A DNA stretch of 64,000 nt from Pseudofrankia inefficax (GCF_000166135.1 NC_014666.1:5146001-5210000); one strand, 5' to 3'; counted from the first letter of the stretch, positions 1 through 64,000 are shown. Notes: a model not told the origin generated them from the letters alone. Numbers and translations: made by a program.

Positions 1-2273
1 CGGACACGGCCGGTCCGCCACCGCGCCGGATGCCGTTCGCCTGGAGCGGCGTCGCCGTGGCGGCCGGCGCGGCGCGGTCCGCCCGGGTGCGGATCCGGAG
101 CGCCGGGCCGGACACGGTCACGGTCAGCCTGTTCGACGAGCAGATGGCGCCGATCGCCCAGGTCGCGTCGCTGGTCACCCGGGACATGGCCGCGTTCGCG
201 CCGCGCCCGAGCGATCAGCTCTACCACGTCCGCTGGCAGCCGACCACGAGGCCCGAGCCGGCGGCGGCCGGCCCCGCCGAAGACGCCGCCGCCCCGCCGG
301 CCCTGGTGGGCCCGGCCGACGGCGAGCTGCGCGGGCTGCTGTCCACGGGGGCGTACCCGGACCTCGACGCGCTGGGGGACGCGCTGGCCGCCGGCGCCGG
401 CCCACCGGAGCTCATCGTCGTCACCTCGGGCGCGTTCCCCGGCCACGGGGCCGACGATCTCCCCGGTGACGTTCACGCGACGGCCCGCCGGGTGCTCCAG
501 GTTGTCCAGGGGTGGCTCGGCGACGAGCGCCTCGCCGGGAGCCGGCTGGTGGTCGTGACGCGGGGTGCCGTCGCCGCCGGGCCAGCGGACGCCGTCGAGG
601 ACCTGCCCGGCGCCGCGCTGTGGGGCCTGATCCGCGCGGCTCAGGCGGAGCACCCGGGCCGGCTGCTGCTCGTCGACCTCGACGACAGCCTCTCCTCCGG
701 CGCGGCGCTGGCCGCCGCCCTGCGAGCGGGTGGCGACGACGAGCCGCAGCTCGCGCTGCGCGCCGGGCACTGGCTGGTCCCCCGGCTCGCGCGGGTCCGG
801 ACGGACAGCGCCGCCGGCACGGCCGACGACACCGCCGGCTCGGCGCACAGCGACCAGACGAACGGCGACCCGGCGGCCGGGCCCGGCTCGCCGCGGCGCC
901 CGTTCGGCCCGGACGGCACCGTCCTCGTGACCGGCGGGACGGGAACCCTCGGCGCGCTGATCGCCCGCCACCTCGTCACCGCGCACGGCGTGCGACACCT
1001 TCTGCTGGTGAGCCGGAGCGGGCCGGCGGCCGCGCGGGCCACGGCGGTCCACGAGGAGCTGACCGCGCTCGGCGCCGACGTCCGGATCGCCGCCTGCGAC
1101 CCCGTCGACCCCGCGGCGCTGGCCGCGCTGCTCGCCACCGTGGCGCCCCAGCCGCCGGTCCGCGCGGTGGTGCACGCCGCCGGCGTCCTCGACGACGCCA
1201 CGATCACCGCGCTGACCGCGCGGCAGCTCGACGCCGTGCTGCGCCCGAAGGTCGACGCCGCCTGGCACCTGCACCAGGCGACCCGCGAGCTCGACCTCGA
1301 CGCGTTCGTCCTGTTCTCCTCGGCGGCCGGCACGATCGGCCATGCCGGCCAGGCGAACTACGCGGGCGCGAACACCTTCCTCGACGCGCTCGCGCACCAT
1401 CGCCGCGGCCGCGGGCTGCCGGCGACCTCCCTGGTCTGGGGCGTCTGGGAGCAGGCTGCGGCAGCCCTGGGCGAGCACGGCGCGAGCGCCGTCGAGGCGC
1501 TGCGCAACAGGACCGGGCTGACCCCTATCGCCCTGGACGACGGGCTGGCGATGTTCGACGCCGCGATCGAGGCCAGGGCGGGCTCCGGTCCCGGCGCGAC
1601 GCTCCCGGTCGTGATGCCCGCGAACCTGAGCCTGGCCGCGCTGCGCCGACAGGCCGGGGCGGGCCTGCTCGCGCCGATCATGCGCGCGCTGGTGCCCACC
1701 GCCCGGCCGCCCGGGGAGAGCGGTCCGGCCGAGGCCGGCTTCGCGGACGGGCCCGGCGACCGGCGCGGGTGGGCCCGCCGCCTCGACGGGGAGTCAGCGG
1801 ATGACCGCCGCGCCATCCTCGCCCGCCTGGTGCGCGCCCACGTCGCGGCCGTGCTCGGCCACGTCACGGCGGACGACGTCGACGAGGACACCGCCTTCCG
1901 CGACCTCGGCTTCGACTCGCTGACCGCCGTGCAGCTGCGCAACGAGGTGAGCGCCGCCAGCGGCCTCACCCTGCCGGCGTCGCTCGTGTTCGACCATCCG
2001 ACTCCGCGGGCGCTCGCCGCCTACCTCGACGGCGAGCTCGCGGGGGATGTGGCCGCCGCGGCCGTCCTGCTGGCCGATCTCGACCGGTTCGACGCCGCGC
2101 TTGACGCCCTGCCCGACACACCGGAGCGCGCCGCGGTCACCGCCCGGCTCGACGCGCTGCACTGGAAATGGGCCGCGGCCCAGGACGCGGACGACGACGC
2201 CGACGCCGACCTCGCGTCGGCGACCGACGACGAGATCTTCCGCGTCATCGACGACGAGCTCGGAATCTCCTAG
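1..2273 (+). CDS. Type I modular PKS, 3' fragment (DH end-KR-ACP-docking)
   Basis: The reading frame is open from the window edge (codons begin at base 3), so the gene starts upstream; the ATG at 30 lies inside a DH domain and is not a real start. Visible parts in order: the last part of a DH (PFAWSGV motif at about 33-53, after the catalytic residues), a ketoreductase (nucleotide-binding GGTGTLG at about 930, LDD motif of B-type KRs, catalytic Tyr codon at 1359 in QANYAGAN), an ACP (GFDSL, phosphopantetheine Ser codon at 1917), and a C-terminal docking tail ending [15 protein letters not shown]. There is no room for an ER between DH and KR. The B-type KR plus DH predicts an alkene, if the unseen DH active site is intact. 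The docking tail matches the N-terminal coiled coil of the next gene 29 bp downstream, so this protein probably hands its chain to that one. KS, AT and extender choice lie outside the window. Confidence 0.95.
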
Positions 2274-2302
2274 CCCCGACCTGAGGACAGTCGACCAGAC
2301 TC

Positions 2303-5300
2303 ATGAATCCCGACGCACCCGAGCAGAAGCTGCGTGACTACCTCCGCAAGGTGACCGGCGAGCTGCGGCAGACCCGCCGTCTGCTGCTGGACGCCGAGGC
2401 CGCCAGGAACGAGCCGATCGCCGTCGTCGGCATGGGCTGCCGCTATCCCGGCGGGATCCGCGGCCCGGCGGACCTGTGGCGGGTCGTCCGCGACGAGGTC
2501 GACGCCATCTCGGCCTTCCCCACCGACCGGGGCTGGGATCCGGATCTCTACGACCCCGACCCCGAACGGCCAGGGCACAGCTATGCCAGGACCGGTGGCT
2601 TCCTGCCCGACGCGGACCGGTTCGACGCGGCGTTCTTCGGCATCAGCCCCCGCGAGGCGCTGGCGATGGACCCGCAGCAGCGGCTCGCGCTGGAGGTGTC
2701 CTGGGAGACGTTCGAGCACGCCGGCGTCGACCCGCGGTCGCTGCGCGGCGGCGACACCGGCGTCTACATCGGGACGAACGACCAGGACTACGCCGTGCTC
2801 GCGGCCGCGGGACCGGACGACGTCGACGGGTACGTCGGCACCGGCAACCTGCCCGCGGTGATCTCGGGCCGGGTCGCCTACACGCTGGGCCTGCACGGGC
2901 CGGCCGTGACCGTGGGCACCGCGTGCTCGTCGTCGCTCGTGGCGCTGCACCTGGCGGTGCGGGCGCTGCGCGGCACGGAGTGCTCGCTGGCGCTGGCCGG
3001 CGGGGTGGACGTGATGGCCACCCCTACGGTGTTCGTCGAGTTCAGCCGGCAACGCGGTCTCGCCCCCGACGGCCGCTGCAAGTCGTTCGCCGCCGCGGCC
3101 GACGGCACCGGCTTCGCCGAGGGGTGCGGCCTGCTGCTGCTGGAGCGGCTGTCCGACGCGGAACGCAACGGGCACGTCGTCCACGCCGTCATCCGCGGCT
3201 CGGCGGTGAACTCCGACGGCGGGAGCAACGGTCTCACGGCGCCGAGCGGACCGGCGCAGCGCCGGGTAATCCAACAGGCACTGGCCGACGCGCGGCTGGC
3301 CGCGACCGACGTCGACCTCGTCGAGGCCCACGGCACCGGGACGACCCTGGGTGACCCGATCGAGGCGCAGGCGATCCTCGCGACGTACGGCAGCGGCCGG
3401 GCCGCCGACCGGCCGGTCCGCCTTGGGTCGATCAAGTCGAACATCGGGCACGCGCAGGCCGCGGCCGGGGTCGCGGGAATCATCAAGATGACGGAGTCGA
3501 TGCGGCACGGCGTCATGCCGAGGACGCTGCACGTGGACGCACCGACGCCGCACGTCGACTGGAGCGCGGGGGCGGTCTCCCTGCTCTCCGAGGCGTGTCC
3601 GTGGCCAGAGCTGGACCGGCCGCGCCGCGCCGCGGTCTCGTCCTTCGGCATCAGCGGCACGAACGCCCACGTCGTCCTGGAGGCGCCGGGGGGCGGCCCG
3701 GCGGACGAGGACCCGCGGGACGCGGACTGCGGCGAGCCGGCGGGCGAGGGTGGGGCGAGCCCGTCGACCTGGCTGCTCTCGGCCAGGAGCGGGACGGCGC
3801 TGCGGGAGCAGGCGGTCCGGCTCCACGAGCGGGTCGCGGCGGACCCCCGGCTGCGGCCCGCCGACGTCGCCTGGACGCTGGCCACCACCCGAGCCCGGTT
3901 CGAGCACCGGGCGGCGCTCGTCGCGACCGGACGTGACGAGCTGCTGGCCAGCCTGGCCGCGCTCGGGCGTGACGACCCGGCACCGGCGCTGCTGCGCGGA
4001 CGGGCTGGTAGCTCCCGCGCCGGCGCCGTGGCCGTGCTGTTCTCGGGCCAGGGCAGCCAGCGGATCGGCGCCGGGCGCGAGCTGTACCAGGCCGAGCCGG
4101 TGTTCGCCGCCGCGTTCGACGAGGCGTGCGCCCAGCTGGACCCGCTGCTGGACCGGCCGCTGCGCGAGGTGGCCTGGGCGGCACCGGGCACGGCGGCGGC
4201 GGCCCAGCTCGACCAGACCGGGTGGACCCAGCCGGCGCTGTTCGCGCTGCAGGTCGCGCTGTTCCGGCTGCTGGAACACGCCGGCCTGCCGGTCGCGCGG
4301 CTGGCCGGGCATTCGATCGGCGAGATCAGCGCTGCGCACGTAGCCGGGCTGCTCTCACTGCCGGACGCCGCCAGGCTGGTCGCCGCCAGGGGCCGGCTCA
4401 TGCAGGCGGCCACACCGGGTGGGGTGATGGTGGCGGTCCAGGCGACGGAGGCCGAGGTCCGGGCCAGCCTCGCCGGGCTCCCGGGCCTCGACGGCGGCGC
4501 CGACGGCAACTCCGAGCCGGCAGGCCCGCAGCCGGGCACGGGCTTTCCTGGACTCGACGTCGCGGCCGTCAACGGGCCGCTGTCGGTGGTCGTCTCCGGG
4601 GACTCCGGCGCCGCGGCCCGGTTCGCCGACCACTGGGCAGCACGCGGCCGCAAGACGCGGCGGCTGGCCGTCAGCCACGCCTTCCACTCCCACCACCTGG
4701 ACGAGGTACTCGACGAGTTCCGCGCCGTCGCCGCCGGACTGAGCTACCTCGAACCCACGATCCCGCTGGTGTCGACGCTCACGGGCAGACCGGCGGCCGC
4801 GGCCGAGCTGGCCTCGGCGGACTACTGGGTGCGCCAGATCCGCGAGACCGTACGGTTCGCGGACGCCGTCGAGTCCCTGCGCGGCCTCGGGGTCACCTCG
4901 TTCGTCGAGCTCGGACCGGATCCGGTGCTCGGCGCCGCCGTCCACGAGGTGCTCGACAACCCGGCGGGCCCACGGCACCCGGTCCCGTCGCCCGCGCAGG
5001 CCGCGGCCGGCGGCGGCGCGCCCGTGGCGGACACCGCGCGGGCGTTCACCCTGCTGCGGGCGGGACAGCCGGAGCCGATCACGGTGAGCACCGCGCTCGC
5101 CGAGCTCGACGCTCGTGGGGTGCCGGTCGACTGGGCCCGGGTGCTGGGCCACCGGGGCGCCCGCGCCGTCGAGCTCCCGACCTACCCCTTCGAGCGGCAG
5201 CGCTTCTGGGCCAGGCGCCGGCCGGCGACCGCCGACCTGACAGCGGTCGGCTTCGACCAGGTCCGGCACCCGTTCCTGCTCGCCGCCGTCGACCTGGCCG

Positions 5301-8300
5301 GGGCGAGCGGCGAGCCGGCCGGCGCCGGTGGCGCGGAACGGGTGCTGACGGGCCGGCTCGCCGCGACCGACCAGCCCTGGCTCCTCGACCACGAGGTGCA
5401 CGGGACGCTGCTGCTGTCGCCGTCCGCGCTGGTGGAACTCGCGCTCGAAGCCGGCGCCCGGGCCGGCTGCGGACAGGTGCACGACCTTGTGGTCGACGCG
5501 CCCCTGACGCTGTCCGCCCGGACCGCGCACCAGGTCCAGGTCGTCGTCCGCGCTGCCGACGACGCCGGGCTCCTGGGCTTCGAGGTCTGGGGCCGCGCCG
5601 AGGTCGACGCCGACGGGCCGGGTTCCGACTCCGGCGGCTCCGGCCAGCCGGGGTGGCGGCGCCACGCGCACGGGTTGCTCGCCCCCGCCGGCACGCCGAC
5701 GGACGCGGAGCCGCCCGCGATCCTGGCCGCCCCGCCCGCGTCGTCCCCGCCCGGCGCCCAGTGGCCGCCCGGGGGCGCGCAGGAGATCGATGTCGCGGAC
5801 GTCTATGAGCGGTTGGCTGCCGTCGGCCACCGGTACGGCCCGGCCTACCAGGTGCTGCGGGCAGCGTGGCGGGCCGGCGGCGACATCTGCGCGGAGTTGA
5901 GCCTGGGGACTGTCCCGGAGGGCGCGGACGGCCACGGCGAAGGGGCGGTCGGCTCCGGGACGCGCGGCGAAGGTTCGGCACCGGCAGGTGACCGGCCGCC
6001 GGAGTTCGCGGTGCACCCGACGCTGATCGACGCGGCGTCGCAGGCGGCGTTCCTGGATCCACGCTTCCTGGCCTCAGTGGTGGAACGCGGGGAGACGGCT
6101 GGCGAAGCCGGTCGACACCCGTGGCTGGCCACACGCTGGCGGGCGGTCTCGGTCCACGCGACCGGGGCGACCGACGTGCGGGTTCGCCTGTCCCGGTCCG
6201 GCCCGGACACGGTGCGGCTGACGATGACCGACCCGGCCGGCGGCCTCGTGCTGACCGCCGAGTCGGTCGGCCTCGAACCGCTGCCGCCGGAGCGGGTCCC
6301 GCCACCGCCGGCGCCGCGGGCCGACGGGCTGTACCGCCTCGGTTGGGCCCCGGCCGGCCTGCCGGCACCCCGCTCCTCGCGGACCCGGTGGGTGGTGCTC
6401 GGCGACGGCGCGCCGGCCTCCCTCATCGGGGCGCTGGCCAGCGGCGAACCGGTGCCGGAGGTGGTGTTCCTGCCGGTCGCCGGGAGCGGGACGGCCGGGC
6501 CCGCGCAGGTACGCGCAACGGTCGGACGAGTGCTCGGTCAGTTGCAGGGTTGGCTGGCCGAACCGGCACTGGCCGGCTCCCGGCTGGTCGTGGTGACGCG
6601 CGGGGCGGTTGCCGTGGACGGCGCCGACCCCGTCTCACCGGCCGGCCGCGAGGGCGCCGCCGCGGGCCTCGATGCCGGCGGCTCGGTCGATCCAGCCGGC
6701 GGGGCCAGCTGGGGACTGGTCCGGTCGGCGCAGTCCGAACACCCGGACCGGTTCCTGCTGCTGGACGTCGACCAGCCCACCTTCGGCAGTCTCGCCAGCG
6801 TCGCCGTTGCCAGCACGGGCGCCATCGACAGCGTTGACGGGTCGGTCGCGGCCGGACTGGCGGACCTGGCGGACTGGGTGGGAGCCCTTGTCAGCGCCGC
6901 CGAACCGCAGGCGGCCGTGCGCGACGGCCGGCTCCGCCTCCCCCGCCTCGCGCCGCTGCCGGCGGCTCCCGAGAACGCCCGGAGCGGGATCGACCCGGGG
7001 CTCGATCCGGCGGGCACGGTCCTCGTCACCGGTGGCACCGGCGGCCTGGGTAGCCTGCTCGCCCGCCACCTCGTCACCACCCACGACATCCGGCACCTGC
7101 TGCTCACCAGCCGACGCGGCCCTGAGAGCCCCGGAGCCTCGGAACTCGTCGCCGAACTCACCGACCTCGGCGCCCAGGTCAACATCGTCGCCTGCGACCA
7201 CACCGACCCCACACAGGTCGCCGCCCTCCTCGCAGACGTACCGGACGCACACCCACTGCGAGCCGTCTTCCACACCGCCGGCACCCTGCACGACGCCACC
7301 CTCACCAGCCTCACACCAGCCCACCTCGACGACGTCCTACCCGCCAAAATCGACGCCGCCTGGCACCTCCACCACCAAACCCGCCACCTCCCCCTCACCC
7401 ACTTCGTCCTCTACAGCAGCCTCGCCGGCACCCTCGGCGCACCCGGACAAGCCAACTACGCAGCCGCCAACACCTACCTCGACACCCTCGCCCACCACCG
7501 CCACCTCCTCGGACTCCCCGCCACCACCCTCGCCTGGGGACTCTGGCAACACACCAGCGGCATGACGCAGAACCTGACAAGCGCCCAACACACCCGCATC
7601 GACACCAGCGGCGTCCGGCCCCTCACCACCGAACAGGGCCATGCTCTGCTCGACGCCGCCCTCGCGGGGGACGAACCAACGCTGGTGGCGGCCCATTTCA
7701 ACCTCGCCACCCTGCGCCTGCACGCGGCCAGCTCGCCGCCGGTCCTGCGCGTCCTGACCGGCGCCGTGCCGCTGCGGCGGGCCGCGGCAAGCGGCGGTGC
7801 GGGGGGCACCGGTGCGTCCGCCTGGGCCGACCGGCTGGCTGACCGGCCGGTCGGTGAGCGCGAGACCGCGGCGCTCGACCTCGTCCAGTCCCTGACGGCG
7901 CAGGTGCTCGGGCACCGATCGGCCAGCGCGGTGGACCCGGACCAGGCCTTCAGCGAGATGGGCTTCGACTCGCTCGGCGCCGTCCGCCTGCGCAACGACC
8001 TCAGCGCCGCCACCGGCCTGCGCCTGGCGGCGACCGCCGTCTTCGACTACCCGAATCCCCGGGCACTGGCCGGTCAGATCCTCGCCGAGCTCGCGCCGCG
8101 GACACCGGCGCCGCCACCGGGGTCGATCGTGGCCGACCTCGACCGGCTCGCCACGGCGCTGACCTCGCTCGCCCCCGGCGACGAGCAGCGGGTTCGCGCG
8201 ACCGCGAGCCTGCGGGAGCTGGTCGCGACCCTCGGCGACACCGGTTCGGCGCCGGAGCGGGACGTGCTGGCCAGAATCGGCGCCTCCTCTGGCGAGGAGA

Positions 8301-8395
8301 TCTTCGCCTTCATCGACAACGAGCTCGCCGGGTCGTCATCCGCCGGTGGCCAGCACGACAACCATGCCGCAACCGTGCCCGGGGAGCGTTCATAG
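2303..8395 (+). CDS. Type I modular PKS, one module: KS-AT(malonyl)-DH-KR-ACP
   Basis: This 2030-residue single-module PKS adds one malonyl unit. Residues 1-40 form a coiled-coil docking segment (KLRDYLRKVTGELRQ), which supports ATG 2303 although the upstream GAGGAC is 15 bases away. KS: Cys208, His343, His383. AT: GHSIG with Ser671 and HAFH at 792-795, the malonyl-CoA signature. DH: His1030 and Asp1243 are present, but the HxxxGxxxxP motif reads HEVHGTLLLS (Pro to Ser) and the LPFxW motif is lost, so its activity is doubtful. KR: LHD ending at Asp1664 and catalytic Tyr1719, B-type. ACP: Ser1890. The tail carries a docking motif (EEIFAFIDNELAG), and the next PKS gene starts 2 bp after the stop. 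Also odd: the KS active-site context is VGTACSSS where VDTACSSS is usual. The module makes either a D-hydroxyl or an alkene, depending on the DH. It is inferred to be the third-from-last extension module. Confidence 0.96.
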   Translation: MNPDAPEQKLRDYLRKVTGELRQTRRLLLDAEAARNEPIAVVGMGCRYPGGIRGPADLWRVVRDEVDAISAFPTDRGWDPDLYDPDPERPGHSYARTGGFLPDADRFDAAFFGISPREALAMDPQQRLALEVSWETFEHAGVDPRSLRGGDTGVYIGTNDQDYAVLAAAGPDDVDGYVGTGNLPAVISGRVAYTLGLHGPAVTVGTACSSSLVALHLAVRALRGTECSLALAGGVDVMATPTVFVEFSRQRGLAPDGRCKSFAAAADGTGFAEGCGLLLLERLSDAERNGHVVHAVIRGSAVNSDGGSNGLTAPSGPAQRRVIQQALADARLAATDVDLVEAHGTGTTLGDPIEAQAILATYGSGRAADRPVRLGSIKSNIGHAQAAAGVAGIIKMTESMRHGVMPRTLHVDAPTPHVDWSAGAVSLLSEACPWPELDRPRRAAVSSFGISGTNAHVVLEAPGGGPADEDPRDADCGEPAGEGGASPSTWLLSARSGTALREQAVRLHERVAADPRLRPADVAWTLATTRARFEHRAALVATGRDELLASLAALGRDDPAPALLRGRAGSSRAGAVAVLFSGQGSQRIGAGRELYQAEPVFAAAFDEACAQLDPLLDRPLREVAWAAPGTAAAAQLDQTGWTQPALFALQVALFRLLEHAGLPVARLAGHSIGEISAAHVAGLLSLPDAARLVAARGRLMQAATPGGVMVAVQATEAEVRASLAGLPGLDGGADGNSEPAGPQPGTGFPGLDVAAVNGPLSVVVSGDSGAAARFADHWAARGRKTRRLAVSHAFHSHHLDEVLDEFRAVAAGLSYLEPTIPLVSTLTGRPAAAAELASADYWVRQIRETVRFADAVESLRGLGVTSFVELGPDPVLGAAVHEVLDNPAGPRHPVPSPAQAAAGGGAPVADTARAFTLLRAGQPEPITVSTALAELDARGVPVDWARVLGHRGARAVELPTYPFERQRFWARRRPATADLTAVGFDQVRHPFLLAAVDLAGASGEPAGAGGAERVLTGRLAATDQPWLLDHEVHGTLLLSPSALVELALEAGARAGCGQVHDLVVDAPLTLSARTAHQVQVVVRAADDAGLLGFEVWGRAEVDADGPGSDSGGSGQPGWRRHAHGLLAPAGTPTDAEPPAILAAPPASSPPGAQWPPGGAQEIDVADVYERLAAVGHRYGPAYQVLRAAWRAGGDICAELSLGTVPEGADGHGEGAVGSGTRGEGSAPAGDRPPEFAVHPTLIDAASQAAFLDPRFLASVVERGETAGEAGRHPWLATRWRAVSVHATGATDVRVRLSRSGPDTVRLTMTDPAGGLVLTAESVGLEPLPPERVPPPPAPRADGLYRLGWAPAGLPAPRSSRTRWVVLGDGAPASLIGALASGEPVPEVVFLPVAGSGTAGPAQVRATVGRVLGQLQGWLAEPALAGSRLVVVTRGAVAVDGADPVSPAGREGAAAGLDAGGSVDPAGGASWGLVRSAQSEHPDRFLLLDVDQPTFGSLASVAVASTGAIDSVDGSVAAGLADLADWVGALVSAAEPQAAVRDGRLRLPRLAPLPAAPENARSGIDPGLDPAGTVLVTGGTGGLGSLLARHLVTTHDIRHLLLTSRRGPESPGASELVAELTDLGAQVNIVACDHTDPTQVAALLADVPDAHPLRAVFHTAGTLHDATLTSLTPAHLDDVLPAKIDAAWHLHHQTRHLPLTHFVLYSSLAGTLGAPGQANYAAANTYLDTLAHHRHLLGLPATTLAWGLWQHTSGMTQNLTSAQHTRIDTSGVRPLTTEQGHALLDAALAGDEPTLVAAHFNLATLRLHAASSPPVLRVLTGAVPLRRAAASGGAGGTGASAWADRLADRPVGERETAALDLVQSLTAQVLGHRSASAVDPDQAFSEMGFDSLGAVRLRNDLSAATGLRLAATAVFDYPNPRALAGQILAELAPRTPAPPPGSIVADLDRLATALTSLAPGDEQRVRATASLRELVATLGDTGSAPERDVLARIGASSGEEIFAFIDNELAGSSSAGGQHDNHAATVPGERS

Positions 8396-8397
8396 CA

Positions 8398-11300
8398 ATG
8401 GCCGACGAAGAAAAGCTGCTCGAATACCTGAAGCGGGTCACGGCCGATCTCTACCAAGCCCGCCAACAACTCCGCGACACCCACAACACCCACCACGAAC
8501 CCATCGCCATCATCGGCATCGGCTGCCGCTACCCCGGCAACACCAACACCCCCGAACAACTCTGGAACCTCCTGAACACCGGCACCGACGCCATCACCCC
8601 CTTCCCCACCAACCGCGGCTGGAACACCCACCACCTCTACCACCCCGACCCCGACCACCCCCACACCACCACCACCACCCACGGCGGCTTCCTCCACGAC
8701 GCCGACCAGTTCGACCCCACCTTCTTCAACCTCTCCCCCCGCGAAGCCCAAGCCATGGACCCCCAACAACGCCTCCTCCTCGAAACCACCTGGCACACCC
8801 TCGAACACGCCCACATACCCCCCGAACACCTCCGCGCCACCCCCACCGGCGTGTTCGTCGGCCTGGTCGGCAGCGACTACGCGGTCCGGGCATTCGGCCA
8901 GCCGGCGGACGAGGTCGAGGGTTTCCTGCTCACCGGCAACAGCGGCAGCGTGGCGTCGGGGCGGCTGGCCTACTCGTTCGGCTTCCAGGGACCCGCCGTC
9001 ACCATCGACACCGCCTGCTCCTCCTCCTTGGTCGCCATCCACCTCGCCGCCCAGGCACTCCGCAACGGCGAATGCACCCTCGCCCTCGCCGGCGGCGCCA
9101 CCGTCGTCTCGACCCCCACCGTCTTCGTCGAATTCAGCCGACAGCGGGGTCTCTCCCCCGACGGACGCTGCAAACCGTTCGCGGCCGGCGCCGACGGGAC
9201 AGGCTGGGGTGAAGGCGTCGGCCTGGTCCTGCTGGAACGGCTGTCTGACGCCCAGGCCAACGGCCACCAGGTGCTCGCCGTCGTCCGCGGCAGCGCGATC
9301 AACCAGGACGGCGCCTCCAACGGCCTCACCGCCCCCAACGGACCCTCACAACAACGCGTCATCCACCAGGCCCTCGCCAACGCGCAGCTCTCGCCCACGG
9401 ACATCGACGCCGTCGAAGCCCACGGCACCGGCACCACCCTCGGCGACCCCATCGAAGCCCAGGCACTCCTCGCCACCTACGGCCAACACCGACCCGACGA
9501 GCAACCCCTATACCTCGGCTCCATCAAATCCAACATCGGCCACACCCAAGGCGCCGCCGGAATCGCCGGCGTCATCAAAATGACCATGGCACTACACCAC
9601 GCCACCCTCCCCAGAACACTGCACGTCGACGAACCCACGCCCCACGTCGACTGGACCGCCGGAAACATCCAGCTCCTCACCGACACCACTCCCTGGCCGG
9701 ACCACAATCGGCCCCGCCGGGCCGCCGTCTCCTCGTTCGGCATCAGCGGCACCAACGCCCACCTCATCCTCGAACAGGCCCCCGAACCCGAATCTGGCGC
9801 CGACGCGGAACCCGATTCGGAACAGCCTGCCACGGCCGGACCGGAAACACCGCCCGCATTGGACGACGACCTTCCGCTGCTGATCTCGGGCCGCGGAACG
9901 GGCGCCCTGCGGGCGCAGGCGGAAAGCCTGGCCGAATTCCTTGAGGCGAATCCCCGGCTGCCACTGCGGGAGGTCCGGTCGGCGCTGCTCGGCGCCCGTT
10001 CCCTGTTCGACGATCGAGCGGCGATCGTCGCCGCGGACCGCGAGCAGGCGAGCCACGCGCTGCGGCGACTGGCGAAGGGCGAGCCCGCACCCGGGTTGTT
10101 CTCCGGCACGGCGAGCGCCGCCGCCCGCAAGGCCGTCTTCGTGTTCCCGGGCCAGGGTGGCCAGTGGCCGGGCATGGCGGCTGGCCTGCTGACCTCGGCT
10201 CCCGTGTTCCGCGACCAGGTGGCCGCCTGTGACGCCGAACTGTCCCGCCACGTCGACTGGTCGCTGCTCGACGTCCTGAGCGGCGCGCCGGGCGCGGCCT
10301 CGCTCGACCGCGTCGACGTGGTCCAGCCGGCGCTGTTCGCGGTGATGGTCGGGCTCGCCGAGCTGTGGCGATCGCGCGGGGTCCAGCCGGCCGCCGTGCT
10401 CGGGCACTCGCAGGGCGAGATCGCCGCCGCCCACGTGGCGGGGGCGCTCTCGCTGGCCGACGCGGTGCGGGTGGTGGCGCTGCGCAGCAGTGCGCTGGTG
10501 GCGCTCGCCGGGCGTGGGGGGATGGCAGCCGTGGCGCTGCCGGCCGACACCGTGGCCGAGCGGCTCGCCGTCGCCCCCTGGACGGGCCGCGTCGGCATCG
10601 CCGCGGTGAACGGGCCGGCGGCGACCGTCCTCTCCGGTGACGCCGGCACGTTGCGCACCCTGGTGGAGCGGTGGTGGGCGGACGGGGTGCGGGTCAGGAC
10701 GATTCCGGTCGACTATGCGTCTCACTCCGCCCAGGTCGACGAGATCCGGGCCCGGCTGGCCGGGGCGATCGGCGAGATCCAGGCTCCACGCGCCGACCAG
10801 GCCGCCGTGCCGTTCTTCTCGACCGTGACCGGGGACTGGCTCGGCGCGGCCGGACTCGACGCCGACTACTGGTTTCGCAACCTGCGCGCGCCGGTCCAGT
10901 TCCAGGCGGCTGTCAGCGCGCTGGCCCGGCAGGGGTTCACCACGTTCATCGAGCCGAGTCCGCACCCCGTGCTGACCGGCGCCATCGAGGAGACGCTGGC
11001 GGCCGTCGAGGTGGACGGCGTCTGCCTCGGCACCCTGCGCCGAGACGCGGGCGGACCGGCGCAGTTCACCGCCGCGGCGGCGGCTGCGTTCGTCCAGGGA
11101 GTCCCGGTGACGTGGCCGCACGGCCGCTCCGCCGAGGCGCCGGCCGCGCCCGTCGCGCGGCGCCCAGGGCTGAACGGGCTGCCGACCTATCCCTTCCAGC
11201 GGCAGCGGTACTGGTTCGACACGGCGAACGGCGCCACGGACGTCGCGGCCGCCGGCCTGCGCCCGGCCGGCCATCCGCTGCTCGCCGCGACCGTGGAGCT

Positions 11301-14300
11301 GGCCGGGGCCGACGGGGTGCTGCTCACCGGTCGCCTGTCCACCGAGCTCCAGCCGTGGCTCGCGGACCACGCGGTCGCGGGCACGGTGCTGCTGCCGGGT
11401 ACCGCCTTCGTCGAGCTGGCCCTGCGGGCCGCCGACCAGGTGGGCTGCGGCGGGGTCGACGACCTGGCGGTCGAGGCTCCGCTGCTCGTCCCGCCCACCG
11501 CGACCGTGGCGGTGCAGGTAGCGGTGGGCCCGGCGGGACCCGACGGCCGGCGAGGCGTCACCATCCACGCACGCCCCGACGGGCCGGAGAGCGCCGACCT
11601 GCCCTGGACCTCGCATGCCACCGGCACGCTCGCGCCCGCCGGACCGGGCGGGTTCGGCGGGCAGGGCGGGTTCGGCGGGCAGGGCGGGTTCAGCGGGCAG
11701 GGCGGGTTCAGCGGGCAGGGCCCGGCCGACGCGGGGCAGCCGGCGGGCTCCTGGCCACCGGCCGGGGCGACGCCGATCAGCGTGGACGGCGTGTATCCGG
11801 CCCTCGCGGACCGCGGCTACGCGTACGGGCCGGTCTTCCAGGGCCTCACCGCGGCCTGGCGGCACGGCGCCGAGCTGTATGCCGAGGTGACGCTGCCCGC
11901 GGCGGCGAAGGTCGACGGCTACGGAATCCACCCCGCGCTGCTGGACGCCGCCCTGCACGCCTTCGTCCTGAACGTGCCCAGCGGCTCCGCGACGAGCCCG
12001 GAACCGGGCGGCGCCCAGGTGGAGCTTCCGTTCGCGTGGAGTGGGGTTCGCCTGCACGCCACCGGCGCCCGAGTGGTCCGGGTACGGCTGTCGCCCCGGG
12101 GATCCTCGGCCTTCTCTGTGATCGTCACCGATCCGACGGGAGCCCCGGTCGTCACCGTGGACACCCTCACCACCCGTCCCGTCGCGGTCGACCAGCTCGG
12201 TGCGGCCGCCGTTTCGGCGGCGGGTGGCGCGGCCTACCGCGTCGCCTGGACGCCGTGGGGGGCCGCGCCGGTGCCGGCCTCGCCCGGCGGCGCCGGGCCC
12301 GCGCGGTCCGGCGGGGTCCGCCGTGTCCTCGACGGCGCCGAGGTACCCGCGGAGACCAACGGCCTGGCCGCGCTGGTCAGCGCGGTGGCCGCCGGCGAGC
12401 CGGTGCCGGAAGCGGTGTTCCTGCCGGTCTCCGGCGGCGGAGTAGCCGATCCGGCGCGGGTGCGGTCGGAGGTGGGACGGGTGCTGGCCCTGTCGCGGGG
12501 CTGGTTGGCCGAGCCCGTCCTGGCCGGCTCCCGCCTGGTCGTGGTCACCCGCGGCGCGGTGGTGGTCGACGGGGCCGACGTCTCCCGCGAGGACCCCGAG
12601 GTCGACCTGGCGGGCGGGGCCGTCTCGGGGCTCGTCCGGTCGGCGCTGTCCGAGTACCCCGACCGGTTCCTGCTCCTCGACGTCGACCCGTCCACCTTCG
12701 AGGCCCTCACCCGCCCCGCCCCAGCCAGCGACCCCGGCCCCGGCCCCGACAGGGGCTCTGGCCCCGACAGCGCCGACGGACCGGAGGCGGACGCGACGCC
12801 GGGCCTCACCGCCTGGGTGCGGGCGCTCGTCGGCGCCGACGAGTCGCAGGCTGCCCTCCGCGACGGTCGGCTCTACGTCCCCCGCCTCACCACGCTGCCC
12901 GCGACACCCGCGAGCCCGGACCGGGAATCCCCGCTCGACCCCGACCGCACGGTCCTCATCACCGGCGGCACCGGCACCCTCGGCAGCCTGCTCGCCCGCC
13001 ACCTCGCGACCACCCACGGCGCCCGGCACCTGCTCCTGACCAGCAGGCAGGGACCGGACAGCCCCGGAGCCCGCGAGCTCGTCGCGGAACTCACCGGCCT
13101 AGGCGCCCACGTCGACGTCGTCGCCTGCGACCACACCGACCCCGGCCAGGTCGCCGCGCTGCTCGCCGCCATCTCGCCCCAACACCCGCTCGGTGCCGTC
13201 TTCCACACCGCCGGCACCCTGCACGACGCCACCCTCACCACCCTCACACCAGCCCACCTCGACGACGTCCTACCCACGAAGATCGACGCCGCCTGGCACC
13301 TCCACGAACAAACCCGAGAGCTCCCGCTCACCCACTTCGTCCTGTACAGCAGCCTCGCCGGCACCCTCGGCGCACCCGGACAAGCCAACTACGCAGCCGC
13401 CAACACCTACCTCGACACCCTCGCCCACCACCGCCACACCCAAGGACTCCCCGCCACCACCCTCGCCTGGGGACTCTGGCAACACACCAGCGGGCTGACG
13501 CAGACCCTCAGCACCACCCAGCACACCCGGCTGCACCGAGGCGGCATCCATCCCCTCACCACCGAACAGGGCCACACCCTGCTCGACGCCGCCCTCCGCA
13601 GCGACCAGCCCACCCTCGCGACGGCCCATCTCAACAGCACCGCCCTGCGTGGCCAGGCGGCGGCGCCTCCGCCCATCCTCCGGCTGCTCGCGGGCGCCGG
13701 GGCCAGGCCGACGGCGCGGACGATCGACCCGTCGTCGTTGGCGGCAGAGCTCTCGGGGCTCGCTCCCGCCGAACGGCGCCAACGCATGCTGCGGACCGTC
13801 CGCGGCGCCGCCGCGGCGGTGCTCGGCCACCTCTCGGACGACGCGGTCGATCCAGGCCAGGCGTTCAGCGACCTGGGCTTCGACTCGCTCACCGCGGTCC
13901 AGCTGCGCAACCAGCTCAACGCCGCGACCGGGCACCGCCTCCCGCCGACCATGGTCTTCGACCACCCCAACCCGACCGCCCTGGCCGACTATCTGGTCCA
14001 GGTGGTCCTGGGCGAGGTCGGCCCGGGCGCGGCCAGCCCGCCACCCCGGGCGCCGGCCGCCGAGCCCGGGGAGCCGATCGCGATCGTCGCGGCGGCCTGC
14101 CGGTTCCCCGGCGGCGTGGCCTCCCCCGAGGACCTGTGGTCCCTGGTCGTCGAGGGCACCGACGCCGTCGGTGGCTTCCCGACGAACCGCGGCTGGGACG
14201 CCGACCTCTACGACCCGGACGCCGGCCGCAGCGGCAAGACCTACGCGACCGGGGGCGGGTTCCTCCAGGACGCCGACCAGTTCGACGCCGGCTTCTTCGG

Positions 14301-17300
14301 CATCAGCCCGCGCGAGGCGACGGCCATGGACCCGCAGCAGCGGCTGCTCCTGGAGACCGGCTGGGAGGCGATCGAGCGGGCCGGCCTGGACCCTCGTTCG
14401 CTGCACGGCGGCGACACCGGGGTCTACGTCGGGCTGATGGGCAGCGACTACGCCGTCCAGCTGTTCAACCAGCCCAGCGAGGACGTCGAGGGCTTCCTCA
14501 TGACGGGCAACAGCAACAGCGTGGCGTCGGGGCGGCTGGCCTACTCGTTCGGCTTCCAGGGACCCGCCGTCACCATCGACACCGCCTGCTCCTCCTCCTT
14601 GGTCGCCATCCACCTCGCCGCCCAGGCACTCCGCAACGGCGAATGCACCCTCGCCCTCGCCGGCGGCGCCACCGTCGTCTCGACCCCCACCGTCTTCGTC
14701 GAATTCAGCCGCCAACGCGGACTCTCCCCCGACGGACGCTGCAAAGCCTTCGCGGCCGGCGCCGACGGCACCGGCTTCGCGGAGGGGGTCGGCCTGGTTC
14801 TGCTCGAGCGGCTCTCCGACGCCCGCGCAGCCGGCCACCCGGTCCTCGCGCTGCTGCGCGGCAGCGCCGTCAACCAGGACGGCGCCTCCAACGGCCTCAC
14901 CGCCCCCAACGGACCCTCACAACAACGCGTCATCCACCAGGCCCTCGCCAACGCACGCCTCACCGCCACCGACATCGACGCCGTCGAAGCCCACGGCACC
15001 GGCACCACCCTCGGCGACCCCATCGAAGCCCAGGCACTCCTCGCCACCTACGGCCAACACCGACCCGACGGGCAGCCCCTGTTCCTCGGCTCGATCAAGT
15101 CGAACATCGGCCACACCCAGGGCGCCGCCGGTGTCGCCGGCGTCATCAAGATGACCATGGCGCTGCGCCACGCCACCCTCCCCAGAACGCTGCACGTCGA
15201 CGCGCCCAGCCCGCACGTCGACTGGGCGACGGGACAGGTCCGGCTCCTCACCGACACGACCCCCTGGCCCGACCGCGACCGGCCCCGGCGCGCCGCGGTC
15301 TCCTCGTTCGGCATCAGCGGCACCAACGCCCACCTCATCCTCGAGCAGGCCCCCGAACCGGAGCCGGACCCGCGGCGGGCCCCCGACGACGCCGCCGGAG
15401 CGGAACCGGAGCCGCCGGGCAGCGGGAAGATCGGGACCACGGGCATGCCGGTGGCCTGGCCGGTCTCCGCCCGCTCCGAACGCGCGCTGCGCGATCAGGC
15501 GGGCAGGCTGCTCAGCTGGCTGGAGAACGGGTCCGCCGACCCGGCCGACGTCGCCCACAGCCTCACCGCCGGCAGGACCGCGTTCGAGCGGCGGGCGGTC
15601 GTCGTCGGGCACACCCGTCGGGACCTGACGCTGGGGCTGCGGGCGCTGGCCCGCGGCGAGAACGCTCCCGAGATCGTGCGGGGCGCCGTGAGCACCCGCC
15701 GTGGCGAGAGCGCGTTCGTCCTCTCGGGCCAGGGCAGCCAGCGCCCGGGAATGGGCCAGGCCCTGTACCAGGCGTTCCCGCCGTTCGCCCAGGCCCTCGA
15801 CGACGTCTGCGACGGTCTCGACGGGCTCCTGCCCCGGCCGCTGCGGGACGTCATGTTCGCGACGCCCGCCAGCCCGCAGGCCGCTCTGTTGGACCGCACA
15901 CTGTTCGCCCAGCCGGCGCTGTTCGCGTTCCAGACCGCGCTGCATCATGCTCTCGCGCACGTCGGAGTCCGGCCGGACCATCTGATCGGCCACTCGGTCG
16001 GCGAGGTCAGCGCGGTGCACCTCGCCGGGGTGTTCGACCTCGCGGACAGCTGCGCGCTCGTGGCCGCCCGGGCCCGGCTGATGGAACAGGCCCGTGGCGA
16101 CGGGGCGATGTACTCGGTCCGGGCGCCCGAGGCCGACTGGGCGCCGCTGCTCACCGGCTACGCCGGCCGGGTCGTCGTGGCGGCCGTGAACGAGGCCGAC
16201 TCGGTCGTGCTGTCCGGGGACAGCGACGCGCTCGCGGAGATCGCCGCCACCCTCGCCGGCCGCGGCCACCGGGCCAGGCGCCTGCGGGTCAGCCACGCCT
16301 TTCACTCGCCGCACATGGACTCCATGGTCGCCGAGTTCGGGCAGGTCGTCGCGGGGCTGTCCCCGGCGGCCCAGGCCGGGTCCGTCGTCTCGACGCTGAC
16401 CGGGCAGCCGGAGAAGGCCGAGGTGCTCGGCTCGCCCGACTACTGGGTGCGCCAGGTCCGCGCGCCCGTCCGGTTCCGCGACGGCGTCCGGGCGCTGCGC
16501 GAGCTCGGCGTGCTGACCTGCGTGGAGCTCGCGCCGACACCGACGCTCGCCGCGGCCATCCTGCGCGAGACGGACGGCAGCGGGACGGACGTCGTGCCGA
16601 TCTTCGAGCAGCAACGGCCCGAGCCCGCCGCGTTCGTCGGCTCGGTCGCCCGCCTCCACAGCCGCGGCCACGACGTCCAGTGGCCGGCGCTGCTTCCCCC
16701 CGGCCGGCCGGTCGACCTCCCGACCTACGCTTTTCAGCGACGCCGCTACTGGGTCTCGGGCTCGGCGCGCCGACCGGACCGGCCCGGTTCGGCGGGCCCG
16801 CTCGAACAGCGGTTCTGGGCGGCGGTGGAGCAGGCGGACCTGGCCGCGGTGGCGCGCACGCTCGACCTCGACGACGCCGGACGTGACGCGCTGGACAGCC
16901 TCCTGCCCGCGTTGGCGGCCTGGCACCGGATCGCCGAGGCGTCGCCTGATCCCGCTCCGCGCCCGGGGACCGAGGCCGCGGGGGCTGACGGGGACGGCTC
17001 CGAGGGCGACGGGACCGAGGCGGAGCTGTTCGCCAGGACCCTGACGGCCGCCGCCGTCGAGGAGCGGCGCGCGGTCGTGCTGGCGCTGGTGCTGGCCAAG
17101 GCCGCGGACGTGCTCGGTCACGACGCGCCGGACGAGATCGAGCACGACGCCCAGTTCCTCGAGATCGGCTTCACGTCGCTGAGCGCCATGGAGCTGCGCA
17201 ACCAGCTGGCGGCGGCGACCGCCGTGGCGCTCACTCCGTCGGTCGTGTTCGACCACCCCACGCCCTCGTCCCTGGCCGACTACCTGTGGGCGGAGCTGGG

Positions 17301-17436
17301 CGGCACGCCTCCCGCCGGCGGCGGGACCGCCGACTACGAGCCCGCGACCAGGACACCGACGCCTGAACCGCCGCACGCCGAACCCGCGACCGAGGAGAGC
17401 GACCATGAACGGCGACCGGTCGGCCCCGACCTCTGA
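8398..17436 (+). CDS. Type I modular PKS, two modules; probable terminal PKS of the assembly line
   Basis: 3012 residues. The N-terminal docking helix (ADEEKLLEYLKRVTADLYQ) fixes ATG 8398, with GGGGAG at 8381-8386 upstream. First module: KS Cys207, AT Ser671 with YASH from 773 (methylmalonyl), DH His991/Asp1183 with canonical HxxxGxxxxP, KR B-type with Tyr1665, ACP Ser1830. Second module: KS Cys2064, AT Ser2533 with HAFH 2633-2636 (malonyl), then only a KR-type dimerisation remnant near residue 2803 and an ACP (Ser2927 in GFTSL, Thr replacing the usual Asp). There is no KR, TE or C-terminal docking motif; the protein ends in an acidic, Pro-rich tail. A final module leaving a beta-ketoacyl-ACP with no TE is what tetronate-forming assembly lines show. 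The gene runs 32 nt into the FkbH-like gene, which ties it physically to the tetronate cassette. Confidence 0.96.
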   Translation: MADEEKLLEYLKRVTADLYQARQQLRDTHNTHHEPIAIIGIGCRYPGNTNTPEQLWNLLNTGTDAITPFPTNRGWNTHHLYHPDPDHPHTTTTTHGGFLHDADQFDPTFFNLSPREAQAMDPQQRLLLETTWHTLEHAHIPPEHLRATPTGVFVGLVGSDYAVRAFGQPADEVEGFLLTGNSGSVASGRLAYSFGFQGPAVTIDTACSSSLVAIHLAAQALRNGECTLALAGGATVVSTPTVFVEFSRQRGLSPDGRCKPFAAGADGTGWGEGVGLVLLERLSDAQANGHQVLAVVRGSAINQDGASNGLTAPNGPSQQRVIHQALANAQLSPTDIDAVEAHGTGTTLGDPIEAQALLATYGQHRPDEQPLYLGSIKSNIGHTQGAAGIAGVIKMTMALHHATLPRTLHVDEPTPHVDWTAGNIQLLTDTTPWPDHNRPRRAAVSSFGISGTNAHLILEQAPEPESGADAEPDSEQPATAGPETPPALDDDLPLLISGRGTGALRAQAESLAEFLEANPRLPLREVRSALLGARSLFDDRAAIVAADREQASHALRRLAKGEPAPGLFSGTASAAARKAVFVFPGQGGQWPGMAAGLLTSAPVFRDQVAACDAELSRHVDWSLLDVLSGAPGAASLDRVDVVQPALFAVMVGLAELWRSRGVQPAAVLGHSQGEIAAAHVAGALSLADAVRVVALRSSALVALAGRGGMAAVALPADTVAERLAVAPWTGRVGIAAVNGPAATVLSGDAGTLRTLVERWWADGVRVRTIPVDYASHSAQVDEIRARLAGAIGEIQAPRADQAAVPFFSTVTGDWLGAAGLDADYWFRNLRAPVQFQAAVSALARQGFTTFIEPSPHPVLTGAIEETLAAVEVDGVCLGTLRRDAGGPAQFTAAAAAAFVQGVPVTWPHGRSAEAPAAPVARRPGLNGLPTYPFQRQRYWFDTANGATDVAAAGLRPAGHPLLAATVELAGADGVLLTGRLSTELQPWLADHAVAGTVLLPGTAFVELALRAADQVGCGGVDDLAVEAPLLVPPTATVAVQVAVGPAGPDGRRGVTIHARPDGPESADLPWTSHATGTLAPAGPGGFGGQGGFGGQGGFSGQGGFSGQGPADAGQPAGSWPPAGATPISVDGVYPALADRGYAYGPVFQGLTAAWRHGAELYAEVTLPAAAKVDGYGIHPALLDAALHAFVLNVPSGSATSPEPGGAQVELPFAWSGVRLHATGARVVRVRLSPRGSSAFSVIVTDPTGAPVVTVDTLTTRPVAVDQLGAAAVSAAGGAAYRVAWTPWGAAPVPASPGGAGPARSGGVRRVLDGAEVPAETNGLAALVSAVAAGEPVPEAVFLPVSGGGVADPARVRSEVGRVLALSRGWLAEPVLAGSRLVVVTRGAVVVDGADVSREDPEVDLAGGAVSGLVRSALSEYPDRFLLLDVDPSTFEALTRPAPASDPGPGPDRGSGPDSADGPEADATPGLTAWVRALVGADESQAALRDGRLYVPRLTTLPATPASPDRESPLDPDRTVLITGGTGTLGSLLARHLATTHGARHLLLTSRQGPDSPGARELVAELTGLGAHVDVVACDHTDPGQVAALLAAISPQHPLGAVFHTAGTLHDATLTTLTPAHLDDVLPTKIDAAWHLHEQTRELPLTHFVLYSSLAGTLGAPGQANYAAANTYLDTLAHHRHTQGLPATTLAWGLWQHTSGLTQTLSTTQHTRLHRGGIHPLTTEQGHTLLDAALRSDQPTLATAHLNSTALRGQAAAPPPILRLLAGAGARPTARTIDPSSLAAELSGLAPAERRQRMLRTVRGAAAAVLGHLSDDAVDPGQAFSDLGFDSLTAVQLRNQLNAATGHRLPPTMVFDHPNPTALADYLVQVVLGEVGPGAASPPPRAPAAEPGEPIAIVAAACRFPGGVASPEDLWSLVVEGTDAVGGFPTNRGWDADLYDPDAGRSGKTYATGGGFLQDADQFDAGFFGISPREATAMDPQQRLLLETGWEAIERAGLDPRSLHGGDTGVYVGLMGSDYAVQLFNQPSEDVEGFLMTGNSNSVASGRLAYSFGFQGPAVTIDTACSSSLVAIHLAAQALRNGECTLALAGGATVVSTPTVFVEFSRQRGLSPDGRCKAFAAGADGTGFAEGVGLVLLERLSDARAAGHPVLALLRGSAVNQDGASNGLTAPNGPSQQRVIHQALANARLTATDIDAVEAHGTGTTLGDPIEAQALLATYGQHRPDGQPLFLGSIKSNIGHTQGAAGVAGVIKMTMALRHATLPRTLHVDAPSPHVDWATGQVRLLTDTTPWPDRDRPRRAAVSSFGISGTNAHLILEQAPEPEPDPRRAPDDAAGAEPEPPGSGKIGTTGMPVAWPVSARSERALRDQAGRLLSWLENGSADPADVAHSLTAGRTAFERRAVVVGHTRRDLTLGLRALARGENAPEIVRGAVSTRRGESAFVLSGQGSQRPGMGQALYQAFPPFAQALDDVCDGLDGLLPRPLRDVMFATPASPQAALLDRTLFAQPALFAFQTALHHALAHVGVRPDHLIGHSVGEVSAVHLAGVFDLADSCALVAARARLMEQARGDGAMYSVRAPEADWAPLLTGYAGRVVVAAVNEADSVVLSGDSDALAEIAATLAGRGHRARRLRVSHAFHSPHMDSMVAEFGQVVAGLSPAAQAGSVVSTLTGQPEKAEVLGSPDYWVRQVRAPVRFRDGVRALRELGVLTCVELAPTPTLAAAILRETDGSGTDVVPIFEQQRPEPAAFVGSVARLHSRGHDVQWPALLPPGRPVDLPTYAFQRRRYWVSGSARRPDRPGSAGPLEQRFWAAVEQADLAAVARTLDLDDAGRDALDSLLPALAAWHRIAEASPDPAPRPGTEAAGADGDGSEGDGTEAELFARTLTAAAVEERRAVVLALVLAKAADVLGHDAPDEIEHDAQFLEIGFTSLSAMELRNQLAAATAVALTPSVVFDHPTPSSLADYLWAELGGTPPAGGGTADYEPATRTPTPEPPHAEPATEESDHERRPVGPDL
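8950..9140 (+). repeat. 191-bp exact repeat in KS (partner 14521-14711)
   Basis: The DNA surrounding the KS active-site Cys is identical base for base to 14521-14711, in the next module of the same protein. Flanking DNA diverges on both sides. Protein conservation alone would not keep every synonymous site, so recent duplication or gene conversion is likely. Confidence 0.9.
11647..11718 (+). repeat. Tandem repeat, four 18-bp units in DH coding sequence
   Basis: Four in-frame units encode GGFGGQ, GGFGGQ, GGFSGQ, GGFSGQ. They sit between the two halves of the DH hotdog fold, in a variable loop before the PAGSWPP segment. The unit pairs differ only at one Gly/Ser codon, which fits stepwise duplication by replication slippage. 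Confidence 0.95.
13195..13493 (+). repeat. 299-bp exact repeat in KR (partner 46724-47022)
   Basis: This central and 3' KR segment, including the catalytic Tyr codon, is identical at every base I compared to 46724-47022, in M4 of the PKS at 42212, 33.5 kb away. The flanks of the M4 copy resemble the KR of the 2303 gene instead. Confidence 0.88.
14071..17300 (+). other. PKS module: KS-AT(malonyl)-ACP, no reductive domains (probable last module)
   Basis: Second module of the 8398-17436 protein. KS and AT motifs are intact (Cys2064; Ser2533; HAFH). After the AT there is a stretch like the helical element that normally precedes a KR (FWAAVEQADLAAVARTL, about 16810-16860), but the ACP follows within about 250 residues and no Rossmann motif is present. 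The predicted product is an unreduced beta-ketoacyl-ACP, as tetronate ring formation needs. Confidence 0.9.
14521..14711 (+). repeat. 191-bp exact repeat in KS (partner 8950-9140)
   Basis: Second copy of the KS active-site block described at 8950-9140, 5571 bp downstream in the same orientation. Shorter shared blocks continue past the end (for example 9301-9382 with 14872-14953), separated by diverged stretches. Confidence 0.9.
17392..17397 (+). promoter_or_regulatory. Shine-Dalgarno of FkbH-like gene
   Basis: GAGGAG lies 7 bases before ATG 17405, inside the 3' end of the PKS gene. It supports the start that overlaps the PKS stop (17436) by 32 nt. Confidence 0.8.
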
Positions 17437-19459
17437 CCCGGCCACGATGGCGACGCGCGACCCCGACCCGCCGACTGGGGCGAGCCCGCGGGCGGCCACC
17501 GTGATCGACGGTGACCCGGTGAAGGCCTGGCCGAGCGCCGCCGAACGGGCGGACACGGCCCTGCGGGACCTGCGCCGCCGTGGCGGCCTCGCGGCCGAGT
17601 TCGCGGAGCTGTCGAGGATTCTCGACGAGCTCGCACCGTCGCGGCTGGCCGCGGCGGGCAACCTGATCGCCACGCTCGACCCGGCCGAGATCCTGCGCGC
17701 GAACCCGACGGTCACGGCCGTCACGGTCGCGGTCACCGGTCACGGCACCCTGGGGCCGCTGGTCCCGGTGCTGACGGCGGAACTGGCTCGGCATCGGCTG
17801 CTCGCCCGGCCGACGCTGGGCGCCTTCGGCAGCTACGTCTTCGACCTCGGCGACCCGGCGAGCGAGCTGTACGCCGCCGATCCGGACCTGGTCCTGTGCG
17901 TGCTGGACCAGCGGGTCGTCCTCGACGAGCTGCCCACCCCGTGGCGGGTCGAGGACCTGGAGCGCGTCGTCACGGCCAGGCTGGCCACCGTCGAGGAGCT
18001 GGTCGACCGGTTCCAGCGGACGGCGCGCGGCACGCTCGTGCTCAACACGCTGCCGCTGGGACGCGAGGCCACCGCGGCGGTCGTGGACTACCGGTCGCGA
18101 GCCCGGCTCGGCGCCATCTGGCGGGAGGCCAACGCCCGGCTGCTGCGGCTGGCCGAGACGTCCCAGCGGCTGGTGGTCGTGGACCTCGACCCGCTGCTGG
18201 CGGGTGGCCTGCCCGCCGTGGATCCCCGGCACGACCTCTATGCCGGGGCGCACCTGTCCGCGCAGCTGCTCGCCGGTTACGCCAGGGAGATCGGCCACCT
18301 GGCCCGTCACCTGACCGGGCGGACCCGCAAGGTCCTCGTCGTCGATCTGGACGAGACGGTCTGGGGTGGCGTGCTCGGCGAGGTGGGGCCGGACGGGATC
18401 GAGGTCGTGCCGGCGGACGGATACCGGGGCGGCGCGTTCCAGGCGTTCCAGCGAACCGTCAAGCAGATCGGCTCGCAGGGTGTGCTGCTCGCCGCCGTCA
18501 GCAAGAACGACCCCGACCTCGTGCGAACGGCGCTGCGCGATCGCGACGGCATGACGCTGCGCGAGGAGGACTTCGTGCGCGTGGTCGCGAACTGGCGGCC
18601 GAAGCACGAGAACCTGGCGGAGCTGGCCGCCGCGCTCAACCTCGGCCTCGACAGCTTCGTGTTCGTGGACGACTCCCCCGCCGAACGGGGGCTGGTGCGC
18701 CGCGAGCTGCCCGAGGTCGCGGTCGTGGCGGTGGACGACGAGCCGGCGGGCCACCGTGGCGCGCTGCTGGCCGACGGCTGGTTCGACGTCCGCGAGCTCA
18801 CCGGGCAGGACCGGTCGCGGCTGACGGACTACCGGACCGAGCTCGACCGCAAGGACTTCCTGGACACGTTCGACTCGATCGAGGACTACCTGCGCGAGCT
18901 CGGCGTGCAGGTCCGGCTGCGCGCGGTGCGCCCGAGCGAGATCGGCCGGGTCTCGCAGCTGACGCTGCGGACCAACCAGTTCAACCTCACCGGCCTGCGC
19001 CTCCAGCCGCCGGACGTCCGCAGGCTCGTCGAGGACGACGCGGGCCTGGTGGTCGCGATCCACGCCCGGGACCGGTTCGGCGACAACGGGCTGGTGGGCG
19101 CGATGTTCGCCAGCCATCCCGGCGACGTGTGGTCGATCGAGAACTTCCTGCTCAGCTGCCGGGTGTTCTCCCGGGGCATCGAGCAGGCCAGCCTGCTCGC
19201 GCTGCTGCGCCACGCCCAGCGTTCGGGGGCGACGCAGGTCGTCGGCGCCTACCGGGCCACCGCGCGCAACGGCAAGGTCCGCGACTTCTACCCGCGCTCC
19301 GGGTTCGTGCCGACGGGCGGCGCCGACGACGGCCTCGGCGGTCCCGCCGGTCCCGGGGACGACGCGGCCCCGGTCAGCACCTGGCGTCACGACCTGACCC
19401 ACATCGCCGCGCCGCCGCCGCACGTGGCGCTCACGCAGGACCTCGGAGGCAAGCCGTGA
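17405..19459 (+). CDS. FkbH-like HAD-superfamily glyceryl-ACP synthase
   Basis: 684 residues, the length of the long FkbH-type proteins of tetronate clusters. These proteins take a D-1,3-bisphosphoglycerate-derived glyceryl group, dephosphorylate it and load it on a dedicated ACP. Visible parts: an N-terminal SGNH-like region (about 95-290), a HAD phosphatase core with the DLDET motif (Asp314 and Asp316), SKNDP and FVDDSPAE motifs near residues 370 and 420, and a C-terminal GNAT-like region (TNQFNLT, then NGLVG and IENFLLSCRVFSRGIE). The start is fixed by GAGGAG 7 bases upstream. The stop overlaps the GTG of the ACP gene (GTGA). FkbH proteins also occur in methoxymalonyl-ACP pathways, but the usual acyl-CoA dehydrogenase, hydroxyacyl dehydrogenase and O-methyltransferase partners are absent here, so a tetronate role is preferred. 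It resembles RkE of RK-682 biosynthesis by family; no alignment was run. Confidence 0.93.
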   Translation: MNGDRSAPTSDPATMATRDPDPPTGASPRAATVIDGDPVKAWPSAAERADTALRDLRRRGGLAAEFAELSRILDELAPSRLAAAGNLIATLDPAEILRANPTVTAVTVAVTGHGTLGPLVPVLTAELARHRLLARPTLGAFGSYVFDLGDPASELYAADPDLVLCVLDQRVVLDELPTPWRVEDLERVVTARLATVEELVDRFQRTARGTLVLNTLPLGREATAAVVDYRSRARLGAIWREANARLLRLAETSQRLVVVDLDPLLAGGLPAVDPRHDLYAGAHLSAQLLAGYAREIGHLARHLTGRTRKVLVVDLDETVWGGVLGEVGPDGIEVVPADGYRGGAFQAFQRTVKQIGSQGVLLAAVSKNDPDLVRTALRDRDGMTLREEDFVRVVANWRPKHENLAELAAALNLGLDSFVFVDDSPAERGLVRRELPEVAVVAVDDEPAGHRGALLADGWFDVRELTGQDRSRLTDYRTELDRKDFLDTFDSIEDYLRELGVQVRLRAVRPSEIGRVSQLTLRTNQFNLTGLRLQPPDVRRLVEDDAGLVVAIHARDRFGDNGLVGAMFASHPGDVWSIENFLLSCRVFSRGIEQASLLALLRHAQRSGATQVVGAYRATARNGKVRDFYPRSGFVPTGGADDGLGGPAGPGDDAAPVSTWRHDLTHIAAPPPHVALTQDLGGKP
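19445..19449 (+). promoter_or_regulatory. Shine-Dalgarno of small ACP gene
   Basis: GGAGG lies 6 bases before GTG 19456, inside the end of the FkbH-like gene. It decides the GTG start and the 4-base overlap. Confidence 0.85.
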
Positions 19460-19716
19460 ACACGGTCGACGAATTCGTGGAGCTCGTCTCCGACGAGCTC
19501 GGGCTCCCGCTCGCGCCCGACGACCTCAGGCTGACGTTCGACCAGCTCCCGGGGTGGAACTCCGTGCAGCTGCTGACCCTGATGGTCGCGTTGGAGCGCT
19601 CGACGGCCCGCCGGGTCCGGATGACGGACGTGCTCACCGCGACCTCGCTCTACGAGATCTACGCGCTGGTCAGCGACTCCGAAGCCGCCCCGCTGCCGCG
19701 GCGGGCCGAACGATGA
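19456..19716 (+). CDS. Free-standing acyl carrier protein (glyceryl carrier)
   Basis: 86 residues, the usual size of a discrete ACP. It begins at GTG, overlapping the previous stop, with a strong GGAGG. The phosphopantetheine attachment Ser lies in the WNSVQLL motif (about residue 36), at the start of helix II. This form (WNS in place of GFDSL) is typical of ACPs encoded beside FkbH-like proteins. It probably carries the glyceryl unit made by the neighbouring FkbH protein and presents it to the ketosynthase III that joins it to the polyketide. The stop overlaps the ATG of the acyltransferase (ATGA), so translation is likely coupled. Confidence 0.92.
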   Translation: MNTVDEFVELVSDELGLPLAPDDLRLTFDQLPGWNSVQLLTLMVALERSTARRVRMTDVLTATSLYEIYALVSDSEAAPLPRRAER

Positions 19717-20561
19717 GCGCGGCCGTGGGCGCCACGATCGGCGCCGTCCCCAGGCAGCGCCGGCACACGCTGCATTTCCTGCGCGGCATCCGACAGTCGT
19801 CGCCGGTGTTCCTCGGGACGACCGTCGACATGAGCCGGGTGACGGAGCACCGGGCCGAGGCGGCGCGCGCGGGCGAGCGATTCTCTCCGGTCAGCTACGT
19901 GCTCGTCGTCGCCGGCCGGGTGCTGGCGGAGCACCCCGACGCCAACGCCGCGATCCGGGGCACGCTCATCCCGAGACTGGCCCACTACCCGGTGGTGAAC
20001 GCCAAGCTGGCGCTCGACGCCACGCTGGCGGGCCAGCGGGTGGTGCTGGCGGCGGTGCTACCGGACCTGCAGCGCGCCACCCTCGCCGAGGTCCAGCGCC
20101 GGGTCGACTACTTCCGCGACGGCGACCCCGAGCGGCTTCCGGAGCTCGCCGGGGCCCGCGCCCTCGACCGGCTGCCCGGGCCGCTCGGGCGGCTCGTCTT
20201 CCGGGCCGCGACGACACCCCTGCGGCGCCGGGCCGCGGCGGTCGGCACCTTCGCGGTGTCCTCGCTCGGGCACCGGGCCGTCGACGGGTTCTACTCGGTC
20301 GGGGGCACCACCGTCACCCTCGGAGTCGGACGGATCGCCGAGCGGCCGGTGGTCCGCGACGCCACGGTGGTCGCCGCCCCGACCATGCGGCTCAGCCTGG
20401 TCTTCGACCACCGAGTGATCGACGGCGCGGAGGCCGCCGACGTCCTCACCGAGATCAAGGACGGGCTGGAGGACTTCCCGACACCGGAGGTGGCCGCTCC
20501 CCCGCTCGCCACGGGTACGACCGGCGAGGCTGGCACGACCGTTCCGGTGGCGGCCTCATGA
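19713..20561 (+). CDS. E2-type acyltransferase (2-oxoacid dehydrogenase acyltransferase family)
   Basis: 282 residues from the ATG that overlaps the ACP stop; the longer frame upstream is a shadow of the ACP gene. The C-terminal part has the HxxxDG catalytic motif of dihydrolipoamide acyltransferases and chloramphenicol acetyltransferase (DHRVIDGAEAA, His233 and Asp237). Unlike a true E2 subunit it has no lipoyl or subunit-binding domain. Family members in tetronate clusters (Agg4 of agglomerin) acetylate the primary hydroxyl on the tetronate ring, setting up elimination. Its place between the glyceryl-ACP genes and a hydrolase gene supports that role. The start has only a weak ribosome site, consistent with coupling through ATGA. 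Substrate and acyl donor are inferred from the family. Confidence 0.88.
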   Translation: MSAAVGATIGAVPRQRRHTLHFLRGIRQSSPVFLGTTVDMSRVTEHRAEAARAGERFSPVSYVLVVAGRVLAEHPDANAAIRGTLIPRLAHYPVVNAKLALDATLAGQRVVLAAVLPDLQRATLAEVQRRVDYFRDGDPERLPELAGARALDRLPGPLGRLVFRAATTPLRRRAAAVGTFAVSSLGHRAVDGFYSVGGTTVTLGVGRIAERPVVRDATVVAAPTMRLSLVFDHRVIDGAEAADVLTEIKDGLEDFPTPEVAAPPLATGTTGEAGTTVPVAAS

Positions 20562-21598
20562 GCAACGACGTCGCCGAGCTGAAGCGGTTCGTGGTCGCGC
20601 ACGCCAGGGCGCAGAAGATCGCCGGCTACCGCGACGTGCTCGCCCGGGTGCAGCACGACGGCGACGGCCCGGGCTCCTGGGTGCGGGTGTGGAGCGAGGA
20701 GGCGGCGAGGTTCGAGCGGGCCGGCCGCCCCTGGGAGGCCAGCCGCCGCTACGCGCTCGCCCGGTTCCCGTTCGTCGACGGTCCGGCCAGGCAGGAGGCG
20801 ATGGACCGCTGCGTCGCCACGTTCGAGGACTGGCGCCGCGAGCGGCCCGACATCGAGGAGGTCGAGGTCGCCCTCGACGGTCAGCGGTTCCGGTGCTGGG
20901 CCAGCGGGCTGTCCGCCACGCAGCGTCGCCCCACCCTCCTGATCAGCGGCGGCATCGTCACGGTCAAGGAACAGTGGGCGCCGATGCTGCCGATGCTGCG
21001 GCGGTTCGGGATGGCCGTCGTCGCCGCCGACATGCCGGGCGCCGGGGAGAACCCGCTGGTCTACGGCGCCGACAGCGGGCGGATGTGGAGCGCCGTCCTG
21101 GACGCCGTCGCCGACCGCGCGGACGTGACCCGCTCCTTCGCGATCGCCCTGAGCTTCAGCGGCCACCTGACGCTGCGCCAGGCGCTGCACGACCAGCGCA
21201 TCCGGGGGGTGGTGACGGTCGGCGCGCCGGTGAGCGACTTCTTCACCGACGGCCTCTGGCATGGCCGTGTCCCGCGCATCACGCTGCGCACCCTCGCGCA
21301 CATGGCCGGCCACGGGAGGATGGGCCGGGTCCCGCCGGCCGAGCTGGCCCGCTGGGCGCTCAGCGACGACGAGCTCGCCCGGCTGCGCGTCCCGGTCTTC
21401 TACACCGCCTGCCAGCGCGACGAGATCATCCCGGCCAGCGATGTGGCCCGGCTGCGGCGACGCGTCCAGAATCTTCACGTTCTCGAGCACGACGACGTCC
21501 ACGGCGCGCCGAACCACACCGCGCGCACCCAGCTGTGGACCCTCACCTCCCTGCTGCGGATGCGGCTTTCCGGTCGTCGACGCCGACCGACAGGTTGA
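20558..21598 (+). CDS. Alpha/beta hydrolase, probable tetronate acetate eliminase
   Basis: 346 residues; the ATG overlaps the previous stop (ATGA). It has an alpha/beta-hydrolase core from about residue 120 (LLISGG, then AADMPGAGEN), a nucleophile elbow ALSFSGH with Ser199 as the best candidate nucleophile, an acid residue Asp288 in CQRDEIIP, and a C-terminal His (His315 or His320). A helical N-terminal extension of about 100 residues is typical of the FrsA/DUF1100-like branch. In tetronate clusters the gene after the E2-type acyltransferase encodes an eliminase (Agg5 type) that removes acetate to give the exocyclic methylene; the same order here suggests the same job. The elbow is AxSxS where GxSxG is usual. 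It could instead be an esterase or an editing hydrolase. Confidence 0.86.
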   Translation: MSNDVAELKRFVVAHARAQKIAGYRDVLARVQHDGDGPGSWVRVWSEEAARFERAGRPWEASRRYALARFPFVDGPARQEAMDRCVATFEDWRRERPDIEEVEVALDGQRFRCWASGLSATQRRPTLLISGGIVTVKEQWAPMLPMLRRFGMAVVAADMPGAGENPLVYGADSGRMWSAVLDAVADRADVTRSFAIALSFSGHLTLRQALHDQRIRGVVTVGAPVSDFFTDGLWHGRVPRITLRTLAHMAGHGRMGRVPPAELARWALSDDELARLRVPVFYTACQRDEIIPASDVARLRRRVQNLHVLEHDDVHGAPNHTARTQLWTLTSLLRMRLSGRRRRPTG

Positions 21599-21714
21599 CC
21601 TTTCGCCGTCGGCCCGGCCGGCGCTTTAGCGGCGTGCAAGAGGGCCTTCAGGACCGCTGGCGAGGATGACCGGGTACGCCTCGCCGGATTTCCGGGAAAC
21701 CTTGGGCAGGGTCG
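21599..21714 (+). other. 116-bp gap between tetronate cassette and loading PKS gene
   Basis: This is the longest non-coding stretch in the window and the only plausible place for an internal promoter. TTGACC at 21595-21600 resembles a -35 box, but no -10 box stands at a normal distance, and I see no clear hairpin terminator. The following gene could be read through from upstream or from an unrecognised promoter here. Confidence 0.5.
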
Positions 21715-24700
21715 GTGAATAGAGCGATGGGTGAGTCGCGGCGCGCTGCAACAGAAACGACGGCGGAGACCGAACCAATTGCGGTCGTCGGAATGTCGTG
21801 CCGGCTGCCGGGCGCCGCTGATCTCGACGCTTTCTGGCGCCTTCTGGAAAATGGCGGCGACGCCGTCACCGAGGCACCACCCGGCCGCTGGGAAGGCGTT
21901 CCTGAACCGTACCGCCGGGGTGGCTTCCTCGACCGGGTGGACGAGTTCGACGCCGACTTCTTCGGGATGTCGCCCCGCGAGGCCGCGATGACGGACCCGC
22001 GGCAGCGGCTGGCGCTGGAGCTGTCCTGGGAGGCGCTCGAGAACGCCGGAGTCCTTCCCGGGCAGCTGCGCGGGAGCCGAACCGGCGTGTACGTCGGCGC
22101 GATCGGGGACGACTACGCGACGGTGGTGCACCGCAACGGCGCGGACGACCTCACCTCGCACTCCATGACCGGACTGCACCGGAGCCTGATCGCCAACCGG
22201 GTCTCCTACGTCCTGGGGCTGCGCGGGCCGAGCCTGACCGTCGACAGTGGGCAGTCGTCGTCGCTGGCCTCGGTCCACCTCGCATGCGAGAGCATCCGCC
22301 GGGGCGAGTCGGCCTTCGCCCTGGCCGGTGGCGTCAACCTGAACCTCGCCGTCGAGAACGTCGTCGCCGCCATCAGGTTCGGCGGTCTGTCGCCGGATGG
22401 CCGGTGCCACACGTTCGACGCCCGCGCGAACGGCTACGTCCGGGGCGAGGGCGGCGCCGTCGTCGTGCTGGCGCCGCTGTCCAGGGCCCGCGCGGACGGC
22501 CTGCGGATCCACGGCCTGGTGCGCGGCGGGGCGATCAACAACGATGGCGGCTCGGACGGGCTCACCGTTCCCGACCGGGAGGCGCAGGAGGAGGTCCTCC
22601 GGCTCGCCTACCGGCACGCCCGGGTCGACCCGGGCGCCGTGCAGTACGTCGAGCTTCACGGCACCGGCACCAGGGTCGGCGATCCCATCGAGGCGGCCGC
22701 GCTCGGCGCCACCCTCGGAGCCGCGCGGCCGGCCGGAGACGCGCTGCTGGTCGGCTCGGCGAAGACGAACGTCGGTCATCTGGAGGCGGCGGCGGGCGTC
22801 GTCGGGCTCGTGAAGACGTTGCTGAGCCTGGACCGCCGCCGCGTCCCGGCGAGTCTGCACTTCGAGCGGCCCAACCCGGCGGTTCCACTGGACGAGTACC
22901 GCCTGCGAGTCAACACGGCGCTGACCGACTGGCCCGCGAACGGCGGCCCGCTGCTCGCGGGAGTCTCGTCGTTCGGCATGGGCGGCACCAACGTCCACCT
23001 CGTGCTTGAGCAGGCGCCGGAGGCCCATCCCGGCCCGGCGGGCGGTGCCGGGCCGGCACCGGCCGGCGAGGAGGGCGAGGTTGACGACCGGCCGGCGGTC
23101 GCGTGGCTGCTTTCGGCGCGGACGCCGGCGGCGCTGGCGCAGCAGGCCGCCCGCCTGGGTGCCGCGGTGTCCGGACGGGACGCGGCCGCGAGCAGCCCCG
23201 CCCGGGTGGCCGCGGCGTTGGAGCGTCGCACCGTCTTTCCTTACCGGGCGGCAGTGACCGGCGACGACCGGGACACTCTGGTAGGCGCGCTCGACGCGCT
23301 GGCTCACGGTCTGCCGGCTCCCCACCTGGCCACCGGCAAGGCTGCCCTGTCAGCCGACGCGCCACGGGTCGTGTTCGTCTACCCGGGCCAGGGATCGCAG
23401 TGGCCAGGCATGGCCGCCGGTCTGGCCGCGGCCGACCCGGTCTTTGCCCAGGCGTTCGAAGGAGCCACCGCGGCGCTAGCGCCCTACGTCGACTGGGACC
23501 CCGCCGTACTACTAACCGGCGACGACCCCGGCTTCGATCGGGTCGACGTCGTTCAACCCGCCCTCTGGGCCGTCATGATCGCCCTCACCACCTGGTGGCG
23601 CGCACACGGCATTGTGCCCGACGCCGTCGTCGGCCACAGCCAAGGCGAAATCGCCGCCGCCACCACCGCCGGAATCCTCACCCTCGACCAAGGCGCCCGA
23701 CTCATCACCACCCGCGCCACCCTCCTACGCCGACTCGCCGGCACCGGCGGCATGCTCGCCATCCCCCACACCCCCCACACCATCCCCGACGGCCTGCACA
23801 TCGCCGCCTACAACAGCCCCACCCACACCGTTCTCGCCGGACCCGTCGAACCACTCCACCAGGCCCTCGCCGACTACCAGCGACAAGGCATCCGCGCACG
23901 CCTCATCGACGTCACCTACGCCAGCCACACCCCCGCCATCGAACCCCTCCACGACGACCTACTCACCCAACTCGCGAGCCTCACCCCAAACCCCACCAGC
24001 GAAGGCGCCCCACGCTTCTACTCCACCCGCACCACCCAGATCCTCACTCCCAGCGACCTCACCCCCGACTACTGGTACGACAACCTCCGCCACCCCGTCC
24101 GCCTCACCCAAACCATCACCAACACCAGAAACGACGGCCACACCCACTGGATCGAAATCAGCCCACACCCCACCCTCACCACCCCCCTCCACGACACCCT
24201 CCACACCCCCGACACCCCAGACACCCCAGACACCACCAGCCCCGACCCGGTAGTCCTGCACACCCTGCGACGCGACCACGACACCCCGGCCCACCATTTG
24301 GCAGTCCTCGCGAACGCCTGGACCCACGGCCTCCCCGCACACTGGCGACGAACCGAGGCCAACCCAGCTCTCGACCTGCCGACCTACCCGTTCCAGCGCG
24401 AGCCCCATTGGGTAGCGCGGCGGCAGAGCCAGCCGGCCCCCTCGCTGGACGGCCCGGGCGCCGGGTCCAGTACCGCGACTCAGCCCGCCACCGCGATCCA
24501 GCCGGGCGCAGCGGCCGCACCCGAAACCGGGGGCACGCCGGGCTCGACGGGTCAGCCTGGCCGGGAGCCGGCCGGCGCGCTCGGTGCCTTCGCGGCGCTT
24601 CCCGACGGACCGCGCGCCGCGGCGCTCGCCAACCTGGTCCGCACGGGCGCGGCAGCCGTCCTGGGAGTCTCCGACCCGGCCACGATCGACGAGTCCCGCA

Positions 24701-27700
24701 CCTTCAAGGACCTCGGCTTCGACTCGACGATGGCCCTCGAGCTGCGCAACCACCTGGCCGCCTCGACCGGCCTGCCGCTGCCGACCGGCCTGGTGTACGA
24801 GCGGCCGACGTGCGCGGCCGTCGTCGCGCTGCTCGACGCGGAGATCGCCGGCGATACTCCGGACGCGGACCGCGCCGAGACGACGGGCGGCTCCGACGAG
24901 CCGATCGCCATCGTCGCCATGAGCTGCCGGTACCCGGGCGGCGTGGAGTCGCCCGACGACCTGTGGCGGCTCGTCACAGCCGAGCGGGACGCGACGTCCG
25001 ACTTCCCGGACAACCGGGGCTGGAATATCGACGAACTCATCGGAGCGGAATTCGGCGGGACGGAGCCGGGAACCGCGGTCCCGCTGCGCGGCGGATTCCT
25101 CGCCACCGCCGACCAGTTCGACAGCGACTTCTTCGGAATCAACGCCCGGGAAGCCGCCGGAATGGAACCGCAGCAGCGCGTGCTGCTCGAGACCGCGTGG
25201 GAGACGCTCGAACGGGCCGGTCTGGATCCGACCGGCCTGCGGGGCCGCCGTATCGGGGTGTTCGTCGGCGCGATGTCGCAGGAATACGGGCCCCGACTGC
25301 GGGAGTCGGCGGGTGAGCAGCGCGGCTATCTTCTCACCGGGAACGCGGCGAGCGTGGCGTCCGGCCGGGTGGCGTACACCTTTGGCCTCGAAGGACCGGC
25401 GCTGACCGTCGACACCGCGTGTTCGTCATCGCTGGTCGCCATTCACCTGGCCGCCCAGGCGCTGCGCAACGGGGAATGCACCCAGGCGCTGGCCGGTGGG
25501 GTGACCGTCATGGCCTCGCCCGGCATCTTTCTGGAGTTCGCCCGCCAGGGTGGCCTGGCCGCGGACGGCCGGGTGAAGTCGTTCGCCGCCGGGGCGGACG
25601 GCACGGCCTGGTCGGAGGGCGCGGGCCTGCTGCTGCTGGAACGCCTGTCGGACGCCCGCGCGAACGGCCACCGGATCCTCGCCGTGCTACGCGGCTCCGC
25701 CGTCAACCAGGACGGCGCCTCCAACGGCCTCACCGCCCCCAACGGCCTCTCCCAGCAACGGCTGATCCGCCAGGCGCTCGCGAACGCGCGGCTCACGCCG
25801 GCCGACGTCGACGCCGTCGAGGCCCACGGCACCGGCACGACCCTCGGCGACCCCATCGAGGCCGACGCGCTGCTGGCGACCTATGGCCAGCACCGATCTG
25901 ACGACCAGCCGCTGTTCCTCGGCTCGATCAAGTCGAACATCGGCCACAGCCAGGCAGCGGCCGGCGTCGCCGGCGTCATCAAGATGGTCATGGCACTACG
26001 CCACGCCACCCTCCCCCGAACGCTGCACGTCGACGCGCCCACCCCGCACGTCGACTGGGCCACCGGGCAGGTGGAGCTCCTGACCGACTCGATGCCCTGG
26101 CCCGACCGGCACCGACCGCGGCGCGCCGCCGTGTCCTCCTTCGGCATCAGCGGCACCAACGCCCACCTCATCCTCGAACAGGCACCCCTCACGGACAGCA
26201 CCGCGCACGTCGAGGTCGCGGCCCCACCGAATACCCCGACGTCCTGGGTCCTGTCCGCCAAGACCCCCGCCGGGCTGCGCGAACAGGCCGCCCAGCTACA
26301 CGCGGCCCTCACCGACCGGGCGGACGCGACCCCGTCCGCCGTGGCCACCACCCTGCATCGCCGCAGTGCCTTCGCGCACCGCGCCGCGATCACCGGCACC
26401 CACCAGCCAGACCTCCTCGCCGGCCTGCGGGCACTCGCCGAGGACCAGCCAGCCACCCAACTGACCGTCGCGCACAGCAGCCGGCTGACCAGCCCTCGCG
26501 TGGTGTTCGTCTACCCGGGCCAGGGCTCCCAATGGCCAGGCATGGCCGCCGGCCTCGCCACAGCCGACCCGGTCTTTCACCAGGCATTGGAAGAAGCGAC
26601 CACGGCACTCGCGCCCTACGTCGACTGGAACCCCGCCACGCTCCTCGACGGCCACGATCCAGGCTTCGACCGGGTCGACGTCGTCCAACCCGCCCTCTGG
26701 GCCGTCATGATCGCCCTCACCACCTGGTGGCGCCAACACGGCGTAACACCCGCCGCAGTCGTCGGACACAGCCAAGGCGAAATCGCCGCCGCAGTCACCG
26801 CAGGAATCCTCACCCTCGACCAAGGCGCCCACCTCATCACCACCCGCGCACACCTCCTACGCCAACTCGCCGGCACCGGCGGCATGCTCACCATCCCCCA
26901 CACCCTCACCCCCGACGACATCCCCGACGGGCTGCACATCGCCGCGCACAACAGCCCCACCAACACCGTCCTCGCCGGACCGACCGAACCACTCCACAAA
27001 GCCCTAGCCCACTACCAGCAACAAGGCATCCGAGCCCGCCTCATCGACGTCGACTACGCCAGCCACACCCCCGCCATCGAACCCCTCCGAGAAGAACTCC
27101 TCACCCAACTCGCAGGCCTCACCCCTAGTCCCATCGCCGACGGCAACCCACGCTTCTACTCCACCCGCACCACCCAGGTCGTCGACCCGAGCGACCTCAC
27201 CCCCGAGTACTGGTTTGACAATCTCCGCCACCCCGTCCACCTCACCGAAACCATTACCAACACCCAACAAGACGGCCACACCCACTGGATCGAAATCAGC
27301 CCACACCCCACCCTCACCACCGCACTACACGACACCCTCGACACCAACACCCCAACCACCCCCGACCCCGTCGTCCTCCACACCCTGCGACGCGACCACG
27401 ACACCCCCACCGACCATCTGACAGCCCTCACCACCGCCTGGACCCACGGCCTGCCCACCCACTGGCGGTCAGCCGAAACCAACCCAGCACCGGACCTCCC
27501 TACCTACCCCTTCCAGCGCCAGCGCTACTGGCTCAACCCCCCACCCGCCACCAGCCAGGTCAACCCCGACAGCCATCCCTGGATCACCCACACCACCGAG
27601 CACCCCGACGGCACCCACCACCACACCGGCCACCTCGACCCCGCAGACCACCCCTGGCTCACCGACCACACCATCGCCGGAAACCCCATCCTCCCCGCCA

Positions 27701-30700
27701 CCGCCTACCTCGACCTCACCCTCCACGCCCTCCAGAACACCCCACACCACATCGAAGACCTCACCCTCCACACCCCGCTCCCCACCGACCAGCCCATCGA
27801 CCTCCACCTCACCCACACCCCCACCGGCCCACCCACCCTCACCATTCACAGCCGGCCCACCGACAGCGCTCAGCCCTGGACCCACCACGCCACCGCCACC
27901 CTCACCAACAGCAGCCAGACCCCACCGCCAAACCCCGACCAAACCTGGCCACCCCCCAACACCCAGACCCACGACCTCACCCACGCCTACCAGCAGCTCG
28001 ACGCCGCCGGCTACCACTACGGCCCGACGTTCCAGAACCTCCACCAGCTCTGGACCGACCCAAGCCGGACCACCCACCACGCCCACATCCGACTCCCCGA
28101 CACCCTCACCACCGCCGGGCACACCCTCCACCCCGCGCTCCTCGACGCGGCCCTCCACCCGGTCCTGCTGGCCTGGTACGAGCTGAGGCACGACACAGCG
28201 GCCGACGAGCTCCTCCTGCCCTTCTCGCTGAACGGCGTCCGCCTGTACGCCACCGGCCCGACGGAGGCCTACGTCCTGCTCACGGCCACCGGGCCGACGA
28301 CGTTCCGCGTCGAGCTCCGCGCCCTCGACGGCGCGCCGATCGCGACGATCGACTCGGTGGCGTTCCGTCCGACCGCGAGCTCGGCCCTGTCACGACCCGG
28401 CGGCGACGACCAGTTCGCCCTGGGATGGTCGCCGGCCGCGGCGCGGGCCGAACCCGCCACGACCGCGACAGACAGCTGGGCCGTGCTGGGCGGGCGTCTT
28501 CCTCTCTCGGTGCCGGCGAGATACCAGGACCTGGCCGACCTTCGTTCCGCGCTGGACTCCGGCGCGGCGGCACCGACCGTCGTCATCGCCGACCTCAGCG
28601 ACTCGGCAGGGAGCCGGCCTTCCGACCCCGAGCCGGCCAGCGCCGAAGCAGCCCAGGCGGCGACCTCGGCCGCGTTGCGCCTGTTGCGCGACTGGCTCGC
28701 CGACGAGCGGCTGGTGGCCGGCGACCTGGTCGTGGTGACCCGGGGCGCGGTGCGGGTCGACCCGACCGGCGCGCGGCCAGCCGGCGACGAACCGGTCGAC
28801 CCCGCGCAGGCCTCCGTGTGGGGCCTGGTCCGGTCGGCTCAGCTGGAGCATCCCGACCGGGTTGTCCTGCTCGACGTGGACGGCACGGCCGCCTCGCTCG
28901 ACGCGATGCCGGCCGCCGTCTCGGCGGCGCTGCGTGAGCGGGAGTACCAGGTCGCCCTCCGCGAGGGCCGGACTCACCATGCGCGGCTGCGGACTCGGTC
29001 CCGAGACTCGCTGGTGGTGCCACCGGGTGCGGTGAGCTGGCGGCTGACGGCGTCGGACGAAGGCACCCTGGCCGGTCTGGCCCTGAACGCGGCGCCAGCG
29101 TCGACGCGAACCACTCCTCAGGCCGACAAGCCGGAAGACCTGGAGACGGGCGCCCCGGAGACGGCCGACCTGAGGCCGGACGGTCTGGAGCCGGACGAGG
29201 TCCGCATCGCCGTGCGGGCGGCGGGCCTGAACTTCCGCGACGTCCTGATCGCCCTCGGGGCCTATCCCGATCCGGCTGTCCTCGGGTCCGAGGCCGCCGG
29301 CGTGGTGACGGCCGTCGGTTCGCGGGTCGAGGCGTTCGCCCCCGGCGACCGGGTGACCGGGCTGGTCCCGGAGGCCTTCGGCCCGTCCGGAGTGACCGAC
29401 CAGCGGCTGCTGTTCCGGATCCCGGACGGCTGGACGTTCCGCGAGGCGGCGGCGGTCCCCGTCATCTACCTCACCGCCTACTACGGGCTCGTGGACCTGG
29501 CCGGCCTGCGGGCGGGGCAGCGAGTGCTGGTGCACGCCGCGGCCGGCGGTGTCGGAAGCGCGGCCGTGCAGCTCGCCCGTCAGCTGGGCGCGGAGGTGTT
29601 CGCCACGGCGAGCCGGCCGAAGCACGCCGGCCTGCGCGAGGCCGGCCTCGACGGCACCCACCTCGCCGACTCCCGCACGCTGGAGTTCGAACGGCAGTTC
29701 CTCGACGCGACGGCGGGCGAGGGGATGGACGTCGTCCTGCACTCGCTGGCCGGCGCGCACACCGACGCCTCGCTGCGGCTGCTCCCACGCGGAGGCCGGT
29801 TCGTCGAGCTCGGCAAGACCGACCGCCGCGACCCCGCCGAGGTCGCCGCCGGTCATCCGGGCGTCGACTACCTGCCGTTCGACCTGCTGACGGTGCCGGC
29901 GGAGCGGATCGCGGCGATGATCCGCGAGCTGGTGCCGCTGTTCGAGCGCGGGGTGCTGAGCCCGCCGCCGGTCACCTCCTGGGACGTCCGCGACGCCCCG
30001 GCCGCGTTCCGTCAGCTGCAGCAGGCTCGTCACGTGGGCAAGGTCGTCCTCACGGTTCCCACACCGCTCGACCCATCCGGCACGATCTTGATCACCGGCG
30101 GAACCGGCACACTGGGCGCCCAGGTGGCCCGGCATCTCGTGACCGCGCACGGGGCACGCCAGCTACTCCTGGTCAGCCGACGCGGTCCCGACGCGCCGGG
30201 AGCCGCCGACCTCGCCGACGAGCTGCGCGCGCTCGGCGCGACCACCACCGTGGTCGCCGCCGACCTCGGTGACCTCCAGGCCACCACGCAGGTACTGGCC
30301 GCGGTCGCGCCAGACCACCCGCTCACCATGGTGGTTCACGCGGCCGGTCTCCTCGACGACGCCACGGTCGCGGCGCTCACGCCCGACCAGCTCGCCTCGG
30401 TCTTCCGCGCGAAGGCCGACGCGGCCTGGCAGCTGCACCGCCTGACCGCCGGGCTGGACCTCAGCGACTTCGTGCTGTTCTCCTCGGCGACCGGCGTGCT
30501 CGGGTCGGCGGGCCAGGCCAACTACAGCGCCGCGAACAGCTACCTCGACGCGCTCGCGCTGCACCGCCACGCCCACGGGCTGCCCGCGACGTCGATGGTC
30601 TGGGGGCTGTGGGCGGCGGCGAGCGGGATGACGGGGCATCTCGCCGGCCGGGACGTCACCCGGCTGCGGCAGACGGGGCTTGCTCCGCTGTCGACGGCAC

Positions 30701-33700
30701 GGGCTCTGGCGCTGTTCGACGCCGCGCTGGCCGGAGCCGAGCCGGTGCGGCTGACAGCCGCCCTCGACCTGGCCGCCGTCCGGTCCCGCGCCCGCGTGTC
30801 GTCGGACGAGGTTCCGGGAACGTTCCGCGAGCTTGTCCGGCCGCCCGTCCGAGCGGTGGCGCCGGCCCGCACCTCGCCCGCCGCCGGGGGGGCCGAGGCG
30901 GGGGCCGGTCAGCCCGGCGCCGACTGGCCGCGTCAGCTGGCCGCGCTGCCGGCGGGCGCGCGGCACGACCATCTCCTAGGCCTGCTCAGCGCGCAGGCGG
31001 GGGTGGTGCTCGGCCGCCAGCTCTCCGCCCGCGGCGAGCGCGGCCGCGGCTTCAAGGAGCTGGGTTTCGACTCGCTGACCGCCGTCGAGCTGCGCAACCG
31101 GCTGGGCGCCAGCACGGGACTGCGCCTGCCGACGACGCTGGTGTTCGACCACCCCACCCTCGGCGACCTGGCCGGTCATCTGCTGTCGCGCATGTTCGAG
31201 GCCACGGACGAGGCGGTCTCCGATGACGCGGCCGCCGGCCCGGCGGGGCTGGACGACCGAGCCGTGCCGGTCGCCTCACGAGGCCGGCGCCTGGCCGGGC
31301 GCCCCGCGGCGGACACCGAGGACGACCCGATCGCGATCGTCGCCATGGCCTGCCGCTACCCGGGGGGTGTCGCCTCCGCCGACCAGCTCTGGGACCTGGT
31401 GCGCGGCGAGGTGGACGCGATCGACGAGTTTCCCCTCGACCGAGGCTGGGACCGCGACCTGTACCACCCCGCTCCCGACCACCCGGGCACCTCCTACGCC
31501 CGCACCGGTGGCTTCGTCTACGACGCCGACCGCTTCGACGCCGAGTTCTTCGGCATCAGCCCGCGGGAGGCGCTGGCGACCGACCCGCAGCAGCGGCTGC
31601 TGCTCGAACTGGCGTGGGAGACGCTGGAGAACGCCGGCGTCGATCCGACCGGCCTGCGCGGCAGCCAGACGGGGGTCTTCGCTGGCGTGATCGCCCAGGG
31701 TTACGGCGGCCAGGCGCCCGACGCCCTGCGCCCCGAGGGCTACCTGCTCACGGGCGGGACGACGAGCGTGGCGTCGGGCCGGGTGGCGTACACCTTCGGC
31801 CTTGAGGGCCCGGCGGTCACCGTCGACACGGCCTGCTCCTCGTCGCTGGTGGCCATCCACCTCGCCGCGCAGTCACTGCGCAGCGGCGAGTGCGACCTGG
31901 CGCTCGCCGGTGGCGTCACGGTGATCGCGACGCCCGAGGTCTTCGTCGAGTTCAGCCGGCAGCGCGGCCTGTCCCCCGACGGGCGCTGCAAGGCATTCGC
32001 CGCGGGCGCGGACGGCACCGGCTTCGCCGACGGCGCCGGGCTGCTCCTGCTCGAACGGCTCTCCGACGCCCAGGCCGCCGGTCATCCGGTCCTCGCGCTG
32101 CTGCGCGGCAGCGCGGTGAACTCCGACGGTGCCGCGAGCGGACTGACCGCCCCCAACGGACCCTCGCAACAACGGGTCATCCGCCAGGCACTCGCCCAGG
32201 CAGGGCTCTCGGCGCCCGACGTCGACGCCGTAGAGGCCCACGGCACCGGCACCACCCTCGGCGACCCCATCGAAGCCCAAGCACTCCTCGCCACCTACGG
32301 CCAACGACCCACCGACCAACCCCTCTACCTCGGCTCCATCAAATCCAACATCGGCCACAGCCAGGCAGCAGCCGGCGTCGCCGGCGTCATCAAAATGACC
32401 ATGGCCCTGCGCCACGCCACCCTCCCCAGAACACTGCACGTCGACGCATCGACACCCCACGTCGACTGGACGGCGGGACAGGTCCAGCTCCTCACCGCAA
32501 CCACCCCCTGGCCCGACCAGCACCGGCCCCGCCGCGCCGCCGTCTCCTCCTTCGGCATCAGCGGCACCAACGCCCACCTCATCCTCGAACAGGCCCCCGA
32601 GGTCAGCGGCGGTGCCGTGTCCGTCGGGTCCTCCGACGGCCCGGACGAGGGCCCCACACCCGGCGCGCCAGCGGTCTGGCTGCTGTCCGCCCGGACCGAC
32701 ACGGCGCTGCGCGCCCAGGCGCGGGCGCTGCGCGCGGCGACGACGGGGACGGGGATGGCGGTGCGCCCCGCCGACGTGGCGTTCGCGCTGGCCACCGGCC
32801 GCGCGCGGCTGGACCACCGCGCCGCCCTGCTCGGCCATGACCTCGCGGCGCTGCACGCCCAGCTCGACGCCCTCGCCGCCGGTGGGCCGGCCACCGACCT
32901 GGTCGTCGGGAACGCGGCGGCGCCCGGGCGGACCGCGTTCCTGTTCAGCGGCCAGGGAAGCCAGCGCCTGGGCGCCGGTCGCGGCCTCTACCGGGCGTTC
33001 CCGGCCTTCGCGACGGCGTTCGACGAGGTCTGCGCGCACCTGGACCCGTACCTGCCCCGGCCGTTGCGTGATGTCGTCTGGGCGGCCGACGACCCCGCGG
33101 CCAGGGCCGACCTCGGCCAGACCGTGTTCACCCAGCCCGCGCTGTTCGCGCTCGGCGTCGCGCTGCACCGGCTGCTGGCACACCACGGCGTGACGCCCGA
33201 CTACGTGGCCGGCCACTCGGTCGGCGAGCTGGCCGCCGCGCAGGCCGCGGGCGTGCTCGGTCTTGCCGACGGCGCGCGTCTGGTCGCGGCCCGCGGCCGT
33301 GTCATGCAGGCGACGCCGCCGGGCGCGATGGTCGCGATCGAGGCCGACGTCGAGCAGGTGCGGGAGTCGCTGGCCGGGTATGGCGACTCGGTCGCGGTCG
33401 CGGCGGTGAACACGCCGGGGGCGACCGTCGTGTCCGGGCAGGCTGGGGCGGTCGCCCGGGTGGCCGCCGGCTGGGCCGAGCGGGGCCGGCGCACCCGTCC
33501 GCTGGACGTCAGCCACGCCTTTCACTCCCCGTTGGTCGACGGCGCGCTGGACGAGCTGGCCGAGGTCGCCGCCTCGCTGGACTTCCACGCTCCGGCGGTG
33601 CCGCTCGTGTCGACGCTGACCGGCCGGACCGCCTCGGGCGGCGAGCTCGCGGACCCCCGGCGCTGGGCCGACCAGGCACGGCACGCCGTCCTGTTCGCCG

Positions 33701-36700
33701 ACGCCGTGCGGACCCTGCGCGCGTCCGACGTCACCACGTACCTGGAGCTCGGTCCGCGACCGAGCCTGGCCTCCGCCGTCCACGAGACGCTGGCCAGCGC
33801 GACCGGTGCCACCGGCCCGACCGCGGTGGCCGCGGCGCTGCGTCCCGACCGCGACGAGGTCACGGCCTACCTCAGCGCGCTCGCGGTGCTGCACACCAGG
33901 GGAACGGCGGTCGACTGGCCAGCGATCGTCAGGCCGCCGCAGGTCCGCCGGGTCGCGCTGCCGACCTATCCGTTCGAACGGCGCCGGTACTGGCTGGGCC
34001 CGGACCCGGACGCGCGTTCCGCCGGCTCGCGGGCCAGCACGGACGAGGCGGCCACGGCCTCAGCGCCGTCGTCCGGCGAGACCCGGCTGTGGGACGCCGT
34101 GGAACGCAACGATTTCGCGACCGTGGCGGCCGAGCTGCGACTCGGCGCCGGCGAACCGCCGCCGCGCGAGGCGGTGGACCTGCTGGTGCCCGCCCTCGCC
34201 GCGTGGCGGTCTCGGGACCGCCGGGCGACGACCGTCGCCTCGTGGCGCTACTCGGTCGAGTGGCAGCCGGCCGGCGACCTCGGCGAGCCGGATGTCGCGG
34301 GCGACTGGCTGCTGGTCACGCGGGACGACCCGGCCGACGAGGAGTCCACGGACGGCCCGGTGGTCTCCGCCCACGTCGCGCAGGTCGAGCGGGCCCTCGC
34401 CGAACACGGCGGAACGGTTCGCCGGGTGGTGGCGAGCCGAGGTCAGGATGCCGACCGGGCTGGCCTGGCCGCCGACATCCGTTCGGCGCTGGCCGAGTCG
34501 GGCGACGGGGACGGCCGCGCGATCCGGGGGGTGCTGTCCGCGCTCGCGCTCGGGGCGCCGGCGGGCACTGACGGACGGTTCCCCGCGACCGAGGCGAGCC
34601 TCGCACTGGTACAGGCCCTGGCGGACGTCGGGCTGGCGGCGCCGTTGTGGCTCCTCACGGCGGGAGCCGTCAGCGTCGGCAGGTTCGAGCGGGTCGCCAG
34701 TCCGGCGCAGGCGCAGGTCTGGGGCCTTGGCCGCGTCGTCGGGCTGGAGCTGCCGCGCCGCTGGGGTGGGCTCGTCGACCTGCCCGGCAGTGGCACCGAG
34801 GCCGGCGGTAACACCTCGCGGGCGCGGCGGAACATCGCGCTGGCGCTCACCGGGGCGCGGGGTGAGGATCAGGTCGCGCCGCGCGCCGCCGGCCTGTACG
34901 TCCGGCGCGTCGTACGCGCGGCGGCGCCTGTCGCCGCTCCCGCCGCCGAGCCCGGGACGACGGACGGCTGGCGGCCGCGCGGAACCGTTCTGGTGACGGG
35001 CGGGACCGGCGGTCTAGGCGCGCAGGTCAGCCGATGGCTGGCCGCGGCCGGCGCCAGCCACCTCGTTCTCGTCAGCCGGCGCGGGCCCGCCGCCCCTGGC
35101 GCCGACGCGTTGCGCCAGGAGATCGCCGCGTTGGGCGCCGAGGTGACGGTCGCGGCCTGCGACCTCGCCGACCGGGCCGCGCTCGCCGGCCTGGTCGCGG
35201 GGGTCCAACGAGACCTTGGGCCGATCAGCGCGGTCGTGCACACGGCCGGGGTGGCGCAGTGGGGTCCGGTGACCGACCTGACGGCGGCCGAGCTGGCCGA
35301 GGTGAGCGCGAAGGCGACGGCGGCGTCGGTTCTGGACGAGGTGCTGGGCGACCAGCCGCTGGACGCGTTCGTGCTGTTCTCGTCCATCGCCGGAGTGTGG
35401 GGCAGCGGCGGCCAGGCCGGCTACGCGGCCGCCAACGCGCACCTCGACGCGGTCGCGCTGGCCCGGCGCGCCGACGGCCGGACGGCGACCTCGATCGCCT
35501 GGGGACTGTGGGACGGCGCCGGCATGGGGGCGCACGGCGAGACGGGCGAGCGCGTCCGCCACCACGGAATCGGCGCGATGGCCCCCGAGCTGGCCCTCGA
35601 CGCGTTGCGGCAGGCGGTCGACAGCGGCGAGCCGTGCGTCGTCGTCGCCGACATCGACTGGGCGCGTTTCCTGCCGGCGTTCACCGCGGCCCGCCCGCGG
35701 CCGCTGTTCGACGGCCTCGCGGCAGGCGGCCACCCGGCAGGCGGCCCGGCGTCAGCCGGCCATCCGGCCGGGCACCGGGCGGACCATCGCGGCGACGGGC
35801 CCGGCAGCGACGCGACGAGCGGGGCGGCTGTCGAGGCGCTGGAGCGCCTCCGGGCGCTCCCGGCGCAGCGGCGCGACGACCAGCTGCGCCAGCTGGTCGT
35901 CGCGCACGCCAGCGCCGTCAGCGGCAGGCTCGCGGCCGGCGGCGAGGCCGGTGGCCGCGAAGCGACCGTCGACCGGGCCTTCAAGGACCTCGGGTTCGAC
36001 TCGCTGATGTCGGTCGAGCTGCGCAACCGCCTCGCCGATGCCACGGGCCTCGCGCTGAGCACGACGGCGGCCTACGACCATCCGACCCCGGCGGCGCTGG
36101 CCGGCCATCTGGGCGAGCTGATCGCCGCCGACGCGCCCGGGCCCACCGTCGACGCCGCGGACAGCCAGGCGGTGACCCGCGTTCTGGCGGCCGACGAACC
36201 GATCGCCGTGATCGGCATGGCCTGCCGGTACCCCGGCGGCGTCACGTCCCCCGAGGAGCTGTGGCGGCTGGTCGCCACCGGCACCGACGCCACCTCGGAC
36301 TTCCCCGCCGACCGGGGCTGGGACCTCGACCACCTCTTCCATCCCGACCCGGATCATCCCGGCACCTCCTACACCAGCCGGGGCGGGTTCCTGCGGGACG
36401 CCGGCGACTTCGACCCGGCCTTCTTCGGCATCAGCCCGCGTGAGGCGCTGGCGATCGACCCGCAGCAGCGGCTGCTGCTCGAGCTCGCCTGGGAGACGCT
36501 GGAACGGGCCGGCATCGACCCGGGCTCGCTGCGCGGCGAGTCGACCGGCGTCTTCGCGGGCACCTGGGCACAGGACTACGGCGGCGGCATGACGCCCGGG
36601 GGCGGGACCGACCTCGCGGCTGACGTCCCCATGGGCGTCGCGGCCACCACGCACGGGGCCGGGGTCGAGGGCTTCCGGGTCACCGGCGGCGCCACGAGCG

Positions 36701-39700
36701 TCACGTCCGGCCGGATCTCCTACACCCTGGGCCTGACCGGCCCCGCGATGACCATCGACACGGCCTGCTCCTCGTCGCTCGTCGCGGTCCACCTGGCCAG
36801 CCAGTCGCTGCGGGCGGGCGAGTGCTCGCTCGCCCTGGCCGGCGGGGTGACGGTGATGGCCGCGCCGGGCGGATTCGTCGAGTTCAGCCGGCAGCGCGGG
36901 CTCGCGCCCGACGGCCGGTGCAAGCCGTTCGCGAGCTCGGCCGACGGCACGAGCTGGGGCGAGGGCGCCGGCCTGCTCCTGCTCGAACGCCTGTCCGACG
37001 CCCGGCGCAACAACCACCGCGTGCTGTCGGTCGTGCGTGGCTCGGCGGTGAACTCCGACGGCGCCAGCAACGGGCTCACCGCTCCCAACGGCCCCGCCCA
37101 GGAGCGACTGATCCGACAGGCCCTCGCCAACGCCGGTCTCGCCCCGGGCGACGTGGACGCGGTGGAGGCGCACGGCACCGGCACCGTACTCGGCGACCCC
37201 ATCGAGGCCCGCGCGCTCGTCGCCACCTACGGCGAGGGCCGTGGCGCGGACCGGCCGCTGCTGCTCGGCTCGGTCAAGTCGAACATCGGCCACACCCAGG
37301 CGGCGGCCGGGGTCGCCGGCATCATCAAGATGACGGAGGCGATGCGGCACGGCGTGCTGCCGGCTTCGCTGCACGCCGGTGAGCCGACGCCGCATGTCGA
37401 CTGGTCCGCCGGCACCGTCGCGCTGCTCGCCGAGGCGACGCCCTGGCCCGCCACCGGGCGGCCCCGCCGGGCCGCGGTGTCGGCGTTCGGGATCAGCGGC
37501 ACCAACGCCCACCTCGTCCTGGAGCAGCACCTCGAACCGGGCATCCCCGCTGACTCCGAGGGCGTGCCCGGCCAGGAGCCGGACCCGCGGCCGGCGGCGC
37601 CGTGGCTGGTCAGCGCCCAGTCCTCGGCGGCGCTGCGAGCCCAGGCAGCGGCATTGGCCGACCACCTGCGGACGCACCCGGCGCCGACCGGGGAGGTCGC
37701 GCGGGCGCTGCTCACCACTCGGCACCCGTTCCGGTTGCGGGCGGCGGTGCGCGGCGAGACCTTCGAGGACCGGCTGGCCGAGCTCGATCGCCTGGCCAAC
37801 GGCGAGGAAGATCCCCGCACGGCCGTCGGCGACGCGCGGGCCGCGGCCGGGGCGACCGCGTACGTGTTCACCGGGCAGGGCAGCCAGCGCCCAGGCATGG
37901 GTCGTGAGCTGTACCAGGCGTTCCCGGTGTTCGCGGACGCGTTCGACGCGGCGTGCGCCCACCTCGACCCGCACCTCGAACACCCGCTGCGCGAGGTGAT
38001 GTGGGCGCGGCCGGGCTCCGAAGCGGCCGGCCTGCTCGGCCGGACCGAGTACACCCAGCCAGCCCTCTTCGCGTTCGGCACCGCCATGTACCGGCTGCTC
38101 GAACACCATGGCGTCACCGCCGACCAGCTGGCCGGCCACTCGATCGGCGAGATCACCGCGGCGCACCTCGCGGGTGTCCTGACGCTGCCGGACGCCGCCC
38201 GCCTGGTCGCCGCCCGCGGCCGGCTGATGCAGGCGGCCCGCGCCGACGGGGCGATGGTCGCGCTGCAAGCCAGCGAGTCCGAGGTCCAGGAGAGCCTGGC
38301 CGAGGCCGCCGGCGCCGAGCTCGCGGGCGACGGCGGCGGCCCGGGCCGCGTCGACATCGCCGCCGTCAACGCGCCGGCCGCCGTGGTGATCGCCGGCGAC
38401 GCCCCTGCGGTGGAGCGAGTGGCGGCCCACTGGGCCGGGCGCGGCCGCAAGACGCAGCGCCTCGCCGTCTCGCACGCCTTCCACTCGGCGCACATGGACG
38501 GCGTGCTCGCCGACTTCGGCGCCGTCGCGGCGGCCCTGACCTACCGCGAGCCCGCGGTGCCGGTCGTGTCGACGCTCACCGGGGCGACCGCCACCCGGCT
38601 CACCGACCCGCGCTACTGGGTCGAGCACGCCCGCGGGACGGTTCGGTTCCACGACGCGGTGCGCACGATGCGCGCCGCCGGTGTCACCGCGTTCGTCGAG
38701 CTCGGACCGGACACGGTGCTGTCGGCCCTGGTGCTTCAGACCGTTCCCGCCGACGCGCCGGGGCCGCAGGCGCCATCCGGCGACGAGCCGGTGCTCGCCG
38801 TCTCGACCAGCCGGGCCGAGCACGCCGAGCCCGAGGCCTTCACGGCGGCGCTGGCAGCCCTGCAGGTCAACGGCAGGCCCGTCGACTGGACCGACCAGCT
38901 GCCGGGCCCGTCAGCGGCGCCGCCGCTGGAGCTGCCGACGTACCGCTTCGACCGGCAGCGGTTCTGGCTGGCCCCGGCCGCGGTCCGCCCCCGGGCGGAA
39001 ACCGGATCCAGCGCCGTCGACCACCCGCTCGTCAACCGGATGATCGAGCTTGACGACGGCGGCGTGCTGTTCACCGGCGAGCTGTCGGTCCGCTCGCAGC
39101 CGTGGCTCGCCGACCACGTGGTCCTCGGCAGGGTCGTCGTGCCCGGGGTCACCTTCGTCGAGCTCGCGGCGTGGGCCGGACGCCTGGTGGGCTGCCGCCG
39201 CATCGACGAGCTGACCCACGAGTCCCCCCTGGTGCTCGGGGACGACCAGGTCGTCGGCCTGCAGCTCCGACTCGGAGCCGGCGACGACGACGACCGGCGC
39301 ACGCTGGCGCTGCGCTGCCGGGCGGCCGGGACGGGCCGGCCCGAGGACGCCCCCTGGATTCCGCTCGCCCACGGCGTGCTCAGCCGGCTGGCGTCCGGGT
39401 GGGACGACGCGGAGTGGGACGGCGCCGACTCGCCGGCGCACGCGCTGCGCGAGCCGACCGGCTGGCCGCCGGCCGGCGCCACCGAACTGCCGACCGAGGT
39501 CTTCTACGACCGGCACTTCGACCGCGGTCTCTACCAGTGGGGACCCGTGTTCCGTGGTCTGCGGCGGGCCTGGCAGAGCGGCGACGACGTCTACGCCCAC
39601 GCCCGGCTCGCCGATGACCCGCGGGCCCTGGCGGGCGCGTTCGACCTGCAGCCCGCGCTGTTCGACTCGACCATGCACGCCCTCGATCTCGACCTCAGCG

Positions 39701-42165
39701 GCCGGAGTCTGACGCCGCTGACGGCCGACCGCGACCAGGACACCGAGCGCCCCCGCATTCCGTTCACCTGGAAGGGCGTGAGCATTCACGGCCGGGGCGC
39801 GACGTCCCTGCGGGTCCGGCTGGCGCCCGCCGGCTCGGGCGGGACCGCGGTGACGGTCGCCGACGAGGACGGCCGGCCGGTGGCGACCGTCGAGTCGGTC
39901 GTCATGCTGCCGATCTCGGCGCAGCAGTTGCGCGGTGCTCTCGCGGCCCGTCATCAGTCGCTGTTCCACCTGGAGTGGAAGGCGCTGCCGCTCGCCGACG
40001 GCCCGGCCCGGCTCGCCGGCGCGGCCGTGCTGGGCAGGCCGCCGGCGGGCTGGGCGGACGACGCGGCCGCGCCCGCCGAGGACCTCACCGCGCTGCTGGC
40101 GCGGGTCAGGGCCGGCCTGGCACCACCCGAGCGCGCCGTACTGTTCCTTCCGCCTGTCCCGCTCGGACCCGGGGGCCCGATCTCCGGCCCGTCCGGATCG
40201 CCGGAGGCCTCGGCCGGCGCCCCGGAGTTCCCGGCGACGGTCCGGGCGGTGACCGCGGAGGTCCTCCAGGTCGTCCAGGCCTGGCTGGCCGAGCCGGCGG
40301 TCGCCGGATCGCACCTGGTCATCGTGACCGAGGGGGCACTCGCCGTCCTCCCGGACGACAAGGTGCCGGACCTCGCCCACGCCCCGGTCTGGGGGCTGCT
40401 GCGCAGCGCCCAGACCGAGCATCCGGGCCGGTTCACCCTGGTCGACCTGCCACCCCGGCTCCGCGACGTCGACGGCGCCCAGGCCGCGGGCACCGGGTCC
40501 ATCGGCACCGAGTCCATGGGCACCGAGTCCATGGGCACCGAGTCCATGGGCACCGAGTCCGCGGGCGCGGCCGAGGCCGCCCGGCCGGCGCCGAGCGCCC
40601 CGGGGCTGCTGGCGGCGGTCGTCGCCGCCGCGCCCACCGGGCGGGAGCCGCAGGTCGCCGTGCGCGACGGGCAGGCCTACGTTCCGAGGCTCGCCCGGCT
40701 GCCACTGTCCGAGCCAGGCGAGGAGCCGTCCATCGACCCGACGCTCCCGGCTGGTAGCGGAACCGACGGTTCGGCCCTCTCCGCGTGGGCGGCCGGCGCG
40801 GTGCTCGTGACCGGCGGCACCGGAACCCTCGGCGCGCTGCTGGCCCGCCACCTCGTCGAGCGGCACGGCGCACGGCACCTCGTCCTCGTCAGCCGCCGGG
40901 GCGCCGACGCCCCGGGAGCCGCCGAGCTGGCCCACGCGTTGACCGGCCTCGGCGCGGAGGTTCGGGTGGCCGCCTGTGACGTCAGCGACCGGGCCGCCCT
41001 GGCCGCCCTCGTCACCGAGGTGCACCAGGCCCACCCGTTGACCGCCGTCGTGCACACGGCCGGGGCGCTGGACGACGCGATCCTGACGGCCACGACGGAC
41101 GGCCACCTGGACGCGGTGCTGCGGCCCAAGGCCGACGCGGCGTGGCACCTGCACGAGGTGACGAGGGATCTCGGCCTGGCGGCGTTCGTGGTGTTCTCCT
41201 CGGCCTCCGGCCTCCTGGGCGGTGCCGGCCAGGCGGCCTACGCGGCGGCCAACACGTTCCTCGACGCGCTCGCCCAGCACCGGCGCTCCCAGGGCCTGCC
41301 GGCGACGTCCCTGGCCTGGGGGCTGTGGGGACCGGCGAGCGGCATGACCGGGAACCTGACCGACGCGGACCGGGCCAGGATGCGCCGGGCCGGACTCGTG
41401 GCGATGGAGCCGGACCAGGCGCTCTCGCTCTTCGACACGGCGTCGGCGGCCGGCCAGACCCTGCTGATGCCCGCGCGCCTCGACCCGGACGGGATGCGCG
41501 GCGAGGCGGCCGCGACCGGTCTGCTGCGGGATCTCGTCCGATCGTCGATCGCGGTGGCACCACCACCCGCCGACCGGCGGGACGGGCTGGTCGAGCGGAT
41601 GGCGGCGCTGCCGCCGGCCGAGCGCCGGGTCCAGGTGCTTCGCCTGGTCGCCACTCAGCTCGCGGCGGTCACCGGTAGTCCCGCCACCCAGGCCGTGGCG
41701 CCGGCGCTGCCATTCCGGGACCTCGGATTCGACTCCCTGATGGCGGTCGAGCTGCGTAACCGCCTCGCCGGTGCCACCGGCCTCGCGTTGCCGGCCACGG
41801 TCGCCTTCGACCACCCGACGCCGAGCGAGCTCGCGGACTTCCTCGTCTCCCAGCTACCCGTCCCCGCCGGGGCGGGTGCGACCGCCGGCAACGGGAACGG
41901 CGGCCCGCCCTCCCGGACCGGCGCCGGGGACCGGCCGGATCTGTCGGACGACGCGATCCGCTCGGCGCTGGCGGCGATCCCGCCGCACCTGCTGCGCGAG
42001 GCCGGTCTGGTCGAGGAGCTGCTGCGGCTGGCGGGCCGGGACGGGCCGGAGCGGCGGGAACCCGAGGTCGACGGGGCACGGATCGACGACATGAACGCGG
42101 ACGAACTGATCAGGCTCGCGCTCGACCTTGACGGGGCGGGCAGTGCCACGGGCATCGAGGACTGA
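21715..42165 (+). CDS. Type I modular PKS: KSQ loading module + modules M1, M2, M3
   Basis: 6816 residues, predicted to start the assembly line. The start is GTG 21715 (AGGG 3 bases upstream) or ATG 21727; only about 20 residues precede the KS and no docking helix is present, as expected for a first protein. Loading: KSQ with Gln180 in place of the active Cys (His315 and His355 kept), AT Ser642 with YASH 735-738, ACP Ser1004. M1: KS Cys1236, AT Ser1686 with YASH from 1781, DH His1985/Asp2144, ER, B-type KR Tyr2937, ACP Ser3120. M2: KS Cys3374, AT Ser3835 with HAFH from 3934, A-type KR (Trp4562, Tyr4570), ACP Ser4763. M3: KS Cys5018, AT Ser5476 with HAFH from 5587, DH His5801/Asp5984, B-type KR Tyr6509, ACP Ser6674. 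A C-terminal docking tail follows (helices, then [15 protein letters not shown]), matching the coiled-coil start of the gene at 42212. Confidence 0.97.
21775..24870 (+). other. Loading module: KSQ-AT(methylmalonyl)-ACP
   Basis: The active-site Cys codon is CAG at 22252-22254 (SGQSSSL), making a KSQ decarboxylase. The AT has GHSQGE and YASH, so methylmalonyl-CoA is loaded and decarboxylated to a propionyl starter. The ACP serine sits in [13 protein letters not shown] short PDT tandem repeat (three 9-bp units, 24208-24234) lies in the post-AT linker. Confidence 0.92.
24895..31200 (+). other. Module M1: KS-AT(methylmalonyl)-DH-ER-KR-ACP
   Basis: Complete reducing loop, predicting a saturated methyl-branched unit. 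[15 protein letters not shown] and LLDAALH are intact. [15 protein letters not shown] and the NADPH motif [11 protein letters not shown] (about 29530-29560). The Tyr after ALGA is the residue I recall being linked to 2S methyl configuration. KR: LDD present, no A-type Trp. The AT DNA is nearly identical to that of M4. Confidence 0.92.
26515..27125 (+). repeat. 611-bp near-exact repeat in AT of M1 (partner 43907-44517)
   Basis: Base-by-base comparison shows a single difference (G at 26640, A at 44032) from the AT of M4, 17,392 bp downstream in a different gene. The block covers the PGQGSQW motif through YASH, that is, nearly the whole catalytic part of the methylmalonyl AT. Confidence 0.9.
31324..36130 (+). 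other. Module M2: KS-AT(malonyl)-KR(A-type)-ACP
   Basis: The only KR-without-DH module in view. The KR has Trp4562 eight residues before catalytic Tyr4570 ([10 protein letters not shown]) and lacks LDD, so it is A-type. Without His in the WGSG segment it reads as A1 (L-hydroxyl, no epimerisation). The product keeps a free hydroxyl from an acetate unit. The usual helical element ([17 protein letters not shown]) precedes the KR. Confidence 0.92.
36193..41860 (+). other. Module M3: KS-AT(malonyl)-DH-KR-ACP
   Basis: The AT has HAFH (malonyl). The DH has [10 protein letters not shown] and LFDSTMH; the FTW form replaces FAW, and YQWGPVF replaces the usual YGP context, but the His/Asp pair is present. 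The KR has LDD (B-type), predicting a trans alkene. The KS carries an extra loop of about 25 residues before the active-site region (about 36585-36670) that other KS domains here lack. Confidence 0.9.
40489..40563 (+). repeat. Tandem repeat, five 15-bp units in M3 DH-KR linker
   Basis: In-frame units encode [25 protein letters not shown]. The three central units are identical in DNA. They lie in the KR structural subdomain, before the catalytic Rossmann fold. Likely slippage expansion, and a site where copy number may vary between strains. Confidence 0.95.
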
Positions 42166-42202
42166 GGGCGGACCGGAGATGACGGACAGCTCGTCGGACA
42201 GC

Positions 42203-42207
42203 GGAGG
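42203..42207 (+). promoter_or_regulatory. Shine-Dalgarno deciding start of PKS at 42212
   Basis: GGAGG lies 4 bases before ATG 42212. The upstream in-frame ATG at 42179 has GGAG directly touching it with no spacer, so 42212 is the better start; the docking helix begins immediately after it. Confidence 0.7.
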
Positions 42208-42211
42208 AACG

Positions 42212-45200
42212 ATGGAGACCGCCCACGACAGGCTCGTGGCCGCGCTGCGTGCCTCGGTCAAGGAGACTGAGCGGCTACGGCAGCGGTTCCGGTCACTGGA
42301 GGCGGCCTCGACGGAGCCGATCGCGATCGTGGGGATGGCCTGCCGCTACCCCGGCGGGGTCACGGACCCTGACGGCCTGTGGCGCCTGGTCACGGACGGC
42401 GTCGACGCGACCAGCGACTTCCCGACCAACCGCGGCTGGGACCCCGACCTCTACGACCCCGACCCCATCCAGCCCGGCAGGTCCTACGTGACACGCTCGG
42501 GCTTCCTGCACGACGCCGACGAGTTCGACCCCGAATTCTTCGGCCTCTCACCCCGCGAAACCCTCGCGATGGATCCGCAGCAACGGCTGCTGCTCGAAAC
42601 CGCGTGGGAGGCGCTGGAACACGCCCTCATCCCGGCCGAGGCTCTGCGCGGCAGCGACACGGGTGTGTTCACCGGCGTCATGTACGACGACTACGGCGCC
42701 CGACTGGCCGCCCGGTCCGGCCCGTTCGAGGGCCACCTCGGAACCGGCAGTGCTGGCAGCGTCGCCTCCGGACGGATCGCGTACACGTTCGGCCTCCGTG
42801 GCCCGGCCGTCACCGTCGACACCGCCTGTTCCTCGTCGCTGGTCGCGATTCACCTGGCCGCCCAGGCGCTGCGCAGCGGCGAGTGCTCACTGGCGCTCGC
42901 CGGCGGTGTAACCGTGATGGCCTCACCCGGCGTCTTCGTGGAGTTCAGCCGCCAACGCGGTCTCGCCCCGGACGGCCGGGTCAAGTCGTTCGCCGCCGGA
43001 GCGGACGGCACGGCCTGGTCGGAGGGCGCCGGCCTGCTGCTGCTCGAACGCCTCTCGGACGCCCAGGCCAACGGCCGGCGCATCCTCGCGGTCCTGCGCG
43101 GCTCCGCGGTCAACCAGGACGGTGCGTCCAACGGGCTGACGGCCCCCAACGGGCCGTCCCAGCAGCGACTCATCCGCCAGGCGCTCGCGAACGCGCGGCT
43201 CACGCCGGCCGACGTCGACGCCGTCGAGGCCCACGGAACCGGCACCCCACTCGGCGATCCCATCGAGGCCGAGGCGCTGCTGGCGACCTATGGCCAGCAG
43301 CGGTCCGGCGACCAGCCGCTGTTTCTCGGCTCGATCAAGTCGAACATCGGCCACAGCCAGGCAGCGGCCGGCGTCGCCGGCGTCATCAAGATGGTCATGG
43401 CACTACGCCACGCCACCCTCCCCCGAACGCTGCACGTCGACGCGCCCACCCCGCACGTCGACTGGGCCGCTGGAAACGTGCGGCTCCTGGCGGAGGCCAC
43501 CCCCTGGCCCGACCAGGACCGACCTCGCCGCGCCGCTGTCTCGTCCTTCGGCATCAGCGGCACCAACGCCCACCTCATCCTCGAACAGGCGCCCGACCTC
43601 CCGGGCGAGCCGGCCGGTGAACCGACGGTCGATCCGGTCGCCTGGGTCCTGTCCGCCAAGACGCCCGCCGGGCTGCGCGAACAGGCCAGCCGACTCCACA
43701 CGGCCCTCACCGACCGGTCCGACACCGACCCGAGCGCCGTCGCCAACGGGCTGGCCCGCCGCGGCACCTTCACCCACCGCGCCGCGATCACCGCCACCCA
43801 CCAGACCGACCTCCTCGCCGGCCTTGACGCGCTGGCCACAGACCAGCCAGCGGTCCAACTGGTCACCGGCAAAGCCAACAGCTCACCGCAGGTCGTGTTC
43901 GTCTATCCGGGCCAGGGCTCCCAATGGCCAGGCATGGCCGCCGGCCTCGCCACAGCCGACCCGGTCTTTCACCAGGCATTGGAAGAAGCGACCACGGCAC
44001 TCGCGCCCTACGTCGACTGGAACCCCGCCACACTCCTCGACGGCCACGATCCAGGCTTCGACCGGGTCGACGTCGTCCAACCCGCCCTCTGGGCCGTCAT
44101 GATCGCCCTCACCACCTGGTGGCGCCAACACGGCGTAACACCCGCCGCAGTCGTCGGACACAGCCAAGGCGAAATCGCCGCCGCAGTCACCGCAGGAATC
44201 CTCACCCTCGACCAAGGCGCCCACCTCATCACCACCCGCGCACACCTCCTACGCCAACTCGCCGGCACCGGCGGCATGCTCACCATCCCCCACACCCTCA
44301 CCCCCGACGACATCCCCGACGGGCTGCACATCGCCGCGCACAACAGCCCCACCAACACCGTCCTCGCCGGACCGACCGAACCACTCCACAAAGCCCTAGC
44401 CCACTACCAGCAACAAGGCATCCGAGCCCGCCTCATCGACGTCGACTACGCCAGCCACACCCCCGCCATCGAACCCCTCCGAGAAGAACTCCTCACCCAA
44501 CTCGCAGGCCTCACCCCCAACCCCGCCCCCGACGGCAACCCACGCTTCTACTCCACCCGCACCACCCACCCCCTCAACCCCGACCAACTCACCCCCCACT
44601 ACTGGTACGACAACCTCCGCCACCCCGTCCACCTCACCCAAACCATCACCAACACCCAACAAGACGGCCACACCCACTGGATAGAGATCAGCCCACACCC
44701 CACCCTCACCACCGCCCTCCACGACACCCTCGAAACCACCCCCAACCCCGTCGTCCTCCACACCCTGCGACGCGACCACGACACCCCCACCCACCACCTC
44801 ACAGCCCTCACCACCGCCTGGGCTCACGGCCTGCCCACCCATTGGCACACAGCCGAAACCAGCCCGGCACCCGACCTACCCACCTACCCCTTCCAACGCC
44901 AGCGCTACTGGCTCAACCCCCCACCCGCCACCACCAGCTCCGACGAACACGACCACCCCTGGATCACCCACACCACCGATCTTCCCGACGGCACCCACCT
45001 CCTCACCGGGGCCCTCAACCCGGCTGAACACCCGTGGCTCTCCGACCACACCGTCGCCGACGCCGCGATCCTCCCCGCCACCGCCTACCTCGACCTCACC
45101 CTCCACACCGCCCAGCACCTCGCGCGGGACGGCGACACCCCGCTCCACCTCGACGACCTCACCCTCCACGCCCCACTCCCCACCGACCAGCCCACCGACC

Positions 45201-48200
45201 TGCAGCTCACCGCCACACCCCCCACCCCCACCGGCGAACGCACCCTCACCATCCACAGCCGGCCCAGCAACACCACCGACCCCTGGACCCACCACGCCAC
45301 AGCGACCCTCACCAGCAGCAGCCAGACCCCACCGCCAAGCCCCGGCACGTGGCCACTCCCCAACACCGAACCCGACGACCTCACCCACGCCTACCAGCAG
45401 CTCGCCACCGCCGGCTACCACTACGGCCCGGCCTTCCAGAACCTCCACCAGCTCTGGACCGACCCAGGCCGAACCACCCACCACGCCCACCTCGAACTAC
45501 CCCCCACCCTCACCACCGCCGGGCACACCCTCCACCCCGCGCTCCTCGACGCGGCCCTGCACCCGGTAGCACTCGCCGAGACCGGCGACGACGGGTCGAT
45601 GGTGATCCCGTACGCCTGGTCGGGAGTCCGCCTCCATTCCACCGGTGCCACCGCGCTGCGGGCCGAGCTGCGCCGCCACGACCCGTCGTCCTACGGCCTG
45701 ACGCTGTGGGACCAGGACGGCCGGCTCGTGGCGACGGTCGACTCCATCGCCATGCGGCGGCTCGCGCCCGGCCAGTCCCTGGTCGCGCGGCGGCCGGTCC
45801 CGCTGCACAGGGTCGCCTGGGAAACGCTGCGAGACAAGGCGTCCTCTCGGGTCGACGGCAGCCGGCTGGCTGTCCTCGGCGCGGCCGCGCCGGCCGCCGA
45901 GCTGGCCGAGGCCGTCGGGGCGGCACACACGTACTCCGGCCTCGCCGCGCTCGTCGACGCGATCGACGCGGGCGCGGCGGTCCCCGAGCTGGTGCTCGCC
46001 CTCGCGTCGCCTGCCGCCACGGACGCCGACAACGAGAACGACGGCCAGGAGGCCGCCGCGTCGCGGAACGGCGAGGGCAGCAGCGAGCCCGAGCGGGCCC
46101 GGCGAGTCACCGCGGACGTCCTGGAGCTGCTTCGGACGTGGGTGGGCGGCACCCGGCTCGGCGACGCGCGGCTGGCCGTCCTCACTCGCGGCGCTGTCGG
46201 GGTGACGGCCGAGGACAAGGCGGACGGCCTGGCGGACGCCCCGGTGTGGGGGCTCGTCCGTGCCGCGCAGCACGAACACCCCGGCCAGTTCAGCGTCGTA
46301 GACGTCGACGGCCGGCCGCGCACGTACGCGGCCCTTCCCGCCGCGCTGGCCTCGGCCGCCGCCGACCTGGAGTCCCAGCTCGCGGTGCGCGACGGCGTCG
46401 CGTTCGTGCCCCGGCTACGCCGGACGGTCCCTCGACCGGCGGCGGCGACCGAGACAGCCGGTATCGACCCGGACGGGACCGTGCTGATCACTGGCGGCAC
46501 CGGCGGCCTGGGCAGCCTGCTCGCCCGCCACCTCGTCACTACCCACGACGTACGCCACCTCCTGCTGACCAGCCGGCGCGGTCTTGAGAGCCCCGGAGCC
46601 TCGGAACTCGTCGCCGAGCTCACCGACCTCGGCGCCCAGGTCAACATCGTCGCCTGCGACCACACCGACCCCGCACAGGTCGCCGCCCTCCTCGCAGACG
46701 TACCGGACGCGCATCCGCTACGAGCCGTCTTCCACACCGCCGGCACCCTGCACGACGCCACCCTCACCACCCTCACACCAGCCCACCTCGACGACGTCCT
46801 ACCCACGAAGATCGACGCCGCCTGGCACCTCCACGAACAAACCCGAGAGCTCCCGCTCACCCACTTCGTCCTGTACAGCAGCCTCGCCGGCACCCTCGGC
46901 GCACCCGGACAAGCCAACTACGCAGCCGCCAACACCTACCTCGACACCCTCGCCCACCACCGCCACACCCAAGGACTCCCCGCCACCACCCTCGCCTGGG
47001 GACTCTGGCAACACACCAGCGGCATGACCCAAAACCTCACCACCACCGACCACACCCGCATCGACACCACCGGCGTCCGCCCCCTCACCACCGAACAGGG
47101 CCATGCTCTGCTCGACGCCGCCCTCACGGGGAACGAGCCAACGCTGGTAGCGGCCCACCTGGACACGACCAGGTCACGCACCGGCGCCGACGGCGCGGTG
47201 CCACCGATGCTGCGGGCCCTCCTGCCCGCGGCGCCCCGGTCCGCGACCGGCCCAGGCACCGACCCAGGTGCGGGCCCGGCGTCCTTGGGCGCGGCCTCGA
47301 CCTGGATCAGCCAGGTGCGCGCCCTGCCGGCGCAGCGGCGGCTCGACACCGCGGTGGACCTCGTCCGGGCTCATGTGGCGGTAGTCCTGGGCCACGCCAA
47401 CTCCTCGTCCGTCGACCCGGACCGAGCGCTGAACGAGCTGGGCTTCGACTCGTTGACCGCCGTCGAGTTCCGCAACAGGCTGGGCGCCACCACCGGGCTG
47501 CGCCTGCCGCCCACCCTGGTCTTCGACCACCCGACCGCGGCGGCGGTGGCGCGCCACCTGCTGAGCCTGGCCATTCCGGCGGATGTGGACGTCGACCAGC
47601 CGGACGGTGTCCGCGCCGACGCGGAATCGGGCCGGGCCGCGGCTGACGAGCCGATCGCGATCGTGGCGATGGCCTGCCGGTACCCCGGCGGCGTCGCCAG
47701 CCCCGAGGACCTCTGGAACCTGGTGGCCGAGGGAAGGGACGCCATCGGGGCGTTCCCGACCAACCGGGGCTGGGACCCGGGGGTGTTCGACCCCGACCCC
47801 GAGCACGCGGGCACCGCGTACGCCAATGTCGGCGGCTTCGTCTACGACGCGGACGAGTTCGACGCGGACCTCTTCGGCATCAGCCCCCGGGAGTCCGTCG
47901 CGACCGACCCGCAGCAGCGGCTGCTGCTGGAGACGGCGTGGGAGACCTTCGAGCGGGCCGGCATCCCGGCCGAGTCGCTGCGCGGCAGCCGGACCGGGGT
48001 CTTCGCCGGCGTCATGTACTACGACTACGGCAGCCATGTCGGCCAGCCGCCGGAGGGCTTCGAGGGCTACATGGGGGCCGGCGGCAGCATCGTGTCCGGC
48101 CGCGTCGCCTACACGTTCGGGCTCGAAGGCCCGGCGGTGACCGTCGACACCGCCTGCTCCTCGTCGCTGGTCGCCGTGCACCTGGCCGCCGCGGCGCTGC

Positions 48201-51200
48201 GCAACGGGGAGTGCGGCCTGGCCCTCGCGGGCGGGGTGACCGTGATGGCGACTCCCAGCGTGTTCATCGAGTTCAGCCGGCAGCGCGGGCTGTCGCCGGA
48301 CGGCCGGTGCAAGTCGTTCGCCGCCGGCGCCAACGGCACGGGCTTCGCGGAGGGCGCCGGCCTGCTCCTGCTCGAACGCCTCAGCGACGCCCAGGCGAAC
48401 GGCCACCAGGTGCTCGCCGTGCTGCGCGGCTCGGCCGTCAACTCGGACGGCGCTTCCAACGGTCTCACCGCCCCGAACGGGCCGTCCCAGCAGCGGGTCA
48501 TCCGGCAGGCGCTCGCCAACGCCCGGCTGACGGCCGCCGACGTCGACGTCCTGGAGGCCCACGGCACCGGCACCACCCTCGGGGACCCGATCGAGGCGGA
48601 CGCCGTGCTCGCCACCTACGGCCAGCGGCCCGCCGACAGCCCGCCGCTGCGGCTCGGGTCCGTCAAGTCCAACATCGGCCACACCCAGGCCGCGGCCGGC
48701 GTCGCCGGCATCATCAAGATGGTGCTGGCGCTCAGGCACGGCACGCTCCCGAAGACCCTGCACGTCGACGAGCCGACACCGCACGTGGACTGGACGGCCG
48801 GCAGGGTGAGCCTGCTCGCCGACGCCGAGCCGTGGCCGGACCTCGGCCGCCCCCGCCGCGCCGCGGTCTCCTCCTTCGGCATCAGCGGCACCAACGCCCA
48901 TGTGGTCATCGAGCAGGCGCCACTCGCCGAGCCGGTCTCGCCGGCCGACCCCGTTGAGGCACTGGTTCCCGGCGAGGACTCCGACGGCGCGCCCGAGACT
49001 CCGCTGGTCTGGCTGCTGTCGGCGAGGTCCGAGGCGGCGCTGCGCGCCCACGCCGACCGGCTGCACACCGCCGTCACCGGCGACGACGCCCCCGGGTCCG
49101 CCGCGGTCGCCGCCGCGCTGGCGACGCGCGACCACCTCGAGCGTCGCGCCGCGGTCGTCGGGACCGACCCCGCGACGCTCGCCGCGGCACTTCAGGCGGT
49201 GCGTTCCGGCGAGCCGTCCCCGCACGTCGCGCGGGGGACGGCCGCGCCGGGCCGGACCAGGACCGTGTTCGTCTTCCCCGGCCAGGGCACCCAGTGGCTC
49301 GGGATGGCGCGCGAGCTGGACGACACCTATGAGGTGTTCCGGCGCAGCGTGCGTGACTGCGCGCGGGCCCTGTCCGCGTTCGTCGACTGGTCGGTCGTCG
49401 ACGTGCTGCGCGGCGAGCCCACGGCCCCGCCGCTGAGCCGGGTCGACGTCGTCCAGCCGGCGCTGTTCACGATGATGGTCTCGCTCGCCGAGCTCTGGCG
49501 GGCGCACGGAGTCCACCCGGACGCGGTCGTCGGCCATTCCCAGGGGGAGATCGCCGCCGCCTACGTCGCCGGCGGGCTGTCGCTGGACGACGCCGCGCGC
49601 ATCGTCGCGATGCGCAGCCTGGCCTGGCGACGCCTGGAGGGCCGGGGCGGCATGCTGTCGGTCACGCTGCCGGCCGAGGCCGCCCGCGACCGGCTGCGCC
49701 GCTTCGGCGACGACCTCGCCATCGCCGCCGTGAACAGCCCCGGGTCCGTGACGGTGTCGGGCTTCCCCGAGGCGCTCGACGAGCTGGCGGCGGAGCTCAC
49801 GGCGGCGGGAACCCGCGCCCGTCGCATCCCCGGCGTGAACACCGCCGGCCATTCGGAGCAGGTGGTCGTCCTGCGCGACCAGGTGCTGGCCGAGCTGGCG
49901 GACCTGACCCCGCGTACCTCACAGGTCCCGTTCGTCTCGACGGTCACCGGCGACTTCCTGGACACCGCGGGGCTCGACAACGCCTACTGGTACCGCAACC
50001 TGCGCGAGCCCGTGCTCTTCGAGCAGGGCATCCGCGCGCTGGCGGCCGGTTTCGGGCTGTTCGTCGAGGTCAGCCCGCACCCGGTGCTCACGCCCAGCAT
50101 CGGGGCCACCGTCGAGGACGCCCTGGCGGCGGCCCCGGGCGCGATCGCTCCGGCGATGCTCGGAACGCTGCGGCGCGACGACGGCGGCCCGGCGAGGTTC
50201 GTCGCCTCGCTCGCCGCCGCGCACGCGCACGGCGCCTCCGTCGACTGGGGCACGGTGCTCCCGCCGGCCCGGCCGCCGTTGCCTGCCCTGCCGACCTACC
50301 CGTTCCAGCGTCGCCGCTACTGGCTGGAGCCCGGCGACCGCGGCGCCGACGTCGCGGCGGCGGGAATGGAGGGCGCCGGGCACCCGCTGCTCGGCGCCAC
50401 GGTCGAGCTCGCGGGCGGCGACGGTCTGCTCCTGACCGGGCGGCTGTCGTTGGCCACCCACCCGTGGCTCGCGGACCACGCCCTGCTCGGGACGGTCCTG
50501 CTGCCCGGCGCCGCGTTCGTGGATCTCGCGCTGCACGCCGGTGACCGGCTGGCACGCGACACCGCCGGCCTGGCCGACGACCTGGCCGTCGAGGAGCTGA
50601 CGCTGGAGGCTCCGCTCGTCCTTCCCCAGGACGGCGCGGTGCGCGTCCAGCTGACGGCCACGGCGGCCGGCGCCGACGGACGCGGCACGTTCGCCGTGTA
50701 CGCCCAGCCGATCACCGACGCGGGCACCGACGGCACGGGGTCGGCGCGGTGGACCCGCCACGCCACCGGCGTGCTCGCCGCCGCGGGAGCCGACACCGCC
50801 GGGTGGGCGGGCTCCGACCCGGCCGTCGCGCCGGTCTGGCCGCCGGCCGCGGCCGAGCCGGTCGACCTGGACGACGTCTATCCCCGCCTGGCCGAGGCCG
50901 GCTACCAGTACGGACCGGCCTTCCAGGGGCTGCGCGCGGCCTGGCGGCTCGGCGAGCGGCTGCTGGCCGAGATCGAGCTGCCCGAGGGGTCGTCCGCCGC
51001 CGGGTTCGGGCTGCACCCGGCGCTGTTCGACGCGGCGCTGCACCCGCTCGTGCTCGCGGCGACCTCAGGTGCCGGCGACCGGCTTGGCCTGCCGTTCGCC
51101 TGGTCCGGGGTCAGGCTGTTCGCCACCGGCGCGACGACGCTGCGTGCCAGCATCACGCCGACAGGTCCCGCGACCTACCAGGTCGTGCTCGCCGACCCGG

Positions 51201-54200
51201 ACGGCGAGCTGGTGGCCGCCGTGGCCGCGCTGCGGACCCGCCCGGTCACACCGGAGCAGCTCGCGGCGGCCGTCCACGGCGCGGTGGCGGACGCGCCGAT
51301 GTTCCACGTCGAGTGGGCCGCCGCGGCCGAGGACAGCGCGACGTACGACGTGGACGAGTTCGCGCGCTGGGCGGTCATCGACGGGCAGGACCCGGTCCGG
51401 TTCGCCCCGCCCGGCTGCCGGCACTACCCGGACCTCGCGGCGTTGCGGGCAGCGGTCGCCGACGGCGGAACGGTTCCCGAGACGGTGCTGGTGCCGCTCG
51501 TGCCCGCGTCGGCGGGCCCCTCCCGACCGGGAGGCGCGCCCGCCGCCGGGCGGGTGCCCGGCGAGCGCTCGGCACCGACCAGTCCGGCCCGCCCGGCGCG
51601 CGCCGTGCTGGACGACGCCGTGGAGCTGGTCCGGCAGTGGGAGGCCGACAGCGCGTTCGAGGGGTCCCGCCTGGTCGTGGTCACCCGCGGCGCGGTGGCC
51701 GCCGCGCCGGCCGACGGTGCCCGGATCGACCTCGTCCACGCGCCCGTCTGGGGGATGCTGCGCACCGCGCAGACGGAGCGGCCGGATCGCGGGATCGTCC
51801 TCGTCGACCTCGATCCGCGGCCCGGAGCCAGCGCGCCCCCGGCGGTCGGGCCCGGCCCCGAGGTGGGGACGCCCGACCCGGCCGGCCTCGCGCACCGGGA
51901 CGTCCTCGCGGCGGTCGCAGCCGGGCAGCCGCAGGTCGCCGTTCGATCGCACCGGCTCTACCTGCCTCGGCTGGCGAGCTCGCCGGAACCGCGGCTCACC
52001 CCGCCGCCGACGCGGGACTGGCGTCTCGACAGCGGAGCCGACGGCTCCCTGGACAGTCTCGCCCTCGTCGCGGACCCGGCCGCCGACGCGCCGCTGGCAC
52101 CGGGCCACGTCCGTGTCTCGGTCCGCGCGGCCGGGCTGAACTTCCGGGACGTGCTGATCGCGCTGGGGATGTACCCGGGTGAGGCGACCGTCGGCTCCGA
52201 GGCGGCCGGCGTCGTCGTCGAGGTCGGCGAAGGCGTGACCGACCTCGCGGTCGGCGACCGGGTGACCGGCTTCCTCGCGGCGGCGATCGGCACGACCGGA
52301 ACCGCGGACAGCAGGCTGCTCGTCCGGATTCCGGCGGGCTGGTCGTTCGCGCAGGCGGCGTCGTTCCCCGTCGTGTTCCTGACCGCCTGGTACGGCCTCG
52401 TGGACCTGGCGCGCCTGGAGCCGGGCGAGCGGGTGCTGGTGCACGCCGCGGCCGGCGGCGTCGGAATGGCGGCCGCGCAGATCGCCCGTCATCTGGGCGC
52501 CGAGGTCTACGGGACCGCGAGTCCCGGCAAGTGGGCGGCGGCGCGGTCGACCGGCTTCGACGACGGCCACCTCGCGAACTCCCGGACGCTCGACTTCGCC
52601 GGGCGGTTCCTCGGGGCGACCGACGGCGCGGGGATGGACGTCGTCCTCAACGCGCTGACGGGTGACTTCGTCGACGCGTCCCTGCGGCTGCTGCCGCGCG
52701 GCGGACGGTTCGTCGAGATGGGCAAGACGGACGTGCGCGACCCCGAGCGGATCGCCGCCGACCATCCCGGGGTGGCCTACCGGGCCTTCGAGCTGATGGA
52801 GGCCGGCCCCGACCGGACCCGGGAGATGCTCCACGAGATCGTCGAGCTGTTCGAACGCGGTGTCCTGACGCCGCTCCCCCTCACCGCCTGGGATGTCCGG
52901 GAGGCACCCGAGGCCTTCCGCCATCTTCAGCACGCCCACCACGTCGGCAAGGTCGTGCTGACCGTGCCGCGGCCGCCGGACCCCGCCGGGACCGTGCTGG
53001 TCACCGGCGGGACGGGAACGCTCGGCGGCATCGTCGCCAGGCATCTGGTGCAGGCCCACGGCGTGCGTCACCTCGTGCTGGCCAGCCGCGGTGGTCCGGC
53101 GGCCGACGGCGCCGCCGGTCTCGCCGAGGAGCTGACGGCGCTGGGCGCGGACGTCGACGTGGTGGCGTGCGACGTCGCGGACCGAGCGGCGCTCGCCGGC
53201 CTCCTCGACGCCATCCCCGCGGCGCACCCGCTCACCGCCGTCGTCCACGCCGCCGGCACGCTCGACGACGGCATCGTCACCGAGCTGACGCCGCGACGGG
53301 TGGACCGGGTACTGCGCCCGAAGCTGGACGCGGCCTGGCACCTGGACGACCTGACCCGGGAACGCGGCCTGGACCTCGCCGCGTTCGTGCTCTTCTCCTC
53401 GCTCTCCGGGATCCTCGGCGCTCCGGGGCAGGGCAACTACGCGGCCGCGAACAGCTTCCTCGATGCCCTCGCCACCCAGCGGCGTGCCGCCGGCCTGCCG
53501 GCCACGTCGATGGCGTGGGGTCTGTGGTCGGCCAGCAGCGGGATGACCGGGCCGCTCGCCCGGGTCGACCTGGCCCGGCTGCGCCGCGCCGGCGTTGTCC
53601 CGCTGGCGGACGACGCGGCGCTGGCCCTGTTCGACGCCGGGCTGGCCAGCCCGCGAGCCAACGTCGTCACGGCGCGGCTCGACCTGCCGGCCCTGCGCGC
53701 GGCCGCCGACGGAGACACCGTCCCGGCGCTGCTGCGGGGCCTCGCCCGTGGCCCCGGCCGGCGAGCGGTGGCGGCCGGGGGCTCGCAGGCCGGTGGCACC
53801 GCCGGGACCTCCGGCTGGGCCAGGCGGCTGTCGAGGGTCTCCGCCGCCGACCGGCTCGGCCTGGCGCGGGATCTCGTCCGCACCCATGTCGCCGCGGTGC
53901 TCGGGCATGCCAGCCCGCAGGACGTCGAGCCTGACCGCGCGCTGAGCGATCTGGGCTTCGACTCGCTGACGGCCGTCGAGCTGCGCAACCGGCTGGGCGC
54001 GGCCACGGGGCTTCGGCTGCCCGCCACGCTCGTCTTCGACCACCCGACGGTGAACGCGCTGGCGGCGCGGCTCCTGGCGGACACGGCCGGCGCGGCCGGG
54101 CCGGAGCACGAGCGCGCCGCGGCCGGTCCGGCGATGACGGGGCCGGACGGGTCGGACGACCCGATCGCCATCGTCGCGATGGCCTGCCGTTACCCGGGCG

Positions 54201-57200
54201 GCGTGACCGACGCGGAGGGACTGTGGCGGCTGCTCGACGGCGGCGTCGACGCCATCGGCGGCTTCCCCACCAATCGCGGCTGGGACCCGGACCTCTTCGA
54301 CCCGGACCCCGAGCGGGACGGCACGTCCTATGCCGACGCGGGCGGGTTCCTGCACGACGCGGACCTGTTCGACGCGGACTTCTTCGGCGTCAGCCCACGC
54401 GAGACGCTGGCGATGGACCCGCAGCAGCGGCTCCTGCTGGAGACGGCGTGGGAGGCGTTCGAGCGGGCCGGCATCCCCGCCGACACGCTGCGCGGCAGCC
54501 GCACCGGGGTCTTCGCCGGAGTCATCGCCCAGGAGTACGGGCAGGGCGGTCCCGCCCGTGGCGACCAGCTCGGCGGCTATCTGCTGACCGGCATGACCAG
54601 CAGCGTGGCGTCGGGCCGGGTGGCGTACACCTTCGGCCTGGAGGGCCCGGCGGTCACCGTCGACACGGCCTGCTCCTCGTCGCTGGTGGCCATCCACCTC
54701 GCCGCGCAGTCACTGCGCAGCGGCGAGTGCAGCCTGGCGCTGGCCGGCGGCGTGACCGTGATGGCGACGCCTGGTGTCCTCGTCGAGTTCAGCCGGCAGC
54801 GCGGCCTGTCCCCGGACGGGCGGGTGAAGGCGTTCGCCGCCGCCGCGGACGGCACCGGCTTCGCCGACGGCGCCGGGCTGCTCCTGCTCGAACGGCTCTC
54901 CGACGCCCGGGCCAACGGCCACCCCGTCCTCGCGCTGCTGCGCGGCAGCGCGGTCAACCAGGACGGCGCCTCCAACGGCCTCACCGCCCCCAACGGGCCC
55001 TCACAACAACGCGTCATCCAGCAGGCGCTGGCCAACGCACGCCTCACCCCCGCCGACGTCGACGCCGTCGAGGCCCACGGCACCGGCACCACCCTCGGCG
55101 ACCCCATCGAAGCCCAGGCACTCCTCGCCACCTACGGCCAGCAGCGATCCGACGACCAGCCGCTCTACCTCGGCTCCATCAAATCCAACATCGGCCACAG
55201 CCAGGCAGCCGCCGGCGTCGCCGGCGTCATCAAGATGGTCATGGCGCTACGCCACGCCACCCTCCCCAAGACCCTCCACGTCGACGCACCGACACCTCAC
55301 GTCGACTGGACCGCCGGAAACATCCAACTCCTGACCGACGCCACACCCTGGCCCGACCAGCAACGACCCCGCCGCGCCGCCGTCTCGTCCTTCGGCATCA
55401 GCGGCACCAACGCCCACCTCATCCTCGAACAGGCGGACCCGCTCCCACCGGCCCTCCCGGCCGGCGACCCGGCGGCGCCGCCCGGCGAGGCTGCGTCCGA
55501 GGCCGGCCTGGCGGCGAAGCCGGTCGCCTGGGTGCTGTCGGCCAGGTCCGACCCGGCGCTGCGCGCGGCCGCGGGCCGGCTGCGGGACGCCGTCACCGCC
55601 GGGCCGGAACGGCGGCCGGACGAGGTCGCGTTCACCCTGGCCACGGCGAGGACACATCTGGATCACCGGGCGGCCGTGGTCGGGTCGGCCACCGGCGAGC
55701 TGCTCGACGGGTTGGACGCGCTGGCGCGGGGTTCGGCCTCGTCCTCGCTGACCGTCGGACACACGCGCCGCACCGGCCGGACCGCGTTCCTGTTCACCGG
55801 GCAGGGCAGCCAGCGCGGTGGCGCCGGCCGGGAGCTGTCGGCCGCCTTCCCGGTCTTCGCCACGGCGTTCGACGAGGCGTGCGAGCACCTCGACACCCAC
55901 CTGGAGCACCGGCTCCGCGACGTCCTGTGGGCGCCCGACGGAGATCCGCTCGCCCCGCTGGTCCACGAGACCCGCTACACCCAACCGGCGTTGTTCGCGC
56001 TGGAGACGGCGCTGTTCCGGCTGGCCGAGTCGGTCGGCCCGCATCCCGACTACGTCGCCGGCCACTCGGTCGGCGAGCTCACCGCGGCCCACGTCGCCGG
56101 TGTCCTGACCCTGCCGGACGCCGCGGCGCTGGTCGCGGCGCGCGGCCGGCTGATGCAGGCGGCACCGGCCGGGGCGATGGTGTCGGTGCGGGCCGACGCC
56201 GACGAGGTCCTGGCGGCGCTGGCCGGTGTCGAGGACCGGGTGGCGGTCGCCGCCGTCAACGAGCCCGGCTCCGTGGTGTTGTCGGGAGACGCCGACGCCG
56301 TCCAGGCGGTCGCCGACGCGCTCGTGGCGCGGGGGCACCGCGCCCGCCGGCTGCCGGTCTCGCACGCGTTCCACTCGCCGCTCATGGACCCGGTCCTCGA
56401 CGAGTTCCGCGAGCTGGCGCGGACCGTCACCTACCAGCCGCCGACGCTCGCCGTCGTGTCCACCCTCACCGGGCAGGTGGCGACGGAGACCGACCTGACG
56501 ACGGCCGACTACTGGGTGCGCCAGCTGCGCGGCCAGGTCCAGTTCCTCGCCGCGGTCCAGGAGTTGCGGCGCCAGGGCGTGACGACGTTCCTCGAGCTGG
56601 GACCCGACGCGGCGCTGACGCCCGCCGTGCAGGCCGCGACGGCGCCAGGCGTGGCCGAGGCGACGGACCGGCGGGCGGCGACCGAGCCGGCGCCGGTCAC
56701 CGCTGTCGCCGCGCTGCGGCGGGACCGCCCGGAGGCAGCCGCCTTCGTCACGGCCCTGGCGTCGCTGCACGTCGCGGGGCTGCCCGTCGGCTGGCCGACG
56801 GTCCTGGGCTCGGACCGCCCACGGCTGGTCGACCTGCCGACCTACCCGTTCCAGCGCCAGCGGTTCTGGCTCGACGCCGGCAGAACGCGGGCGGACGTGA
56901 GCTCGGCCGGCATGGAGACCTCCGACCACCCGCTGTTCGGCGCCACCCTGGAGCTCGCCGACGCCGGCGGCACGAGCGACGGCGGCAGCGGCGGTGGCCC
57001 GGCCGGCGCCGGCGACCTGGTGCTGACCGGCCAGCTGTCGCCGGTGACCCACCCCTGGCTCGCCGACCACGCCATGGCCGGCGCGACGCTGCTGCCCGGC
57101 GCGGCCTTCGTCGAGCTGGCGATCCGGGCCGCAGACCGGGCCGGCTGCGCGGAGCTGGACGAGCTGACGCTCGAAACCCCGCTCGTGATCCCGGCGGACG

Positions 57201-60200
57201 GCGCCACCAGCATCCAGCTGACCGTGAGCCGAGCCGACGACGCCGGCAGCCGCCGCCTGGCCGTGTTCTCCCGCTGGTCGAGAACCCACCGTGGCGACGA
57301 CGCGGCCGGCGACCTGCCCTGGCAGCGCCACGCCACCGGCAGGATCAGCCAGGGCGAGCACGGACAGGACACCCCTGCCGGCCGGCCGGGCCGGGCGGCC
57401 GGCACCGAACCTGGCCAGACTGAGGCCTGGCCACCGGACGGCGCGACTCCCGTCGACGTCACCGACGCCTATCCCCTGCTCGCGGCGGCCGGCTACGAGT
57501 ACGGCGAGACGTTCCAGGCGCTGCGAGCGGCCTGGCGGCGCGGGCCGGAGCTCTACGCCGAGGTGCGGCTGCCCGCCACCACCGCGACCGACGGCTACGG
57601 CATCCACCCCGCACTGCTGGACGCGGCGCTGCATCCGCTCGCGCTCGCGGCCGTCAGCCCGGAGCCCGGGCCAGCCGGGGACGGATCGCGACCGGCGATG
57701 GGACTTCCGTTCTCCTGGTCCGGCACGAGGCTGCACGCCGCCGGAGCGACCCAGCTGCGCGTACGGATCGTCCCGGTCAGGCCCGGAACGGTGCGACTGC
57801 ACGCCAGCGACCCGGCGGGCCAGCCCGTCGTGACCGTCGACGAGCTGACCCTGCGCCAGGTGGAGGCGGGCCGGCTGCGTTCTCCCGCCCGTCAGGCGGC
57901 CGAGTCGCTGTTCGCCGTGGAGTGGGCCGAGGAGCCCATCGCGGCCGGGGCCCACGAGCCCGAACGGGACGGACCGTGGGCCGTGCTCGACCACTTCGCG
58001 CCCGACGGCGCGGACCGGGCCGGCACCGGTCCAAGCACCGACGGCCCGTCGCCGCGTTACCGGGACCTCGACCAGCTGCGCGACGCCCTGGCCGCGGGGT
58101 CACCAGTGCCGACCGTCGTCGTCGCCCCCGTGTACCCACGGCGGCCGTCGGCTCCGGCCGAGGCCGACGGTGTGCCGGCGACAGCCCGGGGTGTGCTGAC
58201 GGACGCCCTGACGCTCGTCCAGTCCTGGCTCGCCGACCAGCGGCTGGACGGCAGCCACCTGGTCGTCGTGACCCACCGGGCCGTGACCGTCGATCCTGGC
58301 GACGACCCGGACCTGACCGGCGCCGGGGTGTGGGGCCTGCTCCGTTCCGCGCAGAACGAGTTTCCCGGTCGCGTCACCGTCGTCGACACGGACGATCACG
58401 AGGGCACCGGCCTGGCGTGGCTGCGCTCCCGTGGAGTGGGCGCGGCGGATCTCCTGCGCGGGATCGTCGCCGCCGGCCACAGCCAGGCGGCGCTGCGAGC
58501 GGGCTCGGTACGCACGCCGCGGCTGCGCCGGGTACCCCTGCCGGCCGGGCCGCCGGCCCGGGACGACGCGGGACTGGCCCTGCTGGACCCGGCGGGGACA
58601 GTCCTGATCACCGGCGGCACCGGGGCTCTGGGCTCGCTCGTCGCTCGTCACCTGGTCGTCCGGCACGACGTCCGGCGCCTGGTCCTGACGAGCCGGCGCG
58701 GTCCTGAGGCGGCCGGCGCGACGGAGCTCGCCGACGAACTGCGCGCGCTCGGCGCGGACGTGCGGGTGGTGGCCTGCGACGTGGCGGACCGCGCGGAGCT
58801 GGCCACGGTGCTGGCCGGGATCCCGGCCGATCATCCCCTGACCGCGGTGGTACACGCGGCCGGCGTGCTGGACGACGGGCTCGTCACGGCGCTGACCGCC
58901 GAGCAGCTCGACCGGGTGACCCGCCCGAAGATCGACGCGGCCTGGCAGCTGCACGAGCTGACCCGCGGGCTGGACCTGGCGGCCTTCGTGCTGTTCTCCT
59001 CCGCGTCCGGCGTCCTCGGCGGCCCGGGGCAGGCCAACTACGCGGCGGCGAACACGTTCCTCGACGCGCTCGCCGCGCACCGGCAGGCGCTGGGGCTGCC
59101 GGCGACGTCCCTGGCCTGGGGGATGTGGGAGCCGTCCGCCGGCATGACCGAGAAACTCGGTGCCGCCGACCTGGCCCGGCTGCGCCGCACCGGCGTGACC
59201 CCGATGGCCCCGGACTACGCACTCGGGCTGCTCGACACCGCGGTGGCGGTCAGCCGCGCGCCGGACGTGGGCGTGAGCAGGGCGCTGCTCGTGGCCGCGC
59301 GGGTCGATCTGGCCGCCCTGCGCGCGCAGGCTGGTGCGGACGCGCTCTCGCCGTTGCTGCGGTCGCTGGTCACCGTCCCCACGCGCCGGGACGCCGCCAC
59401 CCAGGACGGTGCCTCGTGGGCGGCCCGGCTCGCCCGGCTCCCGGCGGCCGACGGGTACGAGCAGGCACTCGCGCTGGTCAACGACCACATCGTGGCCGTG
59501 CTCGGACGCGCCGCGGGCGACCGAGTGGATCCGGCCCGGGCCATGAGCGACCTCGGCTTCGACTCGCTGACCGCGGTGGACCTGCGCAACCGGCTGGACT
59601 CGGCGACCGGCCTGCGGCTTCCCGCGACCCTCGTCTTCGACTACCCCACGCCGGCCGCCCTCGCCGACCTCCTGCTGCGGGAAGCAGCCGGGCAGCCTTC
59701 GACGGCCGTACCGGCGCCCGTGGCGACCATCTCCGCCGCGCACGACGAGCCGATCGCGATCGTGGGGATGGCGTGCCGCTATCCCGGCGGGGTCACCGAC
59801 CCCGACAGCCTCTGGCGCCTGGTCACGGACGGGATCGACGCGACCAGCGACTTCCCGACCAACCGCGGCTGGGACCCCGACCTGTTCGACCCCGACCCAA
59901 CCCAACCCGGCAAGTCCTACGTCACCCGCTCGGGTTTCCTCCACGACGCCGACGAGTTCGACCCCGAGTTCTTCGGCCTCTCACCCCGCGAAACCCTCGC
60001 GATGGACCCACAGCAACGGCTGCTGCTCGAAACCGCGTGGGAAGCGCTGGAACACGCCCTCATCCCGGCCGACGCCCTGCGCGGCAGCAACACAGGCGTG
60101 TTCACCGGCGTCATGTACGACGACTACGGCGCCCGACTCGCCACACAACCCGGCCCGTTCGAAGGCCACCTCGGAACCGGCAGCGCCGGCAGCGTCGCCT

Positions 60201-63200
60201 CCGGACGGATCGCCTACACCTTCGGCCTCCAGGGCCCCGCCGTCACCATCGACACCGCGTGTTCCTCGTCGTTGGTCGCCATCCACCTCGCCGCCCAAGC
60301 GCTACGCAGCGGCGAATGCACCCTCGCCCTCGCCGGTGGCGTCACCGTCATGGCATCTCCCGGCGTCTTCGTCGAGTTCAGCCGCCAACGCGGCCTCGCC
60401 CCCGACGGCCGCATCAAATCGTTCGCCGCCGCCGCCGACGGCACCGCCTGGTCCGAAGGCGCCGGCCTGCTCCTACTGGCACGCCTGTCGGACGCCCGCG
60501 CGAACGGCCACCGGATCCTCGCCGTCCTGCGCGGCTCGGCGGTCAACCAGGACGGCGCCTCCAACGGCCTCACCGCCCCCAACGGCCTCTCCCAGCAGCG
60601 ACTCATCCACCAGGCGCTCGCCAACGCACGGCTCACCCCGGCCGACGTCGACGCCGTCGAAGCCCACGGAACCGGCACCCCACTCGGCGACCCCATCGAG
60701 GCCCAAGCCCTGCTCGCCACCTACGGCCAACAGCGGTCCGGTGACCAGCCGCTCCACCTCGGCTCGATCAAATCCAACATCGGCCACAGCCAGGCGGCGG
60801 CCGGCGTCGCCGGCGTCATCAAGATGGTCATGGCACTACGCCACGCCACCCTCCCCCGGACGCTGCACGTCGACGAACCCACCCCGCAGGTCGACTGGAC
60901 CTCGGGAAACGTCCAGCTCCTCACCGACTCGATGCCCTGGCCCGACCAGCACCGGCCCCGCCGCGCCGCCGTGTCCTCGTTCGGCATCAGCGGCACCAAC
61001 GCCCACCTCATCCTCGAACAAGCCCCCGACCTCCCCGAGACGGACACCACGGCGGCAGCCGCCCAGGCACCGACCGGCGAAGCCACGGAACCGCCCGGCG
61101 GGACGCCCGGGGGCAAGCCGACCGTCGATCCGGTCGTATGGGCGCTGTCCGCCAAGACGCGGCCGGCCCTGCGGGCGCAGGCCGCTCGCCTGCGCGCCGT
61201 CCTGGCGGAGCGGCCTGCCGCGGGCCCGGCCGCGGTCGCGGCCGCGCTCGGCCGCCGCAGCCTGCTCCCGCATCGAGCGACGGTGGTCGGATCCACACCG
61301 GACACGCTGCTCGCCGGCCTCGACGCGCTGGCGACGGACCAGCCGGCGGCCCAGCTGTCCGTCGCCCACCCCACCAGGACAGCCAGCCCGCGCGTGGTGT
61401 TCGTCTACCCGGGCCAGGGATCGCAATGGCCAGGCATGGCCGCCGGCCTCGCCGCAGCCGACCCGGTCTTTCACCAGGCATTGGAAGAAGCGACCACGGC
61501 GCTCGCGCCCTACGTCGACTGGAACCCCGCCACACTCCTCGACGGCCACGATCCAGGCTTCGACCGGGTCGACGTCGTCCAACCCGCCCTCTGGGCCGTC
61601 ATGATCGCCCTCACCACCTGGTGGCGCGCACACGGCATTGTGCCCGACGCCGTCGTCGGACACAGCCAAGGCGAAATCGCAGCCGCAGTCGCCGCAGGAA
61701 TCCTCACCCTCGACCAAGGCGCCCACCTCATCACCACCCGCGCACACCTCCTACGCCAACTCGCCGGCACCGGCGGCATGCTCACCCTCCCCCACACCCT
61801 CACCCCCGACGACATCCCCGACGGCCTACACATCGCCGCCTACAACAGCCCCACCCACACCGTCCTCGCCGGACCCACCGAACCACTCCACAAAGCCCTC
61901 GCCGACTACCGCGCCTGCGGCATCCGAGCCCGGCTCATCGATGTGACCTACGCCAGCCACACCCCCGCCATCGAATCCCTCCAAGAAGAACTCCTCACCC
62001 AACTCGCCACCCTCACCCCACACACCAACACCGAAGGCAGCCCCACCTTCTACTCCACCCGCACCACCCACCCCCTCAACCCCGACCAACTCACCCCCCA
62101 CTACTGGTACGACAACCTCCGCCACCCCGTACGCCTCACCGAAACCATCACCAACACCCAAAGCGACGGCCACACCCACTGGATAGAGATCAGCCCGCAC
62201 CCCACCCTTATTGCGGCCCTACACGACACCCTCGAAACCACCCACGACTCCGTCGTCCTGCACACGCTGCGACGCGACCACGACACCCCCGCCGACCACC
62301 TGACAGCCCTCACCACCGCCTGGGCCCACGGCCTCCCCACCCACTGGCAGCCAGCCGGAGCCAACCCGGCACCCGACCTACCCACCTACCCCTTCCAACG
62401 CCAGCGCTACTGGCTCGACCCCCCACCCCCACACACCAGCCCCACCGAACACGGCCACCCGTGGATCACCCACACCACCGAGCATCCCGACGGCACCCAC
62501 CACCACTCCGGCCACCTCAACCCGGCCGACCACCCGTGGCTCGCCGACCACACCGTCGCCGACGCCGCGATCCTCCCCGCCACCGCCTACCTCGACCTCA
62601 CCCTTCACGCCACCCAGCACCTGGCGCGGAGCACACCCGTCCACATCGACGACCTCACCCTCCACACGCCGATGCTGGTCGACGAGCCCACCGACCTCCA
62701 TCTCACGGTCACGCCCACCAGTCCACGCACCGTCACCATTCACAGCCGCCCCACCCACCCCAGCACCCCCAACCCCACGCCGTGGACCCACCACGCCACC
62801 GCCACGCTCAGCCACCCCACACCCGGCCAGACCCCACCGCCGAACCCCGGCAGCTGGCCACCCCCCGACACCGAACGCCACGACCTCACCGACGCCTACC
62901 GGCAGCTCGCCACCGCCGGCTACCGCTACGGGCCGGCCTTCCAGAACCTCCATCAGCTCTGGACCGACCCGGGCCGAACCACCCACTACGCCCAGGTCGA
63001 ACTACCGCCCGCCCACGCCACCACCGGGCACACCCTCCACCCAGCGCTCCTCGACGCGGCCCTGCACTCCCTGGCGCTCACCCTTGTCGGCGACGGCGGC
63101 ACGCCGGGCCTGCCGTTCTCCTGGTCCGGTGTCCGGCTGTACGCATCCGGCGCGACCGCGCTGCGGGCGACCATCACGCAGACCGGCCCGTCGACCTTCG

Positions 63201-64000
63201 CGCTCGACCTGAGGGACCTCTCGGGTGCGCCTGTCCTGTCCGTCGACTCCCTGGCGCTGCGGCCCATCTCGCTCGACCAGCTCGCCGCGCGGGCGTACCC
63301 GCTGCACGACACGGTCTGGACGCCGCTGCAGCCCGGCGCCCACGCCGGTACGGGCGCGCGTGCTGGCACCTGGGCCGTCCTCGGCGCCGGGCCCGGTATC
63401 CCGGGCGGCGACAGCCACCCGGACCTCGCCGCTCTCCGCGCGGCGCTCGACGCCGGCGCGACACCTCCGCCGGCCGTGTTCACCTTCCTCGCCGGCGCGG
63501 TACCGCCCGACTCCCACCGGCCGCGGGACGCCCGTGCCACGACGGCCGCTGCGCTGCGGTTCCTGCAGGACTGGCTCGCGGACGACAGGCTGAGCGACAC
63601 GCTGCTCGTCGTCGGCACCCGCGACGCCGTCGTGGTCCCGCCGACGGTTCCGGACCCGGCGGCGAGCCCGGCGGCGGGTGACGCGCCGAACCTGAGCGAG
63701 GCCCCGCTGTGGGGACTGGTCCGATCGGCGCAGGCCGAGCATCCCGACCGTTTCGTGCTGCTGGACGTCGGCACGCCCACCGACGCGGAGCCGCCGGGCC
63801 GGTACTGGCTCCCGGACGCGCTCGGGTCGCTGGTCCGGTCCGGGGAGCCGCAGGCGGCGCTGCGGCGCGGCCAGCTCCACGTCCCCCGGCTGGCTCAGCT
63901 GCCGGCGACACCCACCCCGGCCGACGAGGATTCCGGACCGGAGTTCGACCCGGACGGCACGGTCCTGATCACCGGTGGCACCGGCGGCCTGGGCAGCCTG
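42212..64000 (+). CDS. Type I modular PKS, 5' part: modules M4-M7 (runs off window)
   Basis: The frame is open from 42212 to the window edge, at least 7263 residues. The N-terminus is a coiled-coil docking segment ([20 protein letters not shown]) that fits the tail of the preceding PKS 46 bp upstream. M4: KS Cys206, AT Ser651 with YASH from 746, DH His946/Asp1113, B-type KR Tyr1570, ACP Ser1747. M5: KS Cys1982, AT Ser2443 with TAGH 2544-2547, DH His2756/Asp2940, ER, B-type KR Tyr3743, ACP Ser3918. M6: KS Cys4154, AT Ser4619 with HAFH from 4718, DH His4953/Asp5137, B-type KR Tyr5610, ACP Ser5785. M7: KS Cys6017, AT Ser6485 with YASH from 6580, DH His6780/Asp6948, and a KR cut just after GGTGGLGSL. 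Predicted extenders are methylmalonyl, ethylmalonyl-like, malonyl, methylmalonyl. The alternative start ATG 42179 would add 11 residues. Confidence 0.96.
43907..44517 (+). repeat. 611-bp near-exact repeat in AT of M4 (partner 26515-27125)
   Basis: Second copy of the methylmalonyl AT block of M1, with one base changed (44032). DNA immediately before and after diverges, so the exchanged unit corresponds to the AT catalytic core. Confidence 0.9.
46724..47022 (+). repeat. 299-bp exact repeat in KR of M4 (partner 13195-13493)
   Basis: Identical to the KR of the penultimate module (8398 gene). The DNA just before (about 46490-46720) and after (about 47040-47120) instead follows the KR of the 2303 gene, making this KR a three-part mosaic. 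Confidence 0.88.
47645..54080 (+). other. Module M5: KS-AT(TAGH, probable ethylmalonyl)-DH-ER-KR-ACP
   Basis: The AT has GHSQGE like methylmalonyl ATs, but the specificity tetrapeptide is TAGH (49841-49852), a form known from ethylmalonyl-CoA-specific ATs. The AT sequence is unlike the cassette shared by L, M1, M4 and M7. DH canonical ([28 protein letters not shown]). [16 protein letters not shown] and [11 protein letters not shown] (about 52440-52475). KR: LDD, B-type. Predicts a fully reduced unit with a longer side chain. Confidence 0.88.
54155..59680 (+). other. Module M6: KS-AT(malonyl)-DH-KR-ACP
   Basis: The AT has HAFH. The DH has [17 protein letters not shown] and LPFSWSG, but YGP reads YGE (about 57495-57518). 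The KR has LDD (B-type), predicting a trans alkene. The KS active-site DNA (54602-54728) closely matches that of M2 (about 31766-31891). Confidence 0.9.
59744..64000 (+). other. Module M7 (partial): KS-AT(methylmalonyl)-DH-KR start
   Basis: The KS resembles that of M4 along its length. The AT has YASH and mixes segments of the loading AT and the M1/M4 AT. The DH first motif is [10 protein letters not shown] (Gly to Asp, as in M4), with LPFSWSGV and LLDAALH intact. The KR is cut after its nucleotide-binding loop, so KR type, ACP and anything after are unknown. Confidence 0.9.

Follow-up and report, generated by a model that had tools for sequence, protein, structure and literature searches.

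Does the tetronate cassette lying inside a modular polyketide synthase (PKS) cluster of Pseudofrankia inefficax lack its ketosynthase III (KAS III), the FabH-like enzyme that joins glyceryl-ACP to the polyketide? The initial annotation, which covered a stretch of 64,000 nucleotides (hereafter the window; 5146001-5210000 of the closed genome of 8,815,781 bases), described the cluster as being without this gene and left two alternatives, namely that it lies outside the window or that the joining step is done another way. Our literature search found no paper describing this P. inefficax cluster.

The tetronate genes on both sides of the window edge

The four annotated genes are present at 17405-21598, all on the plus strand, with a 4-base overlap at each stop/start pair, and the stop of the preceding PKS gene (PKS3, at 17436) overlaps the start of the first open reading frame at 17405. 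This frame (17405-19459) codes for an FkbH-like glyceryl transferase/phosphatase of the AbyA2/ChlD1/KijC type, which scores 290 bits against TIGR01686 (cut-off 146.65), shows 56-62% identity with the FkbH proteins encoded near KAS III in nine relatives and displays the HAD motif DLDET at residue 314; since the frame spans 684 aa and its homologues about 620 aa, the true start may lie 3′ of 17405. It is followed by a discrete acyl carrier protein (ACP) of 86 aa and the AbyA3/ChlD2 type (19456, with a GTG start, to 19716), which matches the PP-binding domain PF00550 at 25.2 bits and carries the phosphopantetheine serine in the motif GWNSV. The third gene (19713, with an ATG start, to 20561) specifies an E2-type acyltransferase of the AbyA4/ChlD3/Agg4 type, featuring a match to the 2-oxoacid_dh domain PF00198 (76.2 bits), the catalytic HRVIDG at residue 233 and 56-64% identity with the acyltransferases of 11 of 12 related loci; a longer frame starting at 19554 was rejected as wrong in favor of the ATG at 19713. 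The last gene (20558-21598) encodes an alpha/beta hydrolase predicted to be acetate-eliminating (AbyA5/ChlD4/Agg5 type), and its top PDB match is AbyA5 (4ywf/5no5; E=5e-107, 343 residues aligned), with the nucleophile region LSFSGH and HDDVHG identical in the two, rather than an enzyme of primary metabolism.

No KAS III was found inside the 64-kb window because the window ends 2.8 kb short of the gene. A search of the genome with PF08541 recovered a KAS III match at 5213569-5213784, belonging to a gene at 5212801-5213838 that begins 2801 bases beyond the window. Among solved structures, its product comes closest to 5by7 (E=1.4e-118), the next FabH reaching only 4.8e-27, and shares 52-61% identity with the KAS IIIs of 11 tetronate loci from named actinomycetes. 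Common to all of these are the cysteine, the asparagine of GN(T/C/N)GN and an LPPQLSG motif, which occupies the place of the canonical FabH PHQANxR, with loss of the HQANxR histidine; the two canonical FabH copies in the same genome have PHQANxR. On these sequence features, we assign the protein to the tetronate KAS III subfamily. PKS5 ends at 5211251 and is followed by a gene for an FAD enzyme (5211287-5212804) that overlaps the KAS III start, so KAS III belongs to the same cluster. The "missing" ketosynthase III is an artefact of where the window ends: the first of the two alternatives of the initial annotation holds, its suggested search of the flanking DNA yields a tetronate-type enzyme, and the notion that the gene is truly missing is rejected. 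Formation of the tetronate with no KAS III at all, the second alternative, is exceedingly improbable in the face of a tetronate-subfamily enzyme with conserved Cys and Asn in the same cluster.

The five-gene glycerate-utilization (tetronate) set is complete within one cluster, its reading frames are intact and its catalytic motifs conserved, and it occupies two blocks about 45 kb apart; it is an ordinary AbyA1-A5-like set split over two places. An FkbH and an ACP are also shared with the pathway that supplies methoxymalonyl-ACP (PMC7489565), and the two proteins could in principle serve that purpose instead of tetronate formation. Yet the KAS III, the E2-type acyltransferase and the AbyA5-type hydrolase are all present, the FkbH and ACP genes are neighbored by PKS3, the acyltransferase and the hydrolase rather than by two dehydrogenases and an O-methyltransferase, and the flanking genes that we typed showed neither the dehydrogenase pair nor any set for methoxymalonyl-ACP supply. 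We accordingly reject a methoxymalonyl cassette and hold this supply role to be extremely unlikely.

The assembly line and its predicted FAD-dependent cyclase

By our motif map, the five PKS genes, all on the plus strand, comprise a KSQ loading module and 11 extension modules (M1-M11), with acyltransferase (AT) specificities resting on motifs. PKS4 (21715-42165) contains the KSQ-AT-ACP loading module (AT motif YASH), M1 (methylmalonyl, DH-ER-KR), M2 (malonyl, KR) and M3 (malonyl, DH-KR), and PKS5 (42128-64000, continuing to the window-equivalent of 65251) contains M4 (methylmalonyl, DH-KR), M5 (TAGH, DH-ER-KR), M6 (malonyl, DH-KR) and M7 (methylmalonyl, DH-KR). PKS1, which starts 3.75 kb before the window and ends at 2273 (1-2273 within it), provides M8 (methylmalonyl, with a KR and a DH showing a P to A change in HxxxGxxxxP), PKS2 (2303-8395) provides M9 (malonyl, with a KR and a degenerate DH), and PKS3 (8398-17436) provides M10 (methylmalonyl-type AT, DH-KR) and M11 (malonyl, KS-AT-ACP). 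DH activity in M8 and M9 is uncertain. M11 is devoid of reductive domains and of a thioesterase, a composition expected where the chain is off-loaded as a tetronate. The TAGH motif of M5 we take to be an ethylmalonyl-type signature; two crotonyl-CoA carboxylase/reductase genes are found elsewhere in the genome. The methylmalonyl-type AT of M7 would place a methyl on the diene terminus C10, for which we know of no precedent among the described class II compounds. A self-search of the PKS genes for near-identical DNA repeats (at least 500 bases, at least 93%) recovered none.

The probable module order is PKS4-PKS5-PKS1-PKS2-PKS3. PKS4 and PKS5 are placed first because the PKS4 C-end and the PKS5 N-end differ from the DDEIFxFIDxEL/EEKLxxYLKRVT docking type common to the other PKSs; the docking ends fail to separate PKS1, PKS2 and PKS3, which are arranged by gene order.

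The FAD enzyme between PKS5 and KAS III (1287-2804 past the window end) is a predicted [4+2] cyclase of the ChlE3/PyrE3 clade. Its best PDB matches are ChlE3 (1.5e-143), the closest solved relative at 51% identity, and PyrE3 (2.3e-117), and it keeps the histidine aligned to His74 of TedJ and PyrE3, whose role is described in PMC12380092. A tree of 16 rows places it together with its counterparts from Actinocrispum wychmicini (the wychimicin producer) and Actinomadura pelletieri with support of 95/94, near ChlE3 and PyrE3 and apart from TedJ and Tmn9. Because an enzyme of this clade adjoins KAS III, the class II spirotetronates are closer kin than the RK-682, agglomerin and quartromicin-type pathways named in the initial annotation, whose identification of a tetronate cassette itself stands. 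Further downstream of KAS III lie genes for a methyltransferase (3971-4828 past the window end) and a P450 (5127-6293).

The clusters for polyether tetronates of the tetronomycin/tetronasin type also combine the five genes with a PyrE3-like enzyme (PMC7489565), such that the FAD enzyme could conceivably act like Tmn9/Tsn11. Those systems additionally need a VstJ-like barrel cyclase (PMC7489565), of which we detected none; in the tree, the FAD enzyme sides with those forming spirotetronate decalins and not with Tmn9, and an epoxidase/epoxide hydrolase pair was not noticed among the genes typed; a polyether product is hence very improbable.

The search for a barrel spirocyclase

To the extent that homology can reveal it, the oddity of this genome is the lack of a recognizable barrel spirocyclase rather than of KAS III. 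We built a profile (A1) from six barrel cyclases or relatives encoded in related genomes, which detects AbyU (4e-47), PloI4 (5e-36), PyrI4 (3e-26), AbmU (6e-22) and Tsn15 (3e-6) in the PDB. In the two control genomes, each of which supplied rows to A1, it recovers a cyclase at 6e-60 (wychimicin producer) and 3e-58 (A. pelletieri); PF18678 also finds both. Across the closed P. inefficax genome, A1 recovers no spirotetronate cyclase of the AbyU/PyrI4/PloI4 family at E-values up to 10. Searches of the same genome with PF18678 and one AbyU-like protein, which were weakly controlled, came back empty, and a sensitive six-frame search of 164 kb around the cluster gave a best value of only E=1.2. A 207-aa protein encoded 14818-15441 past the window end matches neither Pfam nor A1.

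A tetronate-type KAS III (E below 1e-40) is found in 18 of 35 genomes of the same family and a barrel cyclase in 10 of the 35; tetronate genes without a barrel cyclase are therefore common in the family, across clusters of which a minority were typed. Two draft genomes, of Streptomyces sp. NRRL F-5123 and Pseudofrankia asymbiotica, encode a related FAD enzyme together with tetronate genes, and no barrel cyclase was detected in either; within the clade of the P. inefficax enzyme, their FAD enzymes make up a pair of their own.

A. wychmicini and A. pelletieri, the latter a species reported to make MM 46115, offer the closest comparison, as they display the same tetronate genes, an FAD enzyme of the same clade and, like the cluster here, a KS-AT-ACP loading module followed by 10 or 11 modules with an unreduced last module. 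They differ in that the contig with KAS III also carries a barrel spirocyclase, at a distance of about 70-80 kb, and in keeping the FAD enzyme, KAS III, FkbH, acyltransferase and hydrolase genes in one block (in A. wychmicini the FAD gene immediately precedes the other four), whereas PKS4 and PKS5 split the set in P. inefficax. The A. pelletieri line runs from a KSQ loading module through malonyl KR, malonyl DH-KR and methylmalonyl DH-KR modules to eight more. The reductive regions of M2, M3 and M4 here best match those of its M1, M2 and M3, and those of M6 and M10 match the modules of the same number there, so that the presumed spiro-diene unit is kept, with one module added before it and seven rather than eight after it; the wychimicin producer likewise has eight modules after the diene pair.

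These observations bear on whether the product is a normal spirotetronate after all, in which the second [4+2] either is non-enzymatic or is performed by a differently folded protein or by a barrel cyclase that has diverged beyond detection. This option we regard as possible but doubtful. A conjugated diene is still encoded, by the same module types as in A. pelletieri (KR; malonyl DH-KR; methylmalonyl DH-KR), and so is the methylene tetronate dienophile. On the other hand, A1, which picks up the known barrel cyclases of the PDB with Tsn15 among them, finds nothing here, and the stretch between diene and tetronate is one module shorter than in the two related clusters (seven modules against eight), as a result of which a macrocycle would be two carbons smaller. 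SRPBCC and SnoaL-like proteins are encoded just upstream of PKS1 (L010:14290-15288 in the numbering of the flanking region); the SnoaL-like gene adjoins a divergently oriented TetR-like gene and may not belong to the cluster, and there is no evidence either way for the two proteins as replacement cyclases.

Proposed pathway and product

The genes described here very probably form that half of a class II spirotetronate-type biosynthetic cluster which off-loads the chain and forms the rings. What the five tetronate enzymes do is set out in PMC7489565, and deletions of abyA1-A4 abolish abyssomicin (PMC3625739). Carrying functions over from homologues, we predict that FkbH would transfer a glyceryl unit from 1,3-bisphosphoglycerate to the ACP and that KAS III would join the glyceryl-ACP to the beta-ketoacyl chain on M11 of PKS3, a step that would yield the tetronate and set the chain free. 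The acyltransferase would then acetylate the ring hydroxymethyl, and the hydrolase would eliminate acetate to leave a 5-methylene tetronate. The FAD enzyme would catalyze a [4+2] between a C4=C5 dienophile (M10) and a C10-C13 diene (M7, M6) to yield a trans-decalin, the dienophile and diene being assigned from class II chemistry. The likeliest product would be a trans-decalin methylenetetronate that has not been spirocyclized by the usual enzyme.

Several known systems share parts of this layout. The kijanimicin cluster is reported to have, like the one here, five PKS genes with a loading and eleven extender modules, along with a flavin enzyme, KijA, and a tetronate set, KijB-E (PMC10951976); it also encodes a barrel cyclase, KijU, besides sugar genes (PMC10951976, PMC10946715). 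In P. inefficax, the searches found no barrel cyclase, and no glycosyltransferase was recognized among the genes typed. The chlorothricin pathway supplies the nearest solved relative of the FAD enzyme, ChlE3, but its ChlL-type spirocyclase has no counterpart that we found. Abyssomicin is made with a homologous tetronate set (AbyA1-A5) in a cluster that lacks an FAD decalin enzyme and has AbyU and seven modules (PMC3625739, PMC7176366). Tetrodecamycin combines a tetronate with a trans-decalin formed by the FAD Diels-Alderase TedJ and has no spiro ring (PMC12380092); TedJ, at 43% identity, is a more distant relative of the enzyme here and groups with Tmn9.

Read most simply, the cluster would pair a complete tetronate cassette with a decalin cyclase, the second [4+2] being absent or done differently. 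Within this reading, we give a little under even chances to a class II line that has given up spirocyclization: it would have kept the FAD enzyme, lost the barrel cyclase and one module between diene and tetronate, and would release a decalin whose electrophilic 5-methylene tetronate stays free and whose diene goes unused. The tetronate cassette is in itself ordinary. If the spirocyclase is truly missing, nature would have provided in this cluster a test of whether the enzyme or the chain length limits the second Diels-Alder reaction, and decalin methylenetetronates of full spirotetronate length would be predicted.

Genes upstream of PKS1

Immediately upstream of PKS1, the flanking DNA of the same genome carries SRPBCC (Polyketide_cyc2) and SnoaL-like genes (L010:14290-15288), which are adjoined by a divergently oriented TetR-like gene and may not be part of the cluster. 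Also upstream of the PKS genes is a 3-hydroxyacyl-CoA dehydrogenase of 606 aa (L010:11713-13533), which might supply an unusual extender unit to M5, an extension module of PKS5.

Tetronate genes and the discrete ACP

In both relatives in which no barrel spirotetronate cyclase was detected (the draft genomes of Streptomyces sp. NRRL F-5123 and Pseudofrankia asymbiotica), the FAD enzyme, a predicted decalin-forming [4+2] cyclase, is separated from the tetronate genes by a shared conserved protein of about 370 aa (L019:15005-16111 and L023:6825-7940), a transporter and a regulator. The P. inefficax cluster, in contrast, does not display this arrangement between the two. Its discrete ACP (window 19456-19716) features the motif WNSV; three related loci (L018, L020 and L023) encode ACPs with WDSV instead, the difference being a D to N change in the residue preceding the phosphopantetheine serine.

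Composition and relatedness of the PKS modules

Short tandem peptide repeats are found in two interdomain linkers, namely (GGFGGQ)n in M10 of PKS3 (about window 11700-11800) and (GTESM)n in M3 of PKS4. Three stretches (window 24001-28000, 44001-48000 and 60001-64000) combine reduced GC with a GC skew that is strongly negative, at -0.25 to -0.27. They overlap AT-DH regions in PKS4 and PKS5 that are rich in His, Thr and Pro.

Within PKS5, M4 and M7 have KS domains that share 91% identity, and this sequence similarity suggests that modules have recently been duplicated or have undergone gene conversion with one another.
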